A model generated the notes under the pieces. It had not been told where the DNA came from, ran no database searches, and saw nothing but the letters and a program-made list of their open reading frames with translations. A program made the translations under genes and the position numbers. Below, piece by piece: positions 1 to 64,000 of a stretch of 64,000 bases of DNA. Position 1 is the first letter of the stretch. Each line of letters begins with the position of its first letter. The DNA is from Lamellibrachia satsuma (lineage: Eukaryota; Annelida; Polychaeta; Sabellida; Siboglinidae): contig BSQZ01000035.1 in assembly GCA_033239005.1 (NCBI GenBank), forward strand, positions 4,802,501-4,866,500. Direction: 5' to 3'.

Positions 1-2198
1 GGGTGAATTTAGGATGAAGCTAGCAGCAAAGAAGAAGACGGATAACAAGGTACAAAGAAGGTTTGAGATAAGAAAACTTCAAAATACTAAAATTAGACAG
101 GAACTGGGAATCACACTATGGAACAGGTTCCAAGCATTGGAAGAGGGAAAAAACATTGATGAAAAGTGGACAAGATGCAAGAATGCAATTACCGACACCT
201 GTGAACAAGTACTAGGCTGCTGGGAAGCTAGGAGGAAGGACTGGATTACAGACGACACCTGGGAAGCTATTGAGGCAAGGAGGGAGACTAAAATGAAACT
301 CAACAAGGAAGCAGATGACACAAGGAAAAAAAACTGCAGCAGGAATACCAGGAAAGAAACAAAACAGTTAAAAAGAAGACAAAGAGGGACAAGAAAACAT
401 ATGTCAAAAAACTAGCAAACGAGGCTGAGATCGCAGCTAGGCAAAACAACTCTGGAGAGTTATACAAGATCACCAGACAGCTAGCAGGGAAGAACAAGAG
501 CACTAGTCGCCCCATCAGGGACAAACAGGGAAACATTCTCACTAAGGAATATCTACAGTTACAATGCTGCAAAGAATATTTCCAAGATATCTTGAATAGG
601 CCTCCACCAGATTCAATCCCAGACATTGAGGAAGCAACTGAAGACCTTAACATTAATTGTGGTAGGATATCCAAAGAGGAGATGAAGAGAGCCATCAAAA
701 AGCTGAAGCTAGGCAAAGCACCTGGAATTGACAATATACCATCTGATGTCTTAAAAGCTGATATTGGGGCCACCACAGACGTTTTATACAGCGTGCTAAA
801 TGAGATCTGGGATAAAAAGGAAATACCAACTGAATGGAAGACAGGTATGCTAGTTACAATCCCCAAGAAAGGCAACCTCAGTGAATGTAAGAACTGGAGT
901 GGGATCATGCTTCTATCAGTGCCCAGTAAAATTCTCTGCCGTATCATCCTGGATAGGACACAAGAAACAGTTGACAAGAAGCTACGAAAGGAACAAGCTG
1001 GCTTTAGAAAGGATAAATCCTGCACAGATCACATTGCTACACTCAGGATTATCGTTGAACAATGCATTGAATGGCAGAGCTCCCTTTACATAAACTTTGT
1101 GGATTTCGAAAAAGCATTCGATAGTATAGATAGGACAGTTCTAAGGAAGCTCCTGAGGCACTATGGTTTACCCACAAAATTTGTAACCCTAATAAAGAAC
1201 ACGTACGAAGGTTTCACTGGTCATGTCATCGTTAATGGACAAGTTTCAGAAGGCTTCCAGATTGGAACTGGAGTACGACAGGGCTGCTTGCTATCTCCAC
1301 TGATCTTTCTGATTGCCATAGACTGGACAATGAAAAGATCCACAGAACACCATCGTACTGGTATCCAGTAGAACTTGTTCTCACAACTAGAAGACCTGGA
1401 TTTTGCAGATGATCTAGCACTACTCTCAGAAACCCATAAACACATGCAACAAAAAACAGAGAGGCTTCAAGAAAAAAGCAGCCAACTGGGTCTTAAGATC
1501 AATGTGGGAAAGACAAAGGTGATGAAAGTCAACAGCAGATCCGCTGAACCCATATCACTAGAAAGTGGTACTGTTGAGGAAGTACAAGACTTCATCTACC
1601 TCGGGAACAACATCAGTACAAATGGTGGAGCTGACAAAGATGTGGAGCTACGCATCAATAAGGCTCGCCATGCCTTCAGAACCCTACGCCCTGTATGGCT
1701 CTCTTCCCAACTATCCATAAACACTAAGATTCGCATTTTCAACACCAACGTTAAACCAGTTCTTCTCTATGGCTGTGAAATGTGGAAAACTACTCAAGTC
1801 TCTCAACAACAAACTCCAAGTCTTCATCAACAGTCGCCTCCGATACATTCTCAAGGTATGGTGGCCTAACAAAATATCAAATAAAGAGCTCTGGAAGAAA
1901 ACCAAACAGGAAGAAATAAACACTACAATCAAGAGGAGAAAATGGAGCTGGATTGGCCACACACTCAGAAAAGATCCAACAAATACAACCAAACAAGCAC
2001 TGGACTATAACCCACAAGGAAAGAGAAGACAAGGAAGGCCAAAAATCAACTGGAGACGCTCCACACTACAAGATCTTGATAAAGTGGGGGTCACCTGGCA
2101 AGAGGCCAAAGCTCTAGCCCAGAAGAGAGTGAGGTGGAGAAACATGGTTGACGCCCTATGCTCCTGAAGGGGCCAAGAGGATTAAGTAAGTAAGTAAG
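1..2198 (+). mobile_element. RTE-clade LINE, 5' cut by the window edge, inactivated
   Basis: The strand encodes the end of the endonuclease-RT linker and a reverse transcriptase. Recognisable blocks are LKLGKAPGIDNIPSD, GFRKDKSCTDHIATLR, NFVDFEKAFDSIDR, GVRQGCLLSPLIF, LDFADDLALLS (the FADD catalytic box near 1400), LLYGCEMW and the C-terminal WIGHTLRK and GKRRQGRP blocks. The 3' end is TAAG repeated three times, typical of RTE tails. It is broken: an extra A in the A-run near 323-331 shifts the frame, TAG at 1369-1371 replaces a codon (usually Trp) just before the FADD block, and a frameshift near 1780-1800 separates the C-terminal part (1769-2167). The apurinic endonuclease domain lies to the left of the window. 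Confidence 0.9.
592..1869 (+). pseudogene. Reverse transcriptase domain of the RTE LINE (in-frame stop, frameshift)
   Basis: Two open segments, 592-1371 and 1375-1869, are in the same frame and are split only by the TAG at 1369-1371. The first holds the fingers and palm up to GVRQGCLLSPLIF; the second opens with the FADD-containing catalytic block. The frame is then lost near 1790 and the thumb and C-terminal part continue in the frame of 1769-2167, ending at TGA just before the TAAG tail. The frame of the RT extends upstream to about 395. No protein can be made without suppression or editing. Confidence 0.85.
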
Positions 2199-2958
2199 AC
2201 TACCACTGTGACATGTTAAGGGCAGAGGGTATATACACAATGAAAACTCTTCAATCAAATGCATTGCTAAATCAGAAAGGGACCAGTTTAGTAAACAAAG
2301 GCCAATATATTATGTTACATAAGTTGAGCTTGGACACAAACAGCATGACCATATCCTATTGGCAAGTATAGGTATCTATAAATACAATTTCATTTTGGTA
2401 AATGAATATTGTCAGACTACCAGCACTCGTGACATAGCATTATCTAACAGTATGGCACGGCTCATAAAATTAAAATTCATTCCACAAGCTTTTCCTAGTA
2501 AACCACTGGCGTAATATTCTTGGTTGTAGTTGTAAATGGTTGTTTTAGTTACTGTTATAGGTGTATAAGCTCAGTACCACGTCTCTTGTTTCCTTTAACA
2601 GGAAACAAAAGTCACTATAATTAAGAATATCATGCCATTGGTTTGCTAGGAAATCCTAAATTCATGAGCTGAGACATACCAAAACATACCAATACATCAC
2701 TACTGACAAGATAGTCTCGGTTACCCGATTTCATAGAACTGTGCATGCGCTTATCGGTCGCGCTTGTTAACATGACATGGTTACATTTTTTATCTCTTTT
2801 TGGTGCGTAGCCCCAAAACATGACTTGTTTTGCTTTAACCTCTGCAATAAAATAGCAATAACAGGTTAACAGATCATGAACTAATGTTAAAAGCCACTTA
2901 AAATACAACTAAATAGTGATTCCACAGTAATTTCACATTACGAGTATAACATACATTA
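2199..2958. other. Non-coding AT-rich interval
   Basis: No exon-like signal, conserved domain or tandem repeat is visible. Short open frames here have no protein-like composition. It lies between the RTE tail and the small hAT-like MITE. Confidence 0.5.
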
Positions 2959-2966
2959 GGCCCTAC

Positions 2967-3160
2967 CAGGGTTTTTTAAGGCCATTCACATGGGCAATTT
3001 GCCCATGTGAAAACCCTCCATGTAAAATTCAACAGTAAATAAAAAATATTGTGTTGTGTATATATGCACAGCAATACACCTAATAAAAATAAAAATATCT
3101 TTGCCTGTGGCTGTGTTAAATGTTGCACTGCCCGGGTGAGCTGAACCTTAAAAAACCATG
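2967..3160. mobile_element. 194-bp hAT-like MITE with 8-bp target duplication
   Basis: The left end starts CAGGGTTTTTTAAGGC and the reverse complement of the right end is CATGGTTTTTTAAGGT, 14 of 16 positions equal. The element is flanked by the direct 8-bp repeat GGCCCTAC at 2959-2966 and 3161-3168. CA(G) termini and 8-bp duplications are hallmarks of hAT elements. Near the left end is a near-perfect hairpin with 13-bp arms (TTCACATGGGCAA and its complement) around one base at about 2984-3010. There is no coding capacity, so it would need a transposase in trans. Confidence 0.75.
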
Positions 3161-3168
3161 GGCCCTAC

Positions 3169-5423
<2,255 letters not shown>

Positions 5424-5561
5424 CTTTGCTCTGTGAGCAATGAGGACCAATCCAACCATCCTGGCACACACAAGTGCCTGTGACAGCGTCGCACGATGAC
5501 ACACTATTCTCACAGTTGCACCGGAACTCACAGTTGGGTCCATAGCGACTTCGGCGGCAGG
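5424..5561 (-). CDS. MEGF6-like: EGF exon 29: one laminin-type EGF module
   Basis: 138 nt, phase 1 to phase 1, acceptor TTGCAG and donor GTAGGT. It encodes one eight-cysteine module of 46 residues that begins CRRSRYGPNCEF and has DAVTGTCVCQDGWIGPHC at its end. It is three residues longer than the usual 43-residue module, with the extra residues around NCENSVSSCD. The acceptor lies only about 15 bp from a 46-bp minisatellite that fills the upstream intron edge. It is the most 3' exon found; the following exon must lie beyond 5423 or outside the window. Confidence 0.88.
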
Positions 5562-5576
5562 CTGCAACACAACAGC

Positions 5577-6430
5577 TTGGCTTTACGTACAGCCATCACA
5601 TCTCTACCATCTCAACAACCACCAGGCTTCAGATACAGCCACCACATCTCCACCATTTCAACAACCACCTGGCTTCAAATACAGCCGTCACATCTCTACC
5701 ATCTCAACAACCACCTGGTTTCAGGCAGAGCCATCATATCTCTACCATCTCAACAATCACATGGCATCAGGTACAGCCGTCACATCTCCACCATCTCAAA
5801 AACCACCTAGCTTCAGGTACAGCCATCACATCTCTACCATCTCAACAACCACCTGGCTTCAGGTACAGCCATCATATCTCTACCATCCCAACAACCATCT
5901 GGCTTCAGGTACAGCTGTCACATCTCCACCATCTCAGCAACCACCTGGCTTCAGGCAGAGCCATCATATCTCTACCATCTCAACAATCACATGGCATCAG
6001 GTACAGCCATCACATCTCCTCACCATCTCAACAACCACCTGGCTTCAGTCGTCACATCTCTACCATCTCAACAACCACCAGGCTTCAGGTACAGCCGTCA
6101 CATCTCCACCATCTCAACAACCACCTGGCTTCAGCCGTCACATCTCCACCATCTCAACAACCACCTGCCTTCAGCCATCACATCTCTACCATCTCAACAA
6201 CCACCAGGCTTCAGGTACAGCCGTCACATCTCCACCATCTCAACAACCATCTGGCTTCAGGTACAGCTGTCACATCTCTACCATCTCAACAACCACCTGG
6301 CTTCAGGTACAGCGGTCACATCTCCAACATCTCAACAACCACCTGGCTTCAGGTACAGCCATCACCATCTCCACCATCTCAACAACCACCTGGCTTCAAG
6401 TACAGCCATCACATCTCTACCATCGCAACA
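5577..6430. repeat. 46-bp minisatellite abutting EGF exon 29
   Basis: About 18 diverged copies of a roughly 46-bp unit; each contains CATCTCAACAACCACCTGGC and a variable ACAGCC(A/G)TCACATCTC part. Several copies have internal deletions (for example near 6050 and 6120-6180). The array begins about 15 bp from the acceptor of the exon at 5424-5561, so branch point and pyrimidine tract of that intron may lie inside it. The long plus-strand reading frames it creates have only repeat composition. Confidence 0.95.
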
Positions 6431-6659
6431 ACTCGGCAGGGGTGACTGACTCACTTTTAGGCTTTTTCAAATAGTTTATTCATCAAGTAATGTTTTTAGA
6501 AAAAAATTATCTAAAACACAGTGACTAGAGTGCTGGCTTTTTGTGCGTTCAAAGCTTTTTTGTTGTCATTAGAAGTCTGGCCAATTTCTGTCCATCATCA
6601 TTGCTTCAATGCACTCAGTTGGCTAAAAGCAGTGATGAAAATATGTGATTAAGTTGTTA

Positions 6660-6667
6660 GTGCACAA
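6660..6667. repeat. Left target-site duplication of hAT element
   Basis: GTGCACAA, repeated directly at 7776-7783 on the other side of the 1108-bp element. Confidence 0.85.
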
Positions 6668-7775
6668 CAGGCTCATTAACAAATGCAAATGCATTTGAAT
6701 GGACATTTGAATGTTGAGCATTTGAACACGCATTCAAATGCATCCATAAAATTTTTAATGCATTTGCATTTGAATGTGTACCTTAAACATTTGCATTTGC
6801 ATTTGAATGCAACCCACAAACATTTAATTTGTCAAATGCACAACCAAATGTGCAATCAAATGCATGCGTAACTCTTTGAATAATAATTATTGTTAGATTC
6901 ACTTTCCCAAGTTCACAACATGCCATTGGAAAAATCACTCTGTAGTGAGCAGTAACCTAATCCGATTATGAAATAATTGTGAATCCACTTTCACAATGTG
7001 CTCTTTGAAAAAGTGCTCTGTAGGTCAACTGGTCAATGCCTGAGCTGTTATTCATACAACATGAAAAGACCAACTGGTCTGTAGGTTGATGGCTTCAGAG
7101 ATTACCTGTTCATTGAAACAAATCAAACAATACAAATGACTCCCTTGTGTTGTGTTGGCACTGTTGTGGTGGGTTGGGGTAGCAGCTCATTGGGGGAGTA
7201 AACATGAGCAATGCCAGCCCTGAATATTTACAGCCAGAGTGAGTGATTAGTGGCAGCTGTAATTATCCACCAGGTTATCTTCCCAGTGACCCCACCAGTG
7301 GACAGTCTATTGTCTTGGCTTCCATTCTGAAGGATTAGCCTTTCATTCTCTGCCTTGGTTCCCAGTAAATTGTCAATTGTCTATTCCTCCCTCCCATTCC
7401 CACCACCTCTACAGGCCTGGAACTGTGAGACTCAGTGTACAACTGTACATACAAGTTCATGTAGTTGTACTTAGTTAGTGGATACAGTAATATACTACTG
7501 TATTTATTAAATAAATTAGTAATGTGTTTGTATACATTACGCATTTTTTTCTCCAAATAAAACAAATCGGTAATATAAAACCAAAACATTTAAAATTAAT
7601 TCAAATGCATTTGCAAATGTGTAACCAAAACATTTGCATTTGCATTTGAATGCAACCCCAAAACATTTGCATTTGCATGCGTTCTTGGAAAATGGCATTT
7701 GCATTCACATTTGCCTCAAGTGAAACATTTGCATTTGCATTCAAATGCGTTGACATGCATTTGTTAATAAGTCTG
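6668..7775. mobile_element. Non-autonomous hAT element, 1108 bp
   Basis: The left end reads CAGGCTCATTAACAAATGCA; the reverse complement of the right end reads CAGACTTATTAACAAATGCA (18 of 20 equal). An 8-bp direct repeat GTGCACAA flanks it at 6660-6667 and 7776-7783. CAG termini and 8-bp duplications fit hAT. Both subterminal regions (6676-6872 and 7596-7766) are packed with ATTTGCAT/ATTTGAATG motifs in both orientations, as in hAT subterminal transposase-binding repeats. The centre (about 6880-7590) shows no transposase. It lies in the intron between EGF exons 28 and 29. Confidence 0.85.
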
Positions 7776-7783
7776 GTGCACAA
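7776..7783. repeat. Right target-site duplication of hAT element
   Basis: GTGCACAA, identical to 6660-6667. Confidence 0.85.
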
Positions 7784-7849
7784 GCACTGCTGCATGATTG
7801 TAGACTTGTAAGAGAAGTTGAGGTTGTGCTATGCGAATCCAGGACAAAA

Positions 7850-7952
7850 CCCCACTCGGACATAGCCCCACTGGGCATAACCCCACTGGACGAAACCCCA
7901 CTCAGACATAACCCCTCTCAGACAAAACCCCACTAAGACAAAACCCCACTTT
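7850..7952. repeat. Left subterminal repeat array of the MULE
   Basis: About seven imperfect copies of a 15-17 bp motif, GGACAAAACCCCACTC with A/T variants (GGACATAACCCCACT). The same motif in inverted orientation makes up the right end at 10805-10940. Confidence 0.9.
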
Positions 7953-8318
7953 TATTTTTTTAGAAGTAATGAAAATTAAAAAAATTAGGTAAAAATAAAT
8001 AATATTTTGAAATGAAGTAATTATATTTCTGCTTGCACTTCAAAAGGAATTGTTTTCAAATGTAAATTTGGTTCTATTAGATGTTTAATATAGCCATAAA
8101 TTAAGTGGATGTTTCTCTGTTGTACTTGGTGATGTACGTAATGGGATCATCCCTGACAGCAGTTAAGGGAAGTCAGTAGAATTGGCTTCTTCTAAATGCT
8201 ACATCAGAGCTAAATGGTTCAAGAGGGATAATTTAGGACATCAATTTAATTAAGGGAAGCCAGTAAAATTGGCTTTTCTTAGTTGCTAGTTACATTACAG
8301 TTGACCGGTATTAAAGGG

Positions 8319-8327
8319 TATAAAAGG
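8319..8327 (+). promoter_or_regulatory. TATA box of the MULE transposase gene
   Basis: TATAAAAGG lies 36-44 bp upstream of the ATG at 8363, a spacing that puts the transcription start only some 10-20 nt before the start codon. No other good TATA element is nearby. Confidence 0.6.
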
Positions 8328-8362
8328 ACACCAATAAACATGAACCTTCATTATTCTACAAC

Positions 8363-8512
8363 ATGGAGATCGTCATCAACAACAAAGTTGGTCTAAAGCT
8401 GATGCACGGAGGCTACATATACACCCGAAAATATATCAAAAAGACTGTCCGATGGGAGTGTTCCAACCGCACAGCGTTCAGTTGTAAGGGAGGTGTGACT
8501 ACCAATGCTGAG
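8363..8512 (+). CDS. MULE transposase exon 1 (FLYWCH zinc finger)
   Basis: ATG at 8363 opens 50 codons that end at GCTGAG before donor GTAAAT (phase 0). The peptide carries GGYIYTRKY, RWECSN and SCKGGVTT, matching the aromatic, Trp-Cys and second Cys positions of a FLYWCH finger. The closing His-x-His (PHSHDP) is encoded at the start of exon 2, so the intron splits the finger. Such fingers are common DNA-binding N-termini of animal MULE transposases. The intron is 8513-9347, ending TTTGCAG. Confidence 0.8.
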
Positions 8513-9347
8513 GTAAATATCTTGTGTAAATTACCAGAGATGAGAAATTATAGATATATAGCTGATTTCAGATAGTTTTGTTTAGAATGTCAAATTAAAA
8601 AAACACTGATACAAATTATAATGAAGGCCTGTTGCATGGTATTGTGCAAAAGTGTCCTTGGTTAGAAAATGTATTATAATTTTTATATCATAACAGTATA
8701 CAAAATGTAACATTTGCCACCTGATGTACAATTATTTTCTGATTGTGGTTGGATCGAATTACCAGTTGGATGAACTAACGGTGCATATAAATACCATCAA
8801 TTTAGATTAATATTGTTCTGCTTTGATGAATAATTTTAATTGTTTCATTATGAATGCACTTAAAATACGCTTTGATTGGAACAACCAGTTCTTAGTCACC
8901 TGGTTAATAGCTTGTGAATGTGTGCCTGATAAAATGTAATAATTAACACGTTTCATCCTATTTGCTTAGAACTATTTCATTACCTATATGTTACATGAAT
9001 TACTGTTGCATTTTCAAGGTCAGTGTTGATAATAAAGTTTCAGAAAATGTTAATTTCCATGTATTCAAAATGATCTTCTCCAAGGACAGTACGGTCCATC
9101 ATATGATTTTCAAAGAACAGATTGTCAACAAAAACCATAATATTATATGATTAATTATACCACTATCACACTTTTGCCATATGAAGCTTCTTTGTTGTGG
9201 ATAATTTTCCAGAGACCTTCATTTTTTGATCCAGTTGTCCAAAATTTTTATACAATACAATGCTACAAACATGAATGAAAATTTGAAAAATTATTACTAC
9301 CTTTTCATATTACAACTAATATTATATTTTTCTTTGTACTTTTGCAG

Positions 9348-10650
9348 ATGACAACTGTCACCAGCATGACACCACACAGCCATGATCCACAGGAACAGTC
9401 TGTAGCTGTTGCTAAGTTACGTGCCTCACTCAAGGAGCGTGCAGCTGGATCACGTGGTACACTAACACAGCTCATGTCAGACCACACCACAGATGTGCCT
9501 GTAGATGTACGTGCTGCACTTGGCAATCCAGACACAGTCAAGCGCTCTCTCAGGCGGGAACGTGCCAAGCACATGCCCAAGAACCCAGCGTCGCTTAGTG
9601 AACTCATGCTAGATGGGGAGTGGACCACCACTGTTGATGGAGACCCCTTCATCATCTATGACAACAGTGTTGATTCTTCTGCCAGGATGTTAGTTTTTGG
9701 GACTGACCTTGGACTTCGCCACCTCGCTAGTTCTGACTCCTGGTTTATGGATGGCAGCTTCGATGTTGCACCACTCCTATTCACTCAGTTATACGTGATC
9801 CGTGTACCACTTGGAGAATCAGCTGTGACATGTGTCTACGCCTTCCTACCCAACAAGCACCAGGAAACCTATGAGGAACTTTTCTCGGCTATTCAGGACC
9901 GGTGCACTGAGCTTGGCTTCAATGTTGACCCCACCACTGTGACCATGGATTTTGAGCAGGCAGTGATCAACGCCATGCAATCATCATTTGGACTTCATGT
10001 CAACATCCATGGATGTTTTTATCATCTTGCCCAGTCCACATGGAGGAAGATTCAGAGTCTTGGTCTGGTACAACATTATCGCGAGGAAGACGACGTTAAG
10101 CTCTTCTGTGGGATGATGGATGGTCTGGCTTTCCTGCCTGAAGATGATGTACCTGATGGCATGGCCTACCTGCGTGATAACATTCCTGAGGGACTAGAAC
10201 CCCTTCTGCTGTACTTTGATCAAATCTATGTGTCCGGTACCTACCGTCAGATACAGCTACCCCAACGTCCAGATGGCACTATGCCTCCACTTTGCATGTG
10301 TCGCAAGCCACCTATGTATCCACCATCTATATGGAATGTGCACAACATCACCCTTCACGGCAGTTCCAGAACCAACAACATATGTGAGGGTTGGAACTGC
10401 CTTCTCCAACTTGGTAGGACATGCTCATCCAACTATCTGGAGGGCCATCAACACTATCCGGAAGGACCAGGCACAGGTTGCCACTGCACTGCTACGTGAC
10501 CAGCATGGTGAACCACCAGTCAAGTGAACGTGGTGCCACACAGTTCAGCTCCAGACGAAGCTTCACAATCTGTGTACTGCCCGTCGTGATGGCACCAAGT
10601 CAATTCCCGATAGACTGAGGGGCATTGGACACTGTGTGAGATGGAAGTAG
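9348..10650 (+). pseudogene. MULE transposase exon 2 (DDE domain; one frameshift, one stop)
   Basis: Starts after acceptor TTTGCAG in phase 0. It finishes the FLYWCH finger (PHSHDP) and encodes a full MULE domain: first Asp in FMDGSF (near 9750), second in TMDFEQA (near 9946), the C-x2-H of GCFYHLAQ (near 10015) and the Glu of NNICEGWN (near 10386), so all three catalytic acids are present. One extra base near 10398 shifts the frame; the family-like sequence resumes in the next frame as NLVGHAHPTIWRAI. TGA at 10525-10527 interrupts it and the natural end is probably TAG at 10648-10650. Full length would be about 480 residues. Only two lesions suggest a young copy. Confidence 0.85.
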
Positions 10651-10749
10651 TTTAATGTAGTTTTCATGATAACAATATGTGAGGTAGGAGTTTAATTTAG
10701 TTTTCATAGTTGCATATTTTTCAATGTTGTATGGTGATACATTGACATT

Positions 10750-10755
10750 AATAAA
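10750..10755 (+). terminator. PolyA signal of MULE transposase gene
   Basis: AATAAA about 100 bp after the TAG at 10648-10650 and before the right subterminal repeat array. Confidence 0.6.
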
Positions 10756-10804
10756 ACAGAAAATAACAAATATTGTTGTCTTTGAATCTATATGCAGTAG
10801 ACCA

Positions 10805-10940
10805 AAAGGAGTTTTGTCTGAGTGGGGTTGAGTGGGGTTATGTCCGAGTTGGGTTTTGTCCGAGTGGGGTTTGGTCCGAGTGGGGTTATGTCCAGTGGGG
10901 TTATGTCTGAGTGGGGTTTTGTCCAGTGGGGTTATGTCCG
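10805..10940. repeat. Right subterminal repeat array of the MULE
   Basis: About eight imperfect copies of GAGTGGGGTTTTGTCC / GTGGGGTTATGTCC, the inverted counterpart of the array at 7850-7952. Confidence 0.9.
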
Positions 10941-10955
10941 TTTACCGTGCTATGC

Positions 10956-11414
10956 ACCTTTGAGTTGGACATAAAGCTTACACACACAGTTGCTCCAGTA
11001 AGTACAGTCTATTGACAACACATCATGGAGATGGGCCAGTGAGTGGCATCTGTGTTGTCATAGCAGTGAGTTAATGCTTCTTCTTACTTTCTCATGACAC
11101 TCTCTGTTGACACGATCTTATGACAAACTATTCTGCCAGACTTTCTTAGGTCACGACTTTGTTAAAGTTGCGTTGAAGTATTAGATGGCGACTGGTATAC
11201 TGTAAATGTTCTACATTACTACGACTATGAAGAGACCATCACATGGGGGTGATTATTTCATAATGAACTCAAATATTCAATACAGCAGAATTAATTACAA
11301 ACAATGTCTAACTAGATTAGTGTGATTTCTCTTATTAAAAAAAAATATATGCAGCATTAGTATACTTATATATTTACTTTAGTTAACATTTGAAGTAAGA
11401 ATTGAGGTACTCAC
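10956..11414. other. Intron sequence right of the MULE
   Basis: No repeat array or coding signal recognised; ordinary AT-rich intron between EGF exons 28 and 29. Confidence 0.5.
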
Positions 11415-11543
11415 GCTCTGTACAATTGCTCCCTTTGAAGCCAGGGGGACACTGACAGGTGCCTGTCACCACGTCACAAGTCACACCTGGACCACACTCA
11501 CATTTCTTAAGGCAGTTGATACCATAGGCGCCAATCTGACATA
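11415..11543 (-). CDS. MEGF6-like: EGF exon 28: one laminin-type EGF module
   Basis: 129 nt, phase 1-1, acceptor TTGCAG, donor GTGAGT. The 43 residues start CQIGAYGINCLKKC and contain TGTCQCPPGFKGSNC; eight cysteines in the spacing of the other modules. The sequence between the fourth and fifth cysteines (CGPGVTC) is one residue shorter than the usual CxNGxxC. The next intron downstream holds the MULE and the hAT element. Confidence 0.9.
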
Positions 11544-11719
11544 CTGCAACAATAGGAGGAGGGTTAATGCTGTTTCTGTTGGGTCAGATAAGGTTAAGAA
11601 ATAGTTGATACCTAAAAAAACAATGTGATTTACTTTTCTTAAACACTTACATGTGGTCATGTGTGTGAGATGCCTGCGTACATACATACATACATGTATC
11701 CTGACAGATGAGAGATTAC

Positions 11720-11848
11720 CTTTCTGGCAGTTCTCGCCTGTGTACCCAGCAAGACAGACGCACTGTCCGGTGGTAGGCTCACACTTGGCCCCGTTCATGC
11801 AGTCACACCTCTCCTTGCAGTACTTGCCCGTGTAGCCCTGGGCACATG
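11720..11848 (-). CDS. MEGF6-like: EGF exon 27: one laminin-type EGF module
   Basis: 129 nt, phase 1-1, acceptor TTGCAG, donor GTAATC (a weaker donor than its neighbours). Encodes CAQGYTGKYCKERCDC, then NGAKCEPTTGQCVC and GYTGENC: eight cysteines. The intron to exon 28 is only 176 bp, one of the shortest of the gene. Confidence 0.9.
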
Positions 11849-12222
11849 CTGCAACACACACATTCATATCATTTGATTTTGTTTGTGCCAAATGTGCAAC
11901 ATGCATGTAAATACACACTCAAGGATTGAACATATGTGCAAAAATCAGGTGAACTTGGAATATATGCATAAATACTGAGTGGAATGTGAAACCTAAATGA
12001 GACATATATGACACATGGATGACACGGAATCACCTGGGATGATTAAACACAGAATGCCAAAAAATATATAATTAATTACTACATATTTACAGAAACATTT
12101 GCCTAAAAACATGTATAAAAAAAAGAAACTTACTATTTTCTTTTTAACGAGGAAGCCATTTTAAAATAAATCAATTTATTTTAAAGAGAAAGCAACTTTA
12201 AAACGCAAAGGCCATAACTTAC

Positions 12223-12480
12223 GCAAGTCACACTGTTGTCCAAACCACCCTTTCTGACACTCGCAGCACCCAGTTACATGATCGCAATTTGCGTCATTCT
12301 GGCAGTCACAGATGTGGGCACAGTTGGGGCCATACTTTCCCTCGGGACACTTGAGTTCACAGTGTTCTCCCATCCAACCCATTCCGCACTGGCACTGGCC
12401 TGACACCGCATCACACATGGCATTATTCTCACACTGGCACTTCACAAGGCAATTCACGCCAAAGTATCCCTCTGGGCATG
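12223..12480 (-). CDS. MEGF6-like: EGF exon 26: two laminin-type EGF modules
   Basis: 258 nt, exactly twice 129, phase 1-1, acceptor TTTCAG, donor GTAAGT. Two 43-residue modules follow directly, CPEGYFGVNCLVKC... and CPEGKYGPNCAHIC..., so an intron was lost or never present between them. The second has TGCCEC where TGxCxC is expected, adding one unpaired cysteine. Confidence 0.9.
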
Positions 12481-13203
12481 CTGAAACCAATGTAGGCAAA
12501 TCACCAATCATCAAAGGTGCTTAATCAATTTGATTTTTTGCTAGTCTCATTTCAAATTAAGTTTGCGAAAAACCAAACCTACCTAGTATCCACAACAACA
12601 TGTTAGCTTGTTTGTGCAACTTTTGTATGTAGTTTTTGTCAAATCATCAGACAAACTATTAAATTAGTTAATGCTTGTTCAGGCATTTACTGAAGTAAAA
12701 ATCGAAATGCTGAAAAATTACGATTTGAAATTTGGTAAAATTTTGTAACTTTGTCATGTGATCGGATAGAAGTCACGCCCATGATCAGCATTGACCCACA
12801 CATTGTTTACCATTTTAGATATCCACTATTTTGATCCTTACCAGATCTAATGTCTAATGTAAATTTTGATGATTTGAAGAAAAATAGGCATTTTTTTATT
12901 AAATGGACTGCGGATGTTACATAAACTATTCATACACTACATATTTGGACACTAATGAACTGGATTTGCGATAGGCTAAATCAGTTGAAGAAGCAGTTTT
13001 AACTAATAAAATGTGGACAAATTACATTGAAGTATAATAGATCTTCAATAACATTTTTGGAATGAAAAAATCTGCTTACTCTGACTTCCATATAAATTCT
13101 TTAAGGAAATCAATGTATTTATGACTTTAACATCAACCAATGGCTACAGACTGAGACTGCGAGAAATCCATCCACAACAAAAACTGGACCCTCTGTGACC
13201 CAC
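12481..13203. other. Intron between EGF exons 25 and 26
   Basis: AT-rich sequence without a recognised element or array. Nothing coding on either strand. Confidence 0.5.
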
Positions 13204-13461
13204 CTTCCTTGCACTGGTCTCCCATGTATCCAGGGGTACATTCACATGCCCCTGTCACGTGATCACAGGGCGAGTTGTTCTGGCAGTCACAGGTGTCCAC
13301 GCAGTTGAGGCCATAGCGGCCAGCAGAACACTTCTGTTCACAGACTGGCCCAACCCAGCCTGCTGGACACGCGCACTGACCAATGGTGATGTCACACTGA
13401 CCACCATTCTCACATTGACATGTGTCACGACAGTCTGTGCCAAATGTGCCATCATTGCACA
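13204..13461 (-). CDS. MEGF6-like: EGF exon 25: two laminin-type EGF modules
   Basis: 258 nt, phase 1-1, acceptor TTACAG, donor GTGGGT. Modules CNDGTFGTDCRDTC... and CSAGRYGLNCVDTC..., each with eight cysteines. The first 25 or so bases of this exon, with part of the acceptor, are copied several times in the tandem array immediately upstream on the minus strand (13462-13740); see findings. The splice boundary chosen here is the one whose downstream sequence continues into a normal module. Confidence 0.88.
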
Positions 13462-13740
13462 CTGTAACAAAGTGATGACAACCATTAGCAGTGGTGAATG
13501 TGCCATCATTGCATGTTGTTGTAACAAAGTGATGACAACCATTAGTAGTGGTGAATGTGCCATCATTGCATGTTGTTGTAACAAAGTGGTGACAACCATT
13601 AGTAGTGGTGAATGTACCATCACTGCACGCTGTAACATAGTGGTGACAACCGTTAGTAGTGGTGAATGTGCCATCATTGCACACTGAACTAAATGACGAC
13701 AACCATTAGTAGTGGTGAATTTGTTGTCATTGCACTTCAC
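13440..13740. repeat. 54-57 bp minisatellite containing copies of the exon 25 acceptor edge
   Basis: Five copies of a unit of about 54-57 bp. On the minus strand each copy has TGCAATGATGGCACATT (or a near variant), the same as the beginning of exon 25, preceded by GTCATCACTTTGTTACA. The minus-strand frame is open through all copies. Two outer copies keep an AG at the acceptor position (extended exon ends 13629 and 13683), while the inner ones read ACAACA and have lost it. Confidence 0.9.
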
Positions 13741-13854
13741 ATCAGCTACTCTAAAAAGGTGTGTTTATCAGTGTTTTATACTTCACTGTCCTCACTGAAA
13801 TGGGCAACTGATTCCACAGATTGGCAGCGGCCACAGCAAATCACAACCACTGCA

Positions 13855-14408
13855 AACATTGCAACACAGGAGTGATGTGCTCATGTTGTCTGGTACGGCA
13901 AACATTGCAACACAGGAGTGATGTGCTCATGTTTTCTGGTACGGCAAACATTGCAACACAGGAGTGATGTGCTCATGTTGTCTGGTACGGCAAACATTGC
14001 AACACAGGAGTGATGTGCTCATGTTGTCTGGTACGGCAAACATTGCCACACAGGAGTGATGTGCTCATGTTTTCTGGTACGGCAAACATTGCAACACAGG
14101 AGTGATGTGCTCATGTTGTCTGGTACGGCAAACATTGCAACACAGGAGTGATGTGCTCATGTTGTCTGGTACGGCAAACATTGCCACACAGGAGTGATGT
14201 GCTCATGTTTTCTGGTACGGCAAACATTGCAACACAGGAGTGATGTGCTCATGTTGTCTGGTACGGCAAACATTGCAACACAGGAGTGATGTGCTCATGT
14301 TGCCTGGTACAGCAAACATTGCAACACAGGAGTGATGTACTCATGTTGTCTGGTACGGCAAACATTGCCACACAGGAGTGATGTGCTCATGTTGTCTGGT
14401 ACGGCAAA
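13855..14408. repeat. 46-bp minisatellite, about 12 copies
   Basis: Very homogeneous copies of a 46-bp unit containing CAACACAGGAGTGATGTGCT and TCTGGTACGGCAA; variants differ by single bases (GTTGTC/GTTTTC, GCAACAC/GCCACAC) that recur in a regular order, which suggests multi-unit duplication. Confidence 0.95.
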
Positions 14409-14549
14409 CGAGGCATGCTGCACAGTTTTATACACATTGCAAATGGTGCAGCGTTGTCTGCAGAAGGCTGTGTAACAAAGTGTTGCCATAATCCAAGCTT
14501 GACATCAAGAGGGCATGTACCAAGGTTTTGCAAGCATCATCAGTTATAA

Positions 14550-14845
14550 AAAATGGTACATTCTTATAATGCGCGGTATCCAGTCCGTAGGACTGCTCAA
14601 AGCACTTTACACTTCACCCTCTGGCAGACCTGTTCATTCCAAGGCCGTCTCATCTTCTCTGGGAAGCACTCAGCTGTACTGCCAGGTACTCATTTATACA
14701 GCTGAGTGAACTGTGGCAACGTGGGGTGATCAAACTTGCCAACGGTTCAAACCGACCACAGTGGGATTTGAAACCAGGTACTCTAGATTGAGAGTCCGGT
14801 CTTCTAACCGGTATGCCATCATGCCACACATGCCGGTACACCATC
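14550..14845 (-). mobile_element. tRNA-derived SINE
   Basis: Read on the minus strand it starts with a tRNA-like head: box A-like TGGCATACCGG and box B-like GGTTTCAAATCCC, 30-odd bp apart. The body, including CAGGTACTCATTTA and CTCAAAGCACTTTACACTTC (plus-strand reading), is shared with the element at 18549-18882, proving a dispersed family. Ends are approximate. Confidence 0.75.
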
Positions 14846-15261
14846 GTGCTCCATCAGTTATGCTTGACCGAATTTTCACAATATTTGATAGTAAGATGAC
14901 TTTACTAACTGTGCAACCTGAACTTCTATCATTACTCCGCTATCATACAGCATGCCCAGATTGCGCATAAACGACTTTGTATAATTCGGTGTCCAGTTAC
15001 TGTCAATGATACTTCAGCGGGTAAATCAACTCGTTGTTTTGCTGTAAGGAAGATGACTGCCTCTGACTTCTCTTTGTTCAACTTCAGTTGATTTTTCTCC
15101 ATCCCGTCTGCCACTTCTGCTACACATGCCTCAACCTTAGACAGGGCCACAACTATGCATTTGTCATGTTCTATAAATATAAATTATAAAAATTTATGTG
15201 TCATCCGCATAACAATGGTATTGCATTCTGTGTTGAGCAATAATATCACCGATGGGTCTTC

Positions 15262-15266
<5 letters not shown>

Positions 15267-15297
<31 letters not shown>

Positions 15298-15370
15298 TGT
15301 ATGTATGTATGTATGTATGTATGTATGTATGTATGTATGTATGTATGTATGTATGTATGTATGTATGTAT

Positions 15371-15409
<39 letters not shown>

Positions 15410-15410
15410 G
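15267..15410. repeat. (TATG)n followed by (TA)n microsatellite inside the LINE
   Basis: About 26 TATG/GTAT tetranucleotides at 15267-15372, then a TA run to about 15410. It interrupts the LINE reverse transcriptase between [12 protein letters not shown] and YHCYADDT, so it expanded inside the dead element. Confidence 0.97.
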
Positions 15411-16603
15411 AGTACAATATTGAACTAAGCACTGATCCTTGTGGGATGCCATATTTCAAAGCACAACCAGTGTCGACATGACGCTGTCCACGGCGACTTT
15501 CTGATAGCGTTCGCTGATGTATGACTGCAGCAATGCAAGCGCTGAGTCTGTGATGCCAAATGAGTGTTCCAGTGGAGCCATCAAGAACTCATGTTCGATT
15601 GTATTGAGAGTGCTTGACAAGTCAAGCATCACGAGAACAGTGTTGTATTTTCTGTCCAGTGCTGCGCCAATGTCATTCTTAACTCATAGGAGCCCCATCT
15701 CTGCTGCAGCGATATGCCGAATGAAATGTATCGCGTAAGTTGTTCGTATCAATATGTGTTGATTTGTCTTGCAACCACCTTCTCCATAAGCTTTGAAATG
15801 AATGGCAGGTTCGAAATAGGGCGGTAGTTGCATATGATATCTTTGTCCACCGTCAGAGCAACTGCAACCAATCACATGACGCCTGACTCAGTGACTGATG
15901 TGAATCATGTTAGTGTCACACCACAGAAACCAGTGTCATCACTCATTGCAGCCACGATTGTGTCCGAATGATTGTCGCTGCGAGAGCCTATGCTCTCTCG
16001 GATGTCATTTATTTCTCAATGAAGTAGTCGCCAAAACGTTGTGCCACATCTCCCGGAGACACATACAATGGCAATTTTGTGTGCCATTGTTTCCTATAAG
16101 GTCGTTTGTGATGTTGAAGAGCTGTTTTTGGTCGTTCCCATAACTGGCGATCTTAGACGAATAGTAGTTTCGCTTCTCTGTGCGAAACACATTGCGTTCG
16201 ATATGTCTGTACTTCTATGCCAATCATGTTTCTCATGCTGGAGTTCATCGGTGTACCAAGGCGAGTCTTGTCGCATTGTTACAATCATCTCGTGCAAGGG
16301 AGGGTGGTGGCCGTAAACCATAAATGTAAACCGGTGTAATGTTCAGATCCAGCGATGAGGTAATATCTTGGCCAAAATCTGAAATGCAAATCTGACGCAA
16401 TCGTTGTTTTCCACACCCGAGCTGGCTTACTCACATTTACTAAAAATGTAATAGCTGTGTGATCATCGGATGGTTTGTCATGTGTATTACATAAGCACGG
16501 GTCATAAACACTTGGTCATGTCTGTATTATCATGTCAGTACTATCCCGAATGATGACAAACGTCCAGGGTGTGAACAATTTTGTGCATGGGATCTGGAAC
16601 AAG

Positions 16604-17080
16604 TTATGTCATTCCACGCCGGACATCCGGTTTTGTTGGGATGTCCATGTGGAAGTTTAAATCACCAGTAATAATAATGTCATGCATATCCAGCATTATA
16701 TCATCTAAATAAGCGAACCACTGATCGAAGAAAACGTTGTTGGTGAAACTGTTTTGCTTCGATGACGGAGGACAATACATGACACACAACCTGAAGGTGA
16801 CACCATGTGTTGCTATATAGTAATCGCTGTATTCAAAATGACTGTGACTTCCATGAGTTGACATCGCCTTCAATGTCAGGCCGGATTTGTACAGCACAGT
16901 CACTCCACTGCCGCACTTTCTACCAGGTTGTGACACAGCATGGAATCTGTTTCCACGAGGAACTGGCATGCTTATTACGTGATCATTGATGACACTACCG
17001 AGCCATGTCTCTGTTAGGGCCAAAATGTCAATGTCCCATGAAATCATGACGTCAGCGACAGAGAGCATACATTGATACAA
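16604..17080 (-). pseudogene. Endonuclease domain of the decayed LINE
   Basis: Open frame of 158 codons without a usable start. It shows the exonuclease/endonuclease/phosphatase fold signatures: TETWLG, a glycine-rich GVTVLYKSG strand, CVMYCPP and GDLNFHMD. The N-terminal Asn/Glu part of the domain is in another frame upstream, so a frameshift separates them. Confidence 0.75.
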
Positions 17081-17754
17081 TGCACGTCCAGTTGTATGCT
17101 CCGTGGATGGCCGATCTCTGCCATAGATGGGTTGTGCTTAGTCAGTGTGCTGAGAGAAGTTTCAATGTCCACAGGATGGAGGTTCTGTTCACATACCCCA
17201 GTTCTCTTTAGTAGGATGCTGGTAGACACTGCCGGGAGGCGATGGTTAACCAGTACAGACATCGATCTCTGTTTTAACCTGCCAGCTCTGTGGCCACAGC
17301 AAGTGCTAGCATCCTTGAAATGTTTGAAAGGAGACCACATAAAAACATTATTGCCCAGTCCATGGTAGAGCCAGTTGCCAATAGCCCTTCCAATTTGAAC
17401 CAATTCATTCCTGTTGTACGTAATCATTCCAAGAAGAATGACAAAGCTATTTCTAGATGTTACGACAAAAAAAGCATACTGTCCATAATAACTCAGCTGT
17501 TGTTGCGTTTGTCACAATAAACTGGATAAAATAAAATGCTTGTTTAGTTGTCTGGTGCACAAGGCTGCTTCTTATTCTAAGTGGTATCTTCTTCTTTGAA
17601 ATGTAATTTACACTATTATAACAAGGTATCCTGATTATGCTTCTTCTGTACAACTGAGTGACCAAGAAACAAAGAGGAAACAAGGAGGAAACAACATTAA
17701 GCTGAATGAACTGCTATACCACAATATCCTCAACAAGCAGTCAATTCTACGTAC

Positions 17755-17883
17755 CTCGGTTACAGTGGCGCCCCTTGTGGCCAGGTTTGCACATACATTC
17801 ACCAGTGATGTGGTCACATGAACTGTTCTTGCTGCACCGACACACACCCTCACAATCAGGGCCAAATGTGCCCTCCTCACACC
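17755..17883 (-). CDS. MEGF6-like: EGF exon 24: one laminin-type EGF module
   Basis: 129 nt, phase 1-1, acceptor CCACAG, donor GTACGT. Starts CEEGTFGPDCEGVCRC and has SSCDHITGECMCKPGHKGRHC; eight cysteines. The module uses SKNSSC instead of NGxxC. Confidence 0.9.
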
Positions 17884-18208
17884 CTGTGGGGCACAGGCAG
17901 ACAGTGGTTAACTTGGCTGGTGCATCTAACATGATAGTTGGATATTTCCTCAAAACACTAAAATATATTTTTTAGAATATTTTTGTAACAAAAGAACACT
18001 TGGGTATAATATCATATTTGAATAAATACTCAAGATAAATGTTCAGTTTATGTGTTCCTTAGTAAAAAATCTCTTCAGTTGCCCTCAAGGTTGACTGGTT
18101 TCTGGGTCTCATATCATCATTTGAAAGCAGACAAAAAACTATATAATAAAATTGTTAATAATATAAAATAATGACAACGGTTGAGTGTTTGCCTGTAGAA
18201 TGACTTAC

Positions 18209-18337
18209 GTTTCTCGCATGCCAGACCCTTGTAGCCAGGTGGACAGAGACACTCTCCGGTGATGTGGTAGCATGGCTCACCAGATGCACATGTACACTTC
18301 TGTCCACAGCCAACACCGTATGTACCAGGCACACAAG
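18209..18337 (-). CDS. MEGF6-like: EGF exon 23: one laminin-type EGF module
   Basis: 129 nt, phase 1-1, acceptor TTGCAG, donor GTAAGT. Encodes [16 protein letters not shown], then [19 protein letters not shown]; eight cysteines. The Tyr in CYHITG replaces the usual Asp or Asn. Confidence 0.9.
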
Positions 18338-18548
18338 CTGCAACCACAACATTCACTTCACTTGTCGTCACTTCCGTCAGCATACAGCAGCTCTTGCTGA
18401 ACTCTAGGAAGGGTAATTTAAAGATATCAGTATGTCACAACTCAAAAGTTTGAGCAGTTTTTAAAAAATGTACTCCAAACAGCCTACATCTAACAGTAAC
18501 GCAGTGTGTGGATTTAGGTGTGCAGTGTCATTTAGAATCTGGCAAAGG

Positions 18549-18882
18549 TATGTTCTTATATAGCGCCATATCCAGTCCATAGGATCACTCAAAGCACTTT
18601 ACACTTCACCCCTGGAAGAAATATTCATTCCAACACCAACTTGACTTGCCTGAGAAACATTCAGCCATGCAGCAAATACTATGCAAAGAATAATTGGTCA
18701 CATATATCCACCACTGTCTATAGCCAGGTACTCATTTACACAGCTAAGCGAACAGAGACAACGTGGAGTGAACAAAATTGGCCAAGTTTCGAAATGGCAG
18801 TGACAGGATTCGAACCCTGGTTTTCTCAAATGAGAGTCCTATGTTCTAACCACCGTGTCACACTACACCACCATGCAACACC
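18549..18882 (-). mobile_element. tRNA-derived SINE, second copy of the family
   Basis: Minus-strand head has box A-like TGGTTAGAACATAGG and box B GGTTCGAATCC. Its body matches 14550-14845 (CAGGTACTCATTTACACAGC, ACAACGTGGAGTGA..., AAAGCACTTTACACTTCACC in plus reading). It has about 60 bp in the middle (around 18650-18715) that differ from the first copy. Confidence 0.78.
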
Positions 18883-18963
18883 ACCACGCCATTCCACAGG
18901 TAAGTGTGTCGATCTAGCGATAGGAGCAAGAAAACTATATGGAGTAGATATGTACACCTGCAA

Positions 18964-19256
18964 TGTTTACAGTATCAGAACCTGTCTGCTGTGGGCAGTG
19001 CAAGGTGCCAATGTTTAAAGTATCAGAACCTGTCTGCTGTGGGCAGTGCAAGGTGCCAATGTTTACAGTATCAGAACCTGTCTGCTGTGGGCAGTGCAAG
19101 GTGCCAATGTTTACGGTATCAGAACCTGTCTGCTGTGGGCAGTGCAAGGTGCCAATGTTTACAGTATCAGAACCTGTCTGCTGTGGGCAGTGCAAGGTGC
19201 CAATGTTTACAGTATCAGAACCTGTCTGCTGTGGACAGTGCATGGTGCCAATGTTT
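18964..19256. repeat. 48-bp minisatellite, 6 copies, touching the donor of EGF exon 22
   Basis: Six almost identical 48-bp units containing GTATCAGAACCTGTCTGCTG and GCAGTGCAAGGTGCCAAT. The last copy ends about 10 bp from the donor GTAAGT of the exon at 19268-19396. Because 48 is divisible by 3, all frames stay open, giving spurious reading frames on both strands. Confidence 0.97.
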
Positions 19257-19267
19257 TAATGACTTAC

Positions 19268-19396
19268 CTTTCTCACACATGCGTCCGTGCCAGCCGGCCT
19301 GACACTCACATGTTCCTGTCTCGTGGTTGCAGTGACCTCCATTGCGACACTCGCACTGCTCCAGACAGTCCTCACCATAGAAACCATCAGGACAGA
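19268..19396 (-). CDS. MEGF6-like: EGF exon 22: one laminin-type EGF module
   Basis: 129 nt, phase 1-1, acceptor TTTCAG, donor GTAAGT. CPDGFYGEDCLEQCECRNGG, then HETGTCECQAGWHGRMC; eight cysteines, close to family consensus. The downstream intron begins directly with a 48-bp tandem array. Confidence 0.92.
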
Positions 19397-19992
19397 CTGA
19401 AACATACACATGCACAATTGACACATCTGTGGCATCATTTTCATATGATATCTACATTTACATTATAACCAACACCAAACTTTGACTCTCTTTGAAATTT
19501 TAAGATTTAGTGCTTTCCAATACGTTAACAGCCCCAAATTTGTCATACTGGTCCACATCAGTGGGAATGGTGTCTAAATAAGTATGTTTAAGCAGGAGAG
19601 CAACAATGGTAAGTCACACACCCTGGTTTTGCCTGGGGAGCATTTATATTGTGCAGTCATTCAGAAGGAAATCACAAGGCTCAAAACACTTCATGATTCA
19701 TCAGTAATATATTATGTCCAAGCTATGTTATTCTCCAATCAGCATGGCTTTTAGCTAAATTTGCACATATTCTGCATTGTTTTCCACCTTCTTTGCAGAC
19801 ATAAAACACGTAAGGTCCCTATGTTAATTTATATTATCTCTATGTTATTGGTCTTATTTCTAAATGGTCGATTGTGTGTGTTATATTTTAATAACCAATC
19901 TTTCTAAGCCACTCGCAAGCATGAGCTCATCAACTAAATATGTGACATATGAAACATTGAACCAGCAGAAGATCTTCCCAGCCTTCACTTAC
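19397..19992. other. Intron between EGF exons 21 and 22
   Basis: No array, transposon signature or coding signal seen in about 600 bp. Confidence 0.5.
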
Positions 19993-20121
19993 TGTCAGTG
20001 CACTTGTCTCCTGAGTAGCCGACCTTGCACTGACACTTGCCACTGAAGCGGTCACATGAAACACTGTGTTCACAGTCACATGCACGCCCACAGTTCAGGC
20101 CGAACATGCCAGCTGGGCATT
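19993..20121 (-). CDS. MEGF6-like: EGF exon 21: one laminin-type EGF module
   Basis: 129 nt, phase 1-1, acceptor TCATAG, donor GTAAGT. CPAGMFGLNCGRACDC, then CDRFSGKCQCKVGYSGDKC; eight cysteines. Short simple ATT repeats at about 20210-20226 lie in the upstream intron. Confidence 0.9.
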
Positions 20122-20562
20122 CTATGACAGACACATAACGCATTCACTCACTTGTACAGAACAATTTCATTTCTTATATGACGTCTGCTTTTGTTATATA
20201 AGACTTCCATTATTATTATTATTATTGCTATAGAACACCTGGAATACAGATGATATTGGGAGATATTTGTGCCTGAAATTTGCTAACATTTGTGATTTTG
20301 TGTTTATACATGCAGCTAATAACTAATATTGTGGATGTTGTTTCCAAAAAAGTCACAAGCAAACTTGTATTTATTGTTGTCCACAGTACAATTGTTTAGT
20401 ATACATTCAAATGAATTATGCTGGCTCATAATCAATGGCAAACATTACAGATGACAATAAGTTAACTAACCAGTTCCAAATAAGCATGTTCCATATGCAA
20501 GATGTCTGAGATATTGTGCATTAACTTGATAACGGCAATGTTAGATGACATGTCCAACTGAC

Positions 20563-20691
20563 CTTGTTCACAGTAGAGCCCTGTCCAGCCTGATGTGCAG
20601 TTACAGTCGCCAGTCACATGGTTGCACTGACCTCCATTGACACAGCGACATCGCTGGGTGCATCCGACTCCGTAGAAACCCTCCGAACACT
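20563..20691 (-). CDS. MEGF6-like: EGF exon 20: one laminin-type EGF module
   Basis: 129 nt, phase 1-1, donor GTCAGT. The acceptor is TTTAAG, an AAG acceptor weaker than the CAG/TAG ones elsewhere in the gene; the phase and the module start (CSEGFYGVGCTQRC) support it. CNHVTGDCNCTSGWTGLYC completes eight cysteines. Confidence 0.88.
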
Positions 20692-20995
20692 CTTAAATAC
20701 AATCACATAACAATCACATGTCAACAAAACAAAATCATTGGCAGGGACACTTTTCATGATTTTAAAACTGCAAAACAGTATTACTACAAAGTAATAAATG
20801 TGTGCTATTATCTGTCAACGTCATTCAGTCTAAAATATTTAAACTGGAGGCTGGCACATTTCAACAGGCCCGACGGGCACAGTAAGCTTAAGCTAGACAA
20901 TTATACATGGAGGTATAAATTCAGAGAATTAATTCTGTTAAATATGATGAGATGTGAATGGGTTAACTAGCATATGAGCATGCTTGTGAACTTAC

Positions 20996-21086
20996 TTTCT
21001 TCACAATGTGGTCCAAACCAGCCCTGACGACACAGACACCTGCCAGTGATTGTGTCACAACTGCCTCCATTCCCACATCGACACTC
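20996..21086 (-). CDS. MEGF6-like: EGF exon 19: C-terminal part of a split EGF module
   Basis: 91 nt, enters in phase 0 and leaves in phase 1; acceptor TGGCAG, donor GTAAGT. It encodes ECRCGNGGSCDTITGRC, LCRQGWFGPHC and EE, the part of a module after the third cysteine. It completes the half module at the end of exon 18 (CPLGKFGKDCDK), so this intron cuts a module rather than separating two. Confidence 0.9.
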
Positions 21087-21625
21087 CTGCCAGACAGACA
21101 CACAGTTGACAATTTATGCAATTTAAATATAAATGTAAATAATAATTGACAGGCTGACTGACTGACTGATAATTATGACATACCACATCACAACCGATTT
21201 TATATTTGATATTAGTGACATGGACAGGCACTCTCATTCACTCTTCAAATGTTGCCATCTGATCATTAGGGTAGTATATGTTCTCATTGCATTGTTGTGT
21301 TACATCTTATATAAATTGCATGTGCTAAACATCCATAGCAACTGTTTATAACTGGAACTGCTTATCGATTATGAACTGCTTAACCCCTTTTTTGGTGCAC
21401 TAAGCTTGGGTCTCCCAGGGATCTTAGCGCAATACAAGTATTTGATATATTACTATTATTCTTTCAAATTTGTTACATGAAATCAACATCTGATTAGCCA
21501 TTACCAGAAGTAGAGTTAACATCGATGTGAGAATTTGTGAGATGGTGGTCTGTTATCCATAGCACAATTAATTACACTATGTGACATGTCATAAACAGTC
21601 ATAAACACATCACCATGTGACCCAC

Positions 21626-21921
21626 CTTATCACAGTCCTTGCCAAACTTGCCGAGTGGACATGAACTGGCACAGTTGCGTCCTGTCCAGCCGCTTGGACA
21701 GAAGCACTTGCCCATCACTGGGTTGCACTTGGCCCCACGTTCACAGTTGCAGATTCCCTGACAGTCGAGTCCAAAGAAGCCTTCTGGGCAGGCCTTCTCA
21801 CAGAACATGCCACGCCACCCAGGGGTGCAGAAACACCCACCGCTGATGTGTTCACACGACGCACCGTTCTGACACCGACAGATACGCTGACAGCCGGGAC
21901 CAAAGGTGCCATTCTTACATT
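21626..21921 (-). CDS. MEGF6-like: EGF exon 18: two and a third laminin-type EGF modules
   Basis: 296 nt, phase 1 to phase 0; acceptor TTGTAG, donor GTGGGT. Modules CKNGTFGPGCQRIC... and CPEGFFGLDCQGIC..., then the first third of a module (CPLGKFGKDCDK) that continues in exon 19. The lengths 2 + 98 codons fit the phase exactly. Confidence 0.92.
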
Positions 21922-22255
21922 CTACAAACCAACATACAACATCATGAAACATCAAAGCTGCTGTTTTGGTGTCTTGTCTTATGTATTAACTGAATATCTG
22001 AACAGTGTAAAATTAGTTAACATCAATAGCAGAACTTGGCAATATTAATCAAACAATCAATAATTTATTTCCAACACATACATAGATACAATGTACTTGA
22101 CAATGAGCTGTGTTGTTTGTGGCAATAGTGTGGATGTCACTGAGCGACTCCTTCATGTGTAAGCCTCAGTTACTTCATACTTACACAACTGAGTTAGCAA
22201 ATTTATCAACATTTAAGAAAATGTTGTTATAAAATGAGGTTTGATGTCTACTTAC

Positions 22256-22384
22256 TTTCATCACACCCCTCTCCCCTCCAGCCGGGGGCGCAGATGCATT
22301 CCCCTGAATGAGGGTCACATTCAGCACTGTTCTTGCACTGACAAGCCAGCTCACAGTTGCGTCCATATTTCCCTGGTGGACAGG
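22256..22384 (-). CDS. MEGF6-like: EGF exon 17: one laminin-type EGF module
   Basis: 129 nt, phase 1-1, acceptor TTGTAG, donor GTAAGT. CPPGKYGRNCELACQC, then CDPHSGECICAPGWRGEGC; eight cysteines. Confidence 0.92.
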
Positions 22385-23287
22385 CTACAAATGCACCAAA
22401 CTATGATCACTCTCACGGTGGCTCCTAAGATAGCGACCAACACTGGTCTTAGTTTTTGTTGTTGTTTTTTTAAGTTGAAATTGTCATGGTATTGTATGTA
22501 TGTATCGATTCTATGTATGTATCGATTCTATGTATGTATATGACTAATTTATGTTACTGTTTTGCTATGGGTCAAAGCACAACAATCAATCAATCAATCA
22601 GTCAATCAATCAATCTATGCTTGCCTTGTAGACGATGTAAAACTTCACAAACCATTACATCTGTACCTTGATGGAATACTTTAAATACACAAGACATTTA
22701 ATGGCGCCCAATACTAGGACAATGCAGTTTCATCAGTGTCTAGTTACTAGACAAACATACAAGATGTTTGTGATTTTATGGTCAAAACATTTAATCCAGA
22801 ATCAACATTAATATGAGAAATAAAACAAATCTACTAAACTAAAACACAACAGATATTGAAGAAAACATATTCTAAATTCCACTCTTTTAAGGAGCTGTAT
22901 CAAAACATATTTGGTACTAAACAAAATTGGTTTCACTGCTGTGAAGCTGTTTCATCTGATGTCATAGTGATGTATGTTTTATAAAAAACATCATTTATTT
23001 TTCGATAATAGTTTATAAAAGTTCTGACTTTGAGTGCATGCCGGCAGTTGTGCGTAATGATGACTGTAGTGCCACATTGCAAATTAACAGTTGCTGAAGT
23101 TGCTCATAGGCCAATGTACTACGATGTTTCATATAGGTAGGGGTCTGATGCTAAATGACATTGGTTTTGTGTAGTGTTGTACATGAATGTTTAGAGATAG
23201 CACCTAACAAACGGTGAAAACAGTGAATAAACAAATGCATCCATTCTTGTGATGAAGCACATGTTGCCTGGACCAAGGAAGACTTAC
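22385..23287. other. Intron between EGF exons 16 and 17
   Basis: Contains short TATG-type repeats at about 22494-22540 and a (CAAT)n/(TCAA) stretch at about 22583-22615. The rest is ordinary AT-rich sequence. Confidence 0.6.
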
Positions 23288-23416
23288 GCTGGTCACACAT
23301 TTGTCCCATCCACCCCTCGGTGCAGTTACAGTGGCCCTCCAAGGGATTGCAGGTTGCGCCGTTCTCACACTGGCACCGCAGCAGACACTGTGTACCGTAG
23401 CGCCCCTCAGGACACA
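23288..23416 (-). CDS. MEGF6-like: EGF exon 16: one laminin-type EGF module
   Basis: 129 nt, phase 1-1, acceptor TGCCAG, donor GTAAGT. CPEGRYGTQCLLRCQC, then CNPLEGHCNCTEGWMGQMC; eight cysteines; NCT is a potential N-glycosylation site. Confidence 0.92.
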
Positions 23417-23898
23417 CTGGCAACACACGATATAATGTCAGCCATGGGGCACTTCTTGCCATCTACGCTAGGTAGTCAGCCTAGTACAATGACTTGTTTT
23501 TACTCCATTGTGTTTCCACTGACCACAGTTAAACAACTAACTTAGGATTGTATGTTACAAAATATAACACATAGACCTTTGTAAGTCCACTCTTGTCTGT
23601 CAAGTGTTCACAGATGTTGAGACACTGCTGCAATGACCAGGCTTTCCAGCGACATTGCTTGCAATGGCTTTCAATGTGACAACTTGCATTATAAAAATCA
23701 AGTTTGTTAAAGATAAAACACGTTATTCATCATAGAACATATCTAGTAACAACTTCTACATGTAAAGGAAGTAAAGTATGTTTTCTTAATGCACTGCTTG
23801 AGCCTACATGCTAAGTTTATTCCCCTCATTGCTCCCACCCTGCTGGAAGGGAAGCCGGAGGGGAAGCTGGCTGGGAGGAGATCGAATGACCGACTCAC
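23417..23898. other. Intron between EGF exons 15 and 16
   Basis: No element recognised in about 480 bp. Confidence 0.5.
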
Positions 23899-24027
23899 TT
23901 TGCTCGCAGTGTTTGCCAACCCAGCCTGGCATACAGATACACTCGCCCGTGACCGTATCACAGCCGTTCGAGTTGATGCAGTCACACTTCTCCTCACAGT
24001 TGATGCCCCATGCTCCAGGTTGACAGT
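23899..24027 (-). CDS. MEGF6-like: EGF exon 15: one laminin-type EGF module
   Basis: 129 nt, phase 1-1, acceptor CTGCAG, donor GTGAGT. CQPGAWGINCEEKCDC, then GCDTVTGECICMPGWVGKHC; eight cysteines. The spacing NSNGC mimics that of exon 12 (SSNGC). Confidence 0.92.
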
Positions 24028-24190
24028 CTGCAGCAAGTAGCAGCTAACATAACCAAATAATCACAACTGTTAAGTTAAATTATATTCTTTGTGATATTTT
24101 TTACACAGGTCACTTCTTTACAATGTGGCATTGTATTTGCTACTCAAACTGGCCATGTGACTTCATTGTGACATTTCATTGGCTACTTAC

Positions 24191-24316
24191 CATGGTGACA
24201 TGACTCGCCAGTCTTGCCTGCCTCGCAGACACACTCTCCAGTCTCTGGGTTGCACTCGCTGTCTCCACACGCACACTCGAACAGACAGTTGACCCCGTAA
24301 CGACCCCTTGGACATG
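24191..24316 (-). CDS. MEGF6-like: EGF exon 14: one laminin-type EGF module
   Basis: 126 nt, phase 1-1, acceptor TTGCAG, donor GTAAGT. 42 residues, one shorter than typical, because of CGDSEC in the middle; CPRGRYGVNCLFEC and NPETGECVCEAGKTGESC flank it. The upstream intron carries the large 54-bp array. Confidence 0.9.
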
Positions 24317-24466
24317 CTGCAAGCCAGGGAACATCTAATTGACATTATGACAGCATCACATGCAACATTCAGGATTACATCAGTTGATATGCATACCAGA
24401 AAGTTGTGTTACAATTGCAACTTCAAAACTATTTCTGACAGGGTTGAAAAAAAATCAGAAATACAT

Positions 24467-27360
24467 GTCTAACCTGGAGCCAGACAAACATCATCAATGA
24501 CTGAGTCACCTGTAATGGAAGTCTAACCTAGGGCCAGACAAACATCGCCAATGACAGTGTCACCTGTAATGGAAGTCTAACCTGGAGCCAGACAAACATC
24601 GTCAATGACTGAGTCACCTGTAATGGAAGTCTAACCTGGAGCCAGACAAACATCGTCAATGACTGAGTCACCTGTAATGGAAGTCTAACCTGGAGCCAGA
24701 CAAACATCGTCAATGACTGAGTCACCTGTAATGGAAGTCTAACCTAGGGCCAGACAAACATCATCAATGACAGTGTCACCTGTAATGGAAGTCTAACCTA
24801 GGGCCAGACAAACATTGTCAATGACTGAGTCACCTGTCATGGAAGTCTAACCTAGGGCCAGACAAACATCGTCAATGACTGAGTCACCTGTAATGGAAGT
24901 CTAACCTGGAGCCAGACAAACATCGTCAATGACTGAGTCACCTGTAATGGAAGTCTAACCTAGGGCCAGACAAACATCATCAATGACAGTGTCACCTGTA
25001 ATGGAAGTCTAACCTAGGGCCAGACAAACATCGTCAATGACTGAGTCACCTGTAATGGAAGTCTAACCTGGAGCCAGACAAACATCGTCAATGACTGAGT
25101 CACCTGTAATGGAAGTCTAACCTAGGGCCAGACAAACATCATCAATGACAGTGTCACCTGTAATGGAAGTCTAACCTAGGGCCAGACAAACATTGTCAAT
25201 GACTGAGTCATCTGCAATGGAAGTCTAACCTGGAGCCAGACAAACATCATCAATGACTGAGTCACCTGTAATGGAAGTCTAACCTGGAGCCAGACAAACA
25301 TTGTCAATGACTGAGTCACCTGTAATGGAAGTCTAACCTGGAGCCAGACAAACAGTGTCAATGACTGAGTCACCTGTAATGGAAGTCTAACCTGGAGCCA
25401 GACAAACATTGTCAATGACTGAGTCACCTGTAATGGAAGTCTAACCTGGAGCCAGACAAACATCGTCAATGACTGAGTCACCTGTAATGGAAGTCTAACC
25501 TGGAGCCAGACAAACATCGTCAATGACTGAGTCACCTGTAATGGAAGTCTAACCTAGGGCCAGACAAACATCATCAATGACAGTGTCACCTGTAATGGAA
25601 GTCTAACCTAGGGCCAGACAAACATTGTCAATGACTGAGTCACCTGTCATGGAAGTCTAACCTAGGGCCAGACAAACATCGTCAATGACTGAGTCACCTG
25701 TAATGGAAGTCTAACCTGGAGCCAGACAAACATCGTCAATGACTGAGTCACCTGTAATGGAAGTCTAACCTAGGGCCAGACAAACATCATCAATGACAGT
25801 GTCACCTGTAATGGAAGTCTAACCTAGGGCCAGACAAACATTGTCAATGACTGAGTCATCTGCAATGGAAGTCTAACCTGGAGCCAGACAAACATCATCA
25901 ATGACTGAGTCACCTGTAATGGAAGTCTAACCTAGGGCCAGACAAACATCATCAATGACAGTGTCACCTGTAATGGAAGTCTAACCTGGAGCTAGACAAA
26001 GAGTGTCAATGACTGAGTCACCTGTAATGGAAGTCTAACCTGGGGCCAGACAAACATTGTCAATGACTGAGTCACCTGTAATGGAAGTCTAACCTGGAGC
26101 CAGACAAACATCGTCAATGACTGAGTCACCTGTAATGGAAGTCTAACCTGGAGCCAGACAAACATCGTCAATGACTGAGTTACCTGTAATGGAAGTCTAA
26201 CCTAGGGCCAGACAAACATCATCAATGACAGTGTCACCTGTAATGGAAGTCTAACCTAGGGCCAGACAAACATTGTCAATGACTGAGTCACCTGTCATGG
26301 AAGTCTAACCTAGGGCCAGACAAACATCGTCAATGACTGAGTCACCTGTAATGGAAGTCTAACCTGGAGCCAGACAAACATCGTCAATGACTGAGTCACC
26401 TGTAATGGAAGTCTAACCTAGGGCCAGACAAACATCATCAATGACAGTGTCACCTGTAATGGAAGTCTAACCTAGGGCCAGACAAACATTGTCAATGACT
26501 GAGTCATCTGCAATGGAAGTCTAACCTGGAGCCAGACAAACATCATCAATGACTGAGTCACCTGTAATGGAAGTCTAACCTGGAGCCAGACAAACATTGT
26601 CAATGACTGAGTCACCTGTAATGGAAGCCTAACCTGGAGCCAGACAAACAGTGTCAATGACTGAGTCACCTGTAATGGAAGTCTAACCTGGGGCCAGACA
26701 AACATTGTCAATGACTGAGTCACCTGTAATGGAAGTCTAACCTGGAGCCAGACAAACATCGTCAATGACTGAGTCACCTGTAATGGAAGTCTAACCTAGG
26801 GCCAGACAAACATCGCCAATGACAGTGTCACCTGTAATGGAAGTCTAACCTAGGGCCAGACAAACATCGTCAATGACTGAGTCACCTGTAATGGAAGTCT
26901 AACCTAGGGCTAGACAAACATCATCAATGACAGAGTCACCTGTAATGGAAGTCTAACCTGGGGCTAGACAAAAATCGTCAATGGCTGAGTCAGCCAGACA
27001 AACATTGTCAATGACTGAGTCACCTGTAATGAAAGTCTAACCTGGGGCTAGACAAATATCGTCAATGACTGAGTCATCCGCAATGGAAGTCTAACTTGGG
27101 GCTTAGCAAACATTGTCAATGACTGAGTCATCTGCAATGGAAGTCTAACCTGGAGCCAGACAAACATCATCAATGACTGAGTCACCTGTAATGGAAGTCT
27201 AACCTGGGGCCAGACAAACATTGTCAATGACTGAGTCACCTGTAATGGAAGTCTAACATGGGGCCAGACAAACATCCTCAATGACTGAGCCATCCACAAT
27301 GGAAGTCTAACCTGGGGCCAGACAAACAATGTCAATGACAGAGTCTTCCATAGTGGAAGT
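24467..27360. repeat. 54-bp minisatellite, about 53 copies, with a 12-unit higher-order repeat
   Basis: Unit of 54 bp with GCCAGACAAACATCGTCAAT and GACTGAGTCACCTGTAATGG. The rare variant CATCTGCAATGG recurs at 25209, 25857 and 26505, exactly 648 bp (12 x 54) apart, and again at 27129. The variant CACCTGTCATGG at 25641 and 26289 has the same 648-bp period. About three quarters of the copies contain TGAGTCA; the rest have GACAGTGTCACC. The right end (26960-27360) is more diverged. It fills the intron between exons 13 and 14. Confidence 0.97.
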
Positions 27361-27424
27361 CCTGCACACTTCCGAAGCATGTGGACATAAATATAAGATG
27401 TAAACGTGAGTGTTGAGGACATAC

Positions 27425-27611
27425 GTTTGTCACAGCTCATGCCCATCCAGCCCGATGAGCAGTTGTAAAGACAGATGCCCGTCACAAAGTCACAGTTGAT
27501 GTCTTTCTCACACTCGCACCGTTTACGACACCACTCTCCATAGAAGCCAGAAGGACACGGCACCTCACACTTCTGACCATGGTAGCCCGGGTGACAGATG
27601 CATTTACCATC
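27425..27611 (-). CDS. MEGF6-like: EGF exon 13: one and a half laminin-type EGF modules
   Basis: 187 nt, phase 0 in and phase 1 out; acceptor CTGCAG, donor GTATGT. Begins DGKCICHPGYHGQKC, which completes the module opened in exon 12, then CPSGFYGEWCRKRCEC... The last module reads CLYNCSSGWMG where CxC is usual: two extra residues between these cysteines. The donor lies about 65 bp from the 54-bp array. Confidence 0.9.
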
Positions 27612-27866
27612 CTGCAGGCACAGGACAGGTATGAAGGCAGTGGGTCAAAGGCTCTTTAAATAATCACATGATGATCAATCAATGCAATGTGTCAGTACAC
27701 TGTGATTATAAGCTCTTTTTCATTGAAATGGGTGAGAGATTAAATATGAAAAAAATGTATAATTATTTCGAAATCATACTGCTTAATTTAGGTATAAAAA
27801 TACCACAATCAATAAAAAATATTACCAAAAATATGTGTCATGTAACTGTCTGTGTACAACTTAGAA

Positions 27867-28761
27867 GATCACCTACCAGCCACCTACCTTGGGGTCACAG
27901 CCATTGGAACTTAGATCTCCTACCTTGAGGTCACAGCCACTGGAACTTACATCACCTACCTTGGGGTCACAGCCATTGGAACTTAGATCACCTACCTTGG
28001 GGTCACAGCCATTGGAACTTAGATCACCTACCTTGGGGTCACAGCCATTGGAACTTAGATCACCTACCTTGGGGTCACAGCCATTGGAACTTAGATCACC
28101 TACCTTGGGGTCACAGCCACTGGAACTTAGATCACCTACCTTGAGGTCACAGCCATTGGAACTTAGATCACCTACCTTGGGGTCACAGCCATTGGAACTT
28201 AGATCACCTACCTTGGGGTCACAGCCACTGGAACTTAGATCACCTACCTTGGGGTCACAGCCATTGGAACTTAGATCACCTACCTTGGGGTCACAGCCAT
28301 TGGAACTTAGATCACCTACCTTGGGGTCACAGCCATTGGAACTTAGAAGATCACATACCTTGGGGCCACAGCCACTGGAACTTAGATCACCTACCTTGAG
28401 CTCACAGCCATTGGAAATTAGAAGATCACCTACCTTGGGGACACAGCCACAGGAACTTAGATCACCTACCTTGGGGTCACAGCCATTGGAACTTAGAAGA
28501 TCACCTACCTTGAGGTCACAGCCATTGGAAATTAGAAGATCACCTACCTTGGGGTCACAGCCACTGGAACTTAGATCACCTACCTTGGGGTCACAGCCAT
28601 TGGAAATTAGAAGATCACCTACCTTGGGGTCACAGCCATTGGAACTTAGAAGATCACCTACCTTGAGGTCACAGCCATTGGAAATTAGAAGATCACCTAC
28701 CTTGGGGTCACAGCCACCGGAACTTAGATCACCTACCTTGGGGTCACAGCCATTGGAACTT
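27867..28761. repeat. 36/39-bp minisatellite of splice-donor copies, about 24 units
   Basis: Units of 36 bp (some 39 bp, with AAGATC instead of AGATC-type spacing). On the minus strand each unit holds GGCTGTGACCCCAAGGTAGG, i.e. the exact 3' edge and donor of EGF exon 12. Variants include GACCTCAAG before the donor and one GTATGT donor (near 28356). Unit lengths are multiples of three and no stop occurs, so the minus frame of exon 12 is open through the whole array (27873-28958); the plus strand is also open. Confidence 0.97.
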
Positions 28762-28939
28762 TTTTTTGCACAGTCGCAGGAGTGTAGACAGTTGGGGCCC
28801 CATGACTGGCGGGGACAGGGCAGATTGCAGGATGGCCCAAACACACCGGCCGCACACTCACAGAATCCAAACATGCGGTTGCAGTAGCCACTGGGACATT
28901 GCTGCAGACACTTCTTGTCACAATCCTCCCCATACATAC
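28737..28939 (-). CDS. MEGF6-like: EGF exon 12: one and a half EGF modules, donor multiplied downstream
   Basis: 203 nt, phase 1 to phase 0; acceptor ATGTAG, first donor GTAGGT at 28736 downward. Starts MYGEDCDKKCLQQC and ends CDCAKKSSNGCDPK, which joins to DGKCICHPGYHGQKC of exon 13 to give a regular module. That join is why the first donor is chosen; about 24 further copies of the same donor follow in the intron, all phase 0 and all reachable in an open frame. The A8 run (AAAAAAAA, 28758-28766) just before the array is a slippage site. Confidence 0.88.
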
Positions 28940-29221
28940 CTACATTGATACACCACACAGATTAGTGAGAGCAAACGGTGGAGCATAGACAAAAATCTCA
29001 AGTCAACAAATTATGTTCATACTTAACTATAGCTAATTAAGGCAACCATTATTATGATAATTCATACTTGTTGAATATGCTCGTCATCAAAGATGTGATA
29101 TATGCAGATTGTCTTCCTACTCACTCAGAGACAAACACCATTTATTTACTTTGTATCATATTCACCAAAGAGGACTGCCAGGAGAAAGCCATAATTTCTG
29201 AGTAGTTTGTATCTTCCTCAC
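28940..29221. other. Intron between EGF exons 11 and 12
   Basis: 282 bp with nothing recognised beyond splice sites. Confidence 0.5.
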
Positions 29222-29351
29222 CAGGGGGACAGCCATCCTGACACTTGTCACCCTTGATGCCAGGCGGACAGCGACACTCGCCGGTGACAGGGTCGCAGGT
29301 CCCGCCATTCTCACACGTACAGATGCTGTTACACTCAGTGCCGTAGGTGCC
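29222..29351 (-). CDS. MEGF6-like: EGF exon 11: one laminin-type EGF module
   Basis: 130 nt, phase 0 in, phase 1 out; acceptor TTGCAG, donor [23 protein letters not shown], then [19 protein letters not shown], and it ends CPPG|, continued as MYGEDC in exon 12. The phase 0 start matches the phase 0 end of exon 10. Confidence 0.92.
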
Positions 29352-29579
29352 CTGCAAGTCACACAGACTCAATTATCAAGTGCACAAATATCAGCTTCTT
29401 CCTGAATGCATATGTGGCTGCATGGATATGTAAATGTGTACATGTATATATGCATGCATGCGCACACACACACATGCACGCACACACAAACAAGCATATA
29501 TACATGATGCATTACTACTATAAATGTTGTCTGTTAACTTAAAGGTAAAGACAGCAAGGAATGTACAACTGTGAACACC

Positions 29580-29735
29580 AGTGGGATAAGGAGGTGTACA
29601 ATGGAAACAAAGGGAAGACCATTGGGATAAGGAAGTGTACAATGAAAACATGGGTAAGACCAATGGGATAAGGTGTACAATGGAAACACGGGGAAGACCA
29701 ATGGGATAAGGAGGTGTGCAATGACAACACGGAGA
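29580..29735. repeat. 40-41 bp minisatellite, about 4 copies
   Basis: Units contain GTGTACAATGGAAACA and GGAAGACCAATGGGATAAGG. It lies in the intron between exons 10 and 11. Confidence 0.9.
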
Positions 29736-29862
29736 CAGTTAATGGTAAGAGCAGAAATTAAACAAATGGTAAGAACAGGAAAAGAATGAAACCAGAGGTT
29801 GATTTCAGCCATATGTGAATGAAAAACCATTGTTTTAGAGTAGATACAAGTGGGTGACTGAC

Positions 29863-30005
29863 CTCAGGACAGGTGGCATTGCACAGGAGATCAGTCCAGC
29901 CAGGGGAGCACAGGCAGCCCTTGCGTTCCTCGGTGCAGCTTCCCCCATTCAGACACGAGTTACAGCTGAACTCACAGTCTGGCCCAAACTCGCCGGGGAT
30001 GCATT
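29863..30005 (-). CDS. MEGF6-like: EGF exon 10: first laminin-type EGF module after the linker
   Basis: 143 nt, phase 1 to phase 0; acceptor CAACAG, donor GTCAGT. CIPGEFGPDCEFSC, then CLNGGSCTEERKGCLCSPGW and CNATCPE. NAT is a potential N-glycosylation site. It joins the linker exon 9 at its upstream end (AKI-K-CIPGEF). Confidence 0.9.
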
Positions 30006-31974
30006 CTGTTGACACACACGTGCACTATGAATGCTGCCACAATAGTCTGCCACTCAATCATTTATCGTGTTTACACCAAACGGTGCATCTGGCTTGTAGG
30101 CTCAGTTTTACAATGTAATAAGTTATTGCACAATCTTGTCAGCTCTCTATGTGGTGTTGCTGCACTAGCTGGCTGTAAAGGGAAAGGTGTAATATACACA
30201 GACTGATGTGTCACTACTGAGTTAGCCATGTGAAAATTATAGGTTTATAATCTGGGAGCTGATGAACTGCTTCAGTTATACTAAGCAGCTAATCATAGTT
30301 GTTTGCTTGGACGATTTACAAAATAGTTTTATTGACTACAGCATGACTATCACATCTGCATGTCAGCAAGTTTAACTTAAGAGTTGTTGTTTTAACTACA
30401 AATAACAATGTTCAATTATCACATTAGCAAATAAAACCATTCTATCACTAGAACTGCAATACAAAGAAAAAAGCAGTAGTAACCCAAAATATAATAAAAT
30501 AACATAACAGTATCCTATAACCACAGTAGTTACAGCAGGGCTCTATCTTTATCTACTAAGTTCACTATTTTCTAATGCATTGTGGACATCTTCAGAACAT
30601 CCACCAAGACAATAATAAATTATGACAGAGAAAAGCAAAGGAACCTAACAGATCTACTGAAGGCTACACAAAAGAAAAATGCAAGATTAATACAGTGAAA
30701 CTTCAATGATAAAAAGATACCTTTATATATACATTAGTAGAAGGCAAAGCAACAGTTAAGAAACAGTCATTTCAACTACCAAACTGTCACCAAACTGTCA
30801 CCAGGCACAGCACTAGTGGAAAGTGGCCAGTGATGGCCAGACCATTCATGTTTTACCTCGCTGAAACCCTCGTTGTCGCAACATTCTGGCCGGATAGTTC
30901 ACCTCCAACTCTAGTGGACTGAGGGTGACTATGGGGGTGTACGCATTGGGAAGAAAAACCAAGAAAATCACACAAGGAACAAGACAATACACAGGCACAC
31001 TTGGCATTTCTCACTGTGCATCTGATGATTAATACTCAAACATGCAATTTTCTGATCAGGTGCTACATAAAATATTTTATTTGTGCTTTTGGAAAATGTG
31101 TCACTTCTGGTTCAATTCATGTTCAAGAAATCCTCCTACATTAGAAGGATCCAATTAATTTTTTTAGCAATACGTGAATCATATTTTCAAGTATAAAACA
31201 TGAAACTGAACTGAAGTACCAAAGATGGGAAGATTATGTTCTCAAAGATCACAAAATACTGAAGTCAAACTGTACCATATGTATATATAGTTATGTATGA
31301 GTCTAAAACATTGGACTCATACATTTCATAAATCATTCATGATTACATGACATGGTCATCATTATATTAATAACATTACTATCATAATAATAAAAGAAAA
31401 TTAACATTCTCATGTGGTGCAATGATTTAAGTTGCACTGAACAAATCTCGAACAAAAGTTAAATGAAATTGAACTAAGTCCTAACTCAATTCAAATGAAG
31501 TTAAAGTGAACTGAGTCAGTACATAATTCAACTTTGGTCCAGGATGTCAACAGGGTGTCAACATGGTATCCAACTGCGCATGCATCACTATGTATTTCTA
31601 ACCAACAACTCAGCATTGTAATATTGCTATCTCACATAATCACATTTGGGTATATCTAGTGTTTTGATGTGTGTTTATGTACTATTGTTGCCACCATTAC
31701 TCAACAGACAGTCCGTTAGTTTGTGTTATCAAATAATTCTTGTACATCTTGAATTTCCCCTCCAAATATTAAAGCATCAACCACCCACACAATCAGTCTG
31801 CAAGGTTTTCTAAAATACAGCGAGACATGCCAGCCTTATTCACATTAAACAGCTGGCGTGTGATGAATATTTAGATAGGAAATTCAGTTTGGGCTGCAAA
31901 GAAAGAAACTGGTTTAAACATACATGTATAAACAAGTTGAAACCACTTATTTTTGCCATTTTTACAACTGCAGA

Positions 31975-32080
31975 TGATTCCCCCATGACTTATGTGCCAC
32001 AACTGTGAGTTGTGGATGGGAAGAGATGATTCCCCCACGACTTATGTGCCACAACTGTGAGTTGTGGATGGGAAGAGATG
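31975..32080. repeat. 52-bp direct duplication
   Basis: Two copies, one substitution apart, of a unit with GATTCCCCCATGACTTATGT and GTTGTGGATGGGAAGAGAT. Each unit contains a short palindrome CCACAACTGTGAGTTGTGG. Confidence 0.9.
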
Positions 32081-32337
32081 AGTCAAACATGGAGCTGTTG
32101 ACAGATGGTAGATAGCAGCACAAGCTCAACCTCAAAACACAATTAATTACCAATAAACCCTAGTCAATCCCAGGTGGGAAACATTCGTGTACTGCATTTG
32201 GATCACAGAACGTTTGATATGACAATATGATATGAAGCATGTATATAAATAAATGTATATGCATATAACAAATATATGCAAAATAAGAATGTGAATATGT
32301 ATTTATATGTAAACGTGTATAGGTGTATGTGTGTATG

Positions 32338-32339
32338 TT

Positions 32340-32416
<77 letters not shown>

Positions 32417-32464
32417 GAATGTGCATGTGTGTGCATGCGGTCGTGCATGATGTGTGTGTGCGTG

Positions 32465-32545
<81 letters not shown>

Positions 32546-32642
32546 GCATGCATACATGTTATGTGTCTGTGCATGCATGCATGTGTGTGTGTGCATGTGT
32601 GCATGCATGCATGCTTGCTTGCGTGCATGCATGCGTGTGTGT
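32338..32642. repeat. Compound (GT)n and GCAT-rich microsatellite
   Basis: Two long GT runs (32344-32403 and 32467-32541) separated by GT/AT/GCAT variants, followed by GCATGCATGC-rich sequence to 32640, which is alternating purine-pyrimidine throughout and thus Z-DNA prone. Confidence 0.97.
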
Positions 32643-34637
32643 TAATGTATGTTAGACTCATATTGTCTCACATTCCAGTAATCACAATGACAAGATGTAT
32701 GCATGTGTGGTGTGAATGTTCTATCATGTTACTTGTCAACACCTTGACATAATGGCAGTGACAGGATTAAACTGTAACCAGCACCCAAATCTAATTCAAG
32801 TTCCCCAAGTAGAATGCACCTTCATGTAAGCTAAAAAGGTCAGAAAGCAACAGACTGATACTGCATGATGGTGTCTTCCACAAGAGTCACTGAAATATAC
32901 TAAAACCAAAATTAAGCAACAAAAGCAAGTGGTTTCACAGAAAGAGAAGCAACAGCATTCACAGTGACAAAGTACAGTGTATATGGAAATACATTCACGT
33001 CTGATTAGACCAAACATACACTGTAGGTTCCAATAATGTGCTGAACAATTAGTGTGTTTGATTGGAGAAAACATTGTATGTTCATATATTCTGTACATAT
33101 CCTCTTAAATAAAAGTTTTTGCTTTCACTTCACAAACCTTTGTTGTTTGGTATCATTTCTTTACTAATTAAAGTGGGTTTTTGTTTTGATACATGTTATC
33201 ATGTCAGATAAATGTAATTTGACTAATTTTGGGGTCATAACAACATAAAATAATGTTTTATTTTATTGCCAAGTGAAAACTTATACATATAGAGTGAATA
33301 CTTTCATGCCAGTGAGATGAGGTTACAGGAACTAGAGTTGTGTTTGGCCATAGTAACCAGGAATGATACACAATGTGAAAGCACTGATCTCAGAAACACC
33401 AGTACATAGGGCTGACAACTGAAAAGGCACAAATTTCAATGTAGGTAAAATATTTAACATAGTAGCTTCAACCTGTATCATCAGGTTAAGCCAAATGATC
33501 TGCTAGGATTTATATAATTGATATTATAACGTATCACTGAAATTGGTGGATTACCAAAAAATTGTCATTACCCAGCACAGAAATGCACAAAATAAACAAT
33601 GCATTCTTAATCGTTAGATGCTCTAGTTCCATTCAATGATGCAAAAACTTAAATAAACATAATTACTAATCTACGCTGCACTCACTAGAACCAAAAACTC
33701 TGACACATTTTCTAAAGGAGCAAAACTCCAACAACTAAACATGTAAACAGTACATTCCTACAATGCCAACACATAACACAACTGCTAAAGCTGTTTCTGA
33801 AGCATTGTCTAAGCATAATCGAACAAAAGACAGTGAAGACCAATCACCTCTATAGGAAACAACAACAAGAACGTCGCCCACCAATCCACTTAACCAGAAA
33901 TATTAATCATTAATATCACATGATACATAAAACAGTGAAGTGAGAACCAAAACATAACTACTGAATGAACCATGGCAACTGCATGTGTACTGGTCATGAT
34001 CTCAAGAAACCAATGAAGACAGTGAATTCACCATCAGCCAATCAGCTCACACGTCATGATCGTTTCACAAAATGTTGTCCCAAAATGAGTAAATGCACTG
34101 TCTTCATAGATAGCATTAGCATAAAACCCGTGTTAATGGATGATTTGTACAACGACTGAGATGAGGAGACTGGCAGTAAGAGAAGGCCATACAATGCCTA
34201 CCTTGCTGTATTACCTTTAGTCCTGTTGATGCACACAAACAGATAACACAGATTTGTACCATCAACATCACTTCATTGTAGACACACAAGATTTAAAACA
34301 TCTCTACCCTACCCACACAAACATAAACACACAGAATGGTTCCATTCTCCTTATTTATGGTTATATAATAACACCTTTTCACATTTACTTAACTATTTAA
34401 TGCATGACACATGATGCATGATGGTGAACACACAAACTGATCCAAACAAGTGCTCAGTTCCTTACTACAGCACTGAAATAACACCAAATACACTCATCCA
34501 ACAATTTGTAATAGAGTATTTAAATGTGAATGGGTCGTAGAACCTACAATAGATTCCTGATACATTTAATTAAGAAATGACATGCCCACATGCAGCATTT
34601 AGGGATTTAATTATCAGGAAAAATGAACAGAACTTAC

Positions 34638-34799
34638 TTATTTTGGCTTCAGGGCCCATGAGTTCAAGATGGTTGATACCCTCATTGTCAAGGGCAACGA
34701 TCGGACGTTGTGTGGGAGCATAGTGTACTACAGGGATATTCCCACTTTCTGGTCCCTTCTGATTCTCCCCTCCCCAAACAAATTTGGGGTTCTTCTCCA
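34638..34799 (-). CDS. MEGF6-like: Exon 9: cysteine-free linker between cbEGF and laminin-type EGF blocks
   Basis: 162 nt (54 codons), phase 1-1, acceptor TTGCAG, donor GTAAGT. It contains no cysteine: EKNPKFVWGGENQKG, PVVHYAPTQRPIVALDNEG, then HLELMGPEAKI. It is accepted as an exon because phases match on both sides, splice signals are good, and the frame is open with non-repetitive protein-like composition. No domain is recognised; it probably forms a flexible hinge. Confidence 0.72.
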
Positions 34800-35342
34800 C
34801 TGCAACAGGCAACAGCTTCAAGACTGAATCACTTTGGGATGTATTATAATAACATTCAGACAGACCTTTACTACTAAATGTATATGTAATTTGGTTGGTA
34901 AGTGCAATCAAAGATATGCTTGAGAGTAGAGATTAATGACTTTATATATCTCTGTTAATGTTAAACAAGTACTTGGTATGCTTTGTACATATTGGCTGCT
35001 ATTCTCTCCTGTGATTCCTTGTTATGCTGTCCTTCACACTATGTTACTCTCAAGGAAAACAATATTCACACATGCACGCGCGCGCACGCATGTACACACG
35101 CACACACACACACACACACTAGAAGTCTAGAACAAATGAAACTATCAAATAGCTCAAGTATTGCAAATTATATGTTTTCTACATATATATTCCTTTTACC
35201 TAACTGATGCTAAATGCTTAAATGCAGTTCATAGCAAAAATGTTTAACTTTTACAACAAATTTAAACCCCAGTGACAATACCACAACTACAGGTACAACA
35301 CCCCCATTTATTTACCCCCCTTGTCATGAGTGATGACCATAC
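34800..35342. other. Intron between exons 8 and 9
   Basis: A short (CA)n stretch at about 35075-35120; otherwise nothing recognised. Confidence 0.5.
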
Positions 35343-35468
35343 CTTTGATACAGCGCCGGCCATCTTGAGATAGGCGATAACCGACATTGCAGACACACTC
35401 ATATGCGCCCTCCGAGTTGACACAGATCTGTTCACAGCGGCCGTTGTTGTTCTCACACTCATTGATGT
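35343..35468 (-). CDS. MEGF6-like: EGF exon 8: calcium-binding-type EGF module
   Basis: 126 nt, phase 1-1, acceptor TTGCAG, donor GTATGG. DINECENNNGRCEQIC, then CVNSEGAYECVC, which fits C-x-N-x4-Y-x-C-x-C (Asn hydroxylation and calcium site), and DGRRC at the end. Six cysteines. Confidence 0.93.
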
Positions 35469-35885
35469 CTGCAATGGACAGTAGAGGTCAGTTCTTAGTA
35501 CTGTACATTTCCTGATCTGATCACTCATATCTTATTTTAACACCATCACATTTTTACTAAGAGTAATAACTCAGAATGTGATTGTTGAATTTTCAGATTT
35601 CTAAATTCATTAAATTACAAAAAAATTTACAATCATCTGCAACTTTCCCATTACCAATAGGCTGATCTTGTTCATAACACTGCAACAAAATATACACAGT
35701 AAAAACAAAGTAAACAGTAATTTATTCATCATAAATCAACAGTAAGTGAATTTGCAACATAACTTTACACAAAGAATATATATTTAAATGCATTAAGTAA
35801 AAGCATGTGTGATCATAGCATGCAGAGAGCACCGCTGATGGTGCCAAGGCACAATGTAGAATTAACGACAGAAGAAGGAACAAAC
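35469..35885. other. Intron between exons 7 and 8
   Basis: 417 bp of AT-rich sequence; nothing recognised. Confidence 0.5.
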
Positions 35886-36008
35886 CTATGCAGCTGCATC
35901 CATCAGACCCGAGCATGAAGCCAAGCTTACACTCGCAGGTGAAACTGCCTGGTATGTTAGTGCACAGTTGACTGCAGCATGACTGACTCAGTGTGCACTC
36001 ATCCATGT
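35886..36008 (-). CDS. MEGF6-like: EGF exon 7: calcium-binding-type EGF module with extra cysteines
   Basis: 123 nt, phase 1-1, acceptor ACACAG, donor GTTTGT (non-consensus at +3/+4). DMDECTLSQSCCSQLC, CTNIPGSFTCEC fits the hydroxylation motif, end GSDGCSCI. It has eight cysteines where six are normal: the added ones are in SCC and GCSC, and could form an extra bridge. Confidence 0.9.
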
Positions 36009-36550
36009 CTGTGTGTGTGGCCACACAAGACCGTGCCAAGTGCAAGAATAATAAGAAATGTGCAAATGTAAGTAAAGGCAACACACGGTAAAGTTTGAAA
36101 GATACTTGGTGAAAAGGAGGGGTCAAACATAACTAAATGTTTCATACATAATCAGAAATTTAGCATCTTACAAATTCCTGTGAACTTCTAATAAAAATCA
36201 GTCTCAAATGTTTGCATGGGGAATGTTCAAATTAACTTTCTTTAAATAGAAATACATTAAAGATGTTAATGGCTCCACAGTCAGGTAACCCACAACGCAT
36301 ATTTGTCACCCAAAACTAACAATGAAACTAAAAACCACAAACATCTTTAAATAATACTTAATAATCTACACAAAACCTTAATCCCATGTTTGCTTCATTG
36401 AAATATATTTAATAATACAATTGTATGCAATGAACCATTCACTGTGTGAAACGAGCCATTTATACTAACAGACTGAAAATCAATGCAAAGAAACATGTAA
36501 TAAAAGTGCCCAACACCATATATCACTTTGTGACAGCTTGTTAAACTCAC
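36009..36550. other. Intron between exons 6 and 7
   Basis: About 540 bp without recognised content. Confidence 0.5.
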
Positions 36551-36688
36551 CTTCGCAAGTCCTGCCGTCTGCCTGCAGCATGTATCCCTTATGACATGAA
36601 CAAATAGGGCCTCCTACACCATGCTTGCATTCGTGGTCACAACCGCCATTGTTTGTTGCACAACTATCGATAACTTCCATTTCAATTG
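36551..36688 (-). CDS. MEGF6-like: EGF exon 6: EGF module with short N-terminal extension
   Basis: 138 nt, phase 1-1, acceptor TTTCAG, donor GTGAGT. AIEMEVIDSCATNNGGC precedes HGVGGPICSCHKGYMLQADG; six cysteines. It lacks the D-x-D/N-E start and the Asn/Tyr pair, so it probably does not bind calcium. Its upstream intron carries a 3-kb LINE. Confidence 0.9.
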
Positions 36689-36838
36689 CTGAAACAAATC
36701 AAACAACTTATGCGCTGATACTACTTTGTACATTGCAAGCAGAAAACATTTAGAAAGCTTTGCAAATTTCTACATATAAGATATACATATCTTTTTTAAT
36801 TAACTCACTCTAAGAATAAATATTCATACACATACAAT

Positions 36839-37714
36839 ATGTTTATCATACTTGATTTTAAGCTTCATGTCTATCAACGAGGGCACAGGTACCATAAATT
36901 ATTTAAACTAGATGCGCAGGGGGAACTGACAGAGAAAACTCAAAGGAGTACTACTACAAATACACATCCAAAGAAATGTTCACCAATAATTTCAGACAAT
37001 GAACTTAAATGTGTATGCTTAAATGCCAGGAGCATAGTAAATAAAAAAAGTGAGTTAGATATTATGGTAGCAGATATTGATCCTCATGTAATAGGCATCA
37101 CAGAATCATGGGCAAATGAAGATATAGTAGATGCTGAGTTAGCACTGACAGGCTATGTAATGTTTAGGAAGGATAGACGAGAAAGAAGGGGAGGTGGAGT
37201 AATTTTGTATATTAAAGAATCTATCCAAGCATATGAAATTACACTGAAAAGTGAAGCAGATAGAGTGGAAGCAATTTGGTGTAACATAGTTACCAGGAAC
37301 TCAACATTAACAATAGGAGTAGTTTATCATAGTCCTAACATAGGACAAGAGGAAGATGTAAAATTACAAAAGGCGATAAGGGAGGTGAGCAAGGGAGAAT
37401 GTGTTATAATGGGTGATTTTAACCATGGCCATATACAATGGGAATCATTAGAGAGTACTGGAGGTGACGACCATCAGTTTCTACTTCTAACACAGGATTG
37501 TTTCCATACTCAACATGTCTTGGAACCAACCAGAGGTGGGAATATGTTAGATTTAATTTTGTCTTCTCAAAAAGAATTAGTTGACAATGTTAAAATACAT
37601 GAACCTTTGGGTTCAAGTGACCATAACCAAATCCATTTTAATATAAAAGTAAAAACAGGGAATACATATAAAAACAATGGAGGAGGAACTTCAACAAAGG
37701 CAAATATAAAGTGA
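36839..37714 (+). pseudogene. Endonuclease domain of the CR1/Jockey-group LINE
   Basis: About 290 codons open. The domain order NARS, TESW, Gly-rich GGGVILYIKE, VYHSPN, GDFNH, LDLIL and SDHN is complete, so the endonuclease itself looks intact; the frame ends before the RT and the linker resumes in another frame at 37711. Confidence 0.85.
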
Positions 37715-38895
37715 TGAGAACATATCTAGCAAATATAGATTGGAATAACTTGCTGAAGTACAAGACAGCAACAGAATGCTGGACTTGTTTAAAATACGAG
37801 ATTGAGGGCATTATTGAGAAATTTATTCCATTAAGAACACAAGGGAAAAGATCCAGGAAAAAACACCTGTCAAAAGAAGCTATTAGAAAAATTGCGCACA
37901 AACAGATGCTGTGGAGGGTCTATAAACACACTGGAAATGTAGAAGACTACACAAACTACAAAGAGGCACTTAACCTAGCTACAACTGAAATTAGAAAATC
38001 TAAAAGAACCTTTGAACAAAAATTGGCAGGTAATATAAAAAATGACAGCAAGAGTTTCTATGCTTATGTAAGGAGTAAACAGAAAGTTCGAGATAAGGTC
38101 GGACCACTGGAAAACAACAGTGAAAACATAATTTCAGATGGGTTCCAAATGGCAGAGGTCCTGAATGAGTATTTCAGCTCAGTTTTTACCACAGAAGATA
38201 TCAGTTCACTTCCAGTTCCATTGACTAAATTTGAGGGCAATAAATCAGAATATTTAGGGCAGTTATTTGTAACTCCTGAAATGATAGCAAAGAAAATTAA
38301 GAAGATGAAAGACAATAAATCACCTGGAGTTGATGGGATACCACTAAAACTGCTAAAGGAAATTGTTGATCAAATTAGTACACCACTTGCAAACTTATTT
38401 AACTAGTCACTAGAAGAAGGAATAGTTCCTTCAGAATGGAAAGAAGCAAACATTACGCCGCTATTTAAGAAGGGATTGAGGAAGAAGCCAGAAAATTACA
38501 GACCAGTGAGTTTAACATCAGTTGTATGTAAATTACTCGAAACATTAATTAGAGACCACATGGTGGAATTCCTCGTAAAACATAAATTAATAAATACATC
38601 TCAACATGCATTCCTAAAAGCAAGGTTATGTCTAACCAATCTCTTATGTTTTTTAGAAGAAATTACAAAGTGGGTAGATCACGGGTCACCAGTGGATGTT
38701 GTCTACTTAGATTTTCAGAAAGGTTTTGATAAAGTGCCACATCAAAGATTGTTACTTAAACTAAAAGCCCATGGTATAGGCAATGATGTAATCAACTGGA
38801 TAGAAAAGTGGCTTACACATAGAAGACAGAGAGTAATAGTAGATGGTGAGATTTCAAACTGGAAATCTGTGGGGTACCACAGGGATCAGTATTAG
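37711..38895 (+). pseudogene. Linker and reverse transcriptase part of the LINE
   Basis: Two in-frame open segments (37711-38406 and 38476-38895) are divided by TAG at 38404. They run from the post-endonuclease linker through the RT to HRRQRVIVDGEISNWK; the next conserved block (PQGSVLGPILF) is in a shifted frame. Gly replaces Ala in the usual KAFD motif (FQKGFDKV). Confidence 0.85.
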
Positions 38896-39061
38896 GCCCT
38901 ATACTGTTTTTAATATATATAAATGATTTGGAGGATGACATATCTAGCAAAGTACTCAAAAGTATGACACAAAAGTATTCAGAAAGGTTACTAATGATAC
39001 AGATAAACAAAGTTTACAGGATGATCTAGAAAAATTAGTTAAATGGTCAGAAAAATGGCAA

Positions 39062-39764
39062 ATGTTATTCAATTTTGGGAAGTGTAAATGTATACACATA
39101 GGACATCGAAATATGGATGAGGAATATAAAATGGGGGATGCTGTACTAGGTAGAACCACACAAGAAAAGGATTTAGGAGTAACATTTAATGCTGACATGA
39201 AAGTTTCAGAGCAATGTGGGATTGCTGCTTCGAAAGGAAATCAAATTCTAGGGCTAATTAGGAGAACTATCACGTATAAGGAGAAACATCTAATTGTATC
39301 CCTGTACAAAGCAATAGTTAGACCACATTTGGAATACTGTATTCAAGCATGGAGGCCATATTGTAAAAAAGACAGATAAGCTAGAAAGAATACAACGAAG
39401 AGCAACTAAAATGATTCCAGAATTAAGAGACCTTAGTTCTGAAAGTCGCTTATTACAATGTGGTTTGACAACACTAGAGACCAGGAGACTAAGAGGAGAC
39501 CAAATAGAAGTGTTTAAAATAGTGAACGGTTATGAGGATGTTGATAGGAATATGTTCTTTAAACTTAAAGAAGGCAGTAGAACCAGAGGACACAAAGCAG
39601 CATTAGTTAAGGAGCAGTGTAGGTTGGACATGAGAAAGTACTCTTTTTCACAGAGGGTGATAAATGAATGGAACAAACTGCCAAATGATTGTGTTAATGC
39701 TAGTAGTGTGAATATGTTTAAAAATAGAATTGACAGATATCTGATAAGGGCGGGCTACACATAG
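39062..39764 (+). pseudogene. C-terminal region of the LINE ORF2
   Basis: Two open segments, 39062-39379 and 39411-39764, in different frames because of a lesion near 39378. They align block by block with the minus-strand copy at 47160-48002 (KCKCIHIGH, GDAVLG, IRRTITYKEK, ATKMIPELRDLS, LTTLETRRLRGDQ). Confidence 0.9.
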
Positions 39765-39872
39765 ATGAGAAAATTGTTGGACTCTCGATAAGCCAATGGC
39801 TTCCTTGTCCACTTGCCATCTGGAACTTGTTGTTCGAGATGGCAATCTTGTTAAATCTTGTTAAATCTTGTT

Positions 39873-40067
39873 AAATGTAATTCTTCAAGCATTTGCTCTT
39901 GAAGCTGACTGTCAATCCTGTCTCATTAGGAACTCTTATCAAGTAACATAGTCATATGTATAGCTCCAACTCTTAATCATAAGAAAATGGTGACATTTGT
40001 GGGCTAGGACTGTGATTGTACAACCCATTTGAAGGGTAGATGACCAACAGAAGAAGGAACTACTGAC
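39873..40067. other. Intron remainder between LINE and exon 5
   Basis: About 195 bp; nothing recognised. Confidence 0.4.
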
Positions 40068-40190
40068 TGTAGCATTCCTTGCCGTCCGTGCCCAGTTGGT
40101 AACCTGGGGTGCAGGTGCATGTGTAGGAGCCTTTTGTGTTCACACACGACTGCTTACATCCGCCATTATTCACCTTGCACTCATCAATGT
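40068..40190 (-). CDS. MEGF6-like: EGF exon 5: calcium-binding-type EGF module
   Basis: 123 nt, phase 1-1, acceptor TTGCAG, donor [34 protein letters not shown] (full hydroxylation/calcium motif), DGKEC. Six cysteines. The exon lies about 200 bp from the tail of the LINE. Confidence 0.94.
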
Positions 40191-40655
40191 CTGCAACATG
40201 TCATACCAATGTCACACATCATGTCCTGCACCTGCATCAGCTGTCACCAATGTGGTACAACTCATGTGTCATGATAATTGCTATATTCATTAATTTTTTC
40301 CGTTTTTTATGCTTGGCTATTGCCTGCAAAATTATATCTAAATTATAGTATTATTTTAATAAACATAGTTATAGGTATGTAATTTACTGTTGTCATAAAA
40401 CAGCCAGTTACATTGTCAAAATGTGTTCAGGTTAAAGGTGTAACTAATAAGCAGATATCTGCCATCTAGTGTCTTAGTATGTACTACTTTGTAGTGCTGC
40501 CACCTTTCTGTTTCCACACAAACTACTGTAAACCATTTCCATGACCATCCACAGAATAAAATGATCTATAATAAGCTTATAACATCACCAAAGCATCAAC
40601 CAAGACCATGCAAGTGTTGCATGTTGCTGCTGTCTTACAACAGATAAACTCTGAC
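40191..40655. other. Intron between exons 4 and 5
   Basis: 465 bp without recognised content. Confidence 0.5.
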
Positions 40656-40778
40656 CTTCGCAAGTTTTGCCGTCAGATGTAAGTTTGAAGCCAGCGTAGC
40701 ACTGACAGACTGCCTGACCTCCATAGTTCACACATTTCTGTTCACATCGGCCGTTATCCTTCTTACATGGGTCAGTCT
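40656..40778 (-). CDS. MEGF6-like: EGF exon 4: EGF module
   Basis: 123 nt, phase 1-1, acceptor TTCTAG, donor GTCAGA (non-consensus +5/+6). TDPCKKDNGRCEQKC, CVNYGGQAVCQC, SDGKTC; six cysteines. Lacks the D-x-D/N-E start and the aromatic of the hydroxylation motif. A 50-bp tandem array starts about 12 bp from its acceptor. Confidence 0.9.
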
Positions 40779-40789
40779 CTAGAAATCAC

Positions 40790-40920
40790 AAACCCATGTA
40801 CACTGCATGACAGGCTTCTCTTGTCTGTCTATATCAACCCATGCACACTACATGACAGGATTCTCTTGCCTGTCTATGTCAACCCATGCACACTGCATGA
40901 CAGGCTTCTCTTGTCTATAT
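40790..40920. repeat. 50-bp tandem repeat, about 2.6 copies, next to the exon 4 acceptor
   Basis: Units contain AACCCATGCACACTGCATGA and CAGGCTTCTCTTGTCTGTC. It begins only about a dozen bases from the exon edge at 40778. Confidence 0.9.
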
Positions 40921-41270
40921 CATGATTATATTGTGTACAAGATACAAAACCATACATCTACTTTGTTTACATTATTCAGCTTCATTTCTCCCACTCACAA
41001 TTCTTTTTATACACAACTTCAGGCAAGTTCAATTCTTGATCATTTTCTCTGCCTCCTGCTATTTGACATGGAGTGATGAAAGTGATTCTTATATGTGGTT
41101 TTAGACAAACACGTTTTGCTAACAATACAAGCTGCACTATTATAATTGATGTGAGAGAAAGAATGTTCAGTTTGACAGGAACTAAAACTTTTTAAAAAGT
41201 GCAATGTTACACACTAAGTTAATAACGGTGCACTGTAATGCCCAAATGGAGACCCCGCAGTAAAACATAC
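40921..41270. other. Intron remainder between exons 3 and 4
   Basis: 350 bp, nothing recognised. Confidence 0.5.
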
Positions 41271-41396
41271 CTTCGCAACTCTTGCCATCATCCTTCAGTC
41301 GGAAGCCAGGGCGACAGCGACAGTGGTACTGGCCATTGAACCCAGACACACAGATGTGGTCACAGCTGCCATTCTCCACATCACAGCCTCCAGATG
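41271..41396 (-). CDS. MEGF6-like: EGF exon 3: EGF module
   Basis: 126 nt, phase 1-1, acceptor ATGCAG, donor GTATGT. SGGCDVENGSCDHIC, CVSGFNGQYHCRC, DDGKSC; six cysteines. The Asp-x-Asn-Glu start is missing, so calcium binding is doubtful. Confidence 0.92.
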
Positions 41397-43405
41397 CTGC
41401 ATGCAAAGGGCTACATTTACATACAAGGTAAACATGGGTATGAAAGCACTGAAATACGAGAGTATAGAAATGTCAATTATATAAGTTTATGGCAGAGCTT
41501 ACACGAAATATTATTAATTACATTTCATAGTAATATGTAAGTTGTGAATCCTGTTATTATAAATATGGAAGATTTCCTGTCACTTCCTTTCTTTGTGAAC
41601 TTTGTGACAAATATATGTTACACTGAATGCTGCATAAATAAAACAGGATTTATTTTAGTAAAATGCACATAATTATAGCTAGAAGGAAGTGTGCAAAGAA
41701 AGATCCGGTTGTATCAGTTTCACTAGTGATGCACTGAGTGCTGAAAACATGTGGCGGATGTTGCTCATTAAGTATGATTCACCATTTGTTTAGTAAAATG
41801 CACCTGACAGAAAGCTACAAAGCAAAGACGTGTTGTTTCAGTTTAACTAGGGAAAGTTGTGAAATGCTGACAACAGAATGTTGTAACTTAGGAAGTGATG
41901 TGTCTGGAGCAGCTGATGCTATCAGAATGCTAACTGTGACAATATTCTGCAGAGAGGGTAGTCCAGGGTGAACTACCATAAGTGAGAGACTTACAGTTTC
42001 GTAACATCAGTGGAAGTTGTAAACTACAGAATTGACAAAAACAGAAAGTTGTAAACTACAGTGGAAGTTGTAAACTACAGCTTTGTAACATCAGTGGAAG
42101 TTGTAAACTAATGACTGTCAAATCTTAACAGTCCAACTACAAAGAGGTGTTATTATGTATTGTTGTATTAGCAGTAGATGAAAGGTATATTGTTTAATTA
42201 TGACAAACTTCTGACATAAAGTTCAGTTCAAACAGGAACGCCATGAAATTTAGTACAGCTTAATACATGGAGAATGTGTTAATAATACTTATATAATACT
42301 CACCTATACGAGCAGTACCTGAAGCCATATATGGATAATGCAAATTACATAACTTGACAAATTCATCAGTTAAAATTGGAGTGACATCAAATTAGACTAA
42401 GTCTAATTTCCCAAATTCATGTATGTGTGTTTTGGACTTTTTGCTAGATAATGGAATTTTTCATGAAATGAACAACACCTTTTTTCAAGTAGACATGAAG
42501 TTTCTAAGAAAACAACAGCAACATTCTGAACCCCATCATACTTATGCATCTGGGGAAACTGGGAACGTGAATCAGTACTGCGTGAATCGGTACTGCGTGA
42601 ATCGGTACTGGTCTAGTTAATGACCTTGCAAGGTCATCAGTGGTCGTCATGGTGATAAAAGAAAATGCAGAAACAGATTTCCAGTAAACAGTTTCCTGGG
42701 AATAACCTGCTTGCTCTTTCTGCAGCCTTATGTTGTGAGTTGTTATTGATAATGGTACTAGAGTACACATGGTACTAAGCAATATAACTATTGGGAGTCA
42801 TATTCAATATTGCAATGTGTCTGGCTCTAGCACTGTGTATTTCACAGAGAAATACAAGACATGCCGTTACATAATATCTTGTTAACTCATATTATTCACA
42901 ACCACAGTTCTAATATTACAATTATTTTTTACATGGTTGCCATGTATGTAGCCACCAAAAAGAGAAGTATTGACACTAGCAGTATCACTGACAACATAGA
43001 TGTTGTAAGGTGACATTCCAGGCTATGTGAACAACAGAAAAAAACATGCTAAGATTATTTTTATTCATACATCAAACTGATATGTTGTTGTTCTTTTGCT
43101 ACATCCTAACCATATGTGGCAAAATCACAATAAAACTTGAAATTTGTTCCAACTGAACAGTTTGGATCATTTTTGTCAAGTAAAATAATTCCTTCATAAA
43201 TTAGAAAATCTTAATGTTGTAACTCACAGTAACATAAACATTAATCAAGCATTATTTGGAAAAGCTGCTACTAATAAAGATCTAATAAAAGTTGCTCGGA
43301 ACAATAAAACATGGCTTGCATTCAAGCTACACATATTTATTTGTTAATAAAGGTTGTTGTCCGACGGCTGTGAAGAGCAATGCATGATGGGATGTAACTG
43401 CTCAC
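41397..43405. other. 2-kb intron between exons 2 and 3
   Basis: Holds short internal repeats: GTGGAAGTTGTAAACTACAG-type copies at about 41995-42110, a near palindrome AAATTAGACTAAGTCTAATTT at about 42389-42410, and three 15-bp copies of GTGAATCGGTACTGC at about 42569-42612. No coding signal. Confidence 0.6.
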
Positions 43406-43528
43406 CAAGACATGTCCTTCCATCAGCATGTAGTCGTTGGCCAGCGGGACATTCGCAGTAGAAACCTCCGTGTGTGTTCTGACATTTGAAGAGGCACCCA
43501 GCGATTTGCAGGGCACACTCATCCACAT
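43406..43528 (-). CDS. MEGF6-like: EGF exon 2: calcium-binding-type EGF module
   Basis: 123 nt, phase 1-1, acceptor CTTCAG, donor GTGAGC. DVDECALQIAGCLFKC, CQNTHGGFYCEC (complete hydroxylation/calcium motif), DGRTC. Six cysteines. Confidence 0.94.
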
Positions 43529-44721
<1,193 letters not shown>

Positions 44722-44890
44722 AATATATGTTTACATTACCCGAGTAAATATGTAATAAATTTATATTTGTAATTTTGTGGATGAAAAATATTAATATTTT
44801 TTTTAATTGTCTAAATATTTATATTTTTCTTCCACAAAATTACAAACATAAATTTATTACATATTTATTCAGGTAATGTAAACATATATT
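44722..44890. repeat. Near-perfect inverted repeat, about 78-bp arms
   Basis: The left arm (from about 44722: AATATATGTTTACATTACC, then AATTTTGTGGA) is mirrored by the right arm ending at 44890 (TCCACAAAATT, GGTAATGTAAACATATATT), with a loop of about 12 bp near 44805. A transcript would fold to a long hairpin. It may be a small MITE. Confidence 0.88.
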
Positions 44891-45284
44891 TAATTAAGTT
44901 TGAAACATGATTAAACACCAGCAATCTTTTACATTGATGGAAAATATTGTAAACTGACTAAACCACCAGGTCAACTGTGAGTGCTGTGTAAACAAACTGT
45001 CACCCTTATACAATGAAAACATAAGATATATCCAGCTACACCTGATATTGACCCTCTTTACTAAGGACAGTGCACAGGTTTGACCCCCACACATGCAACC
45101 AATGGAGGTGTCTGTGTCCATCTATTTATTGACAAGACTCTTCAAAGCTTCAACCAAAAAATACATATTAAAAATAAATTCAGTGATGTCTTATGAGGAA
45201 TACTCTAAACATCCCTTTTTAAGGCTAACACAGGAGTTTGTCTATCATATGTTAGCATGTTTTGAAATTTATAGAGATGACCAG

Positions 45285-45495
45285 CTCTGTGAGTCCATGG
45301 AGGGTTACACATTGTGGGATCTTTTACTTCCCCTGGCATAGACACCAGGTTGAATGGATCTGCAGCATTCAGTGTCTCTTCAAAAAGGCACAGGTAAAGT
45401 GGGGTAAATGAAGTTACCCATGCAGCAGGTGGATTTGAACCCCCGGTCCTCTCTCGATTGGCAGTCCAGTGCTCTTACTGGCTACAGCACCCCAT
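45285..45495 (-). mobile_element. tRNA-derived SINE-like element, different family
   Basis: On the minus strand the head GGGTGCTGTAGCCAGTAAGA followed by GCACTGG resembles a tRNA 5' half and box A; GGGGGTTCAAATCC is a good box B. The body does not match the elements at 14550 and 18549. Ends are approximate. Confidence 0.6.
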
Positions 45496-46400
45496 TAGAT
45501 ATGTATAACATGATGGGTTTTTATGACCTATACTCATTTAGTATTGACAAAGTAGTTTTGGATAAATACAAGTTAATGAACACTTGAGTGGAGCACTGTG
45601 AGGTCCAACTGTGAGGTCCAACTGTGAGGTCCAACACTTTCCTATGTTCCCAGTATAAGTGACAGATAATCTCCTTTATCTTATCTGCTGCTTGTAGGAA
45701 AACAATAGTCATGATTAATCAGTGGGGTTAGGGTGCAGGGTGCAACAAACCCTGGTTGGAGGACTTCTGTAGAGGAACATGGCAGAAGTCCACATTAATG
45801 GCATTCAAATAACAGTGAAGCTATGTACAGGTGGAACATAGTTATTCCATATTCACATATATAGATTGATTGTATATATGAATAGAGGAACCCATGACAT
45901 GAAGGCAGTTATCTAAATCACGACAGGTTTATACATATTTATGTAAAGATGGTTAGATGGGGTGGATCACCCTAAGGAAGAATATACTGTAGGCTTTGCA
46001 TGGTAACAAGGACAGAGGATTCAATCTTAATCACCAATAAATAAAGAGCTAAGATAAGGCTGGGGGTAATCAGACAGGGCAGTAACAAGGCACAGAGGAA
46101 GTGGGGGTAATCATAATTCTCCACTGATGACTAATACCAGTCAGGAAATGCCAACAGATGGCTTAGAACTCAACCCTCTCTAGAGTGGGCCAGCATCATG
46201 GACTCACCAGTGACTTGGGCTGGTGGTTTAGGTGACCGCACCTGTGTGCTACTGCAGTGACAAAGGAGGTTCAGGAGACTTGTTGGTGGACTGTGACACC
46301 AGGCAGGCGTCCTATAGGGAGGACACAGCTTGCCCTGGTGGTAGCCTCAACACAACTGTATATAAAGTTATAAACTGAACGATAAGTCAAACAAACAACT
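45496..46400. other. Non-coding interval
   Basis: Contains three copies of GTGAGGTCCAACT at about 45597-45636. Otherwise nothing recognised. Confidence 0.5.
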
Positions 46401-46404
46401 GTGG

Positions 46405-46640
46405 CAACTGGGTGATTGTAGCAGGGTAGAGACTGTAGCAGGGGGGTGTTTAGGGCCTGTCATGTGTCTAGTCTATTGATGAGTCCTGTAACTGATGTAG
46501 TAGGGTGGATATTGTAGCATGGTTTTTTTAGGGTCTGCCATGTGTCTAATATGTTGACTGAGTCCTGTAACTTCTGTAGCAGGGTAGAGATTATAGCAGG
46601 GGGTGTTTATGGTCTGTCATGTGTCTAGTCTGCTGAGTGT
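46405..46640. repeat. Diverged tandem repeat, about 2.3 copies of 90-110 bp
   Basis: Copies share GTAGCAGGGTAGAGA, TTTAGGGCCTGTCATGTGTC and GAGTCCTGTAACT with small indels. Confidence 0.75.
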
Positions 46641-46704
46641 CCTCTAAATTCCTAGACGAGCTGTCAGACACAAGGACATGGTACAGGTATGCATTTACTC
46701 TAAG

Positions 46705-46875
46705 CACTCTCCAGGTCACCATCCTATCTCCACATTCCACCTGTCATGTCAGACTGACAACATTCTCCAGGTCACCATCCTATCTCCACATTCCACCTGT
46801 CATGTCAGACTGACAACATTCTCCAGGTCACCATCCTATCTCCACATTCCACCTGTTATGCCAGACTGACAACAA
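46705..46875. repeat. 56-bp tandem repeat, 3 copies
   Basis: Units contain CTCCAGGTCACCATCCTATC and ATTCCACCTGTCATGTCAGA; nearly identical. Confidence 0.93.
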
Positions 46876-46944
46876 TTGCAGCAGTTGTTTGTCAACAATT
46901 TGCCCCATTTGACATTTTGTGGATGTTTCTTTTTATGATAGGAT

Positions 46945-47062
46945 CTCAATAAATGTCACTACTTTACAAGGTGGGTCATGTTTTTCTCAATGAATATCAC
47001 TAGTTTACAAGGTGGATCATGTTTTTTCTCAATGAATGTCACTAGTTTACAAGGTGGGTCAT
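46945..47062. repeat. 41-42 bp tandem repeat interrupted by a LINE insertion
   Basis: Three units with CTCAATGAATGTCACTAGTT and ACAAGGTGGGTCATG. The repeat resumes right of the LINE at about 48064 (TTTTTTTCTCAATGAATGCC), so the LINE inserted into the array. Confidence 0.85.
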
Positions 47063-48065
47063 TTAACAAGATTTAACAAGATTTGCCATCCAAGCCAAAG
47101 GCCCAGATGGCAAGTGGACAAGGAAGCCATTGGCTTATCGAGAGTCCAACAATGTTCATCTACTTATAACCCGCCCTCCTGAGATATGCGTCAACCTTGT
47201 TTTTAAACATATTCACGCTGCTAGCAGTTACACAATCTGTAGACAGTTTGTTCCATTTTTTTATTGTCCTCTGTGAGAACGAGTGCTTCCTGATGTCCAA
47301 TCTACATTGATCCTTTACTAATTTTACCTCATGTCCTCTAGTTCTGCTATCCTTCTTGAGTGAGAAAAACATATTTCTATCAATATTTTCATGCCCATTC
47401 AATATCTTAAAAACTTCAATCTGATCTCCTCTTAACCTCCTTGTCTCTAGAGTTGTTAAACCACATTCTTTCAGGCATTCTTCATAACTAAGGTCTCTAA
47501 GTTCTGGAATCATTTTAGTTGCTCTCCTTTGTCTGCGTTCAAGCGTATCTATATCCTTCTTATGATACGGTCTCCATGCTTGTATACAGTATTCTAAATG
47601 AGGTCTAACTATTGCTTTATAAAGAGGTATAATTAACTTTTTTCCCTTGTATGTTATGTTTCTTCTAATCAATCCAAGAATTTGATTACTCTTTGAAGCT
47701 GCAATACCACACTGCTCTGAAACTTTCATATCAGCGCTTATTTTAACTCCTAAGTCCTTTTCTTTTACAGTAGTACCCAGAACAGTATCTCCCATTTTAT
47801 AGTTTGCATTCAAGTTCCCATGTCCTGTATGTAGGCATTTACATTTCCCAAAATTGAACAGCATCTGCCATTTCTCAGACCATTTCACTAATCTGTCTAG
47901 ATCGTTTTGTAAATGTTGTTTATCACCATCAGTATTAACCTTTCTAAACAGTTTTGTGTCATCCGCAAATTTCAGTACGTTACTTGTTATACTGTCGTCC
48001 AAGTCATTGATATAAATTAAGAATAATACAGGTCCTAATACTGATCCTTGAGGTACCCCATATCA
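47063..48065 (-). mobile_element. 5'-truncated CR1/Jockey-group LINE copy
   Basis: Same family as 36840-39870, opposite strand. From GGTACCCCA at about 48063 (RT block PQGS...) to the 3' tail TTAAATCTTGTTAAATG near 47063. The frame 48002-47160 is open for 280 codons and keeps the catalytic FADDTK block that the longer copy has lost. Typical 5' truncation during target-primed reverse transcription. Confidence 0.92.
47160..48002 (-). pseudogene. RT C-terminal half of the truncated LINE (open frame)
   Basis: 280 codons without interruption: KFADDTKLFRKV, LVKWSEKWQMLFNFGKCKC, GDTVLG, KEKDLGVKISADMKVSEQ, IRRNITYKGKKL, ATKMIPELRDLSYEE, NIDRNMFF and a C-terminus YLRRAGYK. No endonuclease or first RT motifs, so it cannot be active. 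Confidence 0.9.
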
Positions 48066-48234
48066 TGTTTTTTTCTCAATGAATGCCACTGTTGCATGAC
48101 ATGTTAACTGGTCTAGATATAAGACTTTCTAGAGATAACATAACAATGCTTCCTTGTTTGGCTCCAGCCAACACTGTACTTGCTGGCAAGATTTGACATT
48201 CACTAGCCACTTGAGAGGTTATGGTAAGTAGATT

Positions 48235-48868
48235 CAGCAACTGAGCACACAATCTTCCATCAATATTAAAGACAATGAAAACTGAGCACACAATCTTCCA
48301 CCAACATTAAAGACAATGAAAACTGAGCACACGATCTTCCACCAACATTAAAGAAAATGACATATGAGCACACAATCTTCCACCAACATTAAAGACAATG
48401 AAAACTGAGCACACAATCTTCCACCAACATTAAAGAAAATGACATATGAGCACACAATCTTCCACCAACATTAAAGACAATGAAAACTGAGCACACAATC
48501 TTCCACCAACATTAAAGACAATGACAACTGAGCACACCATTTTCCACCAACATTAAAGACAATGACAACTGAGCACACAATCTTCCACCAACATTAAAGA
48601 AAATGACATATGAGCACACAATCTTCCACCAATATTAAAGACAATGAAAACTGAGCACACAATCTTCCACCAACATTAAAGACAATGACAACTGAGCACA
48701 CCATTTTCCACCAACATTAAAGACAATGACAACTGAGCACACAATCTTCCACCAACATTAAAGACAATGACAACTGAGCACACAATCTTCCATCAACATT
48801 AAAGACAATGACAACTAAGCACACAATATTCCACCAACGTTAAAGACAATAACAACTGAGCACACAAT
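48235..48868. repeat. 41-bp minisatellite, about 15 copies
   Basis: Units contain GAGCACACAATCTTCCACCA and ACATTAAAGACAATGACAACT, with recurrent variants (AAAGAAAATGACATAT; CACCATTTTCC) that alternate in blocks, indicating multi-unit duplications. Confidence 0.96.
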
Positions 48869-48959
48869 CTTCATTCCCAGTTAAAATATTTTGTATCTAA
48901 GATATTCGTCAGTTATGACAATTTTGCCTTGTTGCAACAGTTAGTGCCTAACTGATAAA

Positions 48960-49626
48960 TACCATGAAGTTCAGCATCCTCAATACCTGGCTCTTCTGCC
49001 TCTTGTGCCAAGAGTTTTATGTGGACCAAGAGGCGTTGCTCTTCCACATGGAAACCTGGTGCAACTTGTGCAGGCGCACCTGCCTTCCAAGCGGAAGGAA
49101 TTTTATACATACTTCACCCATTTTAGTATTAGTGAGGAGGTGCGATCTCTCTCAGATGGCATGCAGAAAGACTTTTGGAATTTCGTGAATGACTCCACTG
49201 CACATTATGCATTTGAAGCTCTTCCCCTGACAAAGTTCCCATCCAAGATGAGTGAATTGTATCCATCTGTGACTAAAGAACCCATGAGGGCATTGTTGAT
49301 GTTTCCATCTACCTATCTCTGCGAGTTCTCGGCGATGTTCAGCATAAAAAGTAAATTTTTTGCCCATCTGTGCATGAAGTCTCCTTATCCAAAACTATTC
49401 CCCCAATCAAGGCTCAGCTCTCACAAGTTTCAAGGTGGTTTCTCGAGTACCGGTTTGGTATCGTACCTCCATTTGGGGTGCAATTATGTCATCCATAAAA
49501 TGTGTATCACCGAACTCAATGTTGAATATTGTTTTGTTTATAATTCTATGTCAATATGATGGGGTACCCAGCTGATCGTTTCAGGACACAGGGGGTATGT
49601 GGGGTGAAAAAGGTTGGGAACCGCTG
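48960..49626 (+). mobile_element. hAT transposase relic with 3' terminal repeat (ZBED5/FAM200-type)
   Basis: Plus-strand frame 49005-49559 includes FWNFVNDST, LTKFPSKMSELYPSVTKEPM, then LLMFPSTYLCEFSAMFSIKS, the hAT C-terminal dimerisation block (normally TYLCExGFSAM; two residues are missing here). The right end AAAAAGGTTGGGAACCGCTG at 49607-49626 is the inverse of the CAGCGGTTCCCAACC-type hAT terminus. No left terminus was found; the 5' part of the transposase is absent. Confidence 0.75.
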
Positions 49627-50215
49627 ACTTTGACAGACACGGCAGTCAGCCTTCAGCACTCTCTGCTAATCCACTGATGAGCTGACACGTCTGCACAGAC
49701 CAGCTGATCCTGGCAGTGGACAGAGATGTCTAGACAGACCAACTGACCCTGGCAAGAGACAGAGATGTCTGGACAGACCAACTGACCATGGCAGTGAACA
49801 GAGGATGCAACCATTCTACATGTTGTGTCTGTTACCAGAAGAAGATATTTACTACACTCTCATTTCTTGTTTGGTTGCACAAACACAATAAGTGCTAATA
49901 ATTATTTTATTATCATCATTATTATTACCATTATTATTATTATTATCATTATTATTACTGTTGTTGTTAAATTATGTGTCTGTTTTATAAGTGATTTTTA
50001 ATGGAACCACCTCTAAAGCATTAAGTATTAATTTGTTTTAACCGTTGTGTCACAGTTGTATTAAGTAATTTACATAAATACTAGTCTAATTTAGATTGAT
50101 CATTGCAAACATGATATGTTGCATCACAATGAAAAAGCATGTTTGAGGACGCACAGACTCTAGTGAGGTGCGACAGTGGCGCCACCTCACAGTTTAATGA
50201 TGATGTTGATGATGT
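49627..50215. other. Non-coding interval
   Basis: Three short related copies around GACAGACCAACTGACC at about 49690-49800 and an (ATT)n stretch at about 49900-49965. Nothing coding. Confidence 0.55.
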
Positions 50216-50219
50216 GAGA

Positions 50220-50468
50220 TGACATCTGTAGTGACACATCTAGCCCAGACAGTACACATCTAGTCCAGACAGTACACAATCTAGCCCAGACAGTACACGT
50301 CTAGCCCAGACAATACACGTCTAGCATAGACAGTACACATCTAGCATAGACAGTACACATCTAGCACAGACAGTACACATCTAGCCCAAACAGTACACAT
50401 TTACCACAGACAGTACACATCTAGCACAGACAGTACACATCTAGCACAGACAATACACATCTAGACAT
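50220..50468. repeat. 20-bp minisatellite, about 12 copies
   Basis: Units of CAGACAGTACACATCTAGCC with substitutions at the last positions (CC/CA/CATA). There are no unique spacers. Confidence 0.95.
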
Positions 50469-50639
50469 GGACATGGATGTTGTACACTGTATCACTGTCC
50501 AGCGAAAGCACACCTACATATTTCCTCAACAACGGTTTCCATCACATTGAGTAATGTCATCTTGGTGCCAGTTATCAAAAAAATGGAAAACAAATTTGCT
50601 TTAATGTTGCTTAGAAAAAGATTTCCCCTGAAGGTTGTG

Positions 50640-50900
50640 TAAGTGTTGAACAAGACCAAGTGGACCCAGAGTCTTGGGGTAAATGTGGCTACAAGACCAA
50701 GTGGACCCAGAGTCTTGGGGTAGATGTGGTTACAAGAACAAGTGGACCCAGTGTCTCGGGGTAGATGTGGCTACAAGACCAAGTGAACCCAGAGTCTCGG
50801 GGTAGACGTGACTACAAGACCAAGTGGACCCAGAGTCTCGGGGTAGACATGGTTACAAAACCATGTGGACCCAGAGTCTCGAGGTAGATGTGGTTTCAAG
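50640..50900. repeat. 41-bp minisatellite, about 6 copies
   Basis: Units contain AAGTGGACCCAGAGTCTTGG and GGTAGATGTGGCTACAAGAC. Confidence 0.95.
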
Positions 50901-51813
50901 GAACTTGAATGGATCCAGAAAGGACACTGTCTAATCATTATACACCTATTAATGTTTATCCAGGGACTGCATTTAGAAAATAACTTGCAATTTATGGGAC
51001 AGGATTCAGAGATGATGTTGATGTTGGGAAGAGGGAAAGGGACATTGTGGTTCTGACAACAATGTACCCATGTCCCTAGCACAAGAACCAACTAACTGAC
51101 TACATTCACCAGATGTCCCACCTCTTCACAACAAAACTGTGCATAAAGGCAGTAGCAAGTTCACATTATGTGTACACTGTGTTCTCTCCTGTCAGCCTTA
51201 CAACTTACTATCTGTCCTTACTTAACATTTTACCCCTACTACCAATCTCTCTCTGTAAGGGCGCTACTGACATGTAGCTGACCCCAACACCCCAACTACA
51301 AACATCAACATTCCACACACTTACATGGGCAGCTTTCCGCCTCAATTTGCACATACAATTTCACTAGCCACTTCATGCTGCTGAATAGAGCAGAAATCCA
51401 ATAAATGGAGCCATGATGCCTGGAAGTAGCCAGTATATCAACAGAGAAAAACACTGGCCTGCTATTAAGCTGGAGTGGCTGTCTGTATTGTACTAATGCT
51501 GCAGTTAGTCAATGTCCTTAAGAGACATTATCACTAGTGACAGTTTTTGACACAGTGCACCACATACATTTATGTAACATTATGTGCCTATCTGTCAGTG
51601 TCTATATATAGCAGCACTCACACTACAGACAAGACTTACGTAAGCATAATGTCAACCTGTGGTGTCTATGACATGGACATGTGCCATCTGGGCTCATAAT
51701 CTCAAGTGACTTATGAAATTTTTAGCCCTCTTTTTTTGTATCTCTAATGTATCAAGGTGCTCTCAATATATAGCATGGTTTCTGGCCCATAATGCTCTAC
51801 ATGTTACCCTTTG
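50901..51813. other. Non-coding interval
   Basis: No array, element or coding signal seen. Confidence 0.5.
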
Positions 51814-51817
51814 TTCC

Positions 51818-51942
51818 AGCACCAACTTAACCTGTTATTCCAGCACCAACTTAACCTGTTATTCCAGCACCAACTGAATCTGTTATTCCAGCACCAACTT
51901 AACCTGTTATTCCAGCACCAACTTAACCTGTTATTCCAACAC
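51818..51942. repeat. 24-bp minisatellite, 5 copies
   Basis: Units of about TTATTCCAGCACCAACTTAA plus CCTG. Confidence 0.95.
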
Positions 51943-52202
51943 ATAGCAAGCAGTGGATGAATGCCATCCATTGCCACTGTTCCATCAGTGTTTAAGTAGG
52001 GACTTGTCTGTGTGCTCATTTGTGCAGCTGACTGGATTGAGTCAACAAGAACAGAATGAAATCACCCAAGCTTCAAACAGGTCATAGCATCAAACCCAAA
52101 TCTGCTCATTAGAAATGTTTGATTCAGCCCACATTCTATGCACTATATGCTACTCAATCCTCATTTCAGCACAGGACACTTTTTATTAGTCTTAGTGCTG
52201 TG

Positions 52203-52278
52203 TTCTGGGGTTGGTTTGGTGTCTGGGGTTGGTTTGGCGTCTGGGTTGGTTTGGCATCTGGGGTTGGTTTGGCAGCTG
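52203..52278. repeat. 18-bp GT-rich tandem repeat, about 4 copies
   Basis: GGGTTGGTTTGGTGTCTG-type units with single-base variants and one short copy. Confidence 0.9.
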
Positions 52279-52835
52279 GAATCTCTAATTACATCTGCAA
52301 TTAAACCACTCCCATGTCTTATCTGGGTGAAGTTAAACCATTCTTGGTGCGGCTGTTTTCCAACTAAGCGGTTACACGAGCATATAAAACTCTGCTGGCT
52401 TGTCAGCTTAAAGGGAATAACAAGGCACTAGCTAAAATTCTTTTTCTGTGTGTACACAAAGTTTAATATAGTACGTACTAAATGCAAAAATAAAAAATTT
52501 GGAAAAATTTATTCATAGGTAAAATTAGATGTTTAATGCGTCTAACTCAGAAAGTAAAGGTAAAATTCGAAATTAATGAGATGAGCGATCACGTGGTTTT
52601 GCGATGTCAATGATGATATGGGTTTACATTCAGTCAGTGATTTCTATGCAATGTTTCAATATAGTTTCACTCACGTTACTATAGCGTGTGATGGTGATGT
52701 CAATTTTCCAGAATAAAAAGTATAATGTAATGATTTCGAACCACTTGCAGCAAGTGATGCCGCAGAATCATTTTAAAATTCAGCTCTTTAGGAGCAGTTT
52801 AGCAATGCCAGTGCTACAGTAGCCTTTCAAACTTA
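52279..52835. other. Non-coding interval
   Basis: No element recognised. Its right end (from about 52810) may weakly extend the inverted repeat that follows. Confidence 0.4.
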
Positions 52836-53140
52836 TTTACTTTCTGACCGAACCATGAAAATGACCACACAGAGCTGCCAAACGTCTTATATATCTATCA
52901 TACGCATACACATATGATGTGGTCAAACATTACTCTTACTTCCATAAAAGATCAAAATAAACAAAAACTATGCCTAGGCGTAGAAGATAATATAGTTAGC
53001 ATTTGTTTTGCAATTCGTTATCGTTATGTGGAAGTAAGAGTAATGTTTGACCATGTGACATGTGTATATGTATGGTAAATATATGAGGAGATGTTTGGCG
53101 GCTGTAGGTGGTTGTTTTCATGGTTAGGTCAGAAAGTAAA
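52836..53140. repeat. Fold-back element: about 110-bp inverted arms, 83-bp loop
   Basis: Left arm 52836-52945 begins TTTACTTTCTGACC and ends TACTCTTACTTCCA; right arm 53029-53140 begins TGGAAGTAAGAGTAATGTTT and ends GGTCAGAAAGTAAA. The arms are diverged in the middle (small indels) but pair over their length. No coding capacity. It may be a MITE with long terminal inverted repeats. Confidence 0.85.
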
Positions 53141-53906
53141 CATCGCAATAGCAGCAGTAGCGCTGATGGGTGGTGGTGATTTCGGCTCTCAGAGAATTCT
53201 GCCCAACTGCCATGTAATATAATATGATTAATTTATTTTCATGATTTCGGTAATTGATGTGACACGCAACATCTACTCAGTTCTAGCTAGTTATTGATTA
53301 GCCTTCACTTTAAAGGTTTGTTATTACTGTACTTGTCATCAAAGGGATGCCAAGTTTAACTAGATACTGTTGAAGTACAATGCTTTGTCTGTTTCGTACA
53401 GTGAGCAGGCGTGAATAAAAGACCATGTTTCATATTCAAAATGATCTAATGAAAAACACTGTATAGATCAAAGACTATATGCAGGTGGCTCCATTGTAAT
53501 TAACAATACAATAATTGCTTATCGTTGTCATTGGTCTATATTTGATGTAATAAAAAAATCTGAGGAGAATTTACCCTGAAAATCTTAAATATAGAAACAA
53601 GATATTATGATAATTGTAATTTAATTTATTTGAATTATTCAACTGTATACAATATTATAGTTTTTGGTGTAATACATTATATCTTATAATGATGAGTTTT
53701 AAGGATATAATGAATTGTATAAGTTCTAATGACTGGTTGACTGCATGTTAAAATTGAAAAATATAGCGCTGTATTTTATGCGAAAGGAAGCGAAAGCTAT
53801 AAAAGCAGTTACAAAGTAAGATTTTCGGGTTAATGTGGAACCAAATCAATTAACAAATGAGAGAATAAATAGTATGCTTTATTCATAGTAAGACACACAC
53901 TAAATT
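53141..53906. other. Non-coding AT-rich interval
   Basis: Nothing recognised on either strand between the fold-back element and the THAP relic. Confidence 0.45.
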
Positions 53907-54539
53907 TCATGTGCTCACTACACAATCATTTGGGCTGAGATCACTATACCCGTTGTGCTCTGAGGCCGAAGTTACCAGAGTTGCGGGACGAACACCAAAT
54001 ATATCCGCACTGACAGCTCGTTGACAGCTCTCTTTGATCCTAGATGGACCATGGTCTTCGAAATTCTACGGATTGGTGACATCAACATAACTTCGAAATT
54101 CTACGGATTGGTGACATCAACACAGCTTCCACTACTGGGAATAATGTGGGCACATCATTCTCTTTCAAAGATGTTTTAGCACCAGGATAACCCAGGGCTA
54201 CCACCTTCTCTTGTCCAAATTGCAGTCGAAACAAGTTTTCTCGAAGTGAACAAAGCCGGCTGTGTTTTGTCGGATTGACGTTTGCTTTTTTGAACTAAGT
54301 TGGCACCGTAGGAAACTTAAACCATCTAAATGTTATGAAATATATTTTTCATGGTGCCAAGATTCCATTAGAAAGTAAAAATTTACACTTACTTTGGAGC
54401 AAAAATTGAAACGAATGCCACGTTTTGACCCGTCTTCTGCAGATCTTGTTCACACACTGATGACCTATGTTTTGGCTCTATTCTTATTCTTACAGCTGTT
54501 TGCATTACAATAAAACACCACACAATAAACCATTCTCAT
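53907..54539 (-). pseudogene. THAP-domain gene relic
   Basis: On the minus strand an ATG at 54539 or 54533 opens MRMVYCVVFYCNANSC, like the start of a THAP zinc finger (C-x2-4-C). After acceptor TTTAG at 54326 the strand reads WFKFPT, a TAG stop, then NPTKHSRLC and further VALGYPGAKTSLKENDVPTLFP, the C-terminal THAP signature ending in VPT-x-F. The conserved Cys-x2-His-Phe box is split: Cys in one frame, HFEKTCFD in the next, so small indels hit it. A 49-codon open tail (DHGPSRIKE... ending TGA at 53907) follows after a 32-bp duplication. The sequence around has more CpG than its neighbourhood. Confidence 0.6.
54050..54122. repeat. 32-bp direct duplication inside the THAP relic
   Basis: Two copies of CTTCGAAATTCTACGGATTG followed by GTGACATCAACA, separated by two or three bases; it changes the reading frame of the relic. 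Confidence 0.9.
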
Positions 54540-55375
54540 GCTCACATCTAAACAACCGCTATTGTTGTTAATAGTAAGGTGAACGAATGGAAAGTCCCAA
54601 TCTCGTATCACTTCCTTATCATCATTGATGTCACATCAAAGCTTGCCAAAAGCGCGGGAAAAATATGCATAATCGAGGCAGGCCGGTAGAACAGAGTATT
54701 GTTTTGAATTATTAATTAATGGAATTCTAATGAATTTTTCAGTGTTATGGAAATGGAAATATACTACAAGATGTAATATAATATGATTTCAAGCAATCAT
54801 TGCTGTCATTCCCTTTAACAAGTCTTTAATGCAATGACATTAGTTATGCTGCAAGAGATGTCTAGCTTAGTTAGTTACTTTTTTCATGAGAATCCACTTA
54901 CAGAGAGTTGCCACAACAAACTGTGGTTCCAAGAAAATGTCTACGCAAATCTATGTTTATTAACATTGGAACATGGCTTGTCAAGATGTTTACCTCCAAA
55001 GACAATCTACGTTCAGGCTGAAGGCAAACACTTGAACACAGAACATTTTGGGGTGAGCAAATGTATGTGACCACATGCATCAGCATACAGACAACTAACT
55101 AGCGCTAACAATGTAGTTATGTAGTTGTTATTATTACTAACACATGTTGAACATGTTCTAGTTGAGCTGTAAAATCAACATTAAAATAACAAATGATCTA
55201 AGCTGTAGACCCAGTGACAGTGAGACCCAATGACAGTGAGACCCACTGCTTCAAGCCTGTCTGCCTCAAACAAGTCCCAACAACACTTCTGGAACTGGCC
55301 CTGGAAGGAGCATTCCTGCTAAGCAAAATTCATTCCTTTCTTAGGGTACCTTTTTTCCAGTCATGACAACCTTCC
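54540..55375. other. Non-coding interval
   Basis: Upstream of the THAP relic (possible former promoter with TTCCCGCGC at about 54652). A short GACAGTGAGACCCA repeat lies at about 55210-55250. Confidence 0.45.
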
Positions 55376-55379
55376 CAAT

Positions 55380-55500
55380 ATGTTATTACTACCATGTATC
55401 TATTCCTGTTATTACTACCATGTAGCTATTCCTGTTATTACTACCATGTAGCTATTCATGTTATTACTACCATCTAGCTATTCCTGTTATTACTAGCTGT
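55380..55500. repeat. 26-bp minisatellite, about 5 copies
   Basis: Units of TTATTACTACCATGTAGCTA plus TTCCTG with minor variants. Confidence 0.94.
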
Positions 55501-55839
55501 TCGTTGCATTACTATAAATTCCTGTTATTACCAGCTATCCCAGTTACCACCACTTCCCCCACTTTGCTCAGGCTGTGCTTTATGTTTTAACAGACCATGT
55601 TGATACATATTTTATATGTGAAGTTTTAAAGACAGAATTTCTTGTGCTGCATATATATATATATATAATAGTTTTTTATTTTCAATAAACTAACATCTGG
55701 TAAGGTATTTTAATACATTTTTATAAGCTTTATCAAATATATACTGAGAACTAGCTAAACATTCAATTTTATTACCAAGTCTATCAAGTGTTTGACAAGT
55801 GGACGGACACCTCTGATGTAGGAGTACTACTTGTTGAAC

Positions 55840-58195
55840 ACAAAGACAGGGACTACACTACCTGTTCCTGGTTCCATTCCTGTGCCAGCAGATTGGGTAA
55901 CCTTGTAGGTATGACACAAAGACAGGGACTACACTACCTGTCCCTGGTTCCATTCCTGTGCCAGCATACTGGGTAACCTTGTAGGTATGACACAACGACG
56001 GGGACTACGCTACCTGTCCCTGGTTCCATTCCTGCGCCAGAAGACTGGGTAACCTTGTAGGTATGACACAAGTATGACACACACTGTGAGTAACTTGCGG
56101 AAAACAAATTAACCAATAATAATCTGCTCTTTTTTATAATAATAATAATGTATACTTTACTACATGAAAATAATTACGTGTATTTGTGTATTTTTGGGTC
56201 AATATTTTATTGGTCATTATTTGCTTTATTTATTTATTTATTTATAATAGTATATAATATGTGCAGTTATTGCAAGTGTCGACGACAGGGACTACACTAC
56301 CTGTCCCTGGTTCCATTACTGTGCCAGCAGACTGGGTAACCTTGTAGGTATGACACAACGACAGGGACTACACTACCTGTCCCTGGTTCCATTCCTGTGC
56401 CAGCAGACTGGGTAACCTTGTAGGTATGACACAACGACAGGGACTACACTACCTGTCCCTGGTTCCATTCCTGTGCCAGCAGACTGGGTAACCTTGTAGG
56501 TATGACACAGAGACAGGGACTACACTACCTGTCCCTGGTTCCATTCCTGTGCCAGCAGACTGGGTAACCTTGTAGGTATGACACAAAGACGGGGACTATA
56601 CTACCTGTTCCTGGTTCCATTCCTGTGCCAGCAGACTGGGTAACCTTGTAGGTATGACACAAAGACGGGGACTACACTACCTGTCCCTGGTTCCATTCCT
56701 GTGCCAGCAGACTGGGTAACCTTGTAGGTATGACACAAAGACGGGGACTACACTACCTGTCCCTGGTTCCATTCCTGTGCCAGCAGACTGGGTAACCTTG
56801 TAGGTATGACACAAAGACAGGGACTACACTAGCTGTCCCTGGTTCCATTCCTGCGCCAGAAGACTGGGTAACCTTGTAGGTATGACACAAGTATGACACA
56901 CACTGTTAGTAACTTGCAGAAAACAAATTAACCAATAATAATCTGCTCTTCTTTATAATAATAATAATGTATACTTTAATACATGAAAATAATTACGTGT
57001 ATTTATGTATTTTTGGGTCAATATTTTATTGGTCATTATTTGCTTTATTTATTTATTTATAATAGTATATAATATGTGCAGTTATTGCAAGTGTCGATGA
57101 CAGGGACTACACTACCTGTCCCTGGTTCCATTCCTGTGCCAGCAGACTGGGTAACCTTGTAGGTATGACACAACGACAGGGACTACACTACCTGTTCCTG
57201 GTTCCATTCCTGTGCCAGCAGACTGGGTAACCTTGTAGGTATGACACAACGACAGCGACTACACTACCTGTTCCTGGTTCCATTCCTGTGCCAGCAGGCT
57301 GGGTAACCTTGTAGGTATGACACAACGACAGGGACTACACTACCTGTCCCTGGTTCCATTCCTGTGCCAGCAGACTGGGTAACCTTGTAGGTATGACACA
57401 ACGACAGGGACTACACTACCTGTTCCTGGTTCCATTCCTGTGCCAGCAGACTGGGTAACCTTGTAGGTATGACACAACGACAAGGACTACACTACCTGTC
57501 CCTGGTTCCATTCCTGTGCCAGCAGACTGGGTAACCTTGTAGGTATGACACAAAGACAGGGACTACACTAGCTGTCCCTGGTTCCATTCCTGCGCCAGAA
57601 GACTGGGTAACCTTGTAGGTATGACACAAGTATGACACACACTGTGAGTAACTTGCAGAAAACAAATTAACCAATAATAATCTGCTCTTTTTTATAATAA
57701 TAATAATAATGTATACTTTAATACATGAAAATAATTACGTGTATTTATATATTTTTGGGTCAATATTTTATTGGTCATTATTTGCTTTATTTATTTATTT
57801 ATAATAGTATATAATATGTGCAGTTATTGCAAGTGTCGATGACAGGGACTACACTACCTGTCCCTGGTTCCATTACTGTGCCAGCAGACTGGGTAACCTT
57901 GTAGGTATGACACAAAGACGGGGACTACACTACCTGTCCCTGGTTCCATTTCTGCGCCAGCAGACTGGGCAACCTTGTAGGTATGACACAAAGATGGGGA
58001 CTACACTACCTGTCCCTGGTTCCATTCCAGTGCCAGCAGACTGGGTAACCTTGTAGGCATGACACAAAGACGTGGACTACACTACCTGTCCCTGGTTCCA
58101 TTCCTGTGCCAACAGATTGGGTAACCTTGTAAGTATGACACAAAGATGGGGACTACACTACCTGTCCCTGGTTCCATTCCTGCGCCAGCAGACAT
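55840..58195. repeat. 76-bp minisatellite with three interspersed spacer blocks
   Basis: About 24 units of about 76 bp with GACAGGGACTACACTACCTG, GTTCCATTCCTGTGCCAGCA and GGGTAACCTTGTAGGTATGA. Each unit contains a 7-bp inverted repeat CAGGGAC/GTCCCTG around a 10-nt loop. Three spacer blocks of about 200 bp, almost identical to each other (about 56066-56280, 56886-57098, 57625-57838), interrupt the array at intervals of about 820 and 740 bp, so whole blocks were duplicated. Confidence 0.96.
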
Positions 58196-58742
58196 GAGTC
58201 TCTGACTAACACGACTCCCTGACTAACATGAGTTTCTGACTAACACGGGTCTCTGACTAACATGAGTCTCTGACTAACTCGGGTCTCTGACTAACACGGG
58301 TCCCTGACTAACACGAGTCTCTGACTAACACGAGTCTCTGACTAACACGAGTCCCTGACTAACACGAGTCTCTGACTAACACAACTCCCTGACTAACATA
58401 GGTCTCTGACTAACATGGGTCCCTGACTAACACGAGTCTCTGACTAACACGAGTCCCTGACTAACATGAGTCTCTGACTAACACGAGTCCCTGACTAACA
58501 TGAGTCTCCGACTAACATGGGTCTCTGACTAACACGACTCCCTGACTAACACGAGTCCCTGACTAACATGAGTCTCTGACTAACACAGGTCTCTGACTAA
58601 CATGGGTCTCTGACTAACACGAGTCTCTGACTAACACGAGTCTCTGACTAACACAAGTCTCTGACTAACACGAGTCCCTGACTAACACGAGTCTCTGCGT
58701 TAACACGAGTCCCTGACTAACACGAGTCCCTGACTAACACGA
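58195..58742. repeat. 17-bp minisatellite, about 32 copies
   Basis: Units of TGACTAACACGAGTCTC with C/T variants (ACATGGGTC, GTCCC). It follows the 76-bp array directly. Confidence 0.97.
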
Positions 58743-60005
58743 GGCAAGTGTTCATCGCCACCTAATGGTGTATCCTACACCTCACAGAAACTCTTCCATC
58801 GTTTTATTCCCATCATTCAAGGCAGTGCACAGTGAATGTAGCTGTCACTACATGTCCACGGTTGATTGTTTCACTCTCTTATGGGCTGGCTCCTCTCAGG
58901 CGTCTTGCAACATTGTAGTTGCTGCTAGTGCCTGATCCTTGCGCAAACACTCGATAACCATCTAGACTGAGGGATGCTCATGGCCCACCATGTGATGGAA
59001 GCTGTTGTTCCACGCTTCACAGTTTTTGGAGGGCTTTTTCCGGGGGGGGCTTTTTTTAAGGGAGGGCTTTTTTTAAAGGCTGACATGATTGAGATGGGAC
59101 TGAAGCTCCAGTAGCTGTATGCAGAGTTACCCAGTGATGGTCGCACGGCTGTTACTTTCTGTGCATGTTTACAATAATGTTGGTGATGGTGATATAATTC
59201 ATTATATTTATTCTGCAGCCTATAACGATATAAAAATAACATCAATATAAATTGGAGCTAAATAAAAACACAACTTGGCACAAGCAGAAGCCTGACCAGC
59301 TGACTTGCAATGTCTGCAGGGTGTTGGAGCATGACTCTGGTGTGATCTCCTGCAATCAGTGCATCATCTCACCAGTTCATGAGACAGCTGTGGCTTGTCT
59401 CTTCCAAGAAATCAGTCTGAACAACAACCTAACACAACCTGGACACCTCAACATTCCCACCACAGCACACATCCTTGGGCATAACTATACAGGACATTAG
59501 GGAAAAGAGTGCACTGCATAGGAGAGTATTGTTACACTTGGTCGTGTATTACCGTGAGAGAAACCTTCCTGTGATATAGATGTAGTCTCAACTTGTTATA
59601 ATTACCAAATAGCTGCACATAACTGATTGCGCCTCCCATGTTGTTGCCCTCCTCTTTATCCCTGAAGTCTGAGGTGGGGCTGGCAACGTTACCTGTCATC
59701 GATTTTTTTCCCTTCTTCTTCGTCACTAGTCTCACTTCACCACTTCCTCTATCTCTCCCTCTCATTCGCCACTTCCCTCCCACCTCAGTCTCGGTCTTCC
59801 TTTTCTCCTTCTACCCTCCACACTAAGCACATCCACTCTCTTCATCAAGCATTCCCCTTCCAGTCTTTCACGTCACAATATATATAAAATTATTACTATA
59901 ATAGTGGCAAAAGATTAACAATATTGCCTAGAGTACCAAGGTACCAATGAATTCTGACAAACATATACATCAGAGTGATAGACAACAGTCTCATACTGGC
60001 AATGT
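58743..60005. other. Non-coding interval
   Basis: Includes a G-rich run and three GGGAGGGCTTTTTTT-like copies at about 59025-59085, and a pyrimidine-rich stretch at about 59700-59830. An 82-codon plus-strand open frame (59252-59500) has a Cys pattern but no recognised domain. Confidence 0.4.
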
Positions 60006-60009
60006 ATAA

Positions 60010-60014
<5 letters not shown>

Positions 60015-60043
<29 letters not shown>

Positions 60044-60094
60044 ACATACACATATATATATATATATCGTATATATATTTATATATATATATCG

Positions 60095-60143
<49 letters not shown>

Positions 60144-60145
60144 GA
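60015..60145. repeat. (TA)n microsatellite with short interruptions
   Basis: TA runs broken by CCCACATACACA, CG and a few other bases. Confidence 0.96.
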
Positions 60146-62100
60146 TGGGGAATTAAGAAAATCAATTATGGTTAAATTTTTCAAATAAAACAAAATATGA
60201 TCTTGGCTATTTTATGGCTAGCAACTGACACAACATAGTTGGGTGCAATCGTACATCAAATCATTATCAATTAAAAAATTACATACAACAATAAATGAAC
60301 GAAAAAGCTTAAAGAATCTCTAAAAAAAATTACTCCACTCATTCGATTTGGACATGCTCATAACAAAGAAACAGAGATTAGACAATTCAATAACAGTTCT
60401 GAGAAATATTCTGTAAATGAGCAGAAGAATAATAAGAGGGTGTTGTTCCTTATAAGTGCAATAAGTGCAACCTATATGCCCCATATCAGTCAACAAAGAC
60501 ATGACTAATGCCCAGCTTGTGCTCAACAAGCAATCTGATATCATCAACAGCTGTACTTTAAATCCCCATGGCTGTTTATGTAATTCTTCAAAGTGGCCCA
60601 TTCAACTGCAGATCTAACAAAACATGTAAATACGACTGTTCCTATTACAGTGTAAATAGATTGTGTACATTTTTAAGAGTCATTCTTGTTCTTACAATGG
60701 CCACATAAAAAATAAATATCAGTTGTTAGCCACAATTGCCATTATGACAGTATGTTGTATCTCAGAATTATCCCTCGTTTATATCACATTCAACATTAAT
60801 CAAAATGTTATCTATATACTCGGAACTGGACATGATCTGTGAACAAACGTTCCTGTAATACTATGACTGCTCCAATGGCATCAGTGTATAATTCAGGCAG
60901 TTGTTCATAACAGATAATATCTTGATTTAAATCAATCTTTTCAACAGTACAACATTTTATAATAATATTTGTCTATATAAACCCCACCTGTATTTTAAAT
61001 CACTAAGCTATGCAACTATTAACCCAACCAAAGGCATTACATGGGGATTTTTGCTTACTAACAAACAAACAAAGGTTTACTAATATGCACAAGTTGCATG
61101 ATGTGTCAAATGTGTAGGAATATGAAATACTGTGTTAACAAACAGCAGATTTTGTTGTTCATTTGTGATTAAAAGGAAAGCAAAATATGGCATATTGTGA
61201 ACATTAATTGCTGCTTATACACTGCACATAAATACTAAAGAGGTGAGTTATCATATCAACAGGACAATATTATGCAGCTCATTCAAAAATATCTATAGGA
61301 CATGAATGAGGTGTGAGTACATCAAGTAATCACCACTTGAGACGGCTTATCCCCAGACACATAGCTACAGAAACATTGCATAAACAATGTTTGTTTGGTA
61401 AACCTTGAGACCAGCACTCTCATGGTCAAAGGCACACACAGAAATAGCCAGCATTAGAAAGCAATCTTGTGGTGTGAAGTGCACTCAAGCACAACATTTT
61501 AGCAAATCAATCAAGCATGGCTAATCTGGTTATTCACAGGACAATTCCCTTTGCCTTTGCGGCATATCAAAAAGAAACTAATAAAGTTCCTCTACATTCT
61601 GGTTCTGGCCAACACCTTAATTTCAACTGTTACAATGGAATCCATCAGATTTTCACAGTTGCATATACAAGACCATAGAATTATCAATTTCAACACTTTC
61701 ACAGGTTTCAAGATGTTTTGTCAATCCAAAAAATTAAAAAAATTATGGATCAAGGAAGCATAAAAACATTGCATGGTAAAAACTATATCTTCTGAAGAAA
61801 AACGTTATTTTGCCCAGATTGAAACTTCAATTCTAACATATAGAGTATTATACAATAAAAATGTATAGCTTTCTAAACTGGAAAAAAACATAGGTGTGCT
61901 AAGAGGGCCAGACCTAGCTAGTTGTCTGCATGACCCACTTAAGTACCCAGACAGATAAGGAGCCACAACGACAACTCACTTGATATAGACCTCAACAAGC
62001 TGAGCATAAATACTGTGATGAAGCTGCTACAACTATATAAAATTTGTGTGTTTGACAAGACTAGAGAGATAATCATAGATAATAGTTTCTGTTGAATGAA
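60146..62100. other. Non-coding AT-rich interval
   Basis: About 2 kb without recognised gene, transposon or array on either strand. Confidence 0.45.
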
Positions 62101-62103
62101 TGT

Positions 62104-62620
62104 GACAAGGAGGCTGACAAGACCAGCACTCTGTCCCTGGCACAAGACACAGGAGTGATGACAAGGAGGCAGACAAGACCAGCAGTGTGTCCCTGGCACA
62201 AGACACAGGAGTGATGACAAGGAGGCAGACAAGACCAGCAGTCTATCCCTGGCACAAGACACAGGAGTGATGACAAGGATGCAGACAAGACCAGCACTCT
62301 GTCCCTGGCACAAGACACAGGAGTGATGACAAGGAGGCAGACAAGACCAGCAGTCTGTCCCTGGCACAAGACACAGGAGTGATGACAAGGAGGCAGACAA
62401 GACCAGCACTCTGTCCCTGGCACAAGACACAGGAGTGATGACAAGGAGGCAGACAAGACCAGCAGTCTGTCCCTGGCACAAGACACAGGAGTGATGACAA
62501 GGAGGCAGACAAGACCAGCAGTCTGTCCCTGGCACAAGACACAGGAGTGATGACAAGGAGGCAGACAAGACCAGCACGCTGTCCCTGGCACAAGACACAG
62601 GAGTGATGACAAGGATGCAT
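62104..62620. repeat. 56-bp minisatellite, about 9 copies
   Basis: Units contain GACAAGGAGGCAGACAAGAC and CCTGGCACAAGACACAGGAG. Because 56 is not a multiple of three, the same unit is read in rotating frames; all three minus-strand frames stay open, giving overlapping repeat peptides that are not genes. Confidence 0.97.
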
Positions 62621-63129
62621 GAAAACATGGTGGCGAGGGTCAGAAATACTAATTTTAAATTATTAAAACAAGACATGGTTACAGCTGAGGTGAGAAGGTG
62701 CAGGATCCTGCAGCCAGGGCCAGCAACACCTGGTCACTGCTAGGAATGTGACTGGCTACATACACTTAAAAATTAGCACCTGGTGCACAAATCCACACCA
62801 GGCTGCCAACATTCCTGGGCAATTAAAATTACAGAAACAGTCTTAATAGCAAAAATAGTTCAAGATGAACCTACTGCTGGGATATGAAATTACATTGCCC
62901 CTCAGTAGCTTGCCCTTTTGTGCACATCCTATCAGTGTAGAACAACTTTTCTTAAAATTCTACACTCATTTATTATATTGTCCTAACTCCCTGCTGTATC
63001 ATGAATCTTGCCAGATAACAGAGTAGGGCAAACAGTCAAAGTCTACCATTGGCACTAGCCTTGAGAGTATTGCTTTACATGCTGTTTATATTCCTGAGAA
63101 ATTATTACTCTTTCATTGCGCCACAAAAA
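62621..63129. other. Non-coding interval
   Basis: Nothing recognised. Confidence 0.4.
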
Positions 63130-63134
63130 CTCTG

Positions 63135-63302
63135 CCATGACCTGACAGATATGGAGGATAGGGACCAACTCAACCTCTGACATGACCTGACAGATAGGGA
63201 GGATAGGGACCAACTCAAACTCTGGCATGACCTGGCAGATAGGGACCAACTCAAACTCTGGCATGACCTGACAGATAGGGAGGATAGGGACCAACTCAAA
63301 CT
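63135..63302. repeat. 45-bp tandem repeat, about 4 copies, one shortened
   Basis: Units contain CATGACCTGACAGATAGGGA and GGATAGGGACCAACTCAAAC; the third copy lacks about 15 bp. Confidence 0.93.
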
Positions 63303-64000
63303 GTATCTTCTCTGCACAACCGTCATGGTTAATAATACTGTCAAGGAGACTAGGGTGTACAGCCCCCAATTCCCACATTTCCCACCCACTGTCAGTCACA
63401 GCCCAGCTGTCTTGGATTAGGGACCATCAGGGCTTGCTTGAAACACCAGAAACCCAAAAGCATCAAAAAGAGAGTTCTGCTACTGACCCTAAAACCATTT
63501 GTTATTGAGGCCAACCGAACTACAGAATCCAAAGTTAAGCAACCTTTTGGGAATGTTATCACTGAATCAGATTACGCAGGAACATTCTTTAGAATTCTGG
63601 TGATCTAATTACAAGCCAATCTTACTTCATCTTTTCAGATATTTCATAACTTCAGCTAAACCACTTATATTTTTTAGTGGCAAGTAAAAATAATGACACG
63701 GCCTGAATGTTTCATTAAGCAACATATATCTTTGGGCATTTTCAAATTTTATGTTTTCCTCGACATCATTAGAATTGATGAAGAAATCTGGCAATGCCCC
63801 ACAATTACTGATTTGACATGTGACCACACAAGGTCACATGGCACAGATACAGAAATCTTCTACATTACTAAACCAAACTGTATAATCAGCCTGCGATACG
63901 TCAACCAAAACAAACATGTTGTGTGGGTTGTAGATATGTCAGGCTAAAAACTGATAGGAACCACCAGTGTCAGACGCCAAGAGACTGCAGGAGGCTTGAA
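63303..64000. other. Non-coding end of the window
   Basis: Short open frames only; a 9-bp inverted repeat CATGTGACC/GGTCACATG at about 63819-63840. No exon recognised. Confidence 0.4.

Follow-up and report, generated by a model that had tools for sequence, protein, structure and literature searches.

The window, 64,000 nt of Lamellibrachia satsuma DNA, contains on its minus strand a tandem array in which an exon end and the following intron start are repeated together, giving 24 near-identical splice donors in a MEGF6-like gene. We consider it probable that this is a tolerated boundary minisatellite, in which the donor of the first copy (donor 1) makes the functional mRNA and the later donors possibly leak.

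The gene and its donor array

On sequence grounds the gene is classed as MEGF6-like: calcium-binding-type EGF modules are followed by many laminin-type EGF modules, and MEGF6 proteins are its closest relatives. Pfam analysis of parts of the model identified EGF modules in the first eight exons (eight cEGF and five EGF_CA matches) and EGF_laminin in the later stretch that was tested. The nearest proteins are MEGF6-like ones from Mytilus (52% over 575 residues) and Mya (63% over half of the region in one search, 44% over 336 residues in another). In an eight-row tree, which included no amphioxus MEGF6, the window protein grouped with the Mytilus and Mya proteins with a support of 93/97, just below the 95 mark; three vertebrates (99/98) and two long-branched flatworms (99/97) stood apart. 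The exon model has consistent phases. Its boundaries were set manually on the basis of site scores and reading frame, with six acceptors and two donors placed by motif. The exons flanking the array are exons 11 and 12 of the 28 in this model and were labelled 12 and 13 in the first-pass annotation. Coordinates are collected in Table 1; in all splice sites a slash marks the exon-intron border.

Table 1. Features of the MEGF6-like gene and its boundary arrays (positions within the window)
Feature	Position	Strand	Basis
MEGF6-like gene, 28 exons modelled; gene ends beyond the model	5424..44254	-	sites, frame, Pfam, tree
Exon of 203 nt (exon 12 of the first-pass annotation), ends at donor 1, phase 0	28737..28939	-	acceptor, donor, frame
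Donor-type boundary minisatellite, 24 copies	27888..28761	-	repeat finding, donor listing
Donor 1 (GTAGGT), gives eight-cysteine module	28731..28736	-	donor listing, splice-joining
Donor 24 (GTAGGT), last; 276-nt intron left, +283 residues	27882..27887	-	donor listing, splice-joining
TAG closing the array frame, just past the last unit	27873..27875	-	translation ...CDPKVGGW, then stop
Next exon, 187 nt (exon 13 of the first-pass annotation), acceptor TGCCTGCAG/GAT, in phase with 24/24 donors	27425..27611	-	acceptor, frame
Acceptor-type boundary minisatellite, same gene: intron end + exon start, units of 51, 54, 54, 57 and 57 nt	13443..13735	-	TRF, sites
Exon that takes its acceptor from the final copy of the acceptor-type array	13204..13461	-	sites, frame

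The first-pass annotation had described about 24 tandem copies on the minus strand with unit lengths of 36 or 39 nt, both multiples of three. This was borne out by our count of 24 donors, the last exon bases of which run from 28737 (donor 1) to 27888 (donor 24). Of the 23 spacings between them 16 are 36 nt and seven are 39 nt, and TRF independently reported an array at 27881-28761 with a period of 36, 23.9 copies and a score of 1405. The 39-nt units fall among units 3 to 12, and from unit 13 to the last, unit 24, the length is always 36 nt, an ordering that would be expected from local homogenisation.

Each 39-nt unit consists of 25 nt of exon and 14 nt of intron, and the repeat begins within the exon, not at the boundary. 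The 36-nt unit is the same unit without three bases (CTT in the alignment). The first copy opens with AAGTTCC and runs on from the exon as AAAAAAAAGTTCC...CCCAAG/GTAGGTGATCT. Past the last copy there is an extra 11-nt piece, GTAGGTGGCTG, after which the intron resumes as GTAGGTGATCTTCTAAGTTGTACAC; thus AAGTT is found at both borders of the 39-nt unit. The gene model together with the relatives suggests that it is the first copy that ends the exon.

The dinucleotide GT is intact in all 24 donors. A good donor, AAG/GTAGGT, had been assigned to every unit; 22 of the 24 match it exactly and the other two read AAG/GTATGT (28359) and AAG/GTAGGA (27924). Scored with a rough position matrix written from general knowledge, 22 of the 24 donors reach 10.2, a value that ties fourth among the 28 modelled donors of the gene. 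In the whole window 27 minus-strand sites score at least 10.15 and 22 of these are inside the array stretch; donor density in the array is far beyond chance. As for acceptors, no AG within the donor array scored above 0, though 7 of the 28 modelled acceptors of the gene also score below 0.

Coding outcome and possible competition among the donors

Computed splicing of all 24 strong donors to the acceptor at 27611 gave products that are in phase and free of stops, including the junction of the copy at 28737 with the next exon, as had been claimed for it. Donor 1 adds no residues and leaves an exon of 203 nt and an intron of 1125 nt; at the other extreme, donor 24 adds 283 residues, with a 1052-nt exon and a 276-nt intron. 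All of the resulting introns are inside the range of the gene (163-5853 nt). An eight-cysteine EGF module is produced from donor 1 only, and over the 24 donors the number of cysteines per module ranges from 8 to 33. In Pfam analysis the donor-1 form showed two EGF_laminin stretches (best 59-104), and the donor-3 form showed one, in the next module. Two statements about the units had to be narrowed: most later units do add one cysteine, but two of them (to donors 9 and 12) add two, and the Gly-Cys-Asp-Pro-Lys ending ascribed to every unit is present in 16 of the 23 later units and altered in seven.

The array had also been described as free of stops, with all donors in one phase. The frame is indeed open through all 24 donors, but it closes just beyond them at the TAG at 27875-27873, so that read-through past the last donor would truncate the protein. 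A common phase holds for the strong set of 24. However, because GTAGGT is followed by another GT, an overlapping shadow donor lies four bases further on in 21 of the 24 units (TAG/GTGATC or TAG/GTGATG, 28733-27956, minus strand). Shadow donors score 5.2-5.6, compared with 10.2 for the main donors, are out of phase and meet a stop once joined to the next exon; therefore not every donor choice in the array spares the frame. There are two stronger extra sites, of which 27951 (GAT/GTAAGT, 8.6) is in phase and open and 27877 (CTG/GTAGGT, 8.2) is out of phase and leads to a stop.

Donor 1 is not favoured by its strength. Among competing donors of identical sequence, moreover, the one closest to the acceptor may be preferred, which here is donor 24. 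Local folding placed donor 1 at rank 19, 24 and 24 of 24 in predicted accessibility at three folding-window sizes, and this predicted low accessibility would count against a simple win of donor 1.

Origin of the array and alternative explanations

The array was probably born when a 39-nt segment with its exonic and intronic parts was duplicated in tandem between the two AAGTT microhomologies. It would have grown to 24 copies by slippage or unequal exchange, with the donor carried along in every copy, and one 3-nt deletion would have produced the 36-nt unit. As one multiple-of-three birth and one three-base deletion would be involved, the later copies would have inherited their phase. The mRNA for the conserved protein would be made by joining donor 1 to the next exon, the other 23 donors being intronic. 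Later donors would probably leak somewhat. The in-frame forms so produced would be longer by 12 to 283 residues and carry 1 to 25 additional cysteines, and leakage at shadow donors would give frameshifted forms; both kinds are likely to be functionless.

Of the two options raised in the first-pass annotation, a tolerated array suits the evidence better than an isoform ladder does, because the eight-cysteine module comes from donor 1 only, because chance gives an in-frame open unit about a quarter of the time, and because amphioxus boundary minisatellites are reported, in the excerpts available of that work (PMC3087553), without interference in regular splicing.

An array that is harmful or tunes expression, with later donors and shadow donors competing so that normal mRNA falls in proportion to the number of copies, is unlikely. 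The later donors do equal donor 1 in strength, and the shadow donors would give premature stops. By analogy, the human CBS repeat might point the same way, since CBS activity is reported to depend on it: in the part of a review available to us, higher unit numbers go with lower CBS activity (PMC5188458). The shadow donors are weak, however, and choice among the strong donors, which share one frame, would not alone trigger decay.

We find it hard to credit an isoform ladder, in which appreciable use of many donors would insert n x 12-13 residues, the copy number fixing the range, and the resulting series of proteins would have a function or a selective effect. In favour of such a ladder are the 24 intact GTs, the equal scores of 22 donors, the shared phase and open frame, and introns of a size usual for the gene. 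The phase, however, comes down to about two events, the 39-nt birth and the 3-nt deletion, and the first of them combined with an open frame has a probability of about 0.24 by chance. This estimate comes from random boundary units of 10-40 exon bases plus 7-40 intron bases placed at the 27 other donors of the gene (n = 28,458), of which 33% were in frame and 23.9% were both in frame and open. Since in-frame open units arise this often by chance, phase and open frame are weak evidence, and selection on frame was dropped as an argument. Among 28 TRF rows for tandem repeats of the window (hand-picked from 72, with a unit of at least 16 and a length of at least 100, overlapping rows and one dinucleotide row being dropped), the unit length is divisible by three in 10, and one or more frames are open in 14.

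Nor do the variants have the look of protein constraint. The 23 later copies contain 11 distinct variant codons, ten of which change the amino acid and one of which is silent (expected silent fraction 0.23-0.26), and on these few events they look neutral. Stops are expected in just 0.014-0.019 of changes, so their absence from the variant codons says little. Donor variants are too few to allow any reading of selection on the donors. Further arguments against a ladder are the odd cysteine numbers, exon lengths of up to 1052 nt, and the stop that would be reached through the shadow donor in 21 of the 24 units.

The relatives point in the same direction. A 12-residue insertion at the junction was found in none of the 36 relatives whose best phmmer alignment crosses it (37 were fetched), a set that mixes orthologous and paralogous EGF modules; four of them have insertions of 1-2 residues near the junction. 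The remaining relative, P0037, reads ...SGCDPK and continues with non-repeat residues. One aligned protein, P0011 (Mya arenaria MEGF6-like), leaves the alignment pattern just past the junction. By eye, its database model seems to be out of frame straight after CNPK, the residues matching the exon junction, and the oddity is probably a gene-model error at that intron. The array peptide was matched at E ≤ 1e-10 by none of 8000 scored database candidates, those of suitable length that had most in common with it in words derived mostly from the repeat. A second protein search, over 3534 candidates, matched one short relative, again P0037, which lacks the array.

Neighbouring arrays and known systems

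A second boundary minisatellite in the same gene is the mirror image of the first, of the acceptor type. Its AG is kept at three of five unit ends, before the exon starts 13461 (the real one), 13629 and 13683, and is lost in two copies; splicing to the AG before 13629 or 13683 would keep the phase and an open frame, adding 56 or 74 residues, respectively. Three more arrays (5578-6432, 18961-19256 and 40791-40916) are separated from an exon of this gene by 12 to 17 nt, and altogether 5 of its 11 merged arrays are no more than 20 nt away from a splice site. With a 20-nt cut-off that was set post hoc and for one gene, the probability of at least four such arrays was 0.031 under random unit placement and 0.00015 when whole arrays were placed inside introns, five being reached in 0 of 20,000 placements; the latter null trimmed two overlapping arrays to their intron part. 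At least two boundary-overlapping arrays in the gene are expected by chance with a probability of 0.17 (12 rows) or 0.14 (11 merged arrays). The three arrays beside exons suggest that minisatellites are born near exon edges. It is quite improbable, in our judgement, that they arise preferentially there and that the donor array serves in addition as a length dial, with a ladder of EGF proteins set jointly by which donor is chosen and how many copies there are; the dial would follow from units that are multiples of three.

Further repeats of the window also carry splice-like motifs. Most of the next intron is taken up by a 54-bp minisatellite of about 53 copies (24467-27361, reported by TRF in two rows), and from 27424 to 24400 there are 36 donor-like sites scoring above 7.5 and eight acceptor-like sites above 3.0. 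On the plus strand, 76-bp tandem arrays at 55838-58193 lie inside a larger repeat about 0.8 kb long, and acceptor-like and donor-like motifs can be seen by eye in their units (CCTGTGCCAG, TTGTAG/GTATGA).

An assembly or sequencing artefact is very improbable: tandem arrays are prone to mis-assembly and the copy number may be wrong, but individual copies are marked by variants of their own, the two unit lengths follow an ordered arrangement, the flanks are non-repeat with one continuous gene around the array, and many other arrays are present in the window.

The comparisons that follow are drawn from the excerpts available of the reports cited. One close parallel is with the amphioxus 'mirage' minisatellites of Adh3 and the globins BflGb6 and BflGb9 (PMC3087553), the name having been given in cephalochordates. 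There, the Adh3 data and RT-PCR of the globins pointed to regular splicing being undisturbed, and two haplotypes of the globin mirages carry 6 and 3 units. Both there and here each tandem unit extends across an exon-intron boundary (here 25 + 14 nt, with 24 donors) and splice signals are kept in many copies, in our gene GT in 24/24 and the AG of the acceptor array in 3/5. The present array differs in its 24 copies, in unit lengths that are all divisible by three and leave the frame open, and in its location within a gene that groups with bivalve MEGF6-like proteins (at the 93/97 support of a tree without amphioxus MEGF6).

The human CBS gene has a 31-bp VNTR, c.1444_1467+7(16_21) (PMC2630376), a name that by our own reading puts the exon end in the first copy. 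Its unit, too, joins an exon end (24 nt) to an intron start (7 nt), with 16-21 donor copies. Unlike the units of 36 and 39 nt, which keep the frame, 31 is not a multiple of three and alternative donors would shift it; population variation is known for CBS, whereas one sequence is considered here. The Rogers model of intron gain by tandem duplication, with cases in potato RdRp and fission yeast (PMC4974935), likewise involves a duplicated segment with AG/GT at or across an exon-intron boundary, but no new intron is evident here. Two further candidates were set aside as parallels on the excerpts available: the miR-137 VNTR, whose new donors sit in pre-miR-137 sequence, and a Conus case, which concerns simple repeats.

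With the amphioxus mirages and the human CBS VNTR the class is known already, and the array is a further case, most likely a silent one. It appears to widen the range of boundary minisatellites beyond amphioxus, to a gene placed with bivalve proteins in the tree. It also offers a natural test of how the spliceosome chooses among 24 near-identical donors. Donor competition has mostly been studied with a few engineered copies. Since the same gene has an acceptor-side array, both ends of the splice-choice problem would be readable in one transcript. If arrays truly cluster at exon edges, this would be a mutational bias that could feed intron gain.
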